A DNA stretch of 64,000 nt from Candidatus Kuenenia hertensis. GTDB taxonomy: Bacteria > Planctomycetota > Brocadiia > Brocadiales > Brocadiaceae. Shown here piece after piece: positions 1-64,000 of the stretch. The first letter of the stretch is position 1; each line of letters opens with the position of its first letter. Both the position numbers and the translations under genes were made by a program. The stretch spans positions 1 to 64,000 of the forward strand of contig SOET01000001.1 of NCBI GenBank assembly GCA_021646465.1. Reading direction: 5' to 3'. The notes under the pieces were generated by a model that did not search any database, was not told the DNA's origin, and saw only the letters and a list, made by a program, of their open reading frames with translations.

Positions 1-53
1 CCCCTGACCTTTTGAATGCCATTCAAACGCGCTCCCAACTGCGCCACAGCCCC
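1..53 (-). tRNA. tRNA-Ala (anticodon GGC), 3' part cut by window start
   Basis: Read on the minus strand, the segment begins with acceptor strand GGGGCTG, followed by a D arm (GCGC stem, AGTTGGGA loop), then a five-base-pair anticodon stem TTTGA/TCAAA around loop ATGGCAT, giving anticodon GGC, and the first bases of the T stem. The third acceptor base is G, consistent with the alanine G3:U70 identity pair, but base 70 lies outside the window. The T arm and 3' acceptor are missing only because the window starts here. It is divergent from leuS. Confidence 0.88.
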
Positions 54-395
54 ACACTTAGTATGTGATTCGTTATTAATGAGAAGAAATGTTGGTGTGT
101 ATTATCTGTTAATGAAATAAGAAGCTACCATGATAATTGTTGATTGTCAAGGTTTTTCAATGGTGGTTCGTGTCCTTTTCAATTGATTACGTATGAAATT
201 TTGTTAGAATTTGAATCTGTTTTTGTTTGGCTATGAAGGATGAAAGAATGTATAGAGACAGAGGATTCGAAGCGTAGGTTTTTCGTTAATTCTTAACGTT
301 TTAAATGCATACTATTTTTGTCTTTTGCTGCTTTTAAAGTCTTTGTGGCAAGGTCTGATTTTCTCTGGCAATACCACGTTTTTAAGGAGTCGTAG
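54..395. other. Intergenic region between tRNA-Ala and leuS
   Basis: AT-rich stretch between the divergent tRNA-Ala and leuS. It must hold promoters for both, but I see no convincing -35/-10 pair or T-box-like leader. The only clear signal is the AAGGAG Shine-Dalgarno at 384-389, seven bases before the leuS ATG. Confidence 0.5.
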
Positions 396-2897
396 ATGGC
401 ACAAAGGGAGTACAATTTTACCGAGATTGAAACGAAGTGGCAGGGATACTGGGAAGGATGCGGTTTATTTCATACTGATGACTCAAAAGTAAAGGATAAG
501 TTCTATTGTCTGGTAATGTTTCCGTATCCATCCGGCACACTACATGTGGGACATGGTAGAAATTATATTATCGGCGATGTTGTTGCCCGGTACAAAATTA
601 TGAAAGGGTACAATGTGCTTTCTCCCATCGGATGGGACGCCTTCGGGTTGCCTGCTGAAAATGCCGCTATTAAAGGTGGTACGCATCCAGCCGTGTGGAC
701 ACATAAGAATATAAAGGCCATGAAGCATCAGCTTCAACGTTGGGGAGTCGGATATGATTGGGATAGGGAGGTTACATCCTGCAATCCTGAATATTATAAA
801 TGGACGCAGTGGATTTTCCTTAAATTGTATGAGAATGGTCTTGCCTATAAAAAGAAGGCGGCGGTGAATTGGTGTCCCTCATGCAGCACGGTACTGGCGA
901 ATGAACAGGTAGTGGACGGTTGCTGTGAACGGTGCGATAGCCCTGTGCGGCAAAGGGATTTGGTACAGTGGTTCTTTCGTATCAGCGACTATGCACAGAA
1001 ACTCCTTGATGATCTTTCATTGCTGGAAGGATGGCCGGAACGGGTGAAGACAATGCAGGAGAACTGGATCGGGAGAAGCGAGGGGGTAATTATTGATTTT
1101 CAGTTGGAAGATTCCGGGGAGATATTGCCCTGTTTTACCACACGGCCTGACACCCTTTATGGAGTTACCTTCGTATCACTTGCGCCGGAACACCCCATAA
1201 TTGAACAATTAGTTACCGGTTCTCCCCGTGAGGATGAGGTAATGGCGTTTGTTGAAAGGGCGAGAGGCCAGGGAATGGTGGAACGTACGGCGGCAGATGC
1301 CGTAAAAGAGGGGATTTTTACCGGAGCATATGCTATCAATCCGATTAATAACACAAAAGTACCTTTATGGATAGGCAATTATGTACTCATGGACTATGGA
1401 ACCGGCGCAGTTATGGGGGTGCCTGCCCACGATCAGAGGGATTTTCTTTTTGCGAAAAAATATGATTTACCGATTAAGGTAGTTATTCAGCCGGAAGGGG
1501 AAGAATTACATGCCAAAACTATGGAAGAGGCATTTGTTCTTGAGGGCATACAGGTAAATTCAGATATGTTTAATGGTATTCCCAACACAAAGGCAATGAC
1601 AGCGATTGCAGAGCATCTTGAGTTGCAGAGGTTTGGGGAAAGGACAGTAACATACCGTTTGCGTGACTGGCTTATATCGAGGCAGCGTTATTGGGGAGCT
1701 CCTATTCCTATTATTTACTGTGAAAAGTGTGGGACGGTTCCCGTTCCGGAATCACAGCTTCCCGTTCTCCTGCCGGAAAAAATTGAATTTCAGCCCCACG
1801 GTATGAATCCTCTGGCAAAGGTTGATTCGTTTGTCAATACGACTTGTCCGAAATGTAAGGGACCGGCACAACGGGAGGTAGATACGATGGACACCTTTGT
1901 TGATTCCAGCTGGTATTTCCTGCGATACCTTTCTCCGAAGGATGATCGTCAACCATTTGATAAAAAAAAGGTGAATGTATGGCTGCCGGTGGATCAGTAT
2001 ATCGGAGGTGTGGAACACGCCATTTTGCACCTCTTATATTCACGTTTTATAACGAAAGTATTGCACAATTTTGACTATATTGGTTTTAAGGAACCGTTTC
2101 GACATCTCTTTACCCAGGGCATGATTATCAAGGATGGTGCAAAGATGTCAAAATCCAAGGGAAACGTGGTAAGCCCTGACGAACTTATTGAGAAATTTGG
2201 CGCTGATACTCAGCGACTTTATACCCTTTTCATTGGTCCTCCACAGAAGGATGCAGAATGGAATGACAGGGGGGTGGTCGGTGCACACAGATTTTTGAAC
2301 CGGCTCTGGCAAAAGATTGTTGAATTTGAAGATTCTTACATGAAAGTTAAACATGCACAAATAGATATGCAGAAACTTTCTCCGAAGGCAAAGGACATTT
2401 ACCGAAAAACAAACCAGGCAATAAAAAAGATTACGGATGATTTGGATACTTCGTGGCATTTTAATACGGCAATTGCCTCTATTATGGAATTATTAAATAC
2501 TATTGATTCGTTTAAGGTTGTTGTTCCGCATAATGCTGAAGAAGAATCGGATTTTCAGGTTTTTCGGCATTCCATGGAAACGATTTTGTTGCTCATGGCG
2601 CCCTTTGTACCTCATATTTGTGAAGAATTATGGGAAGTGATGGGGCATAAGCCCTGCATATTCCATAATACATGGCCAGAATATGATAAAGATGCAATTC
2701 AGGAAGAAGAGATTGAAATTGTTATTCAGATCAATAGCAAGGTGAGAAGCCATATTTCAGTACCGGTTGATATCGACGATGAAGAATTAAAAGGGCTCGT
2801 GCTGAAGGATGAACGTGTTATTTCTTACATTGACGGAAAGGTAGTGGTCAAGACTATTATTATTCCCAAAAAACTGGTGAATATTGTGGTGAAATGA
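396..2897 (+). CDS. leuS: Leucyl-tRNA synthetase
   Basis: Cytoplasmic class I aminoacyl-tRNA synthetase that charges tRNA-Leu with leucine using ATP. The 833-residue length is normal for bacterial LeuRS. The HIGH-type signature HVGH is at residues 50-53 and the KMSKS signature (KMSKSKGN) at about 583-590; between them lie cysteine pairs of a zinc-binding insertion (CPSC and CERC near residues 160-180), the CP1 editing domain (TTRPDTLYG and the GTGAVMGVPAHDQRD segment) and the tryptophan-rich catalytic core. The C-terminal anticodon-binding domain is complete. The ATG at 396 is preceded by AAGGAG at ideal distance. It stands alone, convergent with the next gene. Confidence 0.98.
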   Translation: MAQREYNFTEIETKWQGYWEGCGLFHTDDSKVKDKFYCLVMFPYPSGTLHVGHGRNYIIGDVVARYKIMKGYNVLSPIGWDAFGLPAENAAIKGGTHPAVWTHKNIKAMKHQLQRWGVGYDWDREVTSCNPEYYKWTQWIFLKLYENGLAYKKKAAVNWCPSCSTVLANEQVVDGCCERCDSPVRQRDLVQWFFRISDYAQKLLDDLSLLEGWPERVKTMQENWIGRSEGVIIDFQLEDSGEILPCFTTRPDTLYGVTFVSLAPEHPIIEQLVTGSPREDEVMAFVERARGQGMVERTAADAVKEGIFTGAYAINPINNTKVPLWIGNYVLMDYGTGAVMGVPAHDQRDFLFAKKYDLPIKVVIQPEGEELHAKTMEEAFVLEGIQVNSDMFNGIPNTKAMTAIAEHLELQRFGERTVTYRLRDWLISRQRYWGAPIPIIYCEKCGTVPVPESQLPVLLPEKIEFQPHGMNPLAKVDSFVNTTCPKCKGPAQREVDTMDTFVDSSWYFLRYLSPKDDRQPFDKKKVNVWLPVDQYIGGVEHAILHLLYSRFITKVLHNFDYIGFKEPFRHLFTQGMIIKDGAKMSKSKGNVVSPDELIEKFGADTQRLYTLFIGPPQKDAEWNDRGVVGAHRFLNRLWQKIVEFEDSYMKVKHAQIDMQKLSPKAKDIYRKTNQAIKKITDDLDTSWHFNTAIASIMELLNTIDSFKVVVPHNAEEESDFQVFRHSMETILLLMAPFVPHICEELWEVMGHKPCIFHNTWPEYDKDAIQEEEIEIVIQINSKVRSHISVPVDIDDEELKGLVLKDERVISYIDGKVVVKTIIIPKKLVNIVVK

Positions 2898-2968
2898 GTA
2901 GCATATCAATTGATTAGATTGTGTGATATTTCCGGAAATTTGGGAAATAAGGAGAAACACAAACAAGA

Positions 2969-3823
2969 TTACGGCGACATGGCCAGGCGGAAACCAAGGT
3001 TGTTGTATTTATATGTAGGGGGATAGTAGCGACGCTTGGAAACATGCAAGACTCTCGTTGAGTCTGCCCAACTGCAACCGCGAAGAACCCGTGCAGGTCC
3101 TCTGCCAGGTCCCTGTGGATTATCACGAGGACTTTTCTCATAATAATCATAATTATAATAATCAGAACACCATTCCCATACATTACCAGACATATCGTAA
3201 ATACCCAATCCATTAGGTTTTTTTTGCCCTACAGGATGGGTTTGCTCCCTGGAATTGCCACTATGCCATGCATAATTTCCAATCATATCTTTCTCATCCG
3301 TCCCCCCGTATCTCTCATTTTTTCCTCCGCTCCTTGCCGCATATTCCCACTCTGCCTCTGTCGGTAACCGATACTTCAGGGATGTATTCTGATTTAGCTT
3401 CTTTATAAACTTCTGCACATCACGCCAGCTTACTTGTTCTACAGGATAATTATCACCTTTATTAAAATCTGAAGGATTTTTGCCCATAATCTTTGTCCAT
3501 TGCTCTTGCGTTACCTCAAACTTACCAATATAAAAATCATTGACGCATACTTCATGTACGGGTTTGGCATCTATCTCATTATTTCCCATTTCAAAGCAAC
3601 CACCTTTGACGAACACAAGTTCCATATTAATCAAAGGGTCTGTTAAGCTTTCCGTGACAAGTTCCGTATTTTCATCATGAACTATTTTATCTTTTATATT
3701 TGTAACCTTTTCTCCCTTACTCTCTATCGTTCCTGTTTTAATTTCGGAAGCAACAACCATTTTGGTTGTTAGAATAAATATGAATAGTGTGGCTATGACA
3801 GAGGTTAAAAGCTTTTTCATCAT
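2969..3823 (-). CDS. Secreted FGE-sulfatase (SUMF1-like) domain protein
   Basis: A 284-residue protein with an N-terminal signal peptide (MMKKLL followed by a hydrophobic stretch ending near AS at residue 26), then a spacer, then one formylglycine-generating-enzyme-like domain from about residue 65 to the end. Family hallmarks visible are FVKGGCFEMG, VTQEQW, PVEQVSW, YRLPTEAEWEYAAR, GLYDMSGNVWEW (here GIYDMSGNVWEW), LRGCSW and NNLGFRLA. True formylglycine-generating enzymes have a conserved pair of active-site cysteines near the C-terminus; the corresponding stretch here lacks that pair, so it is probably a binding or structural relative and not a sulfatase activator. No sulfatase gene is nearby. 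It is probably exported and acts outside the cytoplasmic membrane. ATG at 3823 follows GGAG. Confidence 0.85.
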   Translation of the reverse strand: MMKKLLTSVIATLFIFILTTKMVVASEIKTGTIESKGEKVTNIKDKIVHDENTELVTESLTDPLINMELVFVKGGCFEMGNNEIDAKPVHEVCVNDFYIGKFEVTQEQWTKIMGKNPSDFNKGDNYPVEQVSWRDVQKFIKKLNQNTSLKYRLPTEAEWEYAARSGGKNERYGGTDEKDMIGNYAWHSGNSREQTHPVGQKKPNGLGIYDMSGNVWEWCSDYYNYDYYEKSPRDNPQGPGRGPARVLRGCSWADSTRVLHVSKRRYYPPTYKYNNLGFRLAMSP

Positions 3824-4204
3824 CAGTTTTTCTCCATGGTTTTTACAATATTAAAAATATAGTATCTCATGTTGAAAATACATTCGTACTTCCCGATGTG
3901 GTTGCTGATAAAATCAGGATTAATACAATAAATACTCGTTCATTTTACCCACACATACAACAAAAAATGTGCATTATATGTTTCATGCAATTTGAAAAAT
4001 AATCGTAAAATATCTGCACAGATGTAATCTGCTGATAACAACTAACACTATACTGGAAAAAATCTCCATATGATTATATTGTAATTTGCATATGCAAAAT
4101 TATTTCCTTGCAATATAACTTCTTTAGGATATATTATTCCCTAATTCCTGAAATATTTAATTTCAGGCAAACGCAAACAACCACAATCTTTTTTATAGAA
4201 TACT
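3824..4204. other. AT-rich divergent intergenic region
   Basis: This stretch separates the minus-strand FGE-like gene from the plus-strand HTH gene and so should carry two divergent promoters. It is very AT-rich and I cannot single out a pair of boxes. Repeated ATATGCA-like words occur near 4076-4096. No gene or RNA is recognisable. Confidence 0.45.
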
Positions 4205-4579
4205 ATGTTATCCGCAAAAGAAATCAGAGAACTCCGCGAAAAGCTGGGAGCGACTCAGGGAGAATTCGCAAAGGCGCTGGGGATCAGTTTTTCGACCATA
4301 AGCAGATGGGAAAATGACCTGGCGCAGCCCGATGACGCTCAGGAAGAGCAGCTTGTTGCGCTGAAACAGTTGATCGAAAATAAAGAAGTTGAAATAGACA
4401 CGAAAAAACTGAAAAAAATGCTCACCCTCATGGGCATCGGCGGGGTTATTGCCATTGCGATAGCCGCTGGCGTATCAATTTCCAATCCATTAGGCGCCGC
4501 CATTTCCTCGCTTATTGGCAGAAACAAAACGGTACATGGTCTGTTAAACCTGTTTAAGAAACAGAAGGACAATCCCTGA
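4205..4579 (+). CDS. XRE-type HTH protein with C-terminal membrane segment
   Basis: A 124-residue protein. Residues 1-50 form a lambda-repressor/XRE-type helix-turn-helix (EIRELREKLGATQGEFAKAL, then GISFSTISRWEN), so it should bind DNA. Residues about 52-70 are charged and probably helical, and residues about 73-103 are strongly hydrophobic (LMGIGGVIAIAIAAGV), giving a probable membrane segment. This HTH-plus-membrane layout suggests a membrane-tethered or membrane-sensing regulator, but no target is evident. Start ATG at 4205 has only a weak upstream ribosome-binding site. The unknown 195-aa gene follows after 130 bases and may be co-transcribed. Confidence 0.75.
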   Translation: MLSAKEIRELREKLGATQGEFAKALGISFSTISRWENDLAQPDDAQEEQLVALKQLIENKEVEIDTKKLKKMLTLMGIGGVIAIAIAAGVSISNPLGAAISSLIGRNKTVHGLLNLFKKQKDNP

Positions 4580-4709
4580 TAATTATGTAGTATGAAAGGG
4601 CAAACCCTAACCTTGAGCACATTCGTATGCCCAGTGTAAACTCCGTCGAAGGGTTATGTCCCTGTGTAATGAGTGAACCATACGAACATTCTAAAAGGAG
4701 CAAATTGTC

Positions 4710-5297
4710 ATGAGCAGCATCAAGGAAACAATCAGTAAAGTAAAAAATACCTTGCTAAACGTCGAAAAGGTCAGGGAGTGGATAACAAAAGAAATCAAAA
4801 AACTCACCGAAGGGAAAATCACCATTTCTGAGGACTTTATTAATGACTGCCTCGGCGAATTTGCGCCAAATCACTCGGTGGAAGTACGTGACGGCTGCCT
4901 TGTACACAGGGCGGAAGACCTGATACCCGTAGCCAAAAAAATCGAGATCGCATGCGCCTATCATGCATGTGATTTTCGTAAAGAGGCAAAGGCCGTCACC
5001 ATCAAACTCCTTGATATCAAACCATTTTACCTGAAACCTGCGCTGCTGGCGCTTCCCATAAAATATCCATTCATAAAAACTTCCCGCGATGCTGAAAACA
5101 CAAGGCTCATCACCTGCCATTTGAATGAAATTCCGTCACTCAGGAACAACAAAATACTGAACAGCCCCTTTCTGAAATATCTCACCATACAATACCTGAA
5201 ATGTGAAGTGGGAAAAGTTACCATAAAACTGGGCATAGCAGGAACGCTGAAAGATATCATCAACGACGCGGGGAAATTGTATAAAGTGTTACTATAA
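4710..5297 (+). CDS. Hypothetical protein, 195 aa
   Basis: I do not recognise this family. The protein is soluble-looking, with a lysine-rich helical N-terminus (residues 1-40), a middle part containing several cysteines (GCLVHR, IACAYHACDF), and a C-terminal part rich in I, L and K ending TLKDIINDAGKLYKVLL, which is amphipathic. There is no signal peptide or clear membrane span. A good Shine-Dalgarno (AAAAGGAG) precedes the ATG at 4710. It lies downstream of the membrane-associated HTH gene on the same strand, which may point to a joint role; that is inference from position only. Confidence 0.6.
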   Translation: MSSIKETISKVKNTLLNVEKVREWITKEIKKLTEGKITISEDFINDCLGEFAPNHSVEVRDGCLVHRAEDLIPVAKKIEIACAYHACDFRKEAKAVTIKLLDIKPFYLKPALLALPIKYPFIKTSRDAENTRLITCHLNEIPSLRNNKILNSPFLKYLTIQYLKCEVGKVTIKLGIAGTLKDIINDAGKLYKVLL

Positions 5298-5693
5298 AAA
5301 TACTCGCGATAAAAACATTTGAAACCACAGATTTCGCAGATTCTACAGAGTAAACAATCATGAACCAAAGGTTCACAAAAATTGCAAAACAGACGGATTT
5401 GAAGTCAATTATAGATAAACGGGCTGAGAAATGAAGAAGAGAAGAAATCGGGGTTTAAAGCTGTTTTCCTTATTCCCCGCGTTCATTAAAGATATCTGAC
5501 GAAACAAAGCATCAGAAGTCCCCTCTATCAAGAGAGGATTTAAGAGTGTGTAAAAATTCCTGTACTTCCTGCCTTCCTCAGATGCTTAAATTTATTTTGC
5601 TTTTTTCACTGAAAGGGGGTAAATATGACGGTTTGTGATTGTGGCGTGTGTATCGGAACAGGGTTACAAATAAATAAAGGGAAGAATTGTTTT
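5298..5693. other. Intergenic region with short repeats, no gene seen
   Basis: No coding signal. It contains the small inverted repeat CCTCTatcaAGAGG (about 5522-5535) and, at about 5568-5588, a sequence CTTCCTGCCTTCCTCAGATG that recurs in diverged form (TTTCCTGCTTTCTTCAGATG) near 6250 on the other side of the HicB-like gene. An ATG at 5625 is in frame with the HicB-like gene but the added 23 residues do not resemble the family. Confidence 0.45.
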
Positions 5694-5897
5694 ATGAAAC
5701 AATATAAAATTATAATAGAAAAACATCCGGATGGATATGTGGTATATCCCCCTGGGCTGAAGGGAGTCGTTGTGGGACAAGGAGATACCTACGAAGAATC
5801 CCTTTCTGATGTGAAGTCCACGATTCGATTTCACATTGAGACATTTGGGGAGGTATCTCTTGAAGTTGGATTAATTAGGGACAGCGACCGTTTTTAA
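5694..5897 (+). CDS. HicB-like antitoxin-fold protein (orphan)
   Basis: A 67-residue protein beginning MKQYKIIIEKHPDGYVVYPP and continuing with VVGQGDTYEESLSDVKSTIRFHIETFG, the typical partial RNase-H fold of HicB/UPF0150 proteins. In type II toxin-antitoxin modules HicB neutralises the small RNase HicA. No HicA-like reading frame with its conserved histidine is seen upstream or downstream, so this is an orphan or a stand-alone HicB. I chose the ATG at 5694, nine bases after AAAGGGAAG, because the family begins with this beta strand; an in-frame ATG at 5625 would add an unrelated, cysteine-rich leader. There is no C-terminal DNA-binding domain. Confidence 0.75.
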   Translation: MKQYKIIIEKHPDGYVVYPPGLKGVVVGQGDTYEESLSDVKSTIRFHIETFGEVSLEVGLIRDSDRF

Positions 5898-5945
5898 AAG
5901 TGACAAATAGGGATGGACGATTGCCTTTATTTTAACGCCAGATAT

Positions 5946-6013
5946 TCGGCGGGTAAGAAACCCGTCCTTAAAAAACATTTTTTTAACATATAAGGTCGGG
6001 TTTCTTAGCCGAC
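5946..6013. repeat. Inverted repeat of the GTCGGGTAAGAAACCCGAC family
   Basis: The arm GGCGGGTAAGAAACCCGTCC (about 5948-5967, extending to TTA at 5970) pairs with TAAGGTCGGGTTTCTTAGCC (5991-6010, then GAC). Each arm is itself a small palindrome around GGGTTTC/GAAACCC. The same word occurs as a perfect 26-bp inverted repeat at 55735-55801, so this is a dispersed palindromic element, not a gene-specific terminator. Confidence 0.75.
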
Positions 6014-6355
6014 ATAACCCTTTTTCCAAATTACACCGTATCGGTAATTAATACCTTTTTTTATGAGCTACAAGCGGTCAAAGATTATAAAGGTTTTGAC
6101 AGGTAAATAGGGGCCGTTTTTTGTTGCTGAAAATAACCGATATCCCTGTTTTCGTGAAGGATTACAGGATTGACGGAAAAAGAAAAACGTATAAAAAGGC
6201 TAAGGAAAAAGGGAATCACAGGAAATTAAAAACCTGGTCTTCCTGAATTTCCTGCTTTCTTCAGATGCTATGGAAGGCAGACAGGGGAAAAAGATATAAA
6301 TACAGATACTTTTCTTTGAAAAGGCAGGTTCTTTCGTTTTTTGGTTGGAAGGGGT
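6014..6355. other. Intergenic region, nothing recognisable
   Basis: No open reading frame with family resemblance. It contains a diverged copy (near 6250-6271) of the short sequence found at 5568-5588, so the HicB-like gene is flanked by related short repeats. The right end abuts the decayed DUF1640-like gene. Confidence 0.4.
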
Positions 6356-6662
6356 TTACCAGAGTAGTTTTGCAGTGACGAGTGCAATGCTGATGAATCC
6401 GGCGATAATGGCGGAGTATTTTATGCGCAGATCAGCTTGCGAAGATTTCAATCGGGCCTCCAGTTCAAACATTTGACAATTTCATTTCGCTGCGGATTTC
6501 TTTGCTGAAGCTATCGAATTTATTGTTGATAAATTCCTTTTAGTTTTGTTGTCCGTCGATGTGAGATGGTTCTATTACATCAGCAAGTGTTTTTGCTTGT
6601 TCGTTTGTAAAGCCAACCGATTTTAGCTTTTTTACATTTTCGAGTTCTTTTGTTATTGGCAA
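6356..6662 (-). pseudogene. Decayed DUF1640-like coiled-coil membrane protein gene
   Basis: On the minus strand the first part reads LPITKELENVKKLKSVGFTN and then EQAKTLADVIEPSHIDGQQN, followed by an in-frame stop. The same frame then resumes with KEFINNKFDSFSKEIRSEMKLSN, after which the reading must shift frame to continue MFELEARLKSSQADLRIKYS and then AIIAGFISIALVTAKLLW before a stop. An N-terminal GFTxEQA segment, a coiled coil and a single C-terminal membrane anchor are the layout of DUF1640/CCDC90-like proteins, common in planctomycetes and proteobacteria. One stop and one frameshift make it a pseudogene. It sits immediately downstream of the uracil-DNA glycosylase. Confidence 0.78.
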
Positions 6663-6663
6663 G

Positions 6664-7455
6664 TTAATTATTAAGCAATTCTTTCAGAAAATCCCGTACC
6701 TTCTTCATATCCTCCCAGACCTTTCCTTTTTCATTAGGGTTTCTTAGAAGATATGCCGGGTGGAAGGTAGCCATGGTGGGAATACCTTTATAATCATGGA
6801 ACTTGCCACGAAGGGAACCAATGGAGGCTTTTGTGTTAAGTAAAGTCTGTGCGGCAAAGGTACCCAGGGCGCACAATACTTTCGGTTGTATTATCTCAAT
6901 TTGTTTAATAAGCGCGGGCATGCACAAGGCAATTTCATCGGGAAGCGGGTTGCGGTTCCCGGGAGGACGACACTTCAGTATGTTTGCGATATAAACATCG
7001 CTCCGCTTCATACCGATTGCTTCTATTATTTTTGTAAGGAGCTGCCCGGCTCTTCCGACAAATGGTTCTCCCTGAAGGTCTTCATCGCGTCCAGGCGCCT
7101 CACCTACAAACATGAGATTGGCCATGGGGTTTCCGACTCCAAACACAAGGTTGGTTCTTGTTTTACTCAGGGGACATTTGTGGCAAACCAGCATCTCATT
7201 TTTGAGTTCTTCCAGCAGTTTTACCTTGTTTTCTTTATTGTTTATCGTAAAGGTTTTTTTATTGAACGGTTTTGTTTGAGGGGGAAGGCCTTCCGGCAAG
7301 TCTTTTTCATGGGTAATTGTTATGGATGGTTTTTCTCTCTTATTTTGCGTGGAAAGGGAAATTACGTCTATCCCAAATGTTTTTTCAAATTCAACTCTCG
7401 TTTTGAGATCTTTTACTATGGATGCCAACTCATTTTTTAGGTCATTTACCTGCAT
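6664..7455 (-). CDS. Uracil-DNA glycosylase, family 4 (Fe-S type)
   Basis: Cytoplasmic base-excision-repair enzyme removing uracil from DNA. Diagnostic motifs are CHKCPLSKTRTN (first cluster cysteines), FVGEAPGRDED with QGEPFVGRAGQLL (uracil pocket), ILKCRPPGNRNPLPDE (cluster cysteine and active-site loop) and the C-terminal TFHPAYLLRNP. The N-terminal 80 residues are variable and charged, as usual for this family. I prefer the ATG at 7455, directly after the stop of the upstream DHH gene; an in-frame ATG at 7497 would add 14 residues and overlap that gene by 38 bases. The tight spacing means the two genes are one operon. Confidence 0.92.
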   Translation of the reverse strand: MQVNDLKNELASIVKDLKTRVEFEKTFGIDVISLSTQNKREKPSITITHEKDLPEGLPPQTKPFNKKTFTINNKENKVKLLEELKNEMLVCHKCPLSKTRTNLVFGVGNPMANLMFVGEAPGRDEDLQGEPFVGRAGQLLTKIIEAIGMKRSDVYIANILKCRPPGNRNPLPDEIALCMPALIKQIEIIQPKVLCALGTFAAQTLLNTKASIGSLRGKFHDYKGIPTMATFHPAYLLRNPNEKGKVWEDMKKVRDFLKELLNN

Positions 7456-7459
7456 GTTG

Positions 7460-8458
7460 CTAACAAGAGTTTTCCTGAAGTGTTTTTTTAATTTCATCGA
7501 TTATTAATCGCTGTGCCTCTTTAATGCTCCCTTGTATTTCACATCCTGAAGCGTATTTGTGTCCTCCTCCTCCGAATTTCTTTGCGATACTGTTTACATT
7601 AAAACCGTTTCTGCTTCGCAAGCTTGCCTTGACAAAATCAGATGACGCCATATCACGAAATAATATTCCTATAGAAACCCCGTCTATTGATACAGGAATA
7701 TCCGCAAATTCATGTGTATCAATAGGATCAACCTTTGCTTTTTCCATCATTTCCTTTGTGAGGAAGACGGTAGCAACCTTGTTATCCAAGTGCAGTTCAA
7801 TTGTATTGAGTGTTTGAGCGTACAATTGTAATAAGTTAAAAGGGTTTGTGTTATAAACATTTTTTGTTATTTCCTCGTGCTTTGCCCCGTGTTCCAGAAG
7901 AAATGCCGCTGCCCGAAAGACTTCCGGTGTCGTATTGCTATGGGTGAATCTTCCTGTATCTGTCACTATGGCAACGTATATTGCCGTAGCAATATCAGGA
8001 GTAATGGTAATATCCATTTTTTTCATGAGAGAGAGGATCATTTCTCCTGTGGAACTCATATCTTCAATGACCCAGTTTATGTTGCCAAAAAGTTCATTTG
8101 ATATGTGGTGGTCTATGTTTATTATGGCGGCATCTTTTGGTATGATATCGGTGATCTTTCCCGTTCTGTCAAGCGTGGGGCAATCGAGGCAGATAACTAC
8201 TTCCGGCTTTTCAGAGGGAAGATTCGGGTGGATATACATTCCGGAAGGGGGTATGAAAAATTTATAAATATTTGGAACGGTAGATTCATTGGTTATATAT
8301 ACAGATTTATTCAGTTGTTTAAGGGCATAAAAAAGGGCTATTTCGGAACCCAGCGCGTCTCCATCTGCACGGACATGAGTCGTAATGTAGAAAGATTGAA
8401 GACGCTTGATAATGTTAATTGTGTCGTCTGGGTATTGGTTCGTTTTAGAAGGGTTCAT
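7460..8458 (-). CDS. DHH/DHHA1 phosphoesterase (NrnA-like nanoRNase/pAp phosphatase)
   Basis: Metal-dependent phosphoesterase expected to degrade very short RNA oligomers and/or pAp. DHH-domain motifs are THVRADGDALGSE (metal ligands), VVICLDCP, INIDHHISNE (the DHH signature) and VTDTGRFTHSNTTP; the C-terminal DHHA1 domain ends with GGGGHKYASGCE, the glycine-rich substrate loop. I start at the ATG at 8458 because the family begins shortly before the first motif; an in-frame GTG at 8557 would give 365 residues with a hydrophobic 33-residue extension not typical of NrnA. The glycosylase gene follows immediately, a nucleic-acid-maintenance pair. Confidence 0.88.
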   Translation of the reverse strand: MNPSKTNQYPDDTINIIKRLQSFYITTHVRADGDALGSEIALFYALKQLNKSVYITNESTVPNIYKFFIPPSGMYIHPNLPSEKPEVVICLDCPTLDRTGKITDIIPKDAAIINIDHHISNELFGNINWVIEDMSSTGEMILSLMKKMDITITPDIATAIYVAIVTDTGRFTHSNTTPEVFRAAAFLLEHGAKHEEITKNVYNTNPFNLLQLYAQTLNTIELHLDNKVATVFLTKEMMEKAKVDPIDTHEFADIPVSIDGVSIGILFRDMASSDFVKASLRSRNGFNVNSIAKKFGGGGHKYASGCEIQGSIKEAQRLIIDEIKKTLQENSC

Positions 8459-8715
8459 TTTTTTCTGTATAAGTTGGTTATTAAATATTTTATAAACGGA
8501 AATTGTAAAACAGATGAGGCTCTTTGTCAAACTCTTTACAAACTTCTTTTCGGACACTTCTTTTCACTTGCATTTTATTTTTAGATACATTAACATTTTT
8601 GAGTAATTATTTTCTCAAATGTCCCGTTTTGTAATGGGTAGGCGAGGAAATATGTTGCAATGTGACAGATGGATTTGCAATGAGTAAAAAAGCCCGATAT
8701 TGTTAGGAAGAAGGA

Positions 8716-8916
8716 ATGAGAATTACCTTAAATGGCGAGATAAAAGAATGTCCTGCGGGAACCACCATAGACAAACTGCTTGAGCTATATAATATTGATA
8801 GGCACCGTACTGCGGTAGAGTTAAATTCACAAATTATCCCGCGGAAGGAGCTTTCTTCTCAAATATTAAAGGATGCTGATGTATTGGAAGTAGTAACTTT
8901 TGTAGGCGGCGGTTAA
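8716..8916 (+). CDS. thiS: Sulfur carrier protein ThiS
   Basis: A 66-residue ubiquitin-fold sulfur carrier for thiamine thiazole synthesis. It starts MRITLNGEIKECPAGTTID and ends with the required diglycine (VVTFVGGG), whose C-terminus is converted to thiocarboxylate. The ATG follows AGGAAGAAGG closely. It is the first gene of a thiS-thiG-hisF transcription unit, divergent from the DHH gene. I looked for a TPP riboswitch in the 131 upstream bases and saw none. The ThiF-type adenylyltransferase is not in the window. Confidence 0.95.
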   Translation: MRITLNGEIKECPAGTTIDKLLELYNIDRHRTAVELNSQIIPRKELSSQILKDADVLEVVTFVGGG

Positions 8917-8934
8917 TGCTGAAAAAGGGGATGC

Positions 8935-9696
8935 ATGGATAAAAAATTAAAGATAGGGCAGTATGAATTTACTTCCCGGCTTTTTGTTGGTACAGGGAAA
9001 TACCCTTCTCTTGATATTATGGAGAAGGCTTTAGATGCCAGCGGCGCTGAAGTGGTTACGGTTGCTGTCAGAAGGGCAAAAATCAATGAAACTGAATCCC
9101 TGTTAGATTGTATTGATACAAAAAAATATACCATCTTGCCCAATACAGCGGGATGTTATTCTGCCGACGAAGCAATTCGGGTTGCCCGTCTGGCCCGTGA
9201 AACAGGGTTATCTGATATGGTGAAACTTGAAGTTCTTGGCGACGAAAGAACGCTTTTGCCTGATCCGATAGACACCCTGAAAGCAACAACGGTGTTGGTC
9301 AAAGAAGGTTTTACTGTACTTGTATATACATCAGACGACCCCATTGTTGCGAAAAAATTAGAAGATGCAGGAGCTACGTGCGTTATGCCTGCGGGTTCTC
9401 CTATTGGGTCGGGGCAGGGCATCCTTAACAGAAACAACATAAGGATTATTCTTGAGTCTGCTAAGATTCCCATCATTGTTGATGCAGGGGTTGGTACTGC
9501 GTCAGACGTTGCAATGGCTATGGAACTTGGCTGTGAGGGTGTGTTGTTGAATACCGGTATTGCCCATGCAAAAGATCCTGTACGGATGGCAACAGCCATG
9601 AAATTAGCCTGCGAAGCGGGCCGGTTTGCATACCTCTCTGGCCGTATACCGAAGAGACTTTACGCAAAGGCGAGCAGTCCCGAAAAGGATTTTTAA
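8935..9696 (+). CDS. thiG: Thiazole synthase ThiG
   Basis: A 253-residue TIM-barrel enzyme that forms the thiazole phosphate ring from 1-deoxyxylulose-5-phosphate, dehydroglycine and ThiS thiocarboxylate. Motifs seen are [25 protein letters not shown] (with the catalytic lysine of the family in the following strands), [42 protein letters not shown] and [10 protein letters not shown]. Full length. ThiG lies 18 bases after thiS with a strong AAAGGGG ribosome-binding site, so the partners are translated from one message. Confidence 0.97.
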
Positions 9697-9702
9697 ATCA
9701 AT

Positions 9703-10467
9703 ATGCTTGCGAAAAGAATTATACCTTGTCTGGACGTTAAAGACGGACGCGTCGTAAAGGGAACAAATTTTGTGAACCTGAAAGATGCGGGTGATCCGGT
9801 CGAAATTGCATCCTTATATGACAGGGAAGGGGCTGATGAATTAACTTTTCTTGACATTACTGCGTCTCATGAGAAAAGGGATATTATCCTTGATGTTGTT
9901 CGGAAGACAGCAGAACAGGTGTTTATCCCCTTTACCGTAGGGGGAGGGATTAGAAACATTGATGATGTTCGTAGATTGCTGAACGCAGGCGCTGATAAGG
10001 TTTCAATTAACACTGCCGTGGTAAAAAATCCGGAATTTGTCACAGAGGCTTCCAGAAGATTTGGAAGGCAATGCATTGTGGTTGCCATAGATGTTAAGAA
10101 GGTACAAGATAATGCAAAATGGGAGGTATACATAAATGGCGGCAGAACACCAACAGGATTAGACGCAGTTCGCTGGGCTATTGAAATGGAGGACAGAGGT
10201 GCGGGAGAGATACTGCTTACCAGTATGGATCATGATGGTACGAAAGACGGATACGGTATTGAATTGAACAAAACAATTTCGGAATCGGTAAACATACCAA
10301 TTATTGCGTCTGGTGGCGCTGGTAAACGGGAGCATTTTTATGATGTTTTTACAGAGGGAAAGGCAGATGCAGCCTTGGCGGCATCAATATTTCATTACCG
10401 AGAAATTTCCATTCGAGAGGTAAAGGAGTATTTAATCGGGAAAAATCTTGTTATGAGAATGAAATAG
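9703..10467 (+). CDS. hisF: Imidazole glycerol phosphate synthase cyclase subunit HisF
   Basis: A 254-residue TIM barrel that, with HisH, makes imidazole glycerol phosphate and AICAR in histidine synthesis. Signature segments are [51 protein letters not shown]-like (here [12 protein letters not shown]), [12 protein letters not shown] and IIASGGAG. Catalytic aspartates in CLDVKDG and TSMDHDG are present. It begins six bases after thiG and so is in the thi operon; no other his gene is nearby, an unusual partnership. Confidence 0.97.
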
Positions 10468-10558
10468 TAATTACGACAACATGTGCTGATTTCTTTACAA
10501 CACAACCTTTTCCAAACAATAGCAATATTCTTTACGTCTGTGCCGTATTTTACGCTAT

Positions 10559-12640
10559 TCATCCATGCGAATTGGTCAAATATATATCCCTGGTTATCCT
10601 TACTCCGGCTGTCGGGCAAACATTGACGCATTCCTCGCACCCATCGCAATGAGTCTTGCCTAAAGGAATGTTCATCATAGGAATAATGCGTGTTGAAAAA
10701 CCTCTTCCCGAATCACCCAGGATGTGGCACTTTTTAACTTCATCACACGCCCTTACACATGCATTGCAATTGATACACTTGTGTGTTTCCAAGATAACTT
10801 TTTCGTGCGAATTGTCAATTTTGTAAGTCCTTCTTGCCCCAACATACAAATTTTGATCGGCTTTATATTTTTGAGAATGTTTCTTTAGCAAACAGATATC
10901 TACGACATTACATCCGCATTCCAGACATCGTTTTGCCTCATCCGTCATCTCTTCTTTGGTAAAACCAAGTTCGACTTCTTCAAAATTGCCCGTTCGTTTT
11001 TCTACAGATAGTAAATCGATCTCTTTTCTTGTGCCAGATTTAAATGCTTCGAACATTTCAGGAGGCAAAGTATCCAGGTTCCCAGGATAGGAGCTGAAGC
11101 GGATTTCTTCTCCCACAACCTCTTCCCCGTTAAGGAACTGATTTATTGACTGAGCGGCTTTTCTTGCATCTGCTACAGCCCGAACTGCAAGATCAGGTCC
11201 TTTGTAACAGTCTCCGGCAACAAAGAGTTTTGGATCTGCAACGGTTTGATAGCTGTTTCCTTTTGTATCAAATAATCCCCATTTATTTACAGCCCTGTTT
11301 TTAACAAAAGAAAAATCTGTTTTCTGACCTATGGCCATGATAATAGAATCTGCTTCAATAGTAAATTCGCTGCCTTCAATAACCACAGGGCGCCTTCTTC
11401 CGCTCTCATCAGGTTCGCTGAGTTCCATTTTTACGCATGTTATTTTGAGGCCATTGCCAGATTTTTCTATCTTTGTAGGGTTGGTTAATACCTGGATATC
11501 CACCCCTTCTTCATAGGCATCGCGAACTTCAACATGATGGGCGGGCATTTCTTTTTCTGTTCGTCGATAAACCACCGTCGCCTTAGCGCCTAATCTCACA
11601 GAAGCCCTGGCGGCATCCATCGCAGTGCTTCCTCCTCCTGCGACAACAACTCGTTTTCCAACATGTACTGTTTCATATTTTGCCAATTTTTCGAGCAAAT
11701 CAATGCCGGAAAGAACTCCTGGCAAATCTTCTCCTTCTATCTTCATTGACGATGCTTTGGAAGCTCCTACTGCCAGGAGAACTGCGTCAGAATCCTGCAT
11801 GATTTTTTCAAAATCAACGTCCCTTCCTACTTCCGTATTATAATGAACAGTTATGCCTAATTGGTTTATTATGGCGTCTCCTTCCAAATCCATAACGTGT
11901 TCGGGCAGCCTATAGTATGGAATTCCGTAACGAAGCATTCCTCCATGTTTCGGATGGCGTTCGTAAATAGTTACTTCATGACCTTGTAATCTGAGATAGT
12001 AAGCAGCGGAAAGTCCTGCGGGGCCCGCCCCGATAATCGTTACCTTTTTGCCGGAAGATTTTTGGGGTAATTTTGGCAGAAAGGGGCCTCCTTCCTTTTC
12101 TTCCATATCGGCAATGTAACGTTTTTGAATACCAATTAATATTGACTTATCCACTTTTTGGCGTCGGCATACCTCTTCACATGGTCGTGGGCAAACTCGT
12201 CCTAAAACATTTGGGAAAGGGGCTTTTTCCCGAATAAGATTTGCCGCCTCTTTATAAAGGCCTCTGGCCTCTAAAAAAAGAAACCCCTGAATATCAATAT
12301 TTGCGGGGCATCCTTTTTGATTGCATGGTGCATAACAATCACCAAAATGATCAGAAAGGAGCAGGTTCAGGGCGGCTCTTCTGGCATCTTTTACTTTTTC
12401 ATTTTCCAGCTCCACAACCATGCCATTTTCCAACTTAGTGGAACAGGATGGCACCATCCCCCCTCGTCCGCTTTTTTGTTCAACAGTACAAACCCAACAA
12501 CTACCATAATGAGATATTTTTTCATTATGACAAAGAGTTGGAATATCTACACCCAGCGATTTGGCTGCATCATATATGGTCATACCAGCATCAAACTGAT
12601 AATCTTTTCCGTCGATAGTTACGTTAACTTTATTTGACAT
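10559..12640 (-). CDS. GltD-like NAD(P)/FAD oxidoreductase subunit with N-terminal 2Fe-2S and C-terminal 4Fe-4S domains
   Basis: A 693-residue electron-transfer flavoprotein. Residues 1-90 are a ferredoxin/NuoG-like 2Fe-2S domain (IPTLCHNEKISHYGSCWVC). Next is a GltD-type N-terminal cysteine region (VCPRPCEEVCRR), then an FAD fold (IIGAGPAGLSAAYYLRLQGH) and a nested NAD(P) fold (VAGGGSTAMDAARASVRLGA, VVYRR). The C-terminus carries cysteine motifs CLECGC, CINCNACVRAC and CDGCEECVNVCP for 4Fe-4S clusters. It follows the NuoF-like gene by two bases. The NuoE/NuoF/GltD-like trio resembles electron-bifurcating transhydrogenases of the StnABC/Bfu type and formate-dehydrogenase diaphorases. Which electron acceptors it uses cannot be told from sequence alone; no formate dehydrogenase or hydrogenase subunit is adjacent. 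Confidence 0.88.
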   Translation of the reverse strand: MSNKVNVTIDGKDYQFDAGMTIYDAAKSLGVDIPTLCHNEKISHYGSCWVCTVEQKSGRGGMVPSCSTKLENGMVVELENEKVKDARRAALNLLLSDHFGDCYAPCNQKGCPANIDIQGFLFLEARGLYKEAANLIREKAPFPNVLGRVCPRPCEEVCRRQKVDKSILIGIQKRYIADMEEKEGGPFLPKLPQKSSGKKVTIIGAGPAGLSAAYYLRLQGHEVTIYERHPKHGGMLRYGIPYYRLPEHVMDLEGDAIINQLGITVHYNTEVGRDVDFEKIMQDSDAVLLAVGASKASSMKIEGEDLPGVLSGIDLLEKLAKYETVHVGKRVVVAGGGSTAMDAARASVRLGAKATVVYRRTEKEMPAHHVEVRDAYEEGVDIQVLTNPTKIEKSGNGLKITCVKMELSEPDESGRRRPVVIEGSEFTIEADSIIMAIGQKTDFSFVKNRAVNKWGLFDTKGNSYQTVADPKLFVAGDCYKGPDLAVRAVADARKAAQSINQFLNGEEVVGEEIRFSSYPGNLDTLPPEMFEAFKSGTRKEIDLLSVEKRTGNFEEVELGFTKEEMTDEAKRCLECGCNVVDICLLKKHSQKYKADQNLYVGARRTYKIDNSHEKVILETHKCINCNACVRACDEVKKCHILGDSGRGFSTRIIPMMNIPLGKTHCDGCEECVNVCPTAGVRITRDIYLTNSHG

Positions 12641-12642
12641 GA

Positions 12643-14427
12643 TTATCCTTTTAAAATAGCATCAAATTTGCAGACTTCATAACACATTCCACACTTAATA
12701 CAGATTTTCTGGTCGATATGATGAATCTTTTTCGCTTCTCCCGTGATGGCATCTACCGGACAGTTTTTATAACACAGGTGACATCCGGTACACGACCCTT
12801 CAATAACGGAAAATTTGATAAGTTCTTTACATACGCCAGCTCTGCATTTGTTTTCTTTAATATGCTCGACATATTCGTCTCTAAAATATTTGAGTGTGGT
12901 CATAATAGGATTAGGTGCAGTTTTTCCCAATCCGCAGAGGGAAAGATCTTTCACTTTCCCCGAAAGCTCTTCTAATTCCTCTAAATCAGCCATACCTCCC
13001 CGACCTTCTGTTATTTTTTCCAAGATCTCCAGTAATCGCTTCGTTCCAATACGGCAGAAGGTACATTTACCGCATGATTCATTTTGTGTGAAGGTAAGGA
13101 AAAACTTTGCTACATCCACGACACACGTGTCTTCATCCATAACCACCATACCGCCGGAACCCATAATAGCACCAGTTGCGGAAATACTTTCATAGTCCAC
13201 CGGCGTATCAAGCAAGTTTTCAGGGACACAACCACCGGAAGGTCCGCCTAATTGAACTGCTTTAAAAGGCTTTCCTGAAGAGGTTCCGCCTCCAATAGTA
13301 TATATAATATCTCGTAAAGGTACTCCCATATCAACTTCAATAAGTCCACCCCGGGCAATTTTTCCGGCAAGGGAAAAAACCTTCGTTCCTTTGCTTTTTT
13401 CGGTTCCATATGAGGCATATGTTTCCGCACCATTTTTGATAATCCATGGTATAGAGGCCAGTGTTTCTACATTATTGATGTTTGTAGGGTATCCCCATAA
13501 CCCTGATGCAGCCGGGAAAGGCGGTTTAAGTCTCGGGTGACCGCGGTCCCCTTCTATAGAAGCAATCAGTGCGGTTTCTTCACCACAAACAAAAGCTCCT
13601 GCGCCTTCTTTAATTTTCAGGTGAAAGGAAAAACCGCTATTTAATATGTTGTGTCCCAGGAGGTTTTTTTCTGTCGCTTGTTTTATAGCTGATTTTAATC
13701 GCTTTATTGCTAACGGATATTCAGCACGAACGTATACATAGCCGTGTTCTGCGCCGATTGCGTATCCCCCGATTATTAACCCCTCGATCACCTTATGTGG
13801 GTCGCCTTCCAAAACAGCACGATCCATAAATGCGCCGGGATCACCTTCATCTGCATTGCAGATCATGTACTTTTTCTCACCGGTGTTATTTCTCACAAAT
13901 TGCCATTTGAGACCTGTTGGGAATCCAGCCCCTCCGCGGCCTCTCAACCCTGATGTCTTTATTTCATCAATAACCTGCTGAGGAGGCATAGTGTTCAAAA
14001 CTTTTTTAACCGCTTCGTAGCCGCCATTTTCAATATAGGGTTCAATATCATCGGGATCGATAATTCCACAGTTTTCTAAGACAATTTTATGCTGTTTCTG
14101 CCGGAATTCTTCCTTTTTATCAGGTTGTCGGGAGTTTTCAATAATAAATTTTTCATCAATTGCACCCTGGCTAAGAAGCGGTTCCAATATTTTGTCCACG
14201 TCTTTCTTATGGACGTTTCCCAGCATCAGATAGTTGCCATCAGGATAAAACACTTCCATGATAGGTTCTTTAAAACACATTCCATTACATGATGTATGGC
14301 TTAAAGAGGCATTACAATTGTTTCCCATCTTTGAAGCCAGTTCTTCATAGAGCTCTTTTGCTCCGGCAGCTATACCACAGCTTCCCAAACCAACTACGAA
14401 TTTGATATGTTGATTATTCTTTTCCAT
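12643..14427 (-). CDS. NuoF/HydB-like NADH-binding flavoprotein subunit
   Basis: A 594-residue subunit with an N-terminal thioredoxin-like 2Fe-2S domain (residues 1-105), then the complex I 51-kDa fold with the NADH/FMN site [14 protein letters not shown] and [14 protein letters not shown], the SLBB region, the 4Fe-4S motif [13 protein letters not shown], and a C-terminal 2x4Fe-4S ferredoxin domain ([12 protein letters not shown] and [12 protein letters not shown]). The extra N- and C-terminal Fe-S domains are typical of HydB and related soluble, potentially bifurcating enzymes and are absent from complex I NuoF. It overlaps the NuoE-like gene by 14 bases and abuts the GltD-like gene, so all three are co-expressed. 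Confidence 0.92.
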
Positions 14428-14872
14428 ATTTTTTCAATGTCCCCCGCACTTTTGCCGACGACAGTCCTCCATAAACATCTTCATTAATCATAACTACGGG
14501 GGCGAGAGAACAACACCCGAGACAAGCTACGGTTTCCATGGAGAACTCTCCATCTTCTGTTGTCTGATCCATATTAATGCCCAACTGATCTTTAAGTGCT
14601 ACGATGGTAATATCGGCTCCTTTCACATGGCAGGCAGTGCCCTTGCACACTTTAATGGCATTTTTCCCTTTGGGGGTTAATTTAAACTGTGCGTAAAACG
14701 TTGCCACGCCATAGAGATGGGTTTTCGTTATCTCCGACTCCTCACAAACCTGGTCTAAGATATCAAGCGGGAGGTATCCATAATCCCCTTGAATCGCCTG
14801 TAAAATAGGGATAGAAGCTTCTTTTGTATTGCCGTAGTTTTCTAAATATTTTTTTACGTTAGATTGAGACAT
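14414..14872 (-). CDS. NuoE-like thioredoxin-fold 2Fe-2S subunit
   Basis: A 152-residue 24-kDa-type subunit. It has the N-terminal helical domain ([26 protein letters not shown]) and the thioredoxin-like 2Fe-2S domain with four ligands in [12 protein letters not shown] and [12 protein letters not shown]. It would pass electrons to or from the FMN site of the adjacent NuoF-like subunit. It is the first gene of the three-gene minus-strand operon and starts at the ATG at 14872, divergent from dnaG. Confidence 0.94.
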
Positions 14873-14998
14873 TTTTTATACCAGATATATTTTTACAGGA
14901 TAAATAAAAATTCAATTTAGTCATTAAAACTTATATTAAAACATAAAAAAATAAAATTACAAGTTTTTAAATTATCTTGACAATTATATCTCAATATA

Positions 14999-15027
14999 TT
15001 GACATTAATTTATTATGGTGATATAAT
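14999..15027 (+). promoter_or_regulatory. Consensus sigma70 promoter for dnaG-rpoD
   Basis: TTGACA at 14999-15004 and TATAAT at 15022-15027 are separated by exactly 17 bases, a perfect match to the housekeeping consensus. Transcription would start near 15034, about 48 bases before the dnaG ATG. A second TTGACA lies 22 bases upstream at 14977-14982 without a matching -10 box. Confidence 0.85.
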
Positions 15028-15081
15028 TAAAATTTTATATCGGCAATATTTATTTCAATTATCTTTCCTGTTACCAATTTA

Positions 15082-16875
15082 ATGGTAAATTTTATTCCAC
15101 AAGAAAAGATTGCAGAGATTCAGCTTGCCACAGATATAGTTCAGATCATCTCAGAATACGTCCAGTTAAAGCAGAGCGGGAAAAATTTTATTGGTTTGTG
15201 CCCTTTCCATTCAGAGAAAACCCCTTCTTTCGTTGTTACTCCGGACAGGAAAATTTTCAAATGCTTTGGGTGTGGGGAGGGGGGGACAGTTTTTCAATTT
15301 ATTATGAAACAGGAGGGGGTGGATTTTGTAGAGGCCGTAAAACTAGTGGCCTCAAAATCGCGTGTTGATCTTGCAGAAATATTTGTGAAAGATACATCCC
15401 GTTCTGCCTCAAAAAAGACAGGTCTTTACGAAACTACCAGATTTGCTGCCACCTTTTACCAGAATATCTTATTCGACAAAATTAAGGGGAAAAAGGCAAG
15501 AGACTATTTGTTGAAACGTCAGATAAATAACCAATCTGTAAAAAACTTTTGCCTTGGCTATGCACCGGCGGATTGGGATTCATTGATAAAAATCTGCAAA
15601 GGGCGCAATGTTTCGACGAACCTGTTGCAGCAGGCAGGATTAATTATACAAAAAAAGGATGGAAGTTCTTGTTATGACCGCTTTCGAGACAGGCTGATAT
15701 TTCCAATATTCGATGTAAGAAGGCAGGTGGTGGGTTTTGGCGGGAGGGCGCTGAATGATTCACTGCCAAAATACCTAAATTCCCCGGAAACGATTCTTTT
15801 TAATAAAAGTAATGTTCTGTACGGTATTGATATTGCCAAAAGTGCCATATTAAAACAAAAAAAAGTAATACTCATGGAAGGGTACACAGATGTAATAATG
15901 TCGCATCAACATGGAATAGAATGGGCTGTCGCAGTACTTGGGACTGCTATCTCAAAGCAGCATTTAAGGACTTTGAGGCAATATTGCAATCAGGTAATAC
16001 TTCTCATGGACTCTGATATTGCTGGTCAAAGCTCTTCAGATAGAAATCTGGATACCTTTGTTGAAGAAGAATTCGATGTAAAAATTGCCCAATTACCAAA
16101 AGGATATGATCCGTGTGATTTTTTACTGGCGGAAGGGCATGAAAAGTTCTTAACATATATTGATAATGCAAAGGACTTTTTTTATTTTAAGATTGAATTT
16201 GCCACATCTAAATGGGATATGTCCACCGTTCATGGTAAAGCGAGTGCTCTTAATTATGTCCTTGCAACGGCCATGAAGATGCCGGATGCTATAAAACGCA
16301 ACTTACTTATCAAATTGATTTCCGAAAAAATGTCTGTTGATGAAGTAACATTGCATGCACATATTAAAAAACTTAGAAAACCGCCTTCCGCTCACGACAA
16401 TAACAAGATAGTAAAACAGCGAATGGATGCGTCTTCGTTGGCGGAACGGGAAATTTTATATTTGATGTTGTATTGCAACAGTCTTATACCAAGGGTAATG
16501 GAAGAGACGGTATTGGAAGAATTTGACAACAAGGACTTTCTTAAGATAGCTAAAAAATTAGTGGAGATATATCAGGAAAATACCGTTGTAAGAGAAGAAG
16601 ACGTGTTGCACTTAGTTGATGATGTGCGGCTGAATAAATTACTGATGGATATTGTAACAACCAGGGAATTTCAAGGTATTACCGATTACAGTGAGAGATT
16701 TGAGGCATGTCTTCTTTTCTTTAAGAGACGAAACAGAAAAAGGGAAATCCACCATACAAAGAAAAAGATGCGGGAAACCACACAGTCTGGTCATAAAGAA
16801 GAAGATATTGTTATGTTGCTGGAAGAATTTCATAAAAAGAACAGAAGTATTCATGCATTAAAAAATAAAAACTAG
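15082..16875 (+). CDS. dnaG: DNA primase
   Basis: A 597-residue primase that lays RNA primers at the replication fork. The N-terminal zinc-binding domain has CPFHSEKTPSFVVTPDRKIF followed by CFGCGEGG. The RNA polymerase domain shows YDRFRDRLIFPI, VVGFGGRAL and PKYLNSPET, and the TOPRIM core has LMEGYTDVIM and LLMDSDIAG, with the metal-binding acidic residues. The C-terminal 150 residues form the less conserved helicase-binding domain. The ATG at 15082 has a weak Shine-Dalgarno. rpoD follows on the same strand, the classic macromolecular-synthesis arrangement (without rpsU). Confidence 0.97.
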   Translation: MVNFIPQEKIAEIQLATDIVQIISEYVQLKQSGKNFIGLCPFHSEKTPSFVVTPDRKIFKCFGCGEGGTVFQFIMKQEGVDFVEAVKLVASKSRVDLAEIFVKDTSRSASKKTGLYETTRFAATFYQNILFDKIKGKKARDYLLKRQINNQSVKNFCLGYAPADWDSLIKICKGRNVSTNLLQQAGLIIQKKDGSSCYDRFRDRLIFPIFDVRRQVVGFGGRALNDSLPKYLNSPETILFNKSNVLYGIDIAKSAILKQKKVILMEGYTDVIMSHQHGIEWAVAVLGTAISKQHLRTLRQYCNQVILLMDSDIAGQSSSDRNLDTFVEEEFDVKIAQLPKGYDPCDFLLAEGHEKFLTYIDNAKDFFYFKIEFATSKWDMSTVHGKASALNYVLATAMKMPDAIKRNLLIKLISEKMSVDEVTLHAHIKKLRKPPSAHDNNKIVKQRMDASSLAEREILYLMLYCNSLIPRVMEETVLEEFDNKDFLKIAKKLVEIYQENTVVREEDVLHLVDDVRLNKLLMDIVTTREFQGITDYSERFEACLLFFKRRNRKREIHHTKKKMRETTQSGHKEEDIVMLLEEFHKKNRSIHALKNKN

Positions 16876-16986
16876 TGCCATTTTTCATGCATGGGAATAT
16901 GAAATAAAGTTTATAGGGACGGTAAAACGAATCTTTTCCTGCTTTATTTTATAGGATGAATAATACAAGGGAGGTCTAATCTCTGA

Positions 16987-18645
16987 ATGGAAAACTTGAA
17001 TCAAAAAATTAAACAACTCGCGCAAAAGGGTAAAGAAAAGGGGTATTTAACATACGAAGAGCTCAACGATATGTTGCCTGATGATGCGGAAATTTCACCG
17101 GAAAAAATAGATGACATCTTAATGATGTTAGATGAACTGGGAATTGATTTGATTGACGAGGCAGAGATTGAGAGTCGTGAAATTGTTGATTCTGAAGAAA
17201 CAGAGACTTATTCGGAAGGTGAATTTGGATTTGGTGAGATTACTGCTGTTACGGAGAAAATAGATGATCCTGTGCGGATGTATTTGACTCAGATGGGAGA
17301 GATTCCCTTGCTTACGCGGGAGGAGGAAATCATGCTCGCCAAAAAAATAGAGATTACACGACGGGGTTTTTTGAAAAAAGTTTTGCATTCTGACCTTTCT
17401 TTGCAGGCTTGTTTGAAGATAGTCGAGGATGTAAACAATGGGGAACTCTCTTTTGACCGTACACTAAAAGTTGATGCAATGGTAGAAAATTACAAAGATG
17501 AAATATTGGAGGAGTTTCCCAGGAGTGCGAGGTATTTGCGGTCGATTATTCAGAAAAACAAAGAAGACTATCAGCGTTTGAAACGAAAACAAACTTCAGA
17601 GAAAGAAAAGATAAGACTGCTTAGAACGATCAGGAACAGAAGGCGGAAGGGTATCAGCCGCCTGGAAGAAATTAATATCCGAACTAAAAGAATACAACCG
17701 ATGATGAAGAGGCTCCAGGAGATTGCGGATGAAATGGAGCAGATTGAACAACAGATCGGAGATAAAAAAGGTCGTTCCAAGTCCAATAATCGTCATCATA
17801 AAGAATTAGAGGAACAATATGTGGCTTTGGAAAATACCGTTTTGGAAACAGGTGAACGGTTGAAACGCCGCTTGCATTCAATCGAAACGATTTACAAAGA
17901 ACATGAGGCTGCCAAAAGAAAACTTTCCGGGGCGAATCTAAGATTGGTGGTGAGCATTGCGAAAAAATATAGAAACCGTGGTTTAAGCTTCCTGGATCTT
18001 ATTCAGGAGGGGAATACGGGACTTATGCGCGCAGTAGACAAGTATGAATATCGGCGAGGGTATAAATTTAGCACCTACGCAACCTGGTGGATACGTCAGG
18101 CGATTACCCGTTCCATTGCGGATCAGGCGAGAACGATCCGCATTCCCGTACATATGATTGAGACCATGAGCAAGATACGGAATATCTCAAAAAAACTGTT
18201 ACAGGATAAAGGACGGGAGCCGACAATAGAAGAGATTGCAAGAGAGGTAAAGATATCAGTGGCAGAGGCACGAAGGGTGTTGAAAATATCGCGGCATCAG
18301 ATTTCTTTGGACCGTCCCGTTGGGGAAAGTGAAGATAGTTCTTTCGGAGATTTTATTGAAGACGAAAAGGCAGAATCACCGGTTGCCGCAGCAACACAGG
18401 AAATGTTAAAGGATAAGATCGAATCAGTACTGGAAACGTTGACATACCGTGAAAGAGAGATCATAAAACTTCGCTATGGCATCGGAGACGGTTATACCTA
18501 TACCCTTGAAGAAGTGGGGAAGATTTTTAAAGTGACAAGAGAAAGAGTACGTCAGATAGAAGCAAAAGCCGTGCGGAAATTACAGCATCCGATCAGAAGC
18601 AGAAAATTGGAAGGATTTTTGGACGGCATTGGCAGTACTCTATAG
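16987..18645 (+). CDS. rpoD: RNA polymerase primary sigma factor (sigma-70)
   Basis: A 552-residue housekeeping sigma factor. It has region 1.1 (N-terminal, acidic after residue 50), region 1.2 beginning [20 protein letters not shown], a long charged non-conserved region with coiled-coil character (residues about 180-300), regions 2.1-2.4 ([20 protein letters not shown], then [20 protein letters not shown], then [13 protein letters not shown]), region 3, and region 4 with the -35-binding HTH ([17 protein letters not shown]). GGGAGG precedes the ATG at 16987. It follows dnaG by 111 bases and probably shares its promoter. Confidence 0.98.
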
Positions 18646-18697
18646 AACGTGATTTAGTAAATCCGGCATAGGTGATTTATAAAGTGATAGGAAATCA

Positions 18698-19435
18698 ATG
18701 ACTGAAAAAATAGAAGTACTTCGCAGATTACAATCAATAGACACCAAAATAAAAAGATTGGAAGGCGATAAACTTTACAGATCCCATGATGTTGAAAAAA
18801 AGAAAGACGAGATAAAACGAAAGAGGGATACGTTGGCAAGTATTGTTGCCGAGACAAAGAATTATCAAAAGAGTATCGGCCTGAAAGAACTTGAATTGAA
18901 AACGAAAGAGGAAGAGATTCACAAATTAAGCGTGCAGATGAATCAGGCGAAAACGAATAAAGAGTTTAGCGCATTCAAAACGGAGATTGGGGGTAAGGAA
19001 GCGGATAAATCGGTAATAGAAGATGCCATACTTGGAATGATAACAAAATATGAGGAGATGCAGCAAAGGCAGCGGGAGTTTGAAAAAGAAATTGAGCATG
19101 AGGAAGTTTCTTCAAAAGAACTCCAAAAAAAGGTAGAAGATAATATTAAAGAGATGGATACAAAAATTACAGCGTTCAAGGAAAAACGGAATAAATACAC
19201 ATCTCTCCTCGATGATAATACTTTGCAGCAATATAATAGATTGGTAAGCCATAAGGATGGTATTGCTGTTGCCGGTATTGTAAACAAGGTGTGTCAGAGT
19301 TGTTTTATGTCTGTTACCTCTCAAACAGTCAATCAGCTTATGTCTAAGAAAGAACTCACCTTTTGTCACAGTTGCGGCAGGATTTTGTATTTGGATGACG
19401 GAAGCGATGAGTTGGAGGATATAGAGAATATATAA
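18698..19435 (+). CDS. Coiled-coil protein with C4 zinc ribbon (CT398/DUF164-like)
   Basis: A 245-residue cytoplasmic protein. Residues 1-175 are heavily charged heptad-like sequence forming long antiparallel coiled coils; the C-terminus holds a C4 zinc ribbon with cysteine pairs CQSC and CHSC about 25 residues apart (VCQSCFMSV and TFCHSCGRILY). This is the layout of the zinc-ribbon family represented by chlamydial CT398, suggested to bind sigma54 or nucleic acid in some bacteria. It follows rpoD closely on the same strand and precedes the RNase P RNA. Confidence 0.86.
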   Translation: MTEKIEVLRRLQSIDTKIKRLEGDKLYRSHDVEKKKDEIKRKRDTLASIVAETKNYQKSIGLKELELKTKEEEIHKLSVQMNQAKTNKEFSAFKTEIGGKEADKSVIEDAILGMITKYEEMQQRQREFEKEIEHEEVSSKELQKKVEDNIKEMDTKITAFKEKRNKYTSLLDDNTLQQYNRLVSHKDGIAVAGIVNKVCQSCFMSVTSQTVNQLMSKKELTFCHSCGRILYLDDGSDELEDIENI

Positions 19436-19437
19436 AA

Positions 19438-19811
19438 GTAGACGAGGTGATCGCCGGTTATAATGAATCTTCGGATTTGTTATTTAACGGGAGGAAAGTC
19501 CGAGCTCCATAGGGCGCAGTGCTCCGTAACGCGGAGTCCCGGTGACGGGAAGGAAAGTGCAACAGAAAATATACCGTCTCATCTTTATTGATGGGATAAG
19601 GGTGAAATGGCGGGGCCGGAAGGCTTAATGTAAGAGCCCACCGCTTCGATGGCGACATCGGAGGCATGGCAAACCCCACTGGGAGAAAGGCCAAATAGAG
19701 AGGGATGAAGCGGCCCGCTTCGCTATACCTCCGGGTAGGCCGTTTGAACTCGCTGGCAACAGCGAGGCTAGATGAATGATCACCCAAGACAAAACTCGGC
19801 TTATTGTCTAC
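19438..19811 (+). ncRNA. rnpB: RNase P RNA, bacterial class A
   Basis: Catalytic RNA that removes the 5' leader from precursor tRNAs. The 5' end GTAGACGAGGTGATCGC pairs with the 3' end GCTTATTGTCTAC to form helix P1. Conserved core segments are GGGAGGAAAGTCCGAGCTCC near 19489-19508, AGGGTGAAATGG, GTAAGAGCCCACCG near 19630-19644 and AGATGAATGATCACC near 19769-19784. All five universally conserved regions are present in order, spaced as in type A molecules. A strong terminator follows. Confidence 0.96.
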
Positions 19812-19824
19812 TTTCTCATATAAA

Positions 19825-19866
19825 AATCCCCTGCGACAATTTCATGTCGCAGGGGATTTTTTTTGT
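19825..19866 (+). terminator. Rho-independent terminator of rnpB
   Basis: AATCCCCTGCGACA and TGTCGCAGGGGATT form a 14-base-pair stem with a six-base loop (ATTTCA), followed directly by a run of eight or more T residues. Confidence 0.95.
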
Positions 19867-19940
19867 TGATATGGTAAAAAGTATTTGTTTTTTTGAAAAA
19901 CTTTTTCCCTTGTATTTAAAAGGAGTAATAGGTTATACGC

Positions 19941-21410
19941 TTAGCATTGAATTTTTGGCTTCACGTCAGACCCTCTCAGCAGATATTTGACGAATGTTCT
20001 TGCTGATTTTAACGTTCTCTTTATTTCTCTGGGGTGGACAATCATTTGTTTTACTTTGTAAAAGAGATAGCCTGGTCTTAGATAAAAAGACCTTCTTGCA
20101 TCGTCACAGAATTTAACAAGTTCATACGAAGAGAGTTCTTCCGTGCTGATAACGGTGTTGTGCAAACCCTCCGGCGTAAGCCACTCGGAGAAATTATCGG
20201 TAGTTATCAGCCTTTTTTCCTTATACCAGTTATATGCTTCCGTTCCGGGATATACCATGACGGGATAAAATTGAACAGTATCAGGATTCAGCCTTTTTGC
20301 GAGTTGTAATGTTTCCTGAAGGGTTTCTTTTGTCTCGCCCGGAAGTCCAGCCATAAAGCAGCCATGTATTAACAGGCCCGCTTTTTTCGCATTTGCCATA
20401 AAAGCTTCCATTTCGCTGAGGGTGAGTTTTTTCTTCATGTTGTCCAGCACCTGCTGGCTTCCGCTTTCAAACCCGACGCAGAGAGACCTGCAGCCCGCGA
20501 TCCTCATTGTTCGCATTGTTTCATAATCCAGGCCAACTCGCGCGTTTGCTGTCCATGAGATATTTACCTTCGTTTTCAGAAGGCATTCCGCAAGTTCCTT
20601 GCACCGCTTTTTGTTCACCGTTAATGTGTCGTCTTCAAAGAAAATTGCTTTTGCCTGCGGGAAATTTTTGGTGATATATTCCATCTCCTCTACGACATTA
20701 TTAATGCTTCTTTGCCGGAAACCTCTCCCCATTAACGTTTGAGGATAAACGCAAAAGGTACACGGGAAGGGGCATCCACGGGAAGTGGTAATGGTGACCA
20801 TAGGGTAGAGGGCATTGGGATTAAAATAATTTTCTATCCGGAGAAATTTTTTGTACACCGTGCTAACAAACGGTAATTCGTCGAGATTTTCAATAAATGG
20901 CCTTTCGGGATTGTGGATGATTTCATTGCCGTTCCTATAACTTATTCCGGGAACGTTTTTCAGATCGCCTTTTTCCGAGAGGGTTTTCGCAAGATCGGGC
21001 AGCGTGTAATCATATTCATTTCGGGCAATTGCATCAACGCTTTTGTCTTTATTGAGTACTTCTTCCGGAAGCGCTGATACGTGTGTTCCTACCAGCGTTA
21101 TAAATGCACCTGGACATGTTTCTTTCAGTTTGCGGGCGACAGCAACATCATTGTCTATACTAGGTGTGCTTGTATCAAGCACGATAAGGTTTGGTTGAAA
21201 AGCGTTGGTTTTTTCAATGATATCTTCTATAGAGAAATTATCGGCTGGCGCGTCTACGAGGTCGACTTCGAATCCTTTCTGTTCTAAAACGCCGGTAGCG
21301 TATGCCAGCCACATCGGAAAATACAGAGTGCCGCTTTTGGTCACAGCAGGACTCCGCTGAGGACGTGAAAATTTTTTTAAATAGGGGGGATTGATAAGTA
21401 AGACTTTCAC
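19941..21410 (-). CDS. B12-binding radical SAM protein
   Basis: A 489-residue protein with an N-terminal cobalamin-binding Rossmann-like domain (VLLINPPYLKKF, VDLVDAPADN; residues about 1-150) and a radical SAM TIM barrel carrying C213, C217 and C220 in SRGCPFPCTFC, plus the SAM-binding GFESGSQQVLD strand. The C-terminal 90 residues are variable. Such class B-type enzymes perform methylations or other radical chemistry; no specific substrate can be named. It is at the downstream end of a minus-strand envelope gene group and next to a GT9 glycosyltransferase. Paralogs are at 22616, 30937, 59207, 60595 and 61956. Confidence 0.9.
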   Translation of the reverse strand: MKVLLINPPYLKKFSRPQRSPAVTKSGTLYFPMWLAYATGVLEQKGFEVDLVDAPADNFSIEDIIEKTNAFQPNLIVLDTSTPSIDNDVAVARKLKETCPGAFITLVGTHVSALPEEVLNKDKSVDAIARNEYDYTLPDLAKTLSEKGDLKNVPGISYRNGNEIIHNPERPFIENLDELPFVSTVYKKFLRIENYFNPNALYPMVTITTSRGCPFPCTFCVYPQTLMGRGFRQRSINNVVEEMEYITKNFPQAKAIFFEDDTLTVNKKRCKELAECLLKTKVNISWTANARVGLDYETMRTMRIAGCRSLCVGFESGSQQVLDNMKKKLTLSEMEAFMANAKKAGLLIHGCFMAGLPGETKETLQETLQLAKRLNPDTVQFYPVMVYPGTEAYNWYKEKRLITTDNFSEWLTPEGLHNTVISTEELSSYELVKFCDDARRSFYLRPGYLFYKVKQMIVHPREIKRTLKSARTFVKYLLRGSDVKPKIQC

Positions 21411-21475
21411 ATCTACTGCCTTTCTTCAAAATAAGTTTATTGTAGTTGCGTACAAACAAACTGAATAACAGGTTG

Positions 21476-22507
21476 CTAATTAAAATTTTTACTCAATAGA
21501 GATTTACATTCTTTGTAAACGCTCTCCGCGGAAATACTTTCCATGCAAACGGGGTTTGTACATCCTCTGAAAATATCATTTCCATAACAAGGGCTGCAGT
21601 CTGCCCGGCTTTGTATATGTTTGCAAAATGGCAATTGTGGTGAAAGCAATTTCGAATTACTGGGGCCAAAAATACAAACGGTTGGGATAGTAAGCGCATA
21701 AGAAATATGAAAGGGAGCGGAATCATTGGTAATAAAAAGACTGCACATTTTCATTAAATATCCCGTTTCATTCGGTGAATATTGACCGCTCAAATCAAAG
21801 GCAGAATCCAGGAGTTCGTTTTTTACTGTTGTGTTGACTTTGCAATCATCTTTCGAACCAAAAAGCAGGAATCCGTATCCATCGGCAGAAAGTAATTTCG
21901 CAAGTTCTATGAATTTTTTAGCGCCCCATTGTTTTAATAATACCGTATCGCGGGGGTTTTTCCCGCCACCACAAAAAAGTCCGATAATATTCATGTTGTA
22001 TTTTTTTAAAAAGTTACTCAGGTTTTCAGGGAGACATACTTCTTTTGTCTGAAAATCAAGTTTTGTTCCATTATTCTGTATAGATAATGGTTCTAATAGT
22101 TTATTGTATGCCTCGGCGGCATAATAACTTTGTAATACCACCGGATCGACCTTGTGAGTAATAAGGCTGCTGTTGCCAAATCCCACTCTATTTGGTGCCC
22201 CTATTAACCATGAAAGAAAATGGATAAATTTTGATGCGCTGAAAATAATGATAGATTCGAATTTATATTTCCTCAATTTTATTATCAGAGGAAGTATTTT
22301 ATATAATTTTTTTCCAAAAAGTGCATCATCGTCTAATACAAAAGTTTTCGTAATGTAAGGATTATTATACAGCGCATCTGAAGACCATTTACAGGTAAAA
22401 TAATAAATCTTATTTTTCGGGTTATTTTTGTAAATCGCGCGTATTGCCGGAGTAGTAAGCAATACATCACCGAAAGCATGCGTCTTGATTAATAAAATAT
22501 TACCCAT
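21476..22507 (-). CDS. Glycosyltransferase family 9 (heptosyltransferase-like)
   Basis: A 343-residue GT9 enzyme. The N-terminus ILLIKTHAFGDVLLTTPAIR is the family signature, the middle contains LFCGGGKNPRDT, and the donor-binding C-terminal domain contains LFITNDSAPFHISYALTIPT followed by IFGPSN and a cysteine-containing tail (CSPCYG). GT9 members transfer heptose or related sugars to lipopolysaccharide core or other envelope glycans at the inner face of the cytoplasmic membrane. It lies among radical SAM and lipid acyltransferase genes in a minus-strand group. Confidence 0.9.
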   Translation of the reverse strand: MGNILLIKTHAFGDVLLTTPAIRAIYKNNPKNKIYYFTCKWSSDALYNNPYITKTFVLDDDALFGKKLYKILPLIIKLRKYKFESIIIFSASKFIHFLSWLIGAPNRVGFGNSSLITHKVDPVVLQSYYAAEAYNKLLEPLSIQNNGTKLDFQTKEVCLPENLSNFLKKYNMNIIGLFCGGGKNPRDTVLLKQWGAKKFIELAKLLSADGYGFLLFGSKDDCKVNTTVKNELLDSAFDLSGQYSPNETGYLMKMCSLFITNDSAPFHISYALTIPTVCIFGPSNSKLLSPQLPFCKHIQSRADCSPCYGNDIFRGCTNPVCMESISAESVYKECKSLLSKNFN

Positions 22508-22566
22508 CTATTTTTTATATAAATTTCTTCAACTGCTGATTTAAGCGGATAAAACCTGGATTATTT

Positions 22567-22619
22567 GTAAGGGCTGAAGACTTCGTCGTGAGCTCAGTCG
22601 AACGATTTTCAGCCCTTAC
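22567..22619. repeat. REP-like hairpin at the end of a radical SAM gene
   Basis: GTAAGGGCTGAA (22567-22578) and TTCAGCCCTTAC (22608-22619) form a perfect 12-bp stem. The loop contains CTTCGTCGTGAGCTCAGTCGAACG, a sequence of the widespread CTTCGACT-CTCAGTCGAACG repeat type; a related half-site is at 36503-36525. No T run follows, and the hairpin overlaps the last codon of the radical SAM gene at 22616. Confidence 0.65.
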
Positions 22620-24058
22620 TCTGGAGCCCATGCATCATCCTTACCCTTTAACAGTCTTTTTATGGAATCTCTCATGAAGTATAAAAAATTAACAATGACT
22701 TTATGTTTCATGATCTTTAACATTGGTTTGGAGATGAGTATTCCCATAATCCACCGTGGAATAGGACGGCAATAGAGATAAAAAAGAAAATTAATGTAAG
22801 TCTTCTTTCTCGATTCGAATTGCCGTGTCATGTCAAAAATAAGCCCTTTTTCCTGTGCCTTTTTTTGTAATTCAGTACCCGGAAGAAAAATTAGAGAAAA
22901 AACGTTCAAACGATAAGGTCTCGGAAATTTTTGAATCATATGCAGGGTTTCAATGAGGTCTTCTTCTTCTTCAAAAGGATTATCAATAATAAAATCGTAA
23001 AAGGGCATTAATTTACCCTTAAACTGGTGTATCAACCTGACAGAATTCAGGACTTTGTCGGTAGAAGGACCTCTTTTATAAAGCTTTCTGGTTCTTTCGC
23101 TGCCTGTTTGTATGCCAATTTGTACTTCATTCATGCCTGCATCAACAAGGATTTCCAACTTTCTTTTGTTAATATCGTGTGCATGAGCCAGGCAACGTAA
23201 AGGTAAACCGATTTCCTTTTTATATAAAGCAGCATATTTTTCTAATTGGTCTTCTTTCAGTGCAAAAAAATTGTCATCACAAAACGTTATTGCCTGCATA
23301 CCGGGAAAACGGGATTTCATTTCCTTCAATTCATCAACGACATTTTCTGCAGTGCGAAATCTCAAATATCCGCTGTCTGAATAAAGGGCTTTAAAAGTTG
23401 AACAATAGGTACAACTATACGGACATCCCCGTGATGAAAGGGTTTGGTAGACTACCGTGCCCTCTATTTTTAAATGCTCGCTCAATAATTCCTGCGTCAT
23501 TTTGTGCATCGTTGTTCCGTCCCACAAATAATGTCCCTCTAACGAATAATCGGGGTATGGCAGCAAATCGAGATCTTCGATAATCGGAGCAAGCTGGTTT
23601 TTTTTGTAATTTCCGTTTTTGAGGAACCAAAATCCATTCAAACCGGAATAATCTTCATTTTTTTTCATAGCGCTTAAAAGATTTTTTATTGCGATTTCTG
23701 CTTCACCAATACTGACGATATCGGCATAACCAGCAGCATCGTCAGGCCGGGCAGAGATATGTTTTCCGCCCCACATTATGGGTACTTTTATTCTGCTTCG
23801 CAGTGCTTCTGTTAGTGCTTTAACTGCATTGAAATGGCATGAGAAAAATGATATCCCCACAAAGTATGAATCATAGGTCATCTCTTTTATAGCATCTGCT
23901 AACGAAGTGATAGAATGGGCATCCATTTGTTTTAAGATATATGGCGTAAATATAATTTCTGTTGAAAATCCTTCTTTTCTCAAAGAAGATGAAAGGATTC
24001 TAATGCCATATGCCATTAAATCATCATATGGTGCAATGAATGTAACTTTTTTGTTCAT
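22616..24058 (-). CDS. B12-binding radical SAM protein
   Basis: A 480-residue protein with an N-terminal cobalamin-binding domain (FIAPYDDLMAYGIRILSSSL, GKHISARPDDAAG, IVSIGEAEIAI) and a radical SAM domain with C212, C216 and C219 in SRGCPYSCTYC. The ELP3/MiaB-like strand TFCDDNFFAL and the QIGIQTGSERTR segment are in place. The C-terminal part with basic and hydrophobic residues (RPIPRWIMGILISKP) may touch the membrane. It lies directly downstream of the LpxL-like acyltransferase, so it may act on an envelope lipid or glycan; that is inference. Confidence 0.88.
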   Translation of the reverse strand: MNKKVTFIAPYDDLMAYGIRILSSSLRKEGFSTEIIFTPYILKQMDAHSITSLADAIKEMTYDSYFVGISFFSCHFNAVKALTEALRSRIKVPIMWGGKHISARPDDAAGYADIVSIGEAEIAIKNLLSAMKKNEDYSGLNGFWFLKNGNYKKNQLAPIIEDLDLLPYPDYSLEGHYLWDGTTMHKMTQELLSEHLKIEGTVVYQTLSSRGCPYSCTYCSTFKALYSDSGYLRFRTAENVVDELKEMKSRFPGMQAITFCDDNFFALKEDQLEKYAALYKKEIGLPLRCLAHAHDINKRKLEILVDAGMNEVQIGIQTGSERTRKLYKRGPSTDKVLNSVRLIHQFKGKLMPFYDFIIDNPFEEEEDLIETLHMIQKFPRPYRLNVFSLIFLPGTELQKKAQEKGLIFDMTRQFESRKKTYINFLFYLYCRPIPRWIMGILISKPMLKIMKHKVIVNFLYFMRDSIKRLLKGKDDAWAPE

Positions 24059-24103
24059 GATGAGAAAAACACCTCCAATTAAATAGATATTAATTTTAAA
24101 TAA

Positions 24104-25051
24104 TTAATCAACTATAATACTTCCAATAGGTGGAGGTTCTGTCTTGTTTTTATATAAATACCAAAGGTAATGACTGGGATGTTCTTTGACATACCGCTCC
24201 ATTAAGCTGCCAAATTTAAATAAAACATTTATTTCCCGTTCTTCTTTATCGCTGCCATCTTCAGGCACAATTTCATTATCTATGATGATTTTGTGCTTGT
24301 CATTTTTTTCTCTTATAGTAAAAACTGGCAATATTGCTGCATTTGTTCTTTCTGCTATTTTTACGAGAGAGGGTGATAGCCTTACCTTCCTTTGTAAAAA
24401 GGGCACTGAAATCCTATTAGGATCCAATATTCCATCAAGTGACATAACAAGAATTTCGTTGTTCTGTAAAATACGGTAAATTTGCCTTGGTGTGCTCCCT
24501 ATGTAAAAAAAATGCGCGGGAAGGCTTTTTTCACATTGATATTCAATTTTCATGGTTATATTTTTTACAATTGATTTGTCATTGCCCGTTAAATCGAGAG
24601 GATTCGCTGCAACCTGAGTTATTTTATAACCTTTGTACCCCAGACAGGGCAGTATCATTTTATATGAACCAAAATGACAAAGTGCAATGATAACACCTTT
24701 ACCTTTGCCGAGTGCGTTACGGAGATGTTCCATTCCGTCGATAGTGCAAAGATATTCCGATTTTTTGCTATTCAATTTAGGAAACGACCATATTTCAAAA
24801 AGATCTTTTCTGAAATTACGAAGAGTTTCTACAATGATTTCTTTGATTTCCGAATCAGTAAACGTTCTTTTGCCAAATAGCAATTCCAATTCGCTTTTCA
24901 TAACTCCGGCTCTTTCTCCCCCTGATGTTAACACTGCGAGACTGTTAGCGAGGTTATGTTTTAATTTTAACGGCAAGTAAGGTATTGAGTATCTAAGGGA
25001 ATATAAAAAAAACACCTTTGCCGCTTCAGAAAAATCAATAATGCCTTTCAT
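24104..25051 (-). CDS. LpxL/HtrB-like acyltransferase with altered catalytic motif
   Basis: A 315-residue member of the lipid A acyltransferase (LpxL/LpxM) superfamily: N-terminal hydrophobic segment, KGKGVIIALCHFGSYKMILP at about residues 114-133, QVAANPLD, LQNNEILVMSLDG and a C-terminal HPSHYLWYL box (normally HPEQWxW). The family's catalytic HX4(D/E) motif reads HFGSYK, so lysine replaces the acidic residue. This could mean an inactive or differently catalysing enzyme. It probably works at the inner face of the cytoplasmic membrane on a lipid A-like or other glycolipid acceptor. It sits between radical SAM and Wzz genes. Confidence 0.82.
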   Translation of the reverse strand: MKGIIDFSEAAKVFFLYSLRYSIPYLPLKLKHNLANSLAVLTSGGERAGVMKSELELLFGKRTFTDSEIKEIIVETLRNFRKDLFEIWSFPKLNSKKSEYLCTIDGMEHLRNALGKGKGVIIALCHFGSYKMILPCLGYKGYKITQVAANPLDLTGNDKSIVKNITMKIEYQCEKSLPAHFFYIGSTPRQIYRILQNNEILVMSLDGILDPNRISVPFLQRKVRLSPSLVKIAERTNAAILPVFTIREKNDKHKIIIDNEIVPEDGSDKEEREINVLFKFGSLMERYVKEHPSHYLWYLYKNKTEPPPIGSIIVD

Positions 25052-25105
25052 AATTATTCAAATAAAAGTTCTTTATGTTAGTATTAAGTATATTTTTGAT
25101 GATAA

Positions 25106-27211
25106 CTAAATTTGGTTGATCAGGATTCCTGTTTTAGGTTCTTTTAAATGTTTAAACTTGCTAAAAGCTTCTTCGATTGTTTCTTTGGAAGTTTTCTGGA
25201 GTTGTGCTGTCAAAAGGACAACATTTGCCATTGTGGACATGAATATGGTGTCGTTGCATGCAATGACAGGGTCGGTGTCAATAACAATGTGATCGTATTC
25301 CAGATTATCTAGTTGTTCGGAAATACCTTCAATCATAGCAATACTGGGGATATCAGCAATTTCTTTAAAATATAAAACATCAATATTGTATATATCACTT
25401 CTTCTGATGAAATTTTTAAGAACTATTTTTTTATCAACCGAAAGAGTGTCTTTTGTCTGTAAACGCCATTCAGCCGTTGAAGAAATATCCAGTAAGAGAG
25501 CTTTTTTGCCGGAGACGGTTAATTCTTTTGCCACCAGAAGGGCGATGGTAGAAGTTCCCACATCAGTTTCTGTGCCTGTAAAAAGAATTGAACGTGCGAT
25601 TACATTGCCGGAAAGGACTTTTGTGCCGGAAATAATGTTCCAAACGGAATTCCTGATAGTATTGTTTTTCAGTACTTTCCGGACAAAATTTCTCTGTTTA
25701 AGTAATGAAAGTTCATCTTTTAGTGTTGGGAAATAACCAAGTAGTTTTTTCGGGATAATGTTGAGTCCAAATATCTTTTTATATTTTGGTAAACCATAAA
25801 GCAGATTTCCGTGAAAGTCCTTGCGTGCTTCTGCAAGTGTTTTTATTGATTTGTCGGTAGATTCTTCCAGCAGAATTATTGAAAAGGCTATTGTAATGCT
25901 AAGAAACAAGGAGATAGCAAAAAACTTTATTCTGTTCGGAAAATAAGGAGAAGATATTGTTGATGCGTCAGCGTAGTTGAGTACCGCAAGATTTGAAGGA
26001 CTCATGCTTAATAACACTTCTGCATCAGAAATACCCTTTGTCAAATTTGTGAATTCAGTATTTAAAGATGATTGCTGGCGTTCTATTATGTTGAATAATA
26101 GTTCGATTTTCTTTACATGTAACGTTTTTTTGTAAATTATGTCGGTTAAATCGCGAAGTATCGTGTCAGTTGTTTTGTAAATTTCGAGATTCATTTTTGT
26201 ATCATAATAACGTTTTTCCAGTTCAGTATAGTAGGAGTTTCTGGAAAAATTTTCATCCGCTAAAATTCTTTCTATTTCCTTATGTATCGCCTTTTTATAC
26301 TCTGATATCTGCACCCTGGATGCAATAACATCAGGATGCGCCTCAGTTAAGTCAACCTTCATTTTTGCTATATTTGTTTCAAGTGATACTATTTCCTGTT
26401 TATATGCTTCTAGTGTGGGATTTCTTTCGATGGCTTTGCTGGATAAATAAAGTTCCGGAATTACGGCAATGGTTTTGGTTACCTCTTCCAAAGACTTTTT
26501 CTCTTCTTCTGCTGTTTTTGTATTCTGATGAATTAAGTCAAGATAGCTATAATATTGTTTCAGTCCTTGTTCTATTTCCATCGTAACATCAATAATTCCG
26601 TACTTTTTTCTATATCGGAACAGCCTTCTTTCCAGTTTTCTTAATTCTTTTTTGACATATTCGAGCCGCTCTTTCATTGCTTTTTGCGCCAATCGTGCTT
26701 CGTCTTTAAAAATATCTGCATAAAGTATCATAAAGGAGTCAATAGCTGCGTTTGCAACCTTTTCCGCTCTTTCCGGAGTGGAGGAGTATCCTGCAACTTC
26801 TATGACGTCGCCGCTTTCTACTACATCGACTCCAATACCTTCCCTGTTGAAAAAAAGATTGAATTCACTTCCTATGATAAATTTATCAGGTTCAACCAAC
26901 TGTCCCCTTTCATCGGTAATATTCATGGTTGAAATAATCCTTTTCATGGATTTGGGATTTTTTAACATTGCAAAGAATGTATTATCTAATTTATTTTTGT
27001 CTGAATATTCGAAATTGCTGATGTTTGCCGGCAATCCAAGGTATTGTGTTTGTGTTGCATTCGTATGCATCCAAAGTTGCGAAGATGCCTTATACACTGA
27101 TCGGCAGGAAAAAGAAAGCAATTGCGGCAGCAACGTGAAAACCAGCACAACAATAATAACAATTTTCTTTCTTCTGGAAATTACATCAAGGAATTGTTTT
27201 ATGAGCGACAT
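25106..27211 (-). CDS. Polysaccharide co-polymerase / BY-kinase-like protein (Wzz-CpsD fusion)
   Basis: A 701-residue inner-membrane protein. An N-terminal membrane helix (IVIIVVLVFTLLPQLLSF) opens a Wzz/GumC chain-length domain, followed by a long periplasmic coiled coil (residues about 160-380) and a second membrane helix (IKFFAISLFLSITIAFSIIL). The C-terminal cytoplasmic domain from about residue 535 is CpsD/ParA-like: Walker A variant GTETDVGTSTIALLVAKEL, KALLLDISS (A'), and DHIVIDTDPV (B). The tyrosine-rich autophosphorylation tail of true BY-kinases is missing. It controls length and export of exopolysaccharide with Wza. It overlaps the Wzy-like gene by 13 bases, so the two are co-translated. 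Confidence 0.88.
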   Translation of the reverse strand: MSLIKQFLDVISRRKKIVIIVVLVFTLLPQLLSFSCRSVYKASSQLWMHTNATQTQYLGLPANISNFEYSDKNKLDNTFFAMLKNPKSMKRIISTMNITDERGQLVEPDKFIIGSEFNLFFNREGIGVDVVESGDVIEVAGYSSTPERAEKVANAAIDSFMILYADIFKDEARLAQKAMKERLEYVKKELRKLERRLFRYRKKYGIIDVTMEIEQGLKQYYSYLDLIHQNTKTAEEEKKSLEEVTKTIAVIPELYLSSKAIERNPTLEAYKQEIVSLETNIAKMKVDLTEAHPDVIASRVQISEYKKAIHKEIERILADENFSRNSYYTELEKRYYDTKMNLEIYKTTDTILRDLTDIIYKKTLHVKKIELLFNIIERQQSSLNTEFTNLTKGISDAEVLLSMSPSNLAVLNYADASTISSPYFPNRIKFFAISLFLSITIAFSIILLEESTDKSIKTLAEARKDFHGNLLYGLPKYKKIFGLNIIPKKLLGYFPTLKDELSLLKQRNFVRKVLKNNTIRNSVWNIISGTKVLSGNVIARSILFTGTETDVGTSTIALLVAKELTVSGKKALLLDISSTAEWRLQTKDTLSVDKKIVLKNFIRRSDIYNIDVLYFKEIADIPSIAMIEGISEQLDNLEYDHIVIDTDPVIACNDTIFMSTMANVVLLTAQLQKTSKETIEEAFSKFKHLKEPKTGILINQI

Positions 27212-28641
27212 TTTAAGGTATCCATTCTTTCGTTTTCTAATCTTTTATTGTTTTCACGGTCAATTGCAATTGCCATGGCATGTCCTATGCCTAAATAAAA
27301 CCATAAGGGTAAAAAGGTGTGAGAAAAAGAGGTAACAGCATTAAGCAGTAACGTCCCTACACCTGAAATATAAATCTGCATCCATTTTTTATATTCGGAG
27401 GAAATACAGCTGATATATGCTTGAATAAATCTCTTGCAAGACAAAATCAAAAACCACAGCCACAAAAGTGCGCCGACCAATCCATATTCGGCAAATATAT
27501 GAACGTATAAATTATCAAAACAAATTTCCGGGTCTAAGTAAGTAAAAAAACCACCGGAACCTCCACCTAACCCGTAATGGCCTTTTATAGAAAGAATACC
27601 TTTCTTCCACCGTTTGATCCTTGAACCTAATGAAGAGGATTCATCGGTGGTTTCAGTCGATGTTTTGGAGGTATAATCCAATGCCTTCGCAAAATCATTC
27701 GTAGGGATTCTCGAGAGAAAAAATCCAATTACGATAAGGGAAAAAATAAGCGTCCAGACGATAATAACATGTTTGTTGACCGAAGCATTGATAATGGTAA
27801 AAATATAAAGCCCGAATAATAGTGAAAGTAACGGTCCTTTGCTCAGAGTTGTTAACAGGGCAACGAATATTACTATTGCAATGATTGACAGGAAAAATTT
27901 TGTCAATTTATTTCCTGTATAAATAAACCCAAGCAGCAACATGAGCGACAGGGAGAGGTAATATGCGGTAGCAAGGGGGTGCATGAATCCTTGTCCGCGC
28001 AACATCTGTTCAGGATTGAATACAAAACGAATCAGATGTTCATTATAGTGATATAATATGTCTTCTATTGTTTTATTTGATATGAGAGAATAGTAGCAAA
28101 CAATGCTGCTAACAAAACCCATACCAACAAAAAAGGCAATTGCTATTTTTATTTTTAAAAAACTGTTCAAATTTACTATGGTGAGGAAAAAGAAACATAT
28201 GGCAATAAAAAACATCGCCATATAATAGGCACCCATTGTTTTTTCAGTACTCCAGAGAATAGAGATGATTCCCCATACGAATAATAGTAAAAGAGGGAGA
28301 TATCTCTTGATTTGAAAATCTTCGGTTGAAATCCTTAAACCACGCGATATAAACCAAATGAGTAAACAATACAGTATGAATGGTTCCGAAAGGTTGAAAA
28401 AAGTTCTATAATCGCCCCAGATTCTAATTTCAATGCTGATATAAGAAATAAGGAGTATTGCAAAGAGATAAGGAACATGTGGCCTGAAAATCGAAAGAGT
28501 TACTATTGAGGTTGCTCCGAGCAGGATAAGGGTTATCAAAGGATTGATAAATGCTGTAGAAGATATTGCTATTCCAAAAGGAATAACAAGAATCCATCGG
28601 TAGGTGTTTAATTTTTTATTATGAGTAAGAGAATAGTTCAT
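27199..28641 (-). CDS. O-antigen ligase / polymerase family protein (Wzy-like)
   Basis: A 480-residue polytopic membrane protein with about ten to twelve hydrophobic segments, from SLTHNKKLNTYRWILVIPFG to the C-terminal tail of charged residues. The large periplasmic loop after TLSKGPLLSLLFGLYIF and the GLGGGSGGFFTYLDPE sequence in it match the O-antigen ligase (Wzy_C) domain. It should polymerise or ligate undecaprenyl-linked repeat units on the periplasmic face. It overlaps the start of the Wzz gene; upstream, a strong terminator separates it from the glycosidase gene. Confidence 0.85.
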   Translation of the reverse strand: MNYSLTHNKKLNTYRWILVIPFGIAISSTAFINPLITLILLGATSIVTLSIFRPHVPYLFAILLISYISIEIRIWGDYRTFFNLSEPFILYCLLIWFISRGLRISTEDFQIKRYLPLLLLFVWGIISILWSTEKTMGAYYMAMFFIAICFFFLTIVNLNSFLKIKIAIAFFVGMGFVSSIVCYYSLISNKTIEDILYHYNEHLIRFVFNPEQMLRGQGFMHPLATAYYLSLSLMLLLGFIYTGNKLTKFFLSIIAIVIFVALLTTLSKGPLLSLLFGLYIFTIINASVNKHVIIVWTLIFSLIVIGFFLSRIPTNDFAKALDYTSKTSTETTDESSSLGSRIKRWKKGILSIKGHYGLGGGSGGFFTYLDPEICFDNLYVHIFAEYGLVGALLWLWFLILSCKRFIQAYISCISSEYKKWMQIYISGVGTLLLNAVTSFSHTFLPLWFYLGIGHAMAIAIDRENNKRLENERMDTLKCRS

Positions 28642-28659
28642 CTATGGTTTATGGGTTTT

Positions 28660-28702
28660 AAAAAATCATCCTGGCAGTTCTTTTGGAAACTGCCAGGATG
28701 AT
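28660..28702 (-). terminator. Rho-independent terminator after the glycosidase gene
   Basis: On the minus strand TCATCCTGGCAGTT pairs with AACTGCCAGGATGA (14 bp, loop of eight) and is followed by TTTTTT. It lies between the stop of the 28721-30940 gene and the start of the Wzy-like gene, so the latter needs its own promoter or read-through. Confidence 0.92.
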
Positions 28703-28720
28703 CGCATTCATCAAGGTGAA

Positions 28721-30940
28721 TCAATGTTGTATTTTATCAGCAAAAGGCTTTTGCAAATTTCTAATTGAGTTTGAAATCGTTTCTGCTTTTCCCTCAAGCT
28801 GCTTTACAAGACTTGAATCTATATTGCCCAGTCGTTCTGCAAGTTGAAGATACGTTTCTAATTCTGCAACACATCCATTTGCAATAGAAAGATGATTGAA
28901 AAACTCTTTCGGATTTTGCATCGACTGTCCCTTTGCAATCGTTGCCGGAATTGATGCTGCTGTACGTATTAATTGCCCCACCAGCGCGTCATTTTGTCCC
29001 TGTGGGATTTTTTTTGTAAGGTTACAGCATTCAACGGCAAAATCCATAGAACTTTGCCATACTTCCAAATCACGATATGATTTGCCTTCCATTGGCATTG
29101 GGCGTCTATCAGAAGGCAGACCGCGTTGAGGCGGCATTTGACGTCCTCCCGTTGGCGGTTGTCCATATCCTCCCGGCATTCGTTGCGTTTCTCTGGTCGG
29201 TTTCGGTTCTTTGCTTTCTGCAATCTCTGCTTCTGAAGTTTCTTCCTCACCTTCATCGATTTCTTCAGCCACATATTCCGAATCTTCTAGTTTTTTACCT
29301 TCTACGAATACAGGAACAGAAGATAATTCTACGGTAAGGGTGGTGCCTGAAGACGTAAGGGTCTTTGTATTAAAAATATTTTTTGACGCGGAATGTATTT
29401 GTTTTCCTTCGGAGGTATTTGGTATTGCCTCTGTTACCGTGTATTTACTGTTTTCGGCAACTCTTAAATCCAAACTCTTTTTCCCGCTATCTTTTTCGTA
29501 CCATAGCACATAAACGTCTTTATCATCCTGCGGGAATTTATATGCAAATATGTCGTTTTTGCCGGTAGAAATTGCCACGACATTGTTCCACTGCGAATCT
29601 TTAAGTTTTTCCGTCATCTGCTTGTACGTATAAAAAGCAAGTTTTTTAACACCGTAACCCGGATCTCCCGGACAATTGCCGTCATAAATGAAACCTGTGT
29701 ATTCAAACATTGATTGGCAATCAAACGGAGGCCAGCCCTCAACAAGTGCCCATGCCCAGAATACTTTTTTAACACCATAGCTGAGGGGATAGACAAACCT
29801 TTTTATCACTTGAATGGCCTGACCCTTTTCTCCTTCTTTACTGCTTGCGCCTGTCTCAGTTATCCATACTTCAACGTTGGTTAATCCGCTTTCGTCAAGG
29901 GCATTACGTAATATTTTATAGGTTGCATAAGAATCGATAATGCTATCGTCAAACCAGTGAAAATCAAATATGTCGATGGAATCCTTGTCCAGTCCCCTGA
30001 TTACCGGAAGCCAAAATTCATTTAATATTTCAGTCCTCATTTGTGGCGGCGGGCTTACTATTCCTCCACTGAGCACTTTTGCGCTTTTATCTGCACTTTT
30101 TACAGCATCTGAAGTAATAGTGATAAGTTCTACATATCCCTTCCATTCGCTTCCTTTTTGGGTTTGGCCGCCCATAACTCCAGGTCCTTGCGGTCCGCGT
30201 CCCTGAGCCCCTGGTCCTCCAAACCCTCCTTGCCCACCAGGCCCTCCAAATCCGCCGGGTCCTCCAGGTCCTCTCCTTTGGTTCATGCCGGGCATTTGCT
30301 GTGGCGGTTGCCCTCCTTGTCCCCCCGGACCTCCACCCTGTTTCTTTTTAATCTGAATAACGGGTTCATTTTCAACCTGCCAGTATTTTACGGGGTTTTT
30401 AAGTCCTGGCATATCGTCTTTGCCGTCTCCATCATAGCGCTCAACTGCTTTCTTGACAAATTCGATATAAGCATCTTTTGCCTGTGGGACGATAAATTCC
30501 CATGAACCCGGACGTAATAATGTTGGATTAACATTAATGGTGACGACAATATTCAGTTCTTCCGGGATTCTCTTTAAAAAATTATCAGGGATACTCCAAT
30601 TGTATTTTCCGTTTTTAATAGATTCTTTATCTCTTTGTACAAAAGACCAGTCTAAAACAGGGTTTGACTGACGTTCCCACTTAACGCCAAGTTCTATTGC
30701 GGTTGCGTAAGGGGGATTATCTGCCGGCGCTCCGTCGAATTCGAAATTTTTTCTTTTTGCCATCATCTCCTCGTTGCTTTTCCTTTTAGGTGCATAAAAT
30801 GAAGTGGTAAATCCAAAAGGAGAATCGAGAGCTGCTTCATCCCATGCGTAAATAAATGAGTCCGCAGAAAAGCTAAATGAAAAAGTCAGCAAAAGCGGAA
30901 CAATACTAAACATCTTTCGATATGTTTTTTTAAACATCAT
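28721..30940 (-). CDS. Secreted clan GH-A glycoside hydrolase fused to a four-helix-bundle (S23-type) domain
   Basis: A 739-residue protein with a signal peptide (residues 1-32). A TIM-barrel glycosidase domain follows, with the clan GH-A acid/base signature NEP (E192) and a candidate nucleophile E362 in VWITETGA. Between them (residues about 200-265) is a low-complexity Gly/Pro/Gln-rich insert. A beta-sandwich region follows, then an acidic and Pro-rich linker. Residues 620-739 are a complete four-helix-bundle domain (SYRDLEVWQSSMDFAVECC, AASIPATIAKGQ, AELETYLQLAERLG) of the family usually found as free-standing 120-aa proteins. The fusion to an exported enzyme is odd. In context it may trim or modify the exopolysaccharide. 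It overlaps the upstream radical SAM gene by 4 bases. Confidence 0.87.
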   Translation of the reverse strand: MMFKKTYRKMFSIVPLLLTFSFSFSADSFIYAWDEAALDSPFGFTTSFYAPKRKSNEEMMAKRKNFEFDGAPADNPPYATAIELGVKWERQSNPVLDWSFVQRDKESIKNGKYNWSIPDNFLKRIPEELNIVVTINVNPTLLRPGSWEFIVPQAKDAYIEFVKKAVERYDGDGKDDMPGLKNPVKYWQVENEPVIQIKKKQGGGPGGQGGQPPQQMPGMNQRRGPGGPGGFGGPGGQGGFGGPGAQGRGPQGPGVMGGQTQKGSEWKGYVELITITSDAVKSADKSAKVLSGGIVSPPPQMRTEILNEFWLPVIRGLDKDSIDIFDFHWFDDSIIDSYATYKILRNALDESGLTNVEVWITETGASSKEGEKGQAIQVIKRFVYPLSYGVKKVFWAWALVEGWPPFDCQSMFEYTGFIYDGNCPGDPGYGVKKLAFYTYKQMTEKLKDSQWNNVVAISTGKNDIFAYKFPQDDKDVYVLWYEKDSGKKSLDLRVAENSKYTVTEAIPNTSEGKQIHSASKNIFNTKTLTSSGTTLTVELSSVPVFVEGKKLEDSEYVAEEIDEGEEETSEAEIAESKEPKPTRETQRMPGGYGQPPTGGRQMPPQRGLPSDRRPMPMEGKSYRDLEVWQSSMDFAVECCNLTKKIPQGQNDALVGQLIRTAASIPATIAKGQSMQNPKEFFNHLSIANGCVAELETYLQLAERLGNIDSSLVKQLEGKAETISNSIRNLQKPFADKIQH

Positions 30941-32304
30941 AACGCCCTCCCAATTACTTTTTGTTTAATTTTGCCTTTAATAGATTCAGTCACAGATGCC
31001 ATAGTAAGCACAACCATGTCTAAAAACCTTAAAGACGGGTTTAAATAAAATAATGTTTTAATGTTATCTGTATTCTCAGGGAGAAGTGATTTAACAGGAG
31101 ATATTATTCCCTGTTTAATCGCAGTCTTATATATTTCCGTATCCGGCTCCAACCGTATCCATCCGATTTGAACGTTAATGTTCCTCTTTAAAATTTTCTT
31201 TACAACAAGAGAAACGGATTTGTAGAAAAGCATTTTTATCATTCCAAAATATGTTTCTCCGGGTGAATTTATAAACATTGTAATAATAAATTTAATGTCC
31301 TTTACGACTGGATCAGTAGAAATGATTTTCAATAGACGCCAAACATCTCTTTCTTTTATACCTTTTCTCAGAGAAATTAATGAAGAAGTTGATAATCCAT
31401 CAGGCGAAAAAGAGATTCCGCTACAACCGGCTTTTTTCAATAAGTGTAAAAAATCTTTCGTAACACCTCTCACGTCTAACCAGCACATCCAATTAATCTT
31501 ATCCTGAAGGTTTCGTTTTATTATTTCTTCACATATGCCTGCCGCATGCTCCAGCGGCCTGTTAAAAAGAGAATCTGCAAACATAAACTGTCGTACTCCA
31601 TACGTATGGACAAGGGACTCTATTTCGTCCACTACGTCTTCAGATGGTCTCGATCGTAAACGGTTGCCATTCAATGCCGGATAATTGCAATATGCGCAGT
31701 TTAACGGGCACCCTCTTTGCGTCTGAATTCCGATAGCAGCTTCCCCTTCTTTATAAGGGACTGGATCAACGATGTCCCTTCGGGGTGCCGGAGAATTTTC
31801 AAAATGAGGAAGCATTCTTGATCCGGTATAGTGCACTGCACCATTTTTGCGGTAATATATACCTCTTACTTTTTCCGGGTGTTCAAAATTGTCTACAAGT
31901 TCAGAAAGTGTTTCTTCTCCCTCCAGGTATATCCCATACTCTATTTCAGGATTGGCGTCCATTATTTCTTTGGCAAACATAGAAAACCCTGTGCCGCCAA
32001 CAATAATACGTGCTGAAGTGTCGGTTTTTTTTATCGTATGTAAAAGATTTTGAAAATCCCCGTAATAGTTAAGTGGTTTCTTCCTTGATTGATTATCTAT
32101 GTTTCTTAGTGAAATACCAATTGCCTGAGGATGGTAATCCAGAATCACTTTTACTAAATCACCGATTGGATTCAACGAAAGATTCGGATCGTAAATACGT
32201 ACCTCATGCCCGGTGAGAAAGCTCGCAATATATGAAATTCCCAATGGGTACACCGGAGGGAAAATGTCTCCCTTAAGATATGATTGAACTAATAAAATTT
32301 TCAT
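30937..32304 (-). CDS. B12-binding radical SAM protein
   Basis: A 455-residue protein with an N-terminal cobalamin-binding domain (ILLVQSYLKGDIFPPVYPLG, EVRIYDPNL, IIVGGTGFSMFA) and a radical SAM domain with C199, C203 and C206 in QRGCPLNCAYC. The C-terminal 110 residues are basic and hydrophobic and could bind the membrane. It is translationally coupled (ATGA-type 4-base overlap) to the downstream glycosidase gene, an unusual pairing that suggests the two act on the same envelope product. Confidence 0.88.
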   Translation of the reverse strand: MKILLVQSYLKGDIFPPVYPLGISYIASFLTGHEVRIYDPNLSLNPIGDLVKVILDYHPQAIGISLRNIDNQSRKKPLNYYGDFQNLLHTIKKTDTSARIIVGGTGFSMFAKEIMDANPEIEYGIYLEGEETLSELVDNFEHPEKVRGIYYRKNGAVHYTGSRMLPHFENSPAPRRDIVDPVPYKEGEAAIGIQTQRGCPLNCAYCNYPALNGNRLRSRPSEDVVDEIESLVHTYGVRQFMFADSLFNRPLEHAAGICEEIIKRNLQDKINWMCWLDVRGVTKDFLHLLKKAGCSGISFSPDGLSTSSLISLRKGIKERDVWRLLKIISTDPVVKDIKFIITMFINSPGETYFGMIKMLFYKSVSLVVKKILKRNINVQIGWIRLEPDTEIYKTAIKQGIISPVKSLLPENTDNIKTLFYLNPSLRFLDMVVLTMASVTESIKGKIKQKVIGRAL

Positions 32305-32363
32305 GATCAGTAAAGGTAAAAAGGGATATTTTATGTTACCTCAATTATGGTTAAAAGGTAAAT

Positions 32364-33974
32364 TTAATCGAAATAACCAAGATCCGTAAGCCTTTCAGCT
32401 ATCTTTTGGCTATCTTCATCAGAATAAACGGATTGTTCTTCTGTTTCAAACGTATACTCTTTATCATCATATTTTGCTGATTTTTTGCGAAGGAATTCTT
32501 CTGTGAATATTTCATTTAAAATTCTACCGTCAATGGAATTGGGTACCGCAACATCCATTGTGTAAAGTATCGTCGGCAGAAGATCTGTGATCTTCGCCTT
32601 CATATTGGTAATTCCTTTTTTAACGTGCGGCGATTTGTAGATGAATATACCATTTGGTGCATGGTCGCCACACAATTGTTTAAAAGGTTGAATAACGCCG
32701 TTTCGTCCGCCGGATCTCAATTTTTCATAAAGAGTCTTGATGCTGTTATACTTTTCATTCCACATGATAACAAGATCAGGCGATTTATTTACATACTCAC
32801 CGGCAAAAATATCTTCTTTCTTCAAAATAGTTTTAATGACAGGTTTCCCATTTTCAGGGTCAGTGAGAGTGCTCAGTTTGCGTATAATTTCTTCTCTTAT
32901 TGATTCATATTCTTCTCCGGGGTTAACAATACCGTAAGGTTCTCTTCCTTTTACGTTAACAAAAATGTTTCCCCACGAACCGATGAAATAGGCGCGTGTT
33001 TTTGACCAGTCAATATAGTGATCAAACAGGATTTTTTCCGCTTTTTTCAGATACTTTCTCTTTGCCCTTTTATAGAAATCTTTCAGCTTAAAAAAGGGAG
33101 ATTCTTTCTTTAAAACAAGAAAACCATTTTCAAGCAGCCATCGGTTTACGTCAACACTCTTATATACTCCATACATGCCGTGATCTGACATAACAATCAC
33201 GTTTGTTGTATCATCCAGTTCATCCAAAAGCCTTCCTATAGCATCGTCAACTTGTTTGTAAACGGTGTATATTGCATCTTCTAATCCGGGAGAATGCCCC
33301 GGATGCTCTTTATCTTTATATCGCCAGAAAGAATGTTGTACCCTGTCTGTCGCTGTAAAGACTATCATAAAAAAATCAACAGGGTATTTGGTCATTAGGT
33401 AGTGTGCGGTTTTTTCACGCACCTTAACCATATCAATCATATGATCTACGTATTTCTGAGGGTTATTCATTAAAACAGGGTTATGCTCCAAATCGATAAT
33501 ATAATCGCCAACTGCGGCTTTTAATTCGTTTTTAAATTGCCTGGGATGGGTAAATTCGCTTTTTGTGCTAGGCGTATCCAAACCGGAAATCATAAACCCA
33601 TCAATTTTGTCAGGAGGATATGTGCCGGGAATATTTATGATTGTTGTTGTATAGCCTGCCTGATTAAGATACCACCAAACAGGTTGTGCTTTACAATTGG
33701 TACGGTTCATAAAATGAATGTTGTGATCGATATTTGATTTTTCGATAAAATCAAATATCCCGTGTTTCCCTGGGTTAACGCCGGTAAAGAAAGATGGCCA
33801 TGCTACAGGGCTTATTGGAGGAACAGAAGATTCCAGGGTGCCGGAGCAACCATTATCTATGAGTGATTTTAAATGCGGTAGTTTGCCCTCTTCCAGCCAT
33901 GGGCCAATAATATCAAAAGTTGCGCCATCAATACCGATTACAAACACCTTTTCATTATTTTTCATAAAACACAC
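32364..33974 (-). CDS. Alkaline-phosphatase-superfamily phosphodiesterase/nucleotide pyrophosphatase
   Basis: A 536-residue protein of the type I phosphodiesterase/nucleotide pyrophosphatase family. The N-terminus VFVIGIDGATFDIIGPWLEE carries the first metal-binding Asp; PVAWPSFFTGVNPGKHGIFD holds the probable catalytic Ser/Thr; VIVMSDHGMYGV holds Asp-His metal ligands, and GDHAPNGIFIYKSP the last histidine. No signal peptide is seen, so it is probably cytoplasmic. Homologs are common in exopolysaccharide and glycolipid loci, where they may remove phospho-linked head groups. It begins a minus-strand group divergent from the flippase gene. Confidence 0.9.
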   Translation of the reverse strand: MCFMKNNEKVFVIGIDGATFDIIGPWLEEGKLPHLKSLIDNGCSGTLESSVPPISPVAWPSFFTGVNPGKHGIFDFIEKSNIDHNIHFMNRTNCKAQPVWWYLNQAGYTTTIINIPGTYPPDKIDGFMISGLDTPSTKSEFTHPRQFKNELKAAVGDYIIDLEHNPVLMNNPQKYVDHMIDMVKVREKTAHYLMTKYPVDFFMIVFTATDRVQHSFWRYKDKEHPGHSPGLEDAIYTVYKQVDDAIGRLLDELDDTTNVIVMSDHGMYGVYKSVDVNRWLLENGFLVLKKESPFFKLKDFYKRAKRKYLKKAEKILFDHYIDWSKTRAYFIGSWGNIFVNVKGREPYGIVNPGEEYESIREEIIRKLSTLTDPENGKPVIKTILKKEDIFAGEYVNKSPDLVIMWNEKYNSIKTLYEKLRSGGRNGVIQPFKQLCGDHAPNGIFIYKSPHVKKGITNMKAKITDLLPTILYTMDVAVPNSIDGRILNEIFTEEFLRKKSAKYDDKEYTFETEEQSVYSDEDSQKIAERLTDLGYFD

Positions 33975-34207
33975 ACCTTTTTAACGAATGGAAAACTACT
34001 TAAATACTTTTAAGTTGCACGGCCAATAAATAATTGCTATAAAGTCTAACAGTTTAAAAACAAACCATGATCGATAAATTTTTTATGCAGGTAATTTTGA
34101 AGCATGTAGTTATTTACACGCTAGTATGGCTGCTTGAAGCTCAAATATAACATAATTTCCGGAAACATTCCACGCTCTATTAAATATTTCATAAATAAGT
34201 ACAAAAC

Positions 34208-35578
34208 ATGTTTTTCGCACATATAACCGCACCTAAAATAGTTCATAAGTTTATTTCTAAATTAAGTGACATTAATCTAAGAGAGCTTCTTAAAAGCGGT
34301 TTTGTTTCTTTTGTTTTTAAGATAGCGGGAATACTGGCTTCATATTTATTAATGCTGGTAATTACAAGAAAATATGGAGCCCATACAGCAGGAGTATTTG
34401 CCCTTTTCCTCACATTTTTGAATATTTGCGCTGTATTTGGAAGGCTTGGCATAGAGACTACTTTGTTAAGATTTATAGCTGAATACTCTTCGCAAAACAA
34501 AGATGGTCTTATTACCGATATCTATGTTAAAGCACTAAAAATAATTATCCCCGTTTGTGCTCTTATCAGTATTTTTCTGTATTTCCTTTCTCCGTATATA
34601 GCCAAAAACCTGTTTCACAAAACACACCTGTCAACCTATTTTCAGATTGTTTCCTTTATTATCCTTCCGATGGTTATTATTTTCATAAATTCAGAAAGCC
34701 TGAGAGCGATTAAAAAGATTAAAGAATACGCCTTTTTACAAGACTTATCTATACCACTGTTCTCAGTATTCATATTAGCAATATTTCTCTTTATCAATAG
34801 ATGGGAATATATGCCATTTGTCGCATATTCTGCAAGCATTTCGATTGTACTTTTTCTGTCACTGCTTTTATGGTTAAAAAAATTAAACTTTACTCCGGTT
34901 TCACCAGAAACAAGAATTAAATACGCTACTCTTCTTAATATATCTTTACCTATATTAATATCAAATTCGTTATGTTTATTTATGGGATGGACTGATAAAA
35001 TCCTGCTCGGTGCTTTTAAAACGGAAAGTGATGTAGGAATTTACAATATTGCTTTTAAACTGTCAACGCTGACAAGTATCCCTCTTTTCGCATTTAATAG
35101 TATCGCAGCACCCAAGTTTGCCCAGTTTTATGGGAATGGTGATATTAAATCCCTGGCAAAACTAGCCCAACAAGTTACGAAGCTCATTTTTTGGATAACG
35201 ATTCCAATATTGGTAATGTTTTTTGTTTTTCCTTCCTTTTTTCTCAAAATCTTTGGCGAAGAATTCCAACTCGGTAAAAATGCATTAATCATGATGACTG
35301 CCGGTCAACTGGTAAATACCATTTCAGGTCCAGTTGCATATATTTTAAACATGACGGGAAAGCAAAAAATTTTCCGCAATGTAATGTTTCTTGTTGCAAT
35401 AGTAAATATAACATTAAACCTTTTATTCATCCCTAAATATGGTATAAACGGTACGGCATTTTCAAACATGGTAAGTGTTATGTTGTTAAATATTTTACTG
35501 TTTATTGCCGTAAGGTATTACTATCAGTTCTATACATTTTCAATTATCAACGTTTTTACTTTAAAGAAAAGATTATGA
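34208..35578 (+). CDS. Wzx-like oligosaccharide flippase
   Basis: A 456-residue polytopic membrane protein of the MOP (polysaccharide transport) superfamily with about twelve to fourteen hydrophobic segments. Characteristic are the start of the core GFVSFVFKIAGILASYLLML, LGIETTLLRFIAEY, the mid-protein TDKILLGAFKTESDVGIYNI and the GINGTAFSNMVSV repeat near the C-terminus. It should flip undecaprenyl-linked repeat units for the Wzy/Wzz/Wza system in this region. It is the only plus-strand gene between 19.9 and 44 kb, so it has its own promoter in the 233-base gap upstream. Confidence 0.9.
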   Translation: MFFAHITAPKIVHKFISKLSDINLRELLKSGFVSFVFKIAGILASYLLMLVITRKYGAHTAGVFALFLTFLNICAVFGRLGIETTLLRFIAEYSSQNKDGLITDIYVKALKIIIPVCALISIFLYFLSPYIAKNLFHKTHLSTYFQIVSFIILPMVIIFINSESLRAIKKIKEYAFLQDLSIPLFSVFILAIFLFINRWEYMPFVAYSASISIVLFLSLLLWLKKLNFTPVSPETRIKYATLLNISLPILISNSLCLFMGWTDKILLGAFKTESDVGIYNIAFKLSTLTSIPLFAFNSIAAPKFAQFYGNGDIKSLAKLAQQVTKLIFWITIPILVMFFVFPSFFLKIFGEEFQLGKNALIMMTAGQLVNTISGPVAYILNMTGKQKIFRNVMFLVAIVNITLNLLFIPKYGINGTAFSNMVSVMLLNILLFIAVRYYYQFYTFSIINVFTLKKRL

Positions 35579-35611
35579 ATTTTTGACCACCAGACAACGA
35601 TTCCTTTATTT

Positions 35612-36457
35612 TTAATTCACAGGTATGTTAATTGTAGTTCCACCTCCGGCTTCTGTTTCTCCATGCGTTAGCACATCTCTTGCCTGAGGATATAAAATTA
35701 CGCCGCTTTCAAAACTAATAATGGCGCTGAACATTTGTTGGAAATAAGAAAAATACCTTGCGATGTTTGATATAATCATTCTCGGCACAAATATTATATC
35801 CCCGTGTTCTAACATCATGTTTTGAGAAAGATCACCATTCTTCCAGACATCCTTTATGTTTAAAGCGTAAATCTTCGGTTTGTCTTTATCCCTTCTCATT
35901 AAAACTACATTTCCAAGTTTTGCATTACTTGTTGCGCCGCCAGCGCGGGAAATCGCTTCTACAACACTAATGTCCGTATCAAGCACAAAAAAACCGGGCG
36001 AATTAACCTCTCCAAGAACAATGGTTTTCTTACTTTGTATCCCTGTAACGTTAACCATCACCTGCGGGTTAACGACGTAATGAGACAGCCGGCTTTCCAA
36101 CTCTTTTCTGAGATCAAAGATACCAACACCGGCAACCTGTACGTCTCCGATTAACGGGAACATTATTTTTCCGGAGTTATTAACCCTTATGGAACTTTGA
36201 AGATCGTCATGCCTGTAAACAGCAATATCGACTGAATCGCCTACGCCGATTATAAACTGTGATATTTCTATATTACTTGGTCCTTCGATTTCTTCATTTT
36301 GATCTCCTTGTGCTTCAGTATTTTCAACAGCAGTTTTTACGCCTGTAGAGGTGCAGCCAGCAAAAAAGATTAAAAGTAAAATCAGAGATGGTAATAATGT
36401 GGGAACAATGCCTTTTCCCCTGTAATTTATAAACGAACGGGTATTTATTGTAATCAT
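35612..36457 (-). CDS. Polysaccharide export lipoprotein (Wza-like, SLBB)
   Basis: A 281-residue exported protein. The N-terminal hydrophobic segment ends in the lipobox FFAGC (about residues 30-34), so it should be a lipoprotein. The polysaccharide export (Poly_export) domain spans residues about 68-150 (FIIGVGDSVDIAVYRHDDLQ, GKIMFPLIGDVQVAG), followed by one SLBB domain (VLGEVNSPGFFVLDTDISVV, AISRAGG) and a C-terminal helix region. It should form or contact the outer-membrane exit for the exopolysaccharide. It is the partner of the Wzz, Wzy and Wzx genes, though separated from them. Confidence 0.92.
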   Translation of the reverse strand: MITINTRSFINYRGKGIVPTLLPSLILLLIFFAGCTSTGVKTAVENTEAQGDQNEEIEGPSNIEISQFIIGVGDSVDIAVYRHDDLQSSIRVNNSGKIMFPLIGDVQVAGVGIFDLRKELESRLSHYVVNPQVMVNVTGIQSKKTIVLGEVNSPGFFVLDTDISVVEAISRAGGATSNAKLGNVVLMRRDKDKPKIYALNIKDVWKNGDLSQNMMLEHGDIIFVPRMIISNIARYFSYFQQMFSAIISFESGVILYPQARDVLTHGETEAGGGTTINIPVN

Positions 36458-36502
36458 ATGAGTGAAACTTTCTTGTTAATTTAATGATTAAGGAATTTTA
36501 AT

Positions 36503-36525
36503 GCTTCGACTCCGCTCAGCATGAC
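36503..36525. repeat. Short dispersed repeat (CTTCGACTCCGCTCAGCATGAC)
   Basis: The sequence GCTTCGACTCCGCTCAGCATGAC in the gap upstream of the Wza gene is related to the loop of the 22567-22619 hairpin and to a repeat word common between genes of many bacteria. It is a single half-site here without a pairing arm. Confidence 0.4.
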
Positions 36526-36579
36526 GTCATTACTATGCCATTGCAAGTATGTTTGATATTAAATTACGATGTATGGTAG

Positions 36580-37740
36580 TCATATGTTTATTAAAATTTT
36601 TCCATCTGTTCTTTCTGAAGAAGCCCTGATTGCATCCATTATTTTTGCAAAGGGGTATTTTGCAGTAATCATTTTCTTTAATTCAAGCTTGCCGTTTGAG
36701 ATTAGTTTAATAATGGAAGGAAAAATTGCGTATCCTGAATGTCCTCTTGCCCCAATGATTTTATTCGCACCGGATACAAGATTGTCCAGATGCATTGATG
36801 TTGTAGTTGCTGCGCGCCCAAGATATATTATTTTTCCGTTAATGGCCATTGAATTTTCCATTTCAGGAATTGTGAGGGGGGCAGCGCCTGCAGCTTCTAT
36901 CTGTATATCAGCGCCCCAGCCTTTTGTTAACTGCATAACTTTTTCTCCGGGAGGGCAGTCTCCCATTTTTTTTGTATTAAAAGCAAAGTCTGCTCCCATC
37001 TCTAAGGCAATGTCCGCCCTTTCATCTATTATATCAAAAGCAATAATCTGGCTTGCTCCGGCAATTTTTGCCATTGCAATAGCGCCTAATCCAATAGGTC
37101 CGGCGCCATATACAACTACAATGGCGCCCGGATGAAATCCGCCCCCTACGATAAACATGCCATTATATGCACAACCTACAGGTTCAATAAGCGCGCCAAT
37201 ATCAAACGCCTCTTCTTCTGAATATATTTCCCGAAAATCATTAATTTTCCAGCAATATCTTTCATTTATTGCAACATATTCCGCAAAAGCGCCGTCAGCG
37301 CTTAATCCCATCAATTTGATAGATTTACACTGATTCGGTGAACCACTCCTGCATGCCTGACACATGCCACACCATATGATGCTTTCCGCGGCAATCCAGT
37401 CGCCTGTCTTAACATTTCGCACATTTTTGCCGGTCTGTTCAACTATTCCTGCTAATTCATGTCCGATGATGCGGGGAAGTTCCGTTATACCTGAGAATAT
37501 TATATACCCATCTCCATCGGTTTCGTAAAGATGGGTATCAGACCCGCAAATTCCGCAGCTTTTTATTCGAACAAGAATTTCATCGTCTCTCAGGTTAGGC
37601 ACCGAAACATCTTTTATTTCAAATCGCGTATTCTTCCATACTTGGCTCCCCACATTTGCCCGTTTTTTAGTTTGTTCTTCTTTGCTTAACGGATAATTTT
37701 TCCTGGGATTCCACTCGCCATCCACAACCAGCGCCTTCAT
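36580..37740 (-). CDS. Zinc-dependent alcohol/polyol dehydrogenase (MDR family)
   Basis: A 386-residue medium-chain dehydrogenase. The catalytic zinc site is in SCGICGSDTHLYE and IIGHELAGIVEQTGKNV; the structural zinc loop is present as CGMCQACRSGSPNQC; the NAD(P) Rossmann motif is VVYGAGPIGLGAIAMAK. It is closest in layout to threonine/sorbitol dehydrogenases. The ATG at 37740 overlaps the stop of the acyl-CoA ligase gene by 4 bases, so the two proteins are made together and may act consecutively on an aldehyde/alcohol and its acid. Confidence 0.92.
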   Translation of the reverse strand: MKALVVDGEWNPRKNYPLSKEEQTKKRANVGSQVWKNTRFEIKDVSVPNLRDDEILVRIKSCGICGSDTHLYETDGDGYIIFSGITELPRIIGHELAGIVEQTGKNVRNVKTGDWIAAESIIWCGMCQACRSGSPNQCKSIKLMGLSADGAFAEYVAINERYCWKINDFREIYSEEEAFDIGALIEPVGCAYNGMFIVGGGFHPGAIVVVYGAGPIGLGAIAMAKIAGASQIIAFDIIDERADIALEMGADFAFNTKKMGDCPPGEKVMQLTKGWGADIQIEAAGAAPLTIPEMENSMAINGKIIYLGRAATTTSMHLDNLVSGANKIIGARGHSGYAIFPSIIKLISNGKLELKKMITAKYPFAKIMDAIRASSERTDGKILINI

Positions 37741-39323
37741 ACATGCTCCAAAGTTAAAAGGTTTTTGTTTATTTTGCCGCTGCCGCTTTTGGGAATATCT
37801 TTTCTGATTTCAATTATTCTGGGGAGTTTATAATGAGGCAGCCGATCTTTACAAAAATCCAGAATTTCTTGTTCTGTTACATTCGTTTCCGGTTGTAGAA
37901 CGGCAATTGCTTTTGGAATTTCCCCTCTCAATCTGTCCTTTACCGAAATAACCGCTACTTCTTTTATATAAGGGTGCTCCAATAGTACCCGCTCAATTTC
38001 CTGTGGATATACCTTGAGTCCGGCAACTTTCATCATACCGGATTTTCTTTCCATAAAGTAAAAGTAACCGTTTTCATCCTTTATCCCCAGATCACCGCTA
38101 TAGTACCATCCATCTTGAAAACAAGCAGGACTAACATCGCCGTAATAATTCTTGACAACTGCCGGCCCTTTGAAAATCATTTCTCCGACTTCTCCCGAAG
38201 GAAGTTCATTATTATCTGCATCAACAATTTTTACCTCATACGTTGGGCATGGTTTCCCAACAGAGCGTTTTGGTATAACACTACCCGGACGGTTAGCAAT
38301 CGCGATTCCGGTAGTTTCCGTACTGCCCCATACCGGAATAATCGGGACTCCTATTTTGTGCTCGAATTTTTCTATAAGGTTTGTGCGGGTATACATTCCA
38401 CCGCTCTCAGGGATTCTCAGAGAACTTAAATCAAACGTTTTGTGTTCGAGAATTTCCAACAGGTTCTCATATAAAGGGGCAAGTCCCATCATACAAGTTA
38501 CTTTATGGGTATCAATTGCACTTGCGATAGATTTCGGATAAATTTTTTCAACAAGCACCATCGTTCCTCCCAGATAAAGAGGACGGGCAAATATTTCATG
38601 AGGATGGGCAAAGGGTGCAAACATGCAAAGGTGGACGTCATCGCTCTTTAATCCAAGTATGTCAATTGCAGCAATGGTATTCCAGTATATGTTGGAATGT
38701 GTGGTTTGTGCTCCTTTTGAATTTCCTGTAGATCCCGAGGTATAATTTAAGTAAACAACATCATGTGCTTGAATATCAAGATTCGGGTTATTTGTTTTTC
38801 CCGTATTTATAATATCATTCCAGGATACGCCCCGGCCCTCATATTTTCCTACAACAATAATAGGTATTTGGATATTGTCTGGCAATGAACGAATCGCGTG
38901 GTCCAGATACAAGCTGTGGACTATCAGGCAAGAAGGCATAATATTTTTAAAAATGGTTTTTATACCTTCCTCTGTAAGTTCATAATTAATCGGCGCGGCT
39001 ATACCGCCTGCTTTAGCAACTCCCAGGAAGCTTATCACCAGTTCGGGAATTCTTGGAAGCATTAAACCTATCCGGTCACTTCTTTTAATACCCATCTTCA
39101 ATAATTCGTTTGCCAGGCTGTTTGCCGTTTTGTTGAATTCCCTGTAATTGATTTTTTTATGATGGTAAATAATGGCAGTTTTTCCCGGAATCTCTTTGGC
39201 ATGGTGCTCTAATACCTCTGGCAAGGTGAGACATTTGTCTCTTATGTTTTGCAATTCTTTTTCCTTTTTAAGGAATGGAAGCCATTTCTTTTTTCTCGTT
39301 ATCGTTCTGATGTTTTCGCTCAT
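37737..39323 (-). CDS. AMP-dependent acyl-CoA synthetase/ligase
   Basis: A 528-residue ANL-superfamily adenylating enzyme. Motifs are VVYLNYTSGSTGNSKGAQTT (P-loop, A3), VWGSTET (A5), GWYYSGDLGIKDENGYFYFM (A7) with RKSGMMKVAGLKVYPQEIE (A8), and the C-terminal catalytic lysine in PKSGSGKINK (A10). It should activate a carboxylic acid (probably fatty or aromatic) to an acyl-AMP and then a thioester. A near-perfect CRP box lies about 120 bases upstream, and the gene is overlapped by the alcohol dehydrogenase downstream, so this pair is probably under control of the neighbouring CRP/FNR regulator. Confidence 0.92.
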   Translation of the reverse strand: MSENIRTITRKKKWLPFLKKEKELQNIRDKCLTLPEVLEHHAKEIPGKTAIIYHHKKINYREFNKTANSLANELLKMGIKRSDRIGLMLPRIPELVISFLGVAKAGGIAAPINYELTEEGIKTIFKNIMPSCLIVHSLYLDHAIRSLPDNIQIPIIVVGKYEGRGVSWNDIINTGKTNNPNLDIQAHDVVYLNYTSGSTGNSKGAQTTHSNIYWNTIAAIDILGLKSDDVHLCMFAPFAHPHEIFARPLYLGGTMVLVEKIYPKSIASAIDTHKVTCMMGLAPLYENLLEILEHKTFDLSSLRIPESGGMYTRTNLIEKFEHKIGVPIIPVWGSTETTGIAIANRPGSVIPKRSVGKPCPTYEVKIVDADNNELPSGEVGEMIFKGPAVVKNYYGDVSPACFQDGWYYSGDLGIKDENGYFYFMERKSGMMKVAGLKVYPQEIERVLLEHPYIKEVAVISVKDRLRGEIPKAIAVLQPETNVTEQEILDFCKDRLPHYKLPRIIEIRKDIPKSGSGKINKNLLTLEHV

Positions 39324-39443
39324 TTTTAATCACCAATAGATTTGATTCAAGAGTACCGAATAAAATATATTCTGGCGTATTCAAACAGTTTTATGCAGTC
39401 ATTAATAGTCTGAATACATTATACCCTTATTCTTATTACGGCA

Positions 39444-39459
39444 TATGACATACATCACA
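39444..39459. promoter_or_regulatory. CRP-type operator upstream of the acyl-CoA ligase
   Basis: TATGA-CATACA-TCACA, extended on the right by TTT, matches the CRP consensus TGTGA-N6-TCACA at nine of ten core positions. It lies 121 bases before the ligase start and 20 bases after the stop of the CRP/FNR-type gene on the same strand. The recognition helix of that regulator (SRETITRIIKVL) keeps the R-E-x-x-x-R pattern that reads this half-site in E. coli CRP. Confidence 0.7.
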
Positions 39460-39478
39460 TTTGAAAAAATATTTTACC

Positions 39479-40174
39479 TCATACCAATAAATTATTGGTA
39501 TGTTCTCTTAAAATAACTTTCCTTCCCTTGTAAGATACCAAAGTATGATTATCCTTTAGCACCTTAATAATCCTCGTAATTGTTTCGCGTGACGCCCCGA
39601 CCATGCTGGCAATTTCTTTATGGGTTGGAGCGTGCGATATTTCAATACCGCTTTTTGTTTTTTCGCCTTGATCGTTTGCTAACTGCTGGAGTAATCGTAT
39701 GGTTCTGCCGTACACATCCAGAAAAGCCAGACTCTCGATCTTTTCATTTGCATGTCTGAGTCTGGTGCAAATTTCATTAAATATTCTTGTTAATATGTCA
39801 GAATAGGTTGAAATAAGCTTATAGAATTGTTTCCGGGTAAGTAGAAATAACGTAGTATCTTCTAAAGCAACTGCGCTTGCAGACCTGGTTTTATTATCTA
39901 CCAGCGCCATTTCACCAAAAAAGTCGCCTTCCTTCAAAAGAGAAAGTACGATTTCCTTGCCGTCTTCATTTAAAAGAGTGATTTTTACTTTTCCTGTGAC
40001 CACAATATAAAAAGTATCTCCCGGGTCGTGCTGGTAAACAATTATGCGCTCTTTCGGAAAACTTTTAGTAATGCCTGCTTCGAAAAGTATTTTTAACTGT
40101 TCGTTGGTGAGGCTATTAAATAAAGGTACGTTTTTTAAATGTGCGTATAAACTAAAATTATTTGTTTCATACAT
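39479..40174 (-). CDS. CRP/FNR-family transcription regulator
   Basis: A protein of about 231 residues. The N-terminal cyclic-nucleotide-binding beta-roll has FYIVVTGKVKITLLNEDGKE, LKEGDFFGEMALVDNKTRSA with the phosphate-binding-cassette-like FGEMALVDNKTRSAS (an arginine present, as in cAMP binders), then a dimer helix and a C-terminal winged HTH (THKEIASMVGASRETITRII). No FNR-type N-terminal cysteines are seen. I chose the ATG at 40174 (MYETNNFSLY); an in-frame TTG at 40216 would add 14 residues. It is probably a global regulator, and the operator just downstream suggests control of the ligase/dehydrogenase pair. Confidence 0.9.
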   Translation of the reverse strand: MYETNNFSLYAHLKNVPLFNSLTNEQLKILFEAGITKSFPKERIIVYQHDPGDTFYIVVTGKVKITLLNEDGKEIVLSLLKEGDFFGEMALVDNKTRSASAVALEDTTLFLLTRKQFYKLISTYSDILTRIFNEICTRLRHANEKIESLAFLDVYGRTIRLLQQLANDQGEKTKSGIEISHAPTHKEIASMVGASRETITRIIKVLKDNHTLVSYKGRKVILREHTNNLLV

Positions 40175-40472
40175 AAATAAATAAGAGGCGCCACATGAAT
40201 CTATGGGTTCTTGCAAATGTATACTGCTTCCCGGGGTATTTTTTATAAGAACTCAATCAGAACAAAAACGGGCGTCCCTTCCCCTCTCCTTTATAAATTA
40301 AAATTATTTACAGTAAATTTTATACGCAAATTTTCAAAAAAGTTGCAAAGAACAACATTTCATAAATTTTATAGCGCAAAAAAACGATAACCCCACAAAG
40401 AACAAATTATATGCCAATCACTATACTGTAAAATGTTTGCAGGCAAAGGAATCATTTTTGAGAGATCTGCAA

Positions 40473-42611
40473 TCAGCTCTTTTCTGCCATAACTATTTGC
40501 GAGAGGTCGGCTATTTTTTCCGAATAGAGTGCATTAATTTTTTTTAGCAACAACAATCTATTATTGCGAATTTCCATGTCTTCAACATTTACAAAAACCC
40601 TATCGAAAAATTCATGTACAGGCGCGGCAAAAACGTCGTAATATGAAAAAGATGCTTCAACATATTTCTTATCTTGTATTAATTTTCTTATTTTTGATTC
40701 ATTGCTGGTGTAAATTTCCCACAGTTTCTGCTCCTCTTTTTCGTTAAACAAATTTTCATTAATTGTTCCCTGACTTTTTGCTTTTTTGCCTATATTAAAT
40801 GTTCTTTCCACTACAGTGACAAGGTCTGGCCAGTATTTTTCTTTTGAAAGAAGGGATATGTATTTTAATCGTTGTAAATAATCATAAACATCGTCAAATC
40901 CTGTGCCTGCATTCAAAGCAGCGTTTACCAGATCGTATCGGTATCCTTTTTCTGTATTCATTTGAAACAGTCTATCCTTGAAAAACCCCACTATGTCGGG
41001 TATCAATTTGTCGTTTATTACCGGATAGTATTCATTTTCTTTTTGTGGAAAGAGGGGAAGCAAGTTTAATGATTTTGCAAGCACCTCTTTAAGTTCAAAT
41101 GTAAATCTATGATCCTCTATTATACGAATTATTCCGTAAGCATGGCGCCTCAGCGAATAAGGGTCTTGCGATCCTGTTGGGATCAATCCAAGAGCAAAGC
41201 AACTGGTTATCGTATCAAATTTATCGGCAAGTCCAACGATAGCGCCGATTGTTGAAGACGGAATTTTATCTGTGGCAAAGCGTGGCATGTAATGTTCCTC
41301 TATTGCCAGGGCTACAGAGGAGTTTTCTCCCTCCCAAGAAGCATATTCCTTGCCCATAATTCCCTGTAGTGAAGGGAATTCTCCAACCATCTGCGTTAAA
41401 AGGTCTGTCTTACACAACTGTGCTGCACGTTTTACCGTAGTGATATCATTAATACCAAAAAGTGGATAGTTAAATCTGATTAACTGATGTGACAGGTAAT
41501 CGGACAATGCAATAATTCTGTTGGTTCTGTCATAATAATTGCCCAGTTTTTCGAGGAAAACAAGCTGCTTTAAATCCTCCAAGCGTCTTTTAAGGGGAAT
41601 CTTTCTGTCTTCTTTCCAGAAAAATCGGGCGTCAAAAAGTCTTGCTTTTAACACTCGTTCGTTGCCTTGTATGGGGCTGTTTTCGTTGCGTTCATCCCGG
41701 TTCAGCGCTACAATAAATTTCTCTGTAAGTTTTCCTTCTGCTTTTTTTACAGGAAAGTATCTCTGGTGTTCTTTCATTGCCGTTTCTATTACAATATGCG
41801 GAATATCAAGGAATTTTTCGTCAAATTGACACGTAACGGCATTGGGATATTCCACAAGGTTGGTAACTTCATCAAGCAATGGTTCGTCGTCAAAGGTTGC
41901 ACCAAACGGTTTCATTAATTGTGTTATTTTTTCTTTCAAAATTTCCCGGCGCTCATCCATATCAACGATAACTTTTTCCTGTTTAAGCAATTGCTTATAC
42001 TGATCCCAGTCTGCCACTGAGATTTCAACCCTTTTTCCTGACAGAAAAGGGTGGCCGGAAAAAGATTTTCCTGCCTTTATGCCATTTATCTCAAGCGGAA
42101 CAACCTTATCGCCGAATAATGCAAGGAGGGAGCGTATAGGCCGTGCGAAAAACAGGTTGCTGCTTTTCCATTTCATTGATTTTGGGAAGGAGATTTTTTG
42201 GATAATTTCAGCCAGAATACCGGATAACAGATGCAGCGTTTTTTCCCCCGTAATTTGTTTTATTGCAATACAATATTCCCCTTTAGCGGTTTTTTTTGTT
42301 TTGAGGGAGTCGCTTTCTATACCTTGCGATTTGGCAAATCCCAAACCGGCTTTCGTAAGATTTCCTTCCTTATCAAAGGCAATTGAGGCAGCAGGGCCTT
42401 GTACTTCTGCCGTAACGCTCTCCTGTTCTTCCGGCAATCCTTTGATAAAAACCGACAGTCTTCTGGGTGTTCCTGTACAATAAATGCTTTGAAATTTCAG
42501 GCGGGAATGTTTGAAACGTTCCTCGAATAATATTTTTATCTGGTTGAGTGCAGGCGTTATATAACCGGCAGGGATTTCTTCAGTTCCTATTTCAAAAAGT
42601 AAGTCCGTCAT
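40473..42611 (-). CDS. glyS: Glycyl-tRNA synthetase beta subunit
   Basis: A 712-residue beta subunit of the heterotetrameric bacterial GlyRS, which supplies the tRNA-binding and HD-like parts of the enzyme. Signature segments are LLFEIGTEEIPAGYITPAL at the N-terminus, FARPIRSLLALFG, KEHQRYFPV, FFWKEDRKIPL, GEFPSLQGIMGKEYA, GSQDPYSLRRHAYGIIRI and VFVNVEDMEIRNNRLLLL at the C-terminal DALR domain. The alpha subunit glyQ is not in the window. It starts one base after the upstream UDP-sugar dehydrogenase, so translation is probably coupled. Confidence 0.97.
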   Translation of the reverse strand: MTDLLFEIGTEEIPAGYITPALNQIKILFEERFKHSRLKFQSIYCTGTPRRLSVFIKGLPEEQESVTAEVQGPAASIAFDKEGNLTKAGLGFAKSQGIESDSLKTKKTAKGEYCIAIKQITGEKTLHLLSGILAEIIQKISFPKSMKWKSSNLFFARPIRSLLALFGDKVVPLEINGIKAGKSFSGHPFLSGKRVEISVADWDQYKQLLKQEKVIVDMDERREILKEKITQLMKPFGATFDDEPLLDEVTNLVEYPNAVTCQFDEKFLDIPHIVIETAMKEHQRYFPVKKAEGKLTEKFIVALNRDERNENSPIQGNERVLKARLFDARFFWKEDRKIPLKRRLEDLKQLVFLEKLGNYYDRTNRIIALSDYLSHQLIRFNYPLFGINDITTVKRAAQLCKTDLLTQMVGEFPSLQGIMGKEYASWEGENSSVALAIEEHYMPRFATDKIPSSTIGAIVGLADKFDTITSCFALGLIPTGSQDPYSLRRHAYGIIRIIEDHRFTFELKEVLAKSLNLLPLFPQKENEYYPVINDKLIPDIVGFFKDRLFQMNTEKGYRYDLVNAALNAGTGFDDVYDYLQRLKYISLLSKEKYWPDLVTVVERTFNIGKKAKSQGTINENLFNEKEEQKLWEIYTSNESKIRKLIQDKKYVEASFSYYDVFAAPVHEFFDRVFVNVEDMEIRNNRLLLLKKINALYSEKIADLSQIVMAEKS

Positions 42612-42612
42612 G

Positions 42613-43911
42613 TTAGAGTCGAAATATGTGTTTTTTGTTAATACCTTTTAAGGCATTGCGGGTGTCAACAATTAATTTTGAGTGAGAAACGATTAAATCG
42701 TAATCGAAATTGCTATGATCTGTCACAATAATACTGCAATCAATTTTTGAAAGAAACTCTTTTGTTAACGTTTTTGATTTTGCGCTGAGAGCCTGATATT
42801 TAATTTCCGGGATATAAGGATCGGAATATGTCAATCGTGCCCCTTTGTTTTTTAAGAGATTCATAATCTCCAAAGCAGGGGATTCCCGTACATCATCGAC
42901 ATCCTTTTTATAAGCGACTCCCAAAACATGAATGTTCGAACCTTTAACGCTTTTTTCCACATTGTTTAATACGTCAATAATTTTTTCCACAACAAATTCA
43001 GGCATTGCACTGTTAATTTGATCGGCAAGCGCCACAAACCTTAGCTCGAATCCATTTTTTTTAGCAACCCATGATAAATATAATGGATCAATTGGTATGC
43101 AATGCCCTCCAAGTCCCGGACCTGGATAAAATGACATAAATCCAAATGGTTTTGTTTTAGCAGCATCAATTACTTCCCAAACATCAATACCAAGTCTTTC
43201 TGACATGATAGCAATTTCATTTACCAGTGCGATGTTTACGCTGCGAAAGGTATTTTCCAGCAATTTCACCATTTCTGCGACCTTAGTGGAGGTAACAGGT
43301 ACAATTTTTTCAATAATCTGACTATACAAACCCTGCGCCAGTTCTGTGCATTGTTTCGTAATGCCTCCGACAACTTTGGGGACATTTTTGATACCGTATG
43401 TCTTGTTTCCCGGGTCGACCCGTTCCGGTGAAAAGGCAAGATAGAAGTCTTTTCCGGCTTTCAGGTGGCCATTTTCCAGTATTGGCAATACCAATTCCTC
43501 TGTTGTTCCCGGGTACGTGGTGCTTTCCAATACCAAAAGCTGGTCATTGCGCATGTACTTTTTTATTTCATGGCTGACATTAATAATGTAAGACATGTCA
43601 GGATCTTTTGTTTTTGTTAATGGCGTTGGCACGCAAATACTCAAGGCGTCAAGTGCCGATATGGTGCTTGTGTCATCAGTAACGATAAAAAGTCCTTTTT
43701 CCACAAATTGCGCAATATCTTCATCTTTTACGTCCCCAATGTATGATTTCCCCCTGTTCAGAGAGACGACATGGTCTTTATTTTTATCAATTCCTGTAAC
43801 ACAAAATCCGCTGCGCACAAACTCAAGTGCAAGGGGTAGGCCAACATAACCAAGACCAATTATGCCGATTTTTGCTTTTTTTGTTTTTATCTTTTCTAAC
43901 AATTTTTCCAT
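42613..43911 (-). CDS. Nucleotide-sugar dehydrogenase (UDP-GlcNAc/ManNAc type, WbpA/WecC-like)
   Basis: A 432-residue NAD-dependent dehydrogenase oxidising a UDP-sugar at C6 to a uronic acid for surface polysaccharide. It shows the N-terminal Rossmann motif IGIIGLGYVGLPLALEFVRSG, LESTTYPGTTEE, AFSPERVDPGN, PKVVGGIT, KLLENTFRSVNIALVNEIA, the active-site GPGLGGHCIPIDPLYLSW with catalytic cysteine, and GVAYKKDVDDVRESPALEI. The GGHCIPIDP variant is typical of UDP-N-acetylhexosamine dehydrogenases. It lies at the head of the minus-strand group and feeds the Wzx/Wzy/Wza system. Confidence 0.94.
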   Translation of the reverse strand: MEKLLEKIKTKKAKIGIIGLGYVGLPLALEFVRSGFCVTGIDKNKDHVVSLNRGKSYIGDVKDEDIAQFVEKGLFIVTDDTSTISALDALSICVPTPLTKTKDPDMSYIINVSHEIKKYMRNDQLLVLESTTYPGTTEELVLPILENGHLKAGKDFYLAFSPERVDPGNKTYGIKNVPKVVGGITKQCTELAQGLYSQIIEKIVPVTSTKVAEMVKLLENTFRSVNIALVNEIAIMSERLGIDVWEVIDAAKTKPFGFMSFYPGPGLGGHCIPIDPLYLSWVAKKNGFELRFVALADQINSAMPEFVVEKIIDVLNNVEKSVKGSNIHVLGVAYKKDVDDVRESPALEIMNLLKNKGARLTYSDPYIPEIKYQALSAKSKTLTKEFLSKIDCSIIVTDHSNFDYDLIVSHSKLIVDTRNALKGINKKHIFRL

Positions 43912-44487
43912 AGTTAAAAATTGATTATTACGTTGTTGTTTGTAACGTGGAAAATGTTAATTAGTTAGGCAACAAATTGCAACAAAAAAATGATTATCAT
44001 AATATCTATAATTCAACCGGAGGAGAATTTTTTTGTTAATAATAAATTCAGCCAACAGCTATACAGGTTATTTTATTAAAGTAGTTCCATACTTAGAGCA
44101 TATTTTACCGAATATTTACTTTTATTTTTTGTCGTTTTCATTCGCTAATCTTGTGCCGGAAAAGTTTTTAATCAGAAAACTGCTATAAATGCATTGCATG
44201 TTGTTTAAAATCGGCATGATATAACTTTGCTGCAGAATTCAGTCGAAATTAATTGCCGGTAATTGACAGTGGCATGGCGGCCAATAAGTAGGGTTTGTAT
44301 GCCATATGTTCTTTTAATTGTCACTTATTTGTGCTACCCCAGTTATAGGAGCAATATCGGGTGACTTGTTGGTTTGTGTTTTGAAAGTATAATAAAGGTG
44401 TAATAAGATTGCGGCAGTGAATGCCCTTAAACGTGAACCTGCGCTGTCTTGTTTTATATCATTATTTTGTAAGAAGGAGGATGTGTT
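43912..44487. other. Long divergent intergenic region before the acidic/cationic protein cluster
   Basis: A 576-base stretch without coding signal, separating the minus-strand polysaccharide group from the plus-strand cluster. The left part is very AT-rich and carries a false ribosome-binding-like GGAGGAGAA at about 44020 without an open frame. The right end holds the promoter at 44366-44393 and the AAGGAGG Shine-Dalgarno at about 44475. No RNA gene is recognised. Confidence 0.5.
44366..44393 (+). promoter_or_regulatory. Candidate sigma70 promoter of the 44.5-57.5 kb cluster
   Basis: TTGTTG at 44366-44371 and TATAAT at 44388-44393, 16 bases apart, lie about 90 bases before the first gene. 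The -10 box is perfect and the -35 box has two mismatches. Confidence 0.6.
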
Positions 44488-45417
44488 ATGGAAGAAAGAT
44501 TGGAAGAAGAGTTAATGGAAGATCTTGCATACGAAGAGGCAGAGGGTGCTGCTGAGATGTTTGATGAGGAAGAGGGATTCGAAGACTACGATGCAGCCGA
44601 TGAATTATTTGAAGAAGAATGGGAAGGCGGAGATGAGGATTATTTTGAGGAAGATTATGGTGAAGAGGGATTTGAAGAATTCGAAGACTATGCTGAAGAT
44701 TATGGAGAAGATTACGGGGATGAGATGGAAGAAGAGGAGGAAGATGAACTTGACAGCGCTATGGCATATGCCCTGGGGGCTGAAGATGCGGACGAATTTT
44801 TAAAAAAATTATGGGGAGGAATTAAAAAGTTTGGGAAAAAGGCCAGTAAAGTTGCAGGAAAAGTAGCAAGGGCGGCAACGCCATTTGCAAAATATATTCC
44901 TGGCCCATGGGGCGCGCTAGCATCAAAAGGTCTTGGACTGCTTGGCAAACTTCGCGCTGAAGGCGCCACAGAGGAGGAAGCACTGGAAGCCTTCGCGGAA
45001 CTTGCTGCATATGATGAAGCAGCCATTCCTGTTGTTGCGGGATTAGCTGCACGGGCTCTTGTAAAGAACAAAGGTGCACGATTGTCATTTCCTGCACGTA
45101 AAAAGCTGGTCAAAAACATGAAGAAGGCGGCAAAAACGCTGGTTAGGAAGAAAGGGCCAACGGCAGTTCGTGCATTACCAAAGATAGTAAAGAGCGTCAA
45201 ACGCACCGCAGCGGTGAGAAGAACGCCAATTCGTGTTATGCCGAAAATAGTAGCGCGTACAGCTGCCAAGGTAGCAAAAAGTCCAAAACTTACGAGGAAA
45301 CTGTCCCGTCCTTCTCCAAAGGCAAAACGAATAATTAGACGTGTCGTTGGCAAAAAGATGGGAAGAAGCTATGTTCTGAAAGGGCCTGTACGTATTACAA
45401 TTTCAGGATCAGTATAA
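44488..45417 (+). CDS. Acidic-leader/cationic protein, 309 aa, founder of the cluster
   Basis: I know no characterised family. Residues 1-103 are almost pure acidic sequence (Glu, Asp, Tyr, Phe, Gly; runs such as EEEEEDELD) with a single basic residue near the start. At residue about 104 the charge flips: FLKKLWGGIKKFGKKASKVA and the following GKVARAATPFAKYIPGPWGA read like a linear amphipathic antimicrobial peptide. After a short acidic segment (EGATEEEALEAF), residues 185-309 are very Lys/Arg-rich, with repeats of the type RALPKIVKSV / RVMPKIVART. There is no signal peptide. AAGGAGG precedes the ATG. A smaller paralog is at 54636. The acidic part may neutralise the cationic part until proteolysis by the peptidases encoded next to it; this is inference. 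Confidence 0.8.
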   Translation: MEERLEEELMEDLAYEEAEGAAEMFDEEEGFEDYDAADELFEEEWEGGDEDYFEEDYGEEGFEEFEDYAEDYGEDYGDEMEEEEEDELDSAMAYALGAEDADEFLKKLWGGIKKFGKKASKVAGKVARAATPFAKYIPGPWGALASKGLGLLGKLRAEGATEEEALEAFAELAAYDEAAIPVVAGLAARALVKNKGARLSFPARKKLVKNMKKAAKTLVRKKGPTAVRALPKIVKSVKRTAAVRRTPIRVMPKIVARTAAKVAKSPKLTRKLSRPSPKAKRIIRRVVGKKMGRSYVLKGPVRITISGSV

Positions 45418-45438
45418 TCATAAAAGCAATAAATTCTA

Positions 45439-46728
45439 ATGAGACCGCAAATAACGAAACAATTTCTTGCAGCGAAGATTCGTGCCCTTACAGCAAGGGC
45501 ACGAAGGCTTGCAACATTGTGCCCCGGTGCTGTCGGTATACGGATAAAGGATAAACCCTATGCCCCTTCGGCGGCACATTACGCGGCAGCAAACAGACGG
45601 CTTGGGGAAATAGATATGGCAATAAAAAAACGACTTCATTTCCTGTTACGCAATTGGCAAAAGGAGCCACCGCAGCAGGTACTCCTTTATATTGCTTTGG
45701 TTGAAAGAGAAGTGGATCGTGCCAGAAGGGCGTTCGGGATGTTTTTTGAAATATTCTCTCAGAGGGGGTCGGTGTTCGCCCCGGCGCTTGCGGCACATGA
45801 TGCAATTGCTACTGATTGTTATGCCGCCGTGAGGAAATCAGCACCACTTGTTTTCAAAGGTCCTTTGTTGAAACCGCTTACGTACATGGAACATGGGTTT
45901 TCACCTGCCACCATGAGGCGTGGTGTCTCGTTAAGCAGGCTCCTGGGAGAACGGAATCCGTTTCCCATTATAAGGATTCCGTGGGACCGGGATAACCCGT
46001 GGCAGGCAGTATTTTTGCATGAGGTTTGCCATAATCTCCAGGCAGATCTTGGATTATGGCATGAGAATAAAGAATCGGTTACGAACCGTATGCTCCGCTC
46101 GCTTGGCGATCCCATGGTAACATCGGTATTTAGCCGCTGGCATAAGGAAATATTCGCTGATATTGCCTCTATTTTGCTTGGGGGGCCAGCCTCTGCCTGG
46201 GGATTGATGGCGTTTCTTGCCCACCCCGCTCCAAAAACCTTAACCTATAAACCCGGAGGCGTCCATCCAACGGGCTATTTGCGTGTTCTCATTTTCGCAG
46301 AGATGTTACGGAGAATGGGGTTTGAAAATGATGCGGCGAAAATGCAGAAGGTATGGAAGGGTTTTTATCAGCCAAAAGCAGGCCATAGAATTCCTGTACG
46401 TCTGCTTGAAACGTCAACAAAGACCATTCCCAACGTGGTGGATGAGATTGCATTTCAGACCAGGCGTAATCTTGCCCAGAGGGCGCTTGCCGATGTAATT
46501 CCTTTTGGCGCTGAGGATGAGCGCCAGATCCTGAGGGCGTCAAAACTTCTTATGCGTGGGATTCTTCCCGCGGATGTTCCTCCCCGGTTTCTGGTAAGCG
46601 CATGCAGTTATGCGCTACAAAGTAATGTTTCTTTGCAAAAACTATCCCGGATGGTTATATCATATTTATCAAAAATGGCTGCCAGACAGAGTTCTATTCA
46701 GAAAGAATCATGGCTGGTAGCCGCATGA
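45439..46728 (+). CDS. HExxH zinc-metallopeptidase-like protein, 429 aa
   Basis: Not assignable to a named family by eye. The N-terminal 120 residues are Arg/Ala-rich and helical. The centre carries FLHEVCHNLQ (HExxH at residues 194-198) and, 39 residues after its second histidine, KEIFADI, where E237 could be the third zinc ligand of a gluzincin. The residues between include LWHENKESVTNRM. The C-terminal 150 residues are helical (LLETSTKTIPNVVDEIAFQT). There is no signal peptide or membrane helix. It starts 21 bases after the 309-aa gene with a weak ribosome-binding site, so it is in the same operon. Proteolysis is suggested but not proven; the HExxH context could also be structural. Confidence 0.72.
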   Translation: MRPQITKQFLAAKIRALTARARRLATLCPGAVGIRIKDKPYAPSAAHYAAANRRLGEIDMAIKKRLHFLLRNWQKEPPQQVLLYIALVEREVDRARRAFGMFFEIFSQRGSVFAPALAAHDAIATDCYAAVRKSAPLVFKGPLLKPLTYMEHGFSPATMRRGVSLSRLLGERNPFPIIRIPWDRDNPWQAVFLHEVCHNLQADLGLWHENKESVTNRMLRSLGDPMVTSVFSRWHKEIFADIASILLGGPASAWGLMAFLAHPAPKTLTYKPGGVHPTGYLRVLIFAEMLRRMGFENDAAKMQKVWKGFYQPKAGHRIPVRLLETSTKTIPNVVDEIAFQTRRNLAQRALADVIPFGAEDERQILRASKLLMRGILPADVPPRFLVSACSYALQSNVSLQKLSRMVISYLSKMAARQSSIQKESWLVAA

Positions 46729-46739
46729 GGTGAAAGACA

Positions 46740-48827
46740 ATGAAAGTAAAAAACACTGAAAAATCTGCAACAAAAGATGTAACAATGCTTTTGCGAGATC
46801 GTCCACCAGCAACTGTTGATCTTGATAATTTAATGAGAAGGGTGTTAAGGGTAAGCGACCCAACTGATTCCACGCAGGTTGCCGAGGCATTAGGAAAATT
46901 ATATGAAGTTGAGTATGAGGTAATGTCACGTGAGGCGTCCGGACTTCCTTACCGGATGGTTCCTGCACTTCAGGCTGCGCCTATGGCTACGACGACAACC
47001 CATATAGAGTTGGAACAGGCAAAGAATGACGTTGAACGTGATTTAGCGGCGCTTATGAATAATTCCATCCTGAAAGACATTGTCCCTGAACTCCGGGGAT
47101 GGGCCACAGCTATCAGGACAGCAATTGCTGATGGAGTAAACGCAGCACGGTTTTCCCTCGATCCGCGTCAGAGGGATAAGACGTTTGCTATTCGCCGCCT
47201 TCTTGGCAATTACTCAAGAATCTCTCGTTATGTCGGCGCCTTAACGCCTACTCTCAATCAATCATACAGAAAACTTGCCCAAAGTCTTGATGAGGTGGCA
47301 GGAGTATTATTAGTAATAATGGGAGAGACCATTGCGAATATAGGCATGGGTGGCGGCAGATTTCTTTTGCAGTCTCCGGTAAGCGAACTGCAGGAGAGGA
47401 GAGATGCGGTCATTTATGCCCTGCGTAACCTAATTGGTTCAACACAGGAGGCATATGGGACGAATGACTGGCCAAGGGGATTGCAGGCCTATAGCCAGCT
47501 TCTGGAGCATTTAGGGAAAAACGCCCACCATGATCTGCGGGTACTGTTTCAGGAAAACGAAATTGCCCGTATGATGGATGAACTCATTCATCACGCAACA
47601 GGCAATACCTCTGAAGGTTTAAGGGCGCTGGGGTCTACGGCACAATTAACCCTGGAGCGGTTCAGGAGACTTATCTTGTTTGGACAGGGAATTATATCTC
47701 CGTCTTCACCGCCTTTAGCAGCATTTCTGACCTCTCTAAAATTATTTCTCGATGCATTTGACAATGCAGATAGCGGATATCGTCTTTTAACAATATCACG
47801 GCCCCCCGTATTATTTTACGGACTTTATGGTATTGGAGGGCAAGATCCCGCCAGCAGGAGACTTCTTGACCTGATTATTCTGCGGGGAAAACTTGCAGAA
47901 GAGCTTGATTGTTATCTTGGCTGTAATTGCGGTTCTGATGAGGCAAGGTGCCAGATAATCCTTGATAAAATACTCTATGACGTGGACCGGGCTATTGATC
48001 TTTATGCACTGGGAAGCGAGGATTTCGGAGAACCTGAGCAAAGATCAACCGCCTATGGATACGTCATTGAAGCTGTCTTGAGTACTATAATGGGTATCGG
48101 TTGCAGCCCAGGCATTAAAGAGGAAGATATTCCAGGGTGTGAATCTGGCAAGGACGTATTAAACAGGTTTTGTTCTGATATTGCAGGCAATGGTGATAAT
48201 ACTAAGAACTGTAAACCCACCTGTTTATATTGTGTTCCGAAAGGGTCTGCATTGGAAAAAACACTGGAGGAAATCAGGGATATACTCTGGTTTTATATTT
48301 TCAAGAAAAAAGATTTTTCAGGTGTTCCCGTTGGCATATTAGAAGATGCCGGATTTGGGAATCCACCCGTTATTTCTGTAAAATTTCAAACCGGCAGTCT
48401 TCGGGAAAATCTTAAATTGGTGGATGGTTGCAATAAGGCGGCGAATAACAGAGGCATCTATGGGGCAATAAAGCAAACACTTATGCCTAATATTATTGCA
48501 GACTGCAGCGAAGACATCCCTACAAATAAAATTCCAACCAGTATAAAGCGGCTGGAAAAGATGTTGAAGATTATTCACCAGGAACTTTGCTTTCAAGCGG
48601 ATACAGAAAGTAATTGGGAAAGTTTACTTCAGACAATGGCTTCTTCCTGCAACAAATTCAACGGCTTATTGGATCCGACAAAAGAAATCATCCAGTGTGC
48701 AATCAGTAAATTTAGTGGAACGGAAATAACACCTTGTCCGCCATTTGCCGTTACCATTCCACCACATTACGAAACGAGTTTGGATTCGCTTGCGAATGAT
48801 GTCACAAAAACAGGAGAAGGAAGATAA
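46740..48827 (+). CDS. Unknown 695-aa protein with cysteine-rich C-terminal half
   Basis: No family recognised. Residues 1-380 are helical, contain no cysteine and look like a repeat-rich scaffold (LTPTLNQSYRKLAQSLDEVA, ERRDAVIYALRNLIGSTQEA). From about residue 385 the protein contains some 16 cysteines, opening with ELDCYLGCNCGSDEARC and including NCKPTCLYCVPKG, GCNKA, DCSED and SSCNKF. The spacing resembles disulfide- or metal-binding modules, suggesting either zinc sites or an exported, oxidised state. No signal peptide is seen. GAGGTG precedes the ATG; it begins 11 bases after the metallopeptidase-like gene, so the two are co-translated. Its size makes it a candidate structural or adaptor component of the cluster. 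Confidence 0.75.
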   Translation: MKVKNTEKSATKDVTMLLRDRPPATVDLDNLMRRVLRVSDPTDSTQVAEALGKLYEVEYEVMSREASGLPYRMVPALQAAPMATTTTHIELEQAKNDVERDLAALMNNSILKDIVPELRGWATAIRTAIADGVNAARFSLDPRQRDKTFAIRRLLGNYSRISRYVGALTPTLNQSYRKLAQSLDEVAGVLLVIMGETIANIGMGGGRFLLQSPVSELQERRDAVIYALRNLIGSTQEAYGTNDWPRGLQAYSQLLEHLGKNAHHDLRVLFQENEIARMMDELIHHATGNTSEGLRALGSTAQLTLERFRRLILFGQGIISPSSPPLAAFLTSLKLFLDAFDNADSGYRLLTISRPPVLFYGLYGIGGQDPASRRLLDLIILRGKLAEELDCYLGCNCGSDEARCQIILDKILYDVDRAIDLYALGSEDFGEPEQRSTAYGYVIEAVLSTIMGIGCSPGIKEEDIPGCESGKDVLNRFCSDIAGNGDNTKNCKPTCLYCVPKGSALEKTLEEIRDILWFYIFKKKDFSGVPVGILEDAGFGNPPVISVKFQTGSLRENLKLVDGCNKAANNRGIYGAIKQTLMPNIIADCSEDIPTNKIPTSIKRLEKMLKIIHQELCFQADTESNWESLLQTMASSCNKFNGLLDPTKEIIQCAISKFSGTEITPCPPFAVTIPPHYETSLDSLANDVTKTGEGR

Positions 48828-48854
48828 TTACTTACGAAAATGAGGAGATAAAAC

Positions 48855-49406
48855 ATGTCTGCAAGAACAGCATTTCATAGGAGCATCAGAAGTATTGGGA
48901 GGGTTACCAGTACTCCCGTTAATTTAACAGATATCAATAAATATTTAGAGTCAAGTGTTCAGAGTTTAAAAAATCTGGAAAAAACCCCTGAGAAATTAGG
49001 TGAAATTAACAGAAGTTTAAATAACATTGCAGCCGGTTTAGAAAAAATAGGGTCTTTATTAGCACATTTACCTACAGGCAACGAATGGATTGTAGAAGGA
49101 CATGTAATCGATGAAAATAAGAATGGAATCGAAGGGTTGACCATAAGTGTTTTCGATAAAGATCTTTTTTACGATGATAGACTGGGAACTGCAAAGACAA
49201 ACAAAAATGGATATTTTAAAGTAACCTACCGGACGGAGGATTTCAGAGATCTCATAGAAACAAACCCTGATATATTTATTACAGTATATGAAGGAGGTAA
49301 CAGGGTTTATTCCATCGAAACACCTGTAAGATGGGAGTCTGGCCGTAGGGAGTATTTTTGTATACAAAAAACCAGAAAAGGATGGTTCGAGTTCAAAAAG
49401 GAATAA
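48855..49406 (+). CDS. Transthyretin-like (carboxypeptidase-regulatory-like) domain protein, 183 aa
   Basis: Residues 1-75 are helical with coiled-coil character (SVQSLKNLEKTPEKLGEINR). Residues about 78-165 are a beta-sandwich of the transthyretin/carboxypeptidase-regulatory type: VEGHVIDENKNGIEGLTISV, then FDKDLFYDDRLGTAKTNKNG and YFKVTYRTEDF, then DIFITVYEGGNRVYS. Such domains bind proteins or glycans and are often fused to or encoded with secreted peptidases. The N-terminus is basic but lacks a hydrophobic core, so no signal peptide. GAGGAG lies just upstream. It sits between the cysteine-rich protein and the second HExxH protein. Confidence 0.78.
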   Translation: MSARTAFHRSIRSIGRVTSTPVNLTDINKYLESSVQSLKNLEKTPEKLGEINRSLNNIAAGLEKIGSLLAHLPTGNEWIVEGHVIDENKNGIEGLTISVFDKDLFYDDRLGTAKTNKNGYFKVTYRTEDFRDLIETNPDIFITVYEGGNRVYSIETPVRWESGRREYFCIQKTRKGWFEFKKE

Positions 49407-49502
49407 AAACAAGGTTTTTATTTTAGTATGTATTAAACACAGTAACTATGATAGTTACCTACTGTGGAGAATATAAATGGCTATTAAGAACGAGGGAGAA
49501 CT

Positions 49503-50594
49503 ATGGAATATCAAACTCATGAAACAATAAAACGACTGTGGCAGAAGTTCCTCAGGGAACAGCTTGCCGCTATGGCGCCTGAAGAACGTCAGAAATACGA
49601 ACAGCAGTTCGAGGAAAGGTTTGAAGATCTGATCAAGGGGGCCTCTGCCAATGGCGGCGACGGATTCCTTGATCTTATCGGATTTGGTGAAAAAGGCGCG
49701 CCTCCTTTTGAGGAACTTTCCTATCCGTTTATTAAGCCTGATTTTGATGATGCGGTAATGCCAAGCCAGCTCCATGCCGCGGCAGAACTTTATTTTATCT
49801 ACCAGCATGAACGCATGAAGGTCTTTAAAGTGGTGGATGTCCTCCGGCGGCTTTTTCAGATGGGGCGTATCAGAATACAGCGAGGGCCCGGTGCAAGGGG
49901 GCTTTATTTGCTGGAGAAATGGAAACCCCTCAGATACACACTGCGTGACCGGATGATTGCTTACCGGCGGGTTTTTAACTACGGAACGGCTCCTTCACCT
50001 GCAGGGGCGATCGTGAATAAAAATTTTCACAATCAACTGGTGGCCTTTATGACCGCATTGGCCCAGTACTTCAGGGATCACCTGATCAGTGAGGTAATTC
50101 GTGGGGGCCCTATGACGTCACAAAGGCCTTTTGGGAGCGTGGCAACGGTACAGCGGCTGGGAATTGATCTGAGGTACGCAATCGACCGGTCAAGCTATGG
50201 GAATATCCTTGCATTGACGCATGAAGTAGGGCATTACCTGAAAACGGTACTTCAGCTTTTTGATTCGCCCGATATCATGAAGGCATTTGATGCAAATAAC
50301 AAATGGGATGTAATTGAAATTATATCAAACCGCCACCTCGGCGGGATGGCGGAGCTCTCTCAACGGGCAAAAATGGCGGAAAGCGGCAGAAGAGTACTCC
50401 AATGGGTCTCTGACAGTGATTTTAAAACGGCAATAGATCCAATGCTCTTTCAGTCTGAAGCGCGCCCCTTCGGACCTCATGCTGAGGCCTGGGTTGCTGC
50501 CTACCGTATGACGCCTGAAGGGAGAGGTTTTCGCGGTGTGACTTCGACCGTGAAAAGAATGATAGGTATGCCGTTACAGCAACAGATGGTATAA
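49503..50594 (+). CDS. Second HExxH zinc-metallopeptidase-like protein, 363 aa
   Basis: A protein not closely alike to the first HExxH protein in overall sequence. The N-terminus is charged and helical (TIKRLWQKFLREQLAAMAPE). The zinc motif is LALTHEVGHYLKTV (HExxH at residues 240-244) and GPHAEAWVAAYRM lies about 80 residues later, where E328 is a candidate third ligand. The middle contains RIQRGPGARGLYLLEKWKPL and the RDRMIAYRRVFNYG segment. No signal peptide. A GAGGGAGA ribosome-binding site precedes the ATG. It is 96 bases after the transthyretin-like gene. Likely role: peptidase acting on cluster proteins or on an external target; inference. Confidence 0.74.
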   Translation: MEYQTHETIKRLWQKFLREQLAAMAPEERQKYEQQFEERFEDLIKGASANGGDGFLDLIGFGEKGAPPFEELSYPFIKPDFDDAVMPSQLHAAAELYFIYQHERMKVFKVVDVLRRLFQMGRIRIQRGPGARGLYLLEKWKPLRYTLRDRMIAYRRVFNYGTAPSPAGAIVNKNFHNQLVAFMTALAQYFRDHLISEVIRGGPMTSQRPFGSVATVQRLGIDLRYAIDRSSYGNILALTHEVGHYLKTVLQLFDSPDIMKAFDANNKWDVIEIISNRHLGGMAELSQRAKMAESGRRVLQWVSDSDFKTAIDPMLFQSEARPFGPHAEAWVAAYRMTPEGRGFRGVTSTVKRMIGMPLQQQMV

Positions 50595-50609
50595 GGAGAT
50601 AAAGAAAAA

Positions 50610-51509
50610 ATGTCAGTCATGCCCCCATCACTTTCAGTTACGGTAACTACAAAACGAAAGGCCTGTGTGATTGATACCACCCTTGCCCTTTCGCGGTATG
50701 GCCTCCTTTTAACCCAGAGGCTTGGTGATGAATTTGACCTGTGGCTCGCCAGGGAATTATGGCAGATACTCGATAATACGCAGTATTATTTGTCAAACCC
50801 GCAATTTTTAACACCGGTAAGGCCTGGTATACAAAGAAAAACGGGGAAAATCCATGCAAACGGGGGAAATGAAGCAAAATATTTTCTTAAGGATATACTG
50901 AGCCAGTGGGATATCGCCCGCATGGAAACGGATCTTGCAGGATTAAAAATATTTTGGATTGGCGATGCAATGAGTGAGTCGTTGCTTCCGAAAAATGCGG
51001 ATCAAAATTTAATTCACCGTTTTGAAACGCTTGCCCGTTCTCTCGATATAAAAATAAAGAAAAACGGGAGTGACACTCAACAGGAAAATATATTTGTTGA
51101 CTGTTTCAGGGATGTTGTGGCATTAACTGCGGCATTGATTCCTCACAGAGGATTTATACTTACCCGCCATGGTATGATGAGTGATGAACTGCCGGAAAAC
51201 GAACCCATTATATGTTCATATCTCAGAAACTGGGGAATACCATGCTACAGGGTTGGAATGGATCAAAAGATTGAAATAGAGAAAGCTTCTCTCTTTCCGA
51301 TATTTGCCAGGGCCGGGGTTACTGAATTAATGTGGGCGGGTTTGAATCTTGCGGTCGTACATATTTGTGCGCCTGACGCGATTATTATGCCTTTCATAAG
51401 CAATGAAGATGATGTTTTTGAAAGGGCTTTAGAACCTCTTCACGAACAAAGAGAGGAAGAAATGAAAGACTGGTGGAGGCATGCGGTATGCTTCTGGTAT
51501 CCGCTTTAG
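50610..51509 (+). CDS. Unknown protein, 299 aa
   Basis: Not recognised. The N-terminus SVTVTTKRKACVIDTTLALS, with D22, then ARELWQIL with an acidic residue, and later CFRDVVALTAAL, recall the spaced acidic residues of PIN-type nucleases, but the resemblance is weak and I do not assign it. There is no signal peptide or membrane helix. AAGGAG lies ten bases before the ATG, and the gene begins 15 bases after the second HExxH gene, so it belongs to the same transcript. Confidence 0.65.
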   Translation: MSVMPPSLSVTVTTKRKACVIDTTLALSRYGLLLTQRLGDEFDLWLARELWQILDNTQYYLSNPQFLTPVRPGIQRKTGKIHANGGNEAKYFLKDILSQWDIARMETDLAGLKIFWIGDAMSESLLPKNADQNLIHRFETLARSLDIKIKKNGSDTQQENIFVDCFRDVVALTAALIPHRGFILTRHGMMSDELPENEPIICSYLRNWGIPCYRVGMDQKIEIEKASLFPIFARAGVTELMWAGLNLAVVHICAPDAIIMPFISNEDDVFERALEPLHEQREEEMKDWWRHAVCFWYPL

Positions 51510-51537
51510 GAACATGGGTTCTTTATAGAAATACATT

Positions 51538-52572
51538 ATGAAATCAATAGAAAGCAGACTTGCGGGTGAGTTAAGGATCAACTCCCGGGACCTGGTGATG
51601 CTGACCGTATCGGGACAGATTGCTCATCCGTTAGGAAAATCATCTCCATATCGGATTGGACACGATGGTGTGCCGCGGATTCTGCCTGGCACAGGGGGAG
51701 TTGTTATAAATTGCCGTATCGGCGACCGGTGTGTCGGCCTTGCAGGAGACCATATTGAGCCGGGAGTGTCTCTTCGTAACAATAAGACGGAAATTGTCGG
51801 TAAAAAGAATGGCCCTAATCTTGCCCTGTTAACGTATTCGTGTATAGGGAACGTAGCTCAGGTAGTTACCGGCCCGTGCAAAGGAAAACTGGGAACGGTA
51901 ACCGGTAAGCATGGAGGAGTTGAAAATCTATTGGTTGATTTTGATTCTTCCGTGCTGAAACGTCTTCGGATTGGTGACCAGATACAGGTGTATTCGTATG
52001 GACTTGGGCTTCAATTCATTGATCATCCGGAAGTAAGCGTTTTCAGCTGTTCCCCAAGGCTGATAAAACGCTGGGGGCTGAGGTCTGAACAAAAAAGGAT
52101 ACAAGTACCTGTTACACATTTTATACCGGCATCAATTATGGGATCAGGTATTGGCAGAAGCAGCGCTGTTCGCGGCGATTACGACATCCAACTGTTTGAT
52201 CCTGATGTCAGAAAAAAATACAAGCTTGAAACCCTTCGTTTCGGCGATTTCGTGGGGATACTCCATTCAGATACGAGATTCGGACGTTCTTATCGTAATG
52301 GAACGATTACCATAGGGATAGTTGTTCATGGCGACAGCACTGTAAGCGGACATGGACCTGGTGTTATGACTCTTTTAACTGCAACGGGGAAATATCTTGA
52401 ACCTGTGAGAGACCCTAAAGCAAACCTTGCCATTGCACTAGGACTTCGAAAATTACCATCGGTGCGGGCATACCGCCCCCTGGTTCAGACAAAACGAATT
52501 CCGGATAAAATAAGGATGAAGCATAAAATTGATTCAGTTTATTTTTCCAACATGGTCAGTAAATATAAATGA
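51538..52572 (+). CDS. DUF4438-like protein, 344 aa
   Basis: The sequence LVMLTVSGQIAHPLGKSSPY, VVINCRIGDRCVGLAGDHIE, PGVSLRN, LTYSCIGNVAQVVTGPCKGK, GTVTGKHGG, and the C-terminal IGIVVHGDSTVSGHGPGVMT resemble, from memory, the DUF4438 family, whose function is unknown. The chain is rich in glycine and beta strands and has a histidine/cysteine pattern (GLAGDHIEPG, HGPG) that could bind metal. No signal peptide. It follows the 299-aa gene by 28 bases without a good ribosome-binding site, so translation may be coupled. An enzyme of small-molecule metabolism in a peptidase cluster would be odd; a metal-dependent hydrolase is one possibility. Confidence 0.68.
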   Translation: MKSIESRLAGELRINSRDLVMLTVSGQIAHPLGKSSPYRIGHDGVPRILPGTGGVVINCRIGDRCVGLAGDHIEPGVSLRNNKTEIVGKKNGPNLALLTYSCIGNVAQVVTGPCKGKLGTVTGKHGGVENLLVDFDSSVLKRLRIGDQIQVYSYGLGLQFIDHPEVSVFSCSPRLIKRWGLRSEQKRIQVPVTHFIPASIMGSGIGRSSAVRGDYDIQLFDPDVRKKYKLETLRFGDFVGILHSDTRFGRSYRNGTITIGIVVHGDSTVSGHGPGVMTLLTATGKYLEPVRDPKANLAIALGLRKLPSVRAYRPLVQTKRIPDKIRMKHKIDSVYFSNMVSKYK

Positions 52573-52760
52573 ACAGATTAAATAAACCATATAAGTTTAC
52601 ACATATTAAAAATAGAAATAAAAATGTTATTGAACGAGCGAAAAAATAGTATTTATTGCATGAATCTGTTTTATAACAGTAATAAATATGAAAAAAGATT
52701 TACTATGTTAATGAACATTAATATCAAATAAAATAATCTTCAAATAAGGAGGGAATAGAT

Positions 52761-53141
52761 ATGATTGCAGATAAAAAACTAATTCGGGATGATGATGAGT
52801 TGTATAAACTGATACTCAACGAGTTTGATGAGGCAGAAAAAGAAATAAAAACAAAAAGAACAAGTCAGGGCAAGAAAACCGATGATGAATGTGATATTAC
52901 CAATGAATATACTGATGATGAGGGGTACGCGGGAAATGCAAGAGAAGATGTAAAGGCGTTACTAAGTGAAGATGACCAGAAATTTATCGAGGATACCGTA
53001 AAATGGCTTAGTAAAAGAGAAAATAAAGATGCCATTGTTTCCAGGATTTGGGATTTATTGGTAGAATCAGAACCGGATTCTTTTTATAACCCGGAGGAGA
53101 AAGAAGTATCAATCGACTCAAAAACAGATAAAAAAGAATAA
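52761..53141 (+). CDS. Small acidic protein, 126 aa
   Basis: Acidic, hydrophilic protein (DDDELYKLILNEFDEAEKEI, TDDECDITNEYTDDEGYAGN, ending EEKEVSIDSKTDKKE). Residues about 60-105 look helical (KALLSEDDQKFIEDTVKWLS). No family recognised, no signal peptide. A strong AAGGAGG lies before the ATG, in a 188-base AT-rich gap after the DUF4438-like gene, so it may start a new transcript. It immediately precedes the serine peptidase gene, and its acidity parallels the leaders of the two cationic proteins; a chaperone or inhibitor for the peptidase is possible but unproven. Confidence 0.68.
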   Translation: MIADKKLIRDDDELYKLILNEFDEAEKEIKTKRTSQGKKTDDECDITNEYTDDEGYAGNAREDVKALLSEDDQKFIEDTVKWLSKRENKDAIVSRIWDLLVESEPDSFYNPEEKEVSIDSKTDKKE

Positions 53142-53169
53142 CGATACGATAACCATGATGTAAAAATGA

Positions 53170-54036
53170 ATGGAATATACTATGGAAGCAGAGACAGACA
53201 GAGCAATAGATGTACTTGAAGATCTTTCCGGCGGGATTGATTATGCGCTTGTTGGACCACGGGATAATAGAGTGCATGAAATCAGAACAAAGCGTTTTCC
53301 TTTTAATACGATCTGTTATCTTGGCAGAGATTTTGGTGATGGGTTATGGCGCGGATGCACCGGCACATTAATAGGCCCAAGAACAGTGCTCACGGCAGGG
53401 CATTGTGTTTACAGCCATAAATTCAAACGTGCGCCTGAAAAAATTACGGTAATTCCCGGACGTTCTGGCCGGGATACAATGCCATACGGCTATATTATCT
53501 CAACACAATATTATGCACCTAAACGGTATGTAAAAGCTGTTGCTGCCCGGCATCCTGATCGAAAAAACTTTGATTATGGAATTATCGTTTTACCACGGGC
53601 ATTTCAGGGTATCAAAAAGTTTATGAAGTTGAAGCCGCTGCCTCAGGCGGAGTTTGACAAGATTAAACATACAAAGTTGATAACAATAGCAGGCTATCCG
53701 GGAGACAGGCCAGTTGGTTCGTTATGGCGGCATACGGAGAAGCTTAAAAAATCAACCCCGCAACGGCTTTTTTATACTGTTGATACATGTCCTGGCCATA
53801 GTGGAAGCCCTGTATGGTTCCTGGAGTGGAAGAACAGAAAACGTTTTATTATTGGAGTACACACCTCTGGTATTTTAGATGAGCTGGGACGGTCATATGG
53901 GTGTTCAAAGGGAACTGTTCTGGCACCGCCAGGATTAATGAACAGCGGTGTTCGCATTACACCGGATGTTGTCGCCAATATTCGGTATCGAAATCGGAAG
54001 GTGAATGGCGTAAAGACAATGATAAGACTTCCGTAA
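53170..54036 (+). CDS. Trypsin-like serine peptidase (V8/S1B-like), 288 aa
   Basis: Chymotrypsin-fold serine peptidase with the complete triad: His in VLTAGHCVYS, Asp in NFDYGIIVLP and Ser in TCPGHSGSPVWF. GCTGTLIGPRTVLTAGHC matches the S1B/V8 type. The N-terminal 35 residues are acidic (MEAETDRAIDVLEDLSGG) and could be a propeptide; there is no signal peptide. The mature beta-barrel would begin near RTKRFPFNTICYLG. Glu/Lys specificity cannot be read off. It overlaps nothing, begins 28 bases after the acidic gene, and is the best-supported enzyme of the cluster. It could cleave between the acidic and cationic parts of the neighbouring proteins. Confidence 0.9.
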   Translation: MEYTMEAETDRAIDVLEDLSGGIDYALVGPRDNRVHEIRTKRFPFNTICYLGRDFGDGLWRGCTGTLIGPRTVLTAGHCVYSHKFKRAPEKITVIPGRSGRDTMPYGYIISTQYYAPKRYVKAVAARHPDRKNFDYGIIVLPRAFQGIKKFMKLKPLPQAEFDKIKHTKLITIAGYPGDRPVGSLWRHTEKLKKSTPQRLFYTVDTCPGHSGSPVWFLEWKNRKRFIIGVHTSGILDELGRSYGCSKGTVLAPPGLMNSGVRITPDVVANIRYRNRKVNGVKTMIRLP

Positions 54037-54080
54037 TACCAGCATAATAATCAGTACCTGTTTCCATGGAGGGAAAAGGG

Positions 54081-54593
54081 ATGCCTTTAAATATTGAATT
54101 TTCGAATGGAATTGAAAGTTCTGGAAAACAAACGAAAAACCCCATATTCATACATGAAAAGGAGAATTGTTCAGTTGCCGAATTCAGTATATTGCATCAA
54201 AAATTTCTTGTTTTCCCTTTTATACCCGGAAATACACATGCCAACTCTCACTTCATAAACAACAAATATAAAGTGGTGGGTGAATTAAGAATAAACAAAA
54301 AACGATATCTCGTAACCAATTCAGATGACAACAGTAATTGCGGAAAGAATACAAATAATCTTGTAGAACTGCTGACCAGACGAGAGCTTCAAATTGTTAT
54401 GCTTGTGGCTGAAGGAAAAGTCAATAAGCAGATTGCTCATCAATTGAATATTAGTGAATGGACCGTTTCTACACATCTGAGACGTATTTTCTCAAAATTA
54501 GGCGTGGATAGCCGGGCATCTATGGTATATCAATGTTCGGAGGTTATATCCAATTATTCAAAGCAGTTTAATTGGAGAAAAAAAGAGATGTAG
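54081..54593 (+). CDS. LuxR/GerE-type HTH transcription regulator, 170 aa
   Basis: The C-terminus is a LuxR-type HTH: LLTRRELQIVMLVAEGKVNK, QIAHQLNISEWTVSTHLRRI, FSKLGVDSRASMV. The N-terminal 95 residues (ILHQKFLVFPFI, KVVGELRINKKRYLV) are not a receiver domain with phosphorylatable Asp; they look like a small ligand-sensing or PAS-like fold, of unknown type. I start at the ATG at 54081, seven bases after GGAGGG; an in-frame ATG at 54066 overlaps that Shine-Dalgarno and is rejected. The gene is within the cluster, between the serine peptidase and the second cationic protein gene, and is the likely local regulator. Confidence 0.86.
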   Translation: MPLNIEFSNGIESSGKQTKNPIFIHEKENCSVAEFSILHQKFLVFPFIPGNTHANSHFINNKYKVVGELRINKKRYLVTNSDDNSNCGKNTNNLVELLTRRELQIVMLVAEGKVNKQIAHQLNISEWTVSTHLRRIFSKLGVDSRASMVYQCSEVISNYSKQFNWRKKEM

Positions 54594-54635
54594 TGCATTG
54601 CAGATAATAGGTTATTTTTAGAAAGGAGGAACTTT

Positions 54636-55073
54636 ATGGGATACGGCGGGTTAAGTTTTGAAGAATTAGAAGAAGATTATTTTGATGATGTATTTGATGA
54701 AGAATTCGAAGATGAATATTTTGATGAAGATGCATTTGATGTATTTGCAGAAGAAGAGTCAATGTACGATGAGGAGGAGGAAGACGAATTCGTCGGGGCC
54801 CTTGCTGGTCTGGCTGCGCAAGCATTACCAAGTGTTGCGAAGAAAGTCGTTCCACAGGTTATGAAATGGGGAAAAAGAGTTTTTCGGGCAGGAACGAGAG
54901 ATCTGAAACGTGCTGCACCAAAAATTATTCAGAATACCGTAAGATCGTTGGCAAGAAGTCCACGAAACGTCAGAATGAATCCATTAGTGGTAAAAAGGAT
55001 GTTAAATAAAAAATCCAGACCCTACATAAGACGTTACCGACGTTATCCGGGGAAGTATGCTTGCCGCAGGTAA
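54636..55073 (+). CDS. Acidic-leader/cationic protein, 145 aa (paralog of the 309-aa protein)
   Basis: Residues 1-51 are acidic (Glu/Asp/Phe/Tyr-rich, ending DEEEEDEF), with no Lys or Arg. Residues 52-70 are small and hydrophobic (VGALAGLAAQALPSVAKKVV), and residues 65-145 are Lys/Arg-rich (KWGKRVFRAGTRDLKRAAPK, NTVRSLARSPRNVRMN, ending RRYRRYPGKYACRR). It has the same two-part charge layout as the 309-aa protein and shares a RAAPKI / SLARSP repeat word with its RALPKI / VAKSP region. AAAGGAGG precedes the ATG. Function unknown; possibly a DNA-, membrane- or polyanion-binding effector held inactive by its leader. Confidence 0.78.
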   Translation: MGYGGLSFEELEEDYFDDVFDEEFEDEYFDEDAFDVFAEEESMYDEEEEDEFVGALAGLAAQALPSVAKKVVPQVMKWGKRVFRAGTRDLKRAAPKIIQNTVRSLARSPRNVRMNPLVVKRMLNKKSRPYIRRYRRYPGKYACRR

Positions 55074-55112
55074 AACTGTAAAATGTATTTAATAAAATTA
55101 AAGGTGTAAAAT

Positions 55113-55538
55113 ATGAAGTATATGCTTGAAAATAAGTGGTATGGTGTTGAAGCAGCATTTGATAATGCCGTTACGTTGCTTGATGATTTAATTGAGGAAG
55201 AATTTGACAATGCAACGGAAGCAGGATGGCCTGATGTATGGCGTGTTATTACAAAAGGCAGGACGCGGGAAAGAAGACCGATTTTTAAAGCGGTAGGGAA
55301 AAGACTTGGGCCTGCCCGATCACGCCGTGCAGCCTATGCCTGGCCTGGTGTTTTCGTTCAGGGCAATCCGTCGCACGTGCGGCAATTTGCTCAAGGCGCG
55401 CGCATAACCTTAATAGGTCCTCCCGATCCTCCACACAATGGCGGTTTAAGGCACTACCATGCTTACTCACCGCAAGGCAGAAGGATACACATCTGGTTTG
55501 GAAGAAGAAAACCGAAAGGGGACTTTTTTGCAACGTAA
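55113..55538 (+). CDS. Small toxin-like protein with His-rich C-terminus, 141 aa
   Basis: Residues 1-40 are acidic (LLDDLIEEEFDNATEAGW), the middle is Arg-rich (TKGRTRERRPIFKAVGKRLG, ARSRRAAYAW), and the C-terminal 60 residues read GNPSHVRQFAQGARITL, GPPDPPHNGGLRHYHAYSPQ, GRRIHIWFGRRKP. A short domain closing with HYH and HIWFG resembles C-terminal toxin domains of polymorphic toxin systems, but this is a visual impression only. AAGGTG precedes the ATG, and a terminator-like hairpin follows. No immunity gene is evident beside it, unless the acidic N-terminus or another cluster protein serves that role. Confidence 0.65.
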   Translation: MKYMLENKWYGVEAAFDNAVTLLDDLIEEEFDNATEAGWPDVWRVITKGRTRERRPIFKAVGKRLGPARSRRAAYAWPGVFVQGNPSHVRQFAQGARITLIGPPDPPHNGGLRHYHAYSPQGRRIHIWFGRRKPKGDFFAT

Positions 55539-55542
55539 GTGT

Positions 55543-55565
55543 ATCGGGAGCATTCCCGATTTTTT
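55543..55565 (+). terminator. Candidate terminator after the 141-aa gene
   Basis: ATCGGGA-GCAT-TCCCGAT forms a 7-bp stem followed by TTTTT. The same 21-base word occurs inverted at 55683-55703 and 55851-55871, so this may be an end of a repeat element and not a dedicated terminator. Confidence 0.55.
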
Positions 55566-55871
55566 GTAAAAACACAATTGGGGGGGAATAGTAACTCAAG
55601 CTTTCAGCTTGAGTTAAAAATATCACAAGCAGGATGCTTGTGATACAATAACAGTCTGTCACTGGCATATGTAAAGAGTTACAAAAAATCGGGAATGCTC
55701 CCGTCATCCCTGAGCACATCCGCAGACTCTGTCTGTAGGTCGGGTTTCTTACCCGACAATCCGTTTTCATATTGTATTGTCGGGTAAGAAACCCGACCTA
55801 CTCCCAAACTTTCCTGCCAATACAATATGAAAACGGTAATTAGTTTCTGCAAAAAATCGGGAATGCTCCCG
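55545..55871. repeat. Mosaic of nested palindromes
   Basis: This gene-free stretch (55539-55975 is non-coding) is built of palindromes: the 21-mer AAAAAATCGGGAATGCTCCCG occurs at 55683-55703 and 55851-55871 and inverted at 55545-55565; CTCAAGC/GCTTGAG at about 55594-55612; TATCACAAGCA/TGCTTGTGATA at about 55620-55645; a perfect 26-bp inverted repeat with arms at 55735-55760 and 55776-55801 built on TCGGGTTTCTTACCCGA; and CCGTTTTCATATTGTATTG (55761-55779) repeated inverted at 55818-55836. The GGGTTTCTTACCCGAC word also occurs at 5946-6013. It separates the toxin-like gene from the PLP-enzyme gene. Confidence 0.85.
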
Positions 55872-55975
55872 TTGTAAGTATTGCAGTGTATCGTTAACCG
55901 CTTTCATGCGAAGGGTCGAAAGAACTTTCCTGTTGAGCAAATTATTAAAAAAACAAAAAGAGTTCATCCGTTGCG

Positions 55976-57244
55976 ATGCGACATGCGGCCAAGATAAAAA
56001 CTTTTGAAGGTGTAAAAAGGTTTAACAAATACAGGCGTCCTTCTTTTGTAGATTGCTTTCAGCGGAACGGTTTAATCTATCAACACATAGAAGCGGTAAA
56101 AGGGGTTCATTTTAAGGTACGTGGTCATTGGATAGTAAGCTTTATTTCCTCATGCTATCTTGGCCTGAATCAAAATCAGTATGTGAAAGGCGCCGTATGC
56201 GATGCCGTAAAAAGATGGGGCACGTCACTTGGAACACCTCGTATCCTTGGGATTGACAAGCTTACTTCCTCTGTTGAGTCAAAAATTGCCCTTTTAACAA
56301 GAAGGGAAAAAGCCATTATTTTTCCCTCTACCACTCAACTTGCCATTGATGTATTACCTTTACTTTCGGGCCCCAATGGTGCACTTTTTATGGATGAATG
56401 GGCATATCAGACAAGCTTTGAAGGGGCGTTCTCTGCAAGGAAAACCGGAGCGAAGTGTTATTGTTTTAAACATAATGACCCAACAGCCCTTGAAAGCATG
56501 TTAAAGAAACACGCTTCGTCAGGGAATAACGTAATCGTTTGCGATGGCGTGTATTCTTCAGGGGGACAGAAGGTGTCTCTTTCAGATTTTATAGAAATTG
56601 CCCGAAGATTTCATGCGCTTATTTATGTTGACGATGCCCATGGGATTGGTGTTTATGGTAAAATAGCGTCCTCAGTAAAAACACCTTATGGATATGGGGG
56701 TGGGGGGACGCCTGTTTACTTTAATACGATTGCTTCAAACAGAATTCTCCATGTTGGCACCTTATCGAAGGCATTTGGAGTCCCTGTTGCATTTATAGCG
56801 GGGCATACACATTTTATAGAGTATTTGAAATATCACGCAAAAGCCTTTGTTCATAGCAGCCCGCCATCCCTTCCGGTACTTGCTGCTGCTGAAGCAGCTC
56901 TTACGGTAAACGAGTATTCCGGAGACCACTTGAGAAATGTTTTATACCAACGTGTACAGCAATTCAGGCAGGGGCTTACCAGGATAGGAATAAAACGGCG
57001 GAGCTGTAATTACTTTCCAATACAAACGATTTATTTCTCTTCCAAAAAAACGGCAACAAAAGCTGCAGCATATTTGAGAAGAATGGGAATATGGGTGCTA
57101 CTCCAGCTTGAACCTCCCGACAACCCTTATGGTGGTGTGATACGGTTTATTATCACATGTCTTCATAAAGAGAACGATATAAATAAAGCAATTGATGCAA
57201 TATCATTCCTGCAATCGAAAAATTTAAGAATACGGGTATTTTAA
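55976..57244 (+). CDS. PLP-dependent alpha-oxoamine synthase (AONS/BioF-like aminotransferase fold)
   Basis: A 422-residue fold-type I PLP enzyme of the 8-amino-7-oxononanoate synthase / serine palmitoyltransferase family, which condenses an amino acid with an acyl-CoA. Features are SSCYLGLNQNQYV, TPRILGIDKLTSSVESKIA, ALFMDEWAYQTS, VCDGVYSSGGQKVSLSDF, IYVDDAHGIGVYGK and the PLP lysine in HVGTLSKAFGVPVAFIAG. The N-terminal 35 residues are basic and longer than in BioF. The substrate is unknown; no biotin gene is near. Its start ATG at 55976 has a weak ribosome-binding site, after the palindrome region. It is followed within two bases by the DUF2442 gene. Whether it belongs to the peptidase cluster is uncertain. 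Confidence 0.9.
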   Translation: MRHAAKIKTFEGVKRFNKYRRPSFVDCFQRNGLIYQHIEAVKGVHFKVRGHWIVSFISSCYLGLNQNQYVKGAVCDAVKRWGTSLGTPRILGIDKLTSSVESKIALLTRREKAIIFPSTTQLAIDVLPLLSGPNGALFMDEWAYQTSFEGAFSARKTGAKCYCFKHNDPTALESMLKKHASSGNNVIVCDGVYSSGGQKVSLSDFIEIARRFHALIYVDDAHGIGVYGKIASSVKTPYGYGGGGTPVYFNTIASNRILHVGTLSKAFGVPVAFIAGHTHFIEYLKYHAKAFVHSSPPSLPVLAAAEAALTVNEYSGDHLRNVLYQRVQQFRQGLTRIGIKRRSCNYFPIQTIYFSSKKTATKAAAYLRRMGIWVLLQLEPPDNPYGGVIRFIITCLHKENDINKAIDAISFLQSKNLRIRVF

Positions 57245-57246
57245 TT

Positions 57247-57483
57247 ATGGTTTTAAAACCTGAAGTAATCAATATATCCGAACACGGTTTTTGGATACTT
57301 TTAGACAAAAAAGAATACTTTCTTCCCTTTAAAGAATATCCCTGGTTTTTGGATGTCAAAATATCATCCTTAATTAATGTCAAACTAATCCATAATCACC
57401 ACCTTTATTGGCCGGAGCTCGATGTTGACTTATCCACAGAAATACTGGCTCACCCCGAAAGATATCCTTTAAGATACAAGTAA
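57247..57483 (+). CDS. DUF2442 protein
   Basis: A 78-residue protein with the DUF2442 layout: PEVINISEHGFWILLDKKEY, FLPFKEYPWFLDVKISSLIN, VKLIHNHHLYWPELDVDLST ending in HPERYP. The family is often paired with a DUF4160 protein in a toxin-antitoxin-like arrangement, but no DUF4160 reading frame is seen here. It starts two bases after the PLP-enzyme stop, so it is co-translated with it. Confidence 0.82.
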   Translation: MVLKPEVINISEHGFWILLDKKEYFLPFKEYPWFLDVKISSLINVKLIHNHHLYWPELDVDLSTEILAHPERYPLRYK

Positions 57484-57863
57484 TTTTTTGCGTCAAAAAT
57501 CCTGGAAGCAAGCACCTCCTGATTCTCAAAATTACATAGCTTACCATAAACACGCAAAGGAGCAACATTTTTAACCAGGTTAAAAAGTTGTCAGTTGCTA
57601 TCAAACAGTTTTTCCTGCACCCCTGTCACCTGACAACTGCCCCCTTTTTTTACATCCGCATAAATCCCCGAATAAATATGAAATTCACGGCTCGCACTGC
57701 TTTATATTACATGACTATTTTAACCTAATCCACTACCAACCATAGATAATCATAAATCAAGGTGTGACGTCGTATTTCTCCACCCGTCGTATTTCTCCAA
57801 TTGTAATCTATTTGTCCAATGTTCAGATGTGACACTAATCACTCTAATCACTCTAATCACTTC
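57484..57863. other. Intergenic region with terminator-like hairpin and short tandem repeats
   Basis: No gene. AGTTGTCAG (57586-57594) and CTGACAACT (57630-57638), followed by GCCCCC and seven T's to 57651, form a terminator-like structure with a long loop on the plus strand, after the DUF2442 gene. Further on, GTCGTATTTCTCCA occurs twice (57769-57782 and 57786-57799), and a 9-bp unit, ACTCTAATC, is tandemly repeated about three times near 57833-57861, just past the stop of the HemW-like gene on the other strand. Confidence 0.6.
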
Positions 57864-59120
57864 CTAAGTTTCAGGGAACTTGCTGAGTTGGGCTTCTGGA
57901 ATTCGTAGAGCATACCTTAAATAATTCTGGTTTTCAAAACGGAAATACAGGATAGGGATCAGATGACTATGTTCCATGCCCTTATCCGTTAGTTGTACTA
58001 TGTTCTGCTTCTTCGAAAGCATGCCTTCCCGGTCCATACGTTCCAAACCTTCCTTTACAACTGTTAGAGAGTCGAGCCCGAAACGATCGACCATTGCTTC
58101 ATAATGAAATCTTAATTTCTTGGTAAGTCCCATAAATACCCAGCGCCTGATTTGGTCTTTCTTACTAAGTGAAATAGAAAGGATATTATCGTTGTTTTTT
58201 ACGTATCCATTCAGATCTTCCGTGTTCCTGAGATAACAACCGTCAACGAAAGACTGGGCCGACACACCGAATCCAAGTATTTCACCACCATCCCAGTAGT
58301 TTCTATGTTGGATGCATTCGTACCTGTAGCTTATTCCGAAATGGGCTGTATGAATACGCAAGTATTCCCACTCCAGCAAACGGTTGATTGCTTCTTGATA
58401 ATGGGCTATCCGGAGATAGGCGGGAAGGAGCAACGCATTCTTACAGACCATCCTCATAAAAAAACCGGCCTTAGCCTGAAGGGTAAAAGGGTAAACGGAG
58501 ATATGGGGGACAGATAATTCAACCAGCACATCCACACTCTGCACAACCGAAGCAGTATTCTCTCCCGGGAGACCAAAAAGGATGTCACAATTGATATTGT
58601 TGATGCCTGCGGACCTGGTTGACTCCAGAAGACCAGGCAAAGCATCTTTGGTTCCTTCCCGTCCCATGGCGGCAAGGACACTATCATCTACGTTCTGAAC
58701 GCCAAAACTGAGACGATTAACTCCGATTTCTTTAAAAAACCCTAATTTTTCCTGCGTTGTAGAGGACGGGTTACATTCCACAGTAACCTCAGGAATTGTC
58801 CTGAGATCCCAAAAACGTGTCAAGATCATGACCAGTACTTCCCACTGCTTCAACGATAATATGGATGGAGTGCCTCCTCCAATATAAAGTGAATTCACTA
58901 CTACCTGCTTACCTTCATAGGCTGACCAACGGGCACTGATCTCCCGTTCCAGCGCTTTAAGATAACAGAATCTTTCCTCTTCGCTCGTTCCTGTCACAGA
59001 AATATAAAAACAGAAGTCACATTTCGATTTACAAAAGGGAATATGAATATACAAATCCACGCCTCTGTTGAGGTGGTGAACGCTGGAAGGCTGTTTCTTG
59101 TCGGTAGTTATTGTGAACAT
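57864..59120 (-). CDS. HemW-like radical SAM protein (coproporphyrinogen oxidase-like)
   Basis: A 418-residue radical SAM protein of the HemN/HemW family without a B12 domain. The N-terminus VDLYIHIPFCKSKCDFCFYI carries the cluster ligands C30, C34 and C37. IGGGTPSIL, VECNPSSTT (HemW usually has EANP), RLSFGVQNVDDSVLAAMGR and NCDILFGLPGENTASVVQS follow, and the C-terminal HemN-type domain has GFGVSAQSFVDG. HemW proteins are haem chaperones; others in the family act on different substrates. In this window it heads the downstream end of a minus-strand run of radical SAM genes. Confidence 0.88.
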   Translation of the reverse strand: MFTITTDKKQPSSVHHLNRGVDLYIHIPFCKSKCDFCFYISVTGTSEEERFCYLKALEREISARWSAYEGKQVVVNSLYIGGGTPSILSLKQWEVLVMILTRFWDLRTIPEVTVECNPSSTTQEKLGFFKEIGVNRLSFGVQNVDDSVLAAMGREGTKDALPGLLESTRSAGINNINCDILFGLPGENTASVVQSVDVLVELSVPHISVYPFTLQAKAGFFMRMVCKNALLLPAYLRIAHYQEAINRLLEWEYLRIHTAHFGISYRYECIQHRNYWDGGEILGFGVSAQSFVDGCYLRNTEDLNGYVKNNDNILSISLSKKDQIRRWVFMGLTKKLRFHYEAMVDRFGLDSLTVVKEGLERMDREGMLSKKQNIVQLTDKGMEHSHLIPILYFRFENQNYLRYALRIPEAQLSKFPET

Positions 59121-59206
59121 CCTTTCTTTGTTACCGGATATTAACTTTTTATACAGTCCTTTGATAGTGGTCTATATTTTAATAATTAATAATTTTTACT
59201 GTAACA

Positions 59207-60598
59207 CTATAGTATCAATGGCAAAAAAATGTCTTCATTTGGAAGATTAATTTTTCTAAATGAGTGATCGAGTTTCTCTTGCAATGTTGGTACAAGTTCA
59301 ACAGGATACGGCCAGTATGTATGGTAAATTGTAGGGTAGAAATCCTTACGGACCTCAAAGTGGTACCCCCATTTCTTATGGGTCTTAAAAATTTCTGTCC
59401 CAGGAAATATCTGTAAAAAATTGTGGTAGTATTCATCAACATCTATCTTGCGGATAAAATCCAGTGTTTCAATCGCATCAGCCAGGGATTCTCCGGGAAG
59501 ACCGAAAATTGCCCCTGCTACAACATGAAATCCAATCTTCTTTGCAATTCTGACAACAATCACAATCCGCTCTAAGAAATCCTTTTCTGCCGCATAACCG
59601 TCTTTAGAACCATCTAAGTTACGAACTTTTTTTATCAAGTTTAGAACTCTGGGATTTCCGGATTCCAGTCCAAATTTTAGGAGTCTAAACCCTGCGGAAT
59701 ACATACTTTGGAGAATATCTTCAGTCAAATGTTCGATTCGGGTTTCGCAACCGAACAAGATATGTCTTGGTTGATTTTCTGAAATAAGATTACATAATTT
59801 TTTCGTTCGATCCGGGTAAAAAGCAAAAATATCTTCGTTAAGCAGCATAATTCGCTTTCCGTTCATCCCTGACCGGTGCAATGCCGAATCTATAAAATCA
59901 ATCTCGCTCAGCACTCTTTCATTTGAGTGGAATGCATAACTACGTTCCACCATAGCTGTAGGGTTACAAAAGGTGCAGTGAAAAACACAACCCCGGCTCG
60001 TGCTTATTCCAACATCTATACCGGCTTCACCAAGAATAAATCCCGATAGATAGGGAGAGGGAAAACAGTCAAGATTATTGACAGCATATTTCTTTACACC
60101 AGGATTGAAAACGATTTCACTATTTTTACGATAAGTAATTGCTGGTTTATCGTACCAAGTTTGACCCGATAAATGAGTTGTAACCACATCCAGAAAGTTT
60201 ATTTCGCTATAGCCCCGGAAGCAAATATCGACAGCCTGACAATTTCTTAACACTAATTCATCCGAGTATGTAGCAGTTAAACCTCCAACCACTATTAAAA
60301 TGTGCGGATTCAGAGCTTTAACAGACAATGCAGCCCATCGTATTGCATAATAGTTCGTATCATCACATGAGAAACCAAGAATTTTAATCCCGTCAGCAAT
60401 AATCGTTCTGGCAAATTCTTCCGGTGTTACAGAATTAAGCACATACTGTTTTGACTCTATATTACCCTGTTGCAAGAATGCTTGGAGATAACCACATCCT
60501 AAATGGAAATTAGAACTTAATAATCTTTGAAGTTTTTTTGAAGTTGATTGCGTGAGCCAGACTAAACCTACTATAGGTTTCTTTTTCTTTGTATTCAT
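59207..60598 (-). CDS. B12-binding radical SAM protein
   Basis: A 463-residue protein with an N-terminal cobalamin-binding domain (IVGLVWLTQSTSKKLQRLLS, ILIVVGGLTATYSDELV) and a radical SAM domain with C204, C208 and C211 in SRGCVFHCTFC. LLNEDIFAFYPDR and FGLESGNPRVLN follow. It overlaps the upstream gene at 60595 by 4 bases (stop/start ATGA), so it is translated with it. Sequence similarity to the two upstream paralogs is limited to the motifs, so it probably has a different substrate. Confidence 0.88.
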   Translation of the reverse strand: MNTKKKKPIVGLVWLTQSTSKKLQRLLSSNFHLGCGYLQAFLQQGNIESKQYVLNSVTPEEFARTIIADGIKILGFSCDDTNYYAIRWAALSVKALNPHILIVVGGLTATYSDELVLRNCQAVDICFRGYSEINFLDVVTTHLSGQTWYDKPAITYRKNSEIVFNPGVKKYAVNNLDCFPSPYLSGFILGEAGIDVGISTSRGCVFHCTFCNPTAMVERSYAFHSNERVLSEIDFIDSALHRSGMNGKRIMLLNEDIFAFYPDRTKKLCNLISENQPRHILFGCETRIEHLTEDILQSMYSAGFRLLKFGLESGNPRVLNLIKKVRNLDGSKDGYAAEKDFLERIVIVVRIAKKIGFHVVAGAIFGLPGESLADAIETLDFIRKIDVDEYYHNFLQIFPGTEIFKTHKKWGYHFEVRKDFYPTIYHTYWPYPVELVPTLQEKLDHSFRKINLPNEDIFLPLIL

Positions 60599-61959
60599 AG
60601 CGGAAGGCCATATTTTTTTGCTAATTCCAATTTTTCTCTTATCATGCCTGTTTTATAGTGGTAGAAGGCAGAAAAGATTTTTGGATTTGATTTAATCATC
60701 TCTTGAATATCAGAGGTTAGAATATTTTTGTTCATTCTTTCAGACTTTTTTTTGTAATGATCGAAATCAACAAGCAAAATATCGGGATCAAATTCTTTTT
60801 TATATAGTCCCGAGGTATTTAGCTCTGATTGAGGTAATGGACTTAGTATACTCATCTGTGGTTTAACCCCCCTTTCAAGACAATAGATGATTAAATATAT
60901 GGTTTCTCTAAATTCATCAATGGTTTCAAAGGGGAATCCTAAGATAAAAGAGGCTGCAACTTCAAAGTACCTGGCAGCTTTCCCTATTAACGGTTCAACA
61001 TTATCTATCTTAAATCCTTTACCGGCCTTATTTCTAATACGACTAGACCCCGATTCAATTCCAAGAAAAATCTTTTTACAGCCTGCCTTCTGCATGAAAG
61101 CCATTAAATCATCGTCCAAAAGGTCTATTCTGCACATACAACTCCACTCAATGGATAATTTTCTTTCTATTATTTCAGCGCAAAAACGAAGGACCCGGCC
61201 TCTATTAAGAATAAAAGTATCATCTAATATCGAGAATTTATTTCTCCCGTAATTATTTATTAAAAATAGAATTTCTTTAATAACTGATTCGATTGAACGC
61301 TGTGCAATCTTTCTATCCCAATTGGGCGAAATATCACAAAATAGACATTGATAAGGACATCCCCTCGAAGTCAGTATGGAGGAATTTATATATTTCTCCA
61401 TAGGAAGCTTATGGTAGGCAGGAAGAGGTATCGCATCAATATCCGTTTTTCTTGCTCTGGGCGGATTCACTACAATACCATTGCTGCTGCGAAATGTTAA
61501 CCCTGCAATAGACTCCAATTTCCGCTGTCCGCGATGAGCTTCAAGAATCTCCACTATTGTCTCTTCACCTTCACCACGGACGACAGCATCTATTTCAGGG
61601 AAAGATTGAAGGATCTCTTTTGCCGTCCCGCCTGGTCCAGATCCTCCAAGGATAATAAATGTTCCTGGTTTGTGTCTTTTAAAGCTTCTCAGACCTCGAA
61701 GCAGAAAAGGTAACATATTAGACATACAGCTAATGCCTAGTATGTCCGCAGAAGTGCGTTTCAGAAAATTTAAAATATTTATGGGATGATAAGGATTTCC
61801 TTCAAATTCTACCTGATAATCATGGAAATCAACCGAATATCCGGCAGCTTCTAATGCTGATGTCAGATACAACGTCCCCATCGGAATACATGCGAATGGC
61901 TTCTTTGAAGGTTCACGATGAAGAAAGAAATTAACCATGGAAATGTCGTGACACTTCAT
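60595..61959 (-). CDS. B12-binding radical SAM protein (tandem paralog B)
   Basis: A 454-residue enzyme with an N-terminal cobalamin-binding domain (FACIPMGTLYLTSALEAAGY, ILGISCMSNMLPFLLRGLR, FIILGGSGPGGTAKEIL, VVRGEGEETIVEI) and a radical SAM domain with C201, C205 and C208 in SRGCPYQCLFC followed by DISPNW. FSILDDTFILNRGRVLRFCA and IFLGIESGSSRIRNKAGKG match the next upstream gene closely, showing a tandem duplication. It overlaps both neighbours by 4 bases. Probably methylase or epimerase chemistry on a peptide or other shared substrate. Confidence 0.9.
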   Translation of the reverse strand: MKCHDISMVNFFLHREPSKKPFACIPMGTLYLTSALEAAGYSVDFHDYQVEFEGNPYHPINILNFLKRTSADILGISCMSNMLPFLLRGLRSFKRHKPGTFIILGGSGPGGTAKEILQSFPEIDAVVRGEGEETIVEILEAHRGQRKLESIAGLTFRSSNGIVVNPPRARKTDIDAIPLPAYHKLPMEKYINSSILTSRGCPYQCLFCDISPNWDRKIAQRSIESVIKEILFLINNYGRNKFSILDDTFILNRGRVLRFCAEIIERKLSIEWSCMCRIDLLDDDLMAFMQKAGCKKIFLGIESGSSRIRNKAGKGFKIDNVEPLIGKAARYFEVAASFILGFPFETIDEFRETIYLIIYCLERGVKPQMSILSPLPQSELNTSGLYKKEFDPDILLVDFDHYKKKSERMNKNILTSDIQEMIKSNPKIFSAFYHYKTGMIREKLELAKKYGLPL

Positions 61960-63329
61960 TGGCGGGTTAACTTTTCTATTTCAAGCCCTAAAGAGTTCAA
62001 ATATTCTAATTTTTGTGCAAAAAGTTTATCTTCAAACACATAAAATCCTGGGAAAATATCCGGGTGTTTACGAATAAGGTCTACCAGTATGTCAGGTTTA
62101 CCATTCACCAATTCATTTCCATGTGGTAAATAAAAACGACTGGATACAACACTGGATTGCAGTTCTTCTCTAAAGATGAGTCGATACTTTTTTTCATTAT
62201 ACAAACGGCTAAGGGGAAGCGGGGACAGGAGAGCCATACTTACGTCACAATTAAATTCTTTAAGGTAGAAAAGAAGAAAAACAGACTCCTTCAAATCCTC
62301 CATTGACTCAAAAGGAAACCCCCAGATTAAATTTATCCTTACAATAAATTTATTGCATGCTTTTTTCACTACTTGAATGAGCCTATTAATATCAATAGGT
62401 TTTGAAATTTTGCGCAAGACATTATTTGAGCCGGACTCAACGCCAAGAAAAATCCGGTAACAACCGGATTTTTCGAATATTTCGATCATTTCATCTGATA
62501 GCAAATCAACTCTGCAATAGGCACTCCATTGAATTGTCAAACCCCTGTCGCGATAGGCTTTACAAAAATCAAAAACCCTTCCCTTGTTAAGAGTAAAGGT
62601 GTCATCTAAAATAGTAACTTTCTTAAATCCATATTGTTTTTCTATGAGTTCCAGCTCTTTTATCACCAAATCTAAAGAGCGATACGTGGTATCATGTCCC
62701 CAATAGGCAGATACATCACAGAAATTGCAAGGAAAGGGACAACCTCTTGCCGTTTGGATTCCAACTGTTTCATAAGATTTCATATCAACCAGATCATAAC
62801 CAGGCAAGGGAAGATTATTCAAATTCTTTATTCGCTTTCGAGGCTGCGTGATGTGAAATACACCCTTCTCTTTACTCAACAAAAGTCCTTCCACACTTTC
62901 AAGTGATTTTTTACCCTCTAAAGCTCTTAGGAGTTCAGGAAATGTTCTCTCACCTTCTCCTCTTGCAATTACGTCTATGTGAGGAAATTCCGCAATTAAC
63001 CTTTCAGCAACTCCTGAAGGCCCAATGCCACCGAGAACAATCGTTTTATCTGTATATCTTTCTTTGAAAATCTTAGTAGTATTTACCACCAGCGGTAATA
63101 AATTACTCATACAACTGATAGCTAAAACATCAGCATCATCCTCTATAAACCTTAAAAAAAAGGATGTATCAAGAGGATCCTCTAATTTTTCCAACTGGTA
63201 ATCTCGAAATTCGATGTTGAAGCCTGCATTCCTGGCTGCAGAAAGTAGATACAAACATCCCTGCGGCACTCTGGCGCCATCGTATTCTTTACTGGTTTTT
63301 ACAGCGCAATTTATGAGGGTTGTTTTCAT
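61956..63329 (-). CDS. B12-binding radical SAM protein (tandem paralog A)
   Basis: A 457-residue enzyme, the first of the overlapping trio. Its N-terminal B12 domain has GARVPQGCLYLLSAARNAGF, LAISCMSNLLPLVVNTTKIF, IVLGGIGPSGVAERL and VIARGEGERTFPELL; the radical SAM cysteines are C197, C201 and C204 in ARGCPFPCNFC followed by DVSAYW. The stretch VTILDDTFTLNKGRVFDFC and LGVESGSNNVLRK parallel paralog B. The gene overlaps paralog B by 4 bases. Upstream, after a 348-base gap, is a PqqD-like gene on the same strand, which suggests peptide substrates. Confidence 0.9.
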   Translation of the reverse strand: MKTTLINCAVKTSKEYDGARVPQGCLYLLSAARNAGFNIEFRDYQLEKLEDPLDTSFFLRFIEDDADVLAISCMSNLLPLVVNTTKIFKERYTDKTIVLGGIGPSGVAERLIAEFPHIDVIARGEGERTFPELLRALEGKKSLESVEGLLLSKEKGVFHITQPRKRIKNLNNLPLPGYDLVDMKSYETVGIQTARGCPFPCNFCDVSAYWGHDTTYRSLDLVIKELELIEKQYGFKKVTILDDTFTLNKGRVFDFCKAYRDRGLTIQWSAYCRVDLLSDEMIEIFEKSGCYRIFLGVESGSNNVLRKISKPIDINRLIQVVKKACNKFIVRINLIWGFPFESMEDLKESVFLLFYLKEFNCDVSMALLSPLPLSRLYNEKKYRLIFREELQSSVVSSRFYLPHGNELVNGKPDILVDLIRKHPDIFPGFYVFEDKLFAQKLEYLNSLGLEIEKLTRQ

Positions 63330-63677
63330 TTATCTTGCCATATTAAATTACTAATGCCTGGTTATTATTGTCAGAATATTCTTCTGTTGTTTTATTCCAC
63401 TATCCTAAATTTCTCAAAAGTATGTCTTAGGTTATTTAATTACTTCGGCATTCTCAAACCATTATTTATGACTCGGTTGATTAAGTATCCTTTTGATAAC
63501 ATTCCATGCCATAACATAGCACTATGTAGTCTAAACAAGTTTGATTTGAAAGGACTTAATCAACAGAGTCATTTATACGACAGAAGCTATGAACACAGAA
63601 CTTGCCTTGAGAGCAAACTTCTATATAGTGGAAATGGTTTATTCCATTCTGATGCCACACTGGCTAATGCCTAAAAT
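63330..63677. other. Gap with an imperfect hairpin and 9-bp direct repeats; possible element remnant
   Basis: Between the PqqD-like gene and the radical SAM trio. ATGACTCGGTTGATTAAGTATCCTTTT-type arm at 63468-63494 and AAAGGACTTAATCAACAGAG extending to 63572 form an imperfect inverted repeat of about 24 bp with a 54-base interior that contains a second small hairpin (CATAG/CTATG). The whole is bracketed by CTAATGCCT at 63351-63359 and 63664-63672. A 9-bp direct repeat of this kind is what a target-site duplication looks like, and TCAGAAT occurs at the same inner offset on both sides. No transposase is recognisable, and no convincing coding frame is seen. Confidence 0.45.
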
Positions 63678-64000
63678 TCATTCATATTGGGAAACCACGG
63701 ATTCCTGAAAATCTAGATTTTGCAGTGCAGTTGACAAATCCTTAACAATCACACTTGGTTTTTCAAAAGATTTTCTTTTTCGTTCGATTAATATTCCTGC
63801 ATCGATCAGTTCTTTTTTTACCTTGGTGATTTCTGCTTCCAGATCAATTTCCTTTCCGATAAGGTACACATTTTTAAGATCATCCATGATCTCTCTTTCC
63901 GTCTTCGAATTTCTAATTCCATCAAGAATTATACGTGCCGATTTGTTAATAACTGATACTTTAGACTCTGATTCATTGACTGCAACGAGATCTTCCCCCA
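63678..64000 (-). CDS. PqqD-like protein (peptide chaperone / RiPP recognition element), 5' part beyond window
   Basis: The reading frame enters from the window edge and ends at 63678; an internal ATG lies at 63887 but the frame is open to the edge. The translation GEDLVAVNESESKVSVINKS, ARIILDGIRNSKTEREIMDD, LKNVYLIGKEIDLEAEITKV, KKELIDAGILIER has the PqqD layout: beta-hairpin with a LN(x)SA-like strand turn, a helix with the T-x-x-EI motif, then a D/E-rich helix ending in LxxAGIL. PqqD-like domains present precursor peptides to radical SAM enzymes. It is followed by three radical SAM genes on the same strand. The C-terminal 30 residues are extra. Confidence 0.8.
   Translation of the reverse strand, partial: GEDLVAVNESESKVSVINKSARIILDGIRNSKTEREIMDDLKNVYLIGKEIDLEAEITKVKKELIDAGILIERKRKSFEKPSVIVKDLSTALQNLDFQESVVSQYE

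Follow-up and report, generated by a model that had tools for sequence, protein, structure and literature searches.

Is a protein that switches abruptly from acidic to cationic the precursor of a hidden antimicrobial peptide, or does its charge split serve something else? The question arises from P0001, a 309-residue protein encoded in the window (the whole stretch of 64,000 nucleotides of Candidatus Kuenenia hertensis DNA analysed here). The sequence-only reading of this gene proposed that an acidic propiece masks a cationic effector resembling a linear antimicrobial peptide, and that a cut near residue 104 would release it. Our analysis makes it nearly certain that P0001 is a member of a widespread family of charge-block proteins (AB) that has no name so far, and that the family resides in a conserved gene cluster. 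It is more likely that P0001 holds enzymes together than that it stores a hidden antimicrobial peptide. The features of the locus are listed in Table 1.

Table 1. Features of P0001 and of the genes that follow it in the window
Feature	Position	Strand	Basis or remark
P0001, AB1-type protein, 309 aa	44488..45417	+	ATG start, AGGAGG-like sequence directly 5'
P0001 acidic block, residues 1-103, net -53	44488..44796	+	charge count; mostly low-confidence in AlphaFold2 model
P0001 residues 104-290, predicted helical domain preceded by a cationic amphipathic helix that starts at the invariant F104	44797..45357	+	alignment, charge count, model
metp1, 429-aa zincin-like protein, constant partner of AB genes	45439..46728	+	HEVCH at 194-198, W..E..AD at 234-241
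o695, unnamed, in p570 position	46740..48827	+	54% identical in L103; hhalign finds no homology to p570 family
183-aa protein, transthyretin/carboxypeptidase-regulatory-like domain	48855..49406	+	related to a domain of cyanobacterial p570 proteins
p380 family member (metp2)	49503..50594	+	hhalign prob 100, 33% identity to family; HEVGH present
o299, unnamed cluster protein	50610..51509	+	also in L103, L054, L100
DUF4438 protein	51538..52572	+	common to L103 cluster (64%)
o126, small acidic protein	52761..53141	+	seen only in window and G010
Trypsin-family serine protease, acidic N-terminus MEYTMEAETDRAIDVLEDL, putative cargo	53170..54036	+	Pfam Trypsin E 1e-10; no obvious Sec signal by reading
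LuxR-type (GerE) regulator	54066..54593	+	Pfam GerE E 3e-19; hhalign prob 99.8 to regulator of most AB loci
acid2, AB2-type second acidic-to-basic protein, 145 aa	54636..55073	+	AB2 profile 38 bits
o141, small protein, acidic leader VEAAFDNAVTLLDDLIEEEF, putative cargo	55113..55538	+	no Pfam match
Aminotransferase class I/II (AONS-like), last gene of shared island	55976..57244	+	Pfam Aminotran_1_2 E 4e-24

The charge switch at residue 104, from which the sequence-only reading had started, was confirmed by counting. Residues 1-103 contain 16 Asp, 38 Glu, no Lys and, as claimed, a single basic residue (R4), giving a net charge of -53, and they are followed by a stretch (residues 104-130) with no Asp or Glu and a net charge of +9. 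In 20,000 shuffles of the whole protein there was not one in which the first 103 positions held at most one basic residue; the lowest number found was 7. The Lys/Arg-rich region reported after residue 185 is likewise there, with 23 Lys, 17 Arg and no acidic residue among the 124 residues 186-309 (net +40). A second acidic block (residues 155-185, net -7) had escaped the earlier reading. The layout is thus an acidic block (1-103), the junction motif ADEF104L, cationic and zipper-like helices (104-157), the short acidic block, a K/R-rich helical domain extending to approximately residue 290, and the tail LKGPVRITISGSV. The amphipathic character proposed for the cationic stretch was borne out by hydrophobic moments of 0.68 (18 residues from position 104) and 0.74 (from 111-112). 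No Sec-like start was seen in the sequence of P0001.

In a genome of another genus of the same family (G010) the copy of P0001 is 87% identical in amino acid sequence. Between the two copies dN/dS is about 0.06 overall, with values of about 0.045 for residues 1-103, 0.046 for residues 104-185 and 0.07 for residues 186-309, all of them approximate since dS is near saturation. Because the ratio is this low relative to a copy in another genus, the gene must be real, and the values point to strong purifying selection on all three parts. A more distant copy, in a Competibacteraceae metagenome-assembled genome (L103), shows 42-44% identity.

The gene after P0001, metp1, encodes a predicted zincin. 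The residues H194, E195, H198, E237 and D241 are invariant in 42-43 aligned sequences, HExxH is present in 74 of the 78 family members, and the AlphaFold2 model of metp1 has a pLDDT of 89. The protein resembles gluzincin-type zinc peptidases in combining HExxH with a conserved downstream glutamate, a potential ligand located in the W..E..AD motif 39 residues past the second His. It differs from them in that it gave neither a Pfam match nor a fold match in the PDB at E<=0.001. The p380 family was considered as a second metallopeptidase and dropped: only 2 of 52 members, those of the window and G010, contain HExxH.

A tblastn search with metp1 led to a Paraburkholderia plasmid on which two acidic-to-basic ORFs precede a metp1 homolog. 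The AB locus set then came from a single scan of GTDB genomes, for which three metp1 sequences were aligned as the query, with ORFs called mechanically; since the scan kept no more than the 80 best relatives of the Paraburkholderia metp1, the frequencies given here describe that metp1 clade. Judged by their record titles, these 80 loci span at least eight phyla (Acidobacteria, Cyanobacteria, Actinobacteria, Chloroflexi, Verrucomicrobia, Planctomycetes, Armatimonadetes and Proteobacteria). In 74 of them metp1 is immediately preceded by a charge-split ORF, two more (L093 and L100) have an AB gene recognizable by homology, and in the remaining four metp1 starts within 437 nt of the contig end. 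One or two AB genes were therefore found directly before metp1 in all 76 loci with upstream sequence, and, judged by gene order, the AB-metp1 partnership is constant. The same charge cut-off, applied in any order, was passed by only 7 of 1020 other ORFs in the 80 loci, the window and G010, and two of the seven were P0001 and its G010 copy. The acid-before-base order of the AB ORFs (128 of 128) was built into the selection filter and is not counted as evidence. The sequence-only reading had named homologs lacking the charge split as contrary evidence; instead, the split recurs in relatives from many phyla, and the initial clue proved to be the diagnostic signature of the AB family.

Profiles of the two AB types were built without the window. 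The AB1 profile matched residues 101-309 of P0001 with 29 bits, against 1.8 for the best of 200 local shuffles, and the AB2 profile matched the C-terminal part of acid2 with 38 bits (best local shuffle, of P0001 and L103, 9.8). Because these matches exceed those of the shuffles, the window encodes one protein of each type, P0001 as AB1 and acid2 as AB2. The charge architecture is shown to recur in AB proteins: an acidic block, then cationic amphipathic or zipper-like helices, then a strongly basic helical domain that is predicted to be folded. Only F104 and P231 are invariant columns in the AB alignment. The zipper-like segment is, by inspection, missing from many AB2 proteins, and P0001 (z -0.6) does not show the EFE alternation that typifies the family (median z 3.6). 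Searches of plasmids with P0001 and of viral contigs found no new relatives, and a Paraburkholderia AB query matched only itself on plasmids.

Some AB proteins have unusual forms. In Nostoc sp. CHAB 5844 (L100:8010-9938) AB1 and AB2 are fused in one ORF of 643 aa, which hints at joint work. At another locus (L104:6173-13472), a distant metp1 and a caspase-like gene adjoin the genes of two AB proteins that have additional N-terminal domains, in one case a C92/NlpC-P60 amidase domain. Many AB2 proteins (L034, L035, L027) end in a Cys-rich tail such as CRCCGQLLR, possibly a zinc-binding element.

Neighbour clustering of 83 loci gave a core consisting of a LuxR regulator (at 64 of the 83 loci compared), AB1, AB2, metp1, p180, p570 and p380, often with genes for an M20 peptidase and an amidohydrolase behind it. 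The counts in the 52 well-flanked loci were 50 for AB (35 with two copies), 47 for p570, 44 for LuxR, 34 for p380, 29 for M20, 18 for p180 and 14 for amidohydrolase, all of them BLAST lower bounds. No Pfam family was found above cut-off for AB, metp1, p180, p570 or p380, and the core genes tested, AB included, matched no convincing family in NCBIfam, PHROGs or PADLOC. No PADLOC model matched AB, metp1, o695, p380 or o299; the results were a weak LmuA match to the trypsin and otherwise LuxR gene matches only. Open-licence papers, a partial coverage of the literature, yielded no description of the AB proteins, the cluster or the WLFEAP leader described below. With the AB-metp1 pair inseparable in all testable loci, its core represents a large blind spot of the family libraries used. 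On rhizobial and Burkholderia plasmids (L020, L022) distant metp1 or p380 homologs adjoin CHAT, S8, patatin and phospholipase D genes.

The genes between p380 and M20 vary from locus to locus and encode murein hydrolases and binders, trypsins, M35 peptidases and nucleases. Among 33 downstream proteins, chosen by position and inspection, Pfam identified PG_binding_1 (six times), OmpA (three times), Trypsin and M35 (twice each), Amidase_2, M15, SLT and CHAP, as well as a DNA/RNA endonuclease (Endonuclea_NS_2) and GIY-YIG. An N-terminus with a net charge of -8 or lower was found in 8 of the 39 genes in this position, compared with 3 of 234 elsewhere (rank test, p 7e-5), whereas a signal-like hydrophobic start was present in 2 of the 39 and in 43 of the 234. 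As far as can be judged from their predicted N-termini, the downstream genes thus show an excess of acidic starts and mostly lack Sec-like signals. The remaining 31 of the 39 lie above -8, and clear leaders occur on a subset only. Besides the putative cargo of the window (Table 1), G010 has an amidase with an acidic leader.

The leaders differ between lineages. Acidobacterial cargo proteins begin, for example, with MRDTELELELEDLMNVLAESDLESE; a profile of these leaders matched its training members only, so the leaders are either lineage-specific or alike by composition, not one sequence motif. Cyanobacterial cargo starts with NQWLFEAP, and a related sequence, MQYEAMFEAP, is found on the AB proteins encoded at these loci. 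WLFEAP-like leaders were found in 15 ORFs, all of them AB or downstream cargo, and the QWLFEAP coding pattern had five matches in 13 whole cyanobacterial genomes, all inside the AB cluster (reversed control, 0). These matches show a leader common to AB and cargo proteins and, in the cyanobacterial genomes searched, restricted to the cluster. A further tag, alternating [DE] with hydrophobic residues (e.g. AREFEFEV), is found at the C-terminus of 16 of 52 p380 proteins and in 8 of 1109 other ORFs (at most 2 in shuffles); the p380 of the window is without it. The EFF junction motif was not seen among the cargo leaders examined.

The best explanation of these observations, tentative as it is and held with somewhat less than even confidence, is that AB1 and AB2 form a charge-block scaffold that co-assembles with tagged lytic enzymes. 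Acidic blocks would pair in trans with basic helical domains, and basic domains with acidic cargo tags, as the architecture of the proteins suggests. Assembly in the cytoplasm could stockpile lytic enzymes, metp1 might mature or open the AB assembly, and its release could occur by lysis or by an unknown export route, after which it would act on the walls of competing cells or of the producer itself. The data speak for AB as the carrier, which is constant, and for the enzymes as cargo that can be exchanged. Counted for the scaffold are the place of AB upstream of metp1, the rarity of the charge cut-off elsewhere, the AB1 and AB2 profile matches and the core counts, along with the acidic cargo N-termini, the lytic content in Pfam, the WLFEAP leaders, the p380 tags and, in a further genome of the same taxonomic family (G234), the fusion of an AB module to a C92/NlpC-P60-like amidase domain close to a caspase-like gene. 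Counted against it are the 31 of 39 cargo genes without a strongly acidic leader, the absence of the EFE alternation from P0001 and of the p380 tag from the window, the restriction of the p380 HExxH to the window and G010, and the limitation of the scan to the best 80 relatives of the Paraburkholderia metp1; nor was a secretion apparatus that could move cytoplasmic enzymes to a cell wall recognized in the cluster. A wider claim, which is possible but on the unlikely side, is that of a widespread yet undescribed bacterial assembly system in which metp1-matured AB scaffolds package interchangeable lytic enzymes by means of acidic or WLFEAP leaders and deliver them outside by a route other than Sec, Tat or a contractile injector. 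Should the leaders prove to be sorting tags, bacteria would have a new way of recruiting Sec-less murein hydrolases, proteases and nucleases, and the leader itself would be a short portable tag.

Known systems provide partial parallels. It has been reported for cavins, which coat caveolae, that negative disordered regions flank positive helical regions and that fuzzy electrostatic interactions are needed for assembly (PMC7875971). Cavins form a eukaryotic membrane coat, and no sequence or fold match to AB was found, so that the analogy is one of architecture only. In amyloids, RFRFR peptides find a complementary template in the peptide FEFEFEFE (PMC5770463); the same alternation of acidic and aromatic residues appears in the EFEGEFE runs of the AB family and in the p380 tag, but these peptides are short and synthetic and P0001 does not have the alternation. 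By analogy with the two examples, electrostatic assembly is physically possible. Polymorphic toxin and effector clusters also combine a constant core with variable lytic, nuclease and protease domains. The AB cluster may be comparable, with variable murein-, protein- and nucleic-acid-active domains downstream and the AB-C92 fusion, and with shared leaders on a subset only. It differs in having no recognized delivery-domain family or PADLOC system and in that its constant part consists mostly of separate AB proteins.

Alternatively, the leader could be the export or packaging signal of an undiscovered secretion route and the AB proteins secreted membrane- or wall-active effectors instead of scaffolds. 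We consider this rather unlikely. It would account for leaders common to AB and to peptidoglycan-active enzymes without Sec-like signals and for a motif restricted to the cluster, and the glycine-zipper-like and cationic helices would, by sequence, suit membrane insertion; however, the AB genes are constant where the enzymes vary, and no apparatus gene was recognized in the cluster. As in the extracellular contractile injection systems (eCIS, including PVC and Afp), Sec-less enzymes or toxins share an N-terminal tag near a conserved core cluster. In contrast, the eCIS signal confirmed for Pdp1 has a hydrophilic, positively charged character, and a signal sequence conserved among eCIS has not been detected (PMC11297309), whereas the leaders of the AB cluster are acidic or WLFEAP. 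No phage sheath gene (PF04984) was found in the genome of the window (G000), in G010 or in G234, which makes a contractile injector unlikely and shows that contractile injection is not required; a PF04984 match was found in 15 of 24 other AB-bearing genomes and in none of the remaining nine.

The proposal that P0001 is a precursor, in which an acidic propiece neutralizes a cationic antimicrobial effector until metp1 or the trypsin cuts at 103/104, is supported by the conservation of the charge split across the family. F104, the first residue past the acidic block, is one of the two invariant positions, the predicted zincin gene is always the next gene, predicted protease genes adjoin, and the hydrophobic moment at 104-129 is high. 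A propeptide model for the F104 step is possible. P0001 also has, like precursors of antimicrobial peptides, a charge-complementary propiece and a cationic segment, but the mature part would not be short and unstructured or amphipathic. It would comprise 206 residues, and the AlphaFold2 model (35 sequences as input) shows a helical domain at about 150-290, with block pLDDT mostly 76-96, that takes in the Lys/Arg-rich region as well as the second acidic block. The N-terminal acidic block is for the most part uncertain in the model, helices at about 78-120 have moderate confidence, and PDB and viral structure searches gave no fold match at E<=0.001. The structure prediction called for by the sequence-only reading thus points away from a freely releasable linear peptide: the "antimicrobial" stretch is predicted to open a longer zipper-like region as its first helix, and the Lys/Arg-rich region to belong to a folded domain. 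Neither a secretion signal at the start of P0001 nor a dedicated exporter or secretion apparatus among the annotated cluster genes was recognized. Furthermore, acidic or lineage-specific leaders are also carried by enzymes encoded nearby in which there is no cationic domain to be masked, acidic tags are found at the C-terminus of p380, and many AB2 proteins are without the zipper-like segment. The masking role is therefore mostly unsupported, and we regard this explanation as improbable.

It is improbable, too, that the role of AB proteins is to form condensates inside the cell or to bind polyanions (DNA, RNA or polyphosphate), with the acidic block as autoinhibitor and the enzymes as mere neighbours. 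The strongly basic helical domain would fit this role, and the way in which charges are patterned along polyampholytes determines how compact they are and how they phase-separate (PMC7503639, PMC8397398). Such binding would not explain the leaders common with peptidoglycan-active proteins or the lack of Sec-like signals, and AB gave no nucleic-acid-binding family match. Compositional drift in a low-complexity protein of no specific role can be practically dismissed: in its favour, the model has low confidence for most of the acidic block, whose identity across phyla is low, but this reading is already contradicted by the conservation evidence, namely the low dN/dS in all parts, the metp1 adjacency in every testable locus and the profile match above shuffles.

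The window and G010 have an island in common, which extends in the window from about 44310 to 57244. Its aligned blocks are each 71-87% identical in nucleotide sequence, its right end is found in G010 in fragments only, and its G+C content is 43% compared with 38% in both flanks. P0001 is missing from two genomes of the same genus and from the other 20 genomes of the family that were searched. In the Competibacteraceae genome the same order is found (AB, metp1, o695, p380, o299, DUF4438, LuxR), with 62-64% identity for metp1 and 73% for p380. This distribution and the same-order cluster suggest that the cluster is mobile or horizontally shared. In G010 the AONS-like aminotransferase retains residues 1-85 and 352-410 only, i.e. 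it is a decaying copy, and the acid2 copy (L004, reverse strand near 9593-9727) has kept the acidic half while the basic half is deleted. Directly to the right of the island, at 57864-63329 of the window, four ORFs that read as radical-SAM-like lie in a row on the minus strand. Farther to the left (28721-30940), the window encodes a protein that, by reading, seems to combine a glycoside-hydrolase-type domain with a four-helix, S23-like domain at its C-terminus.
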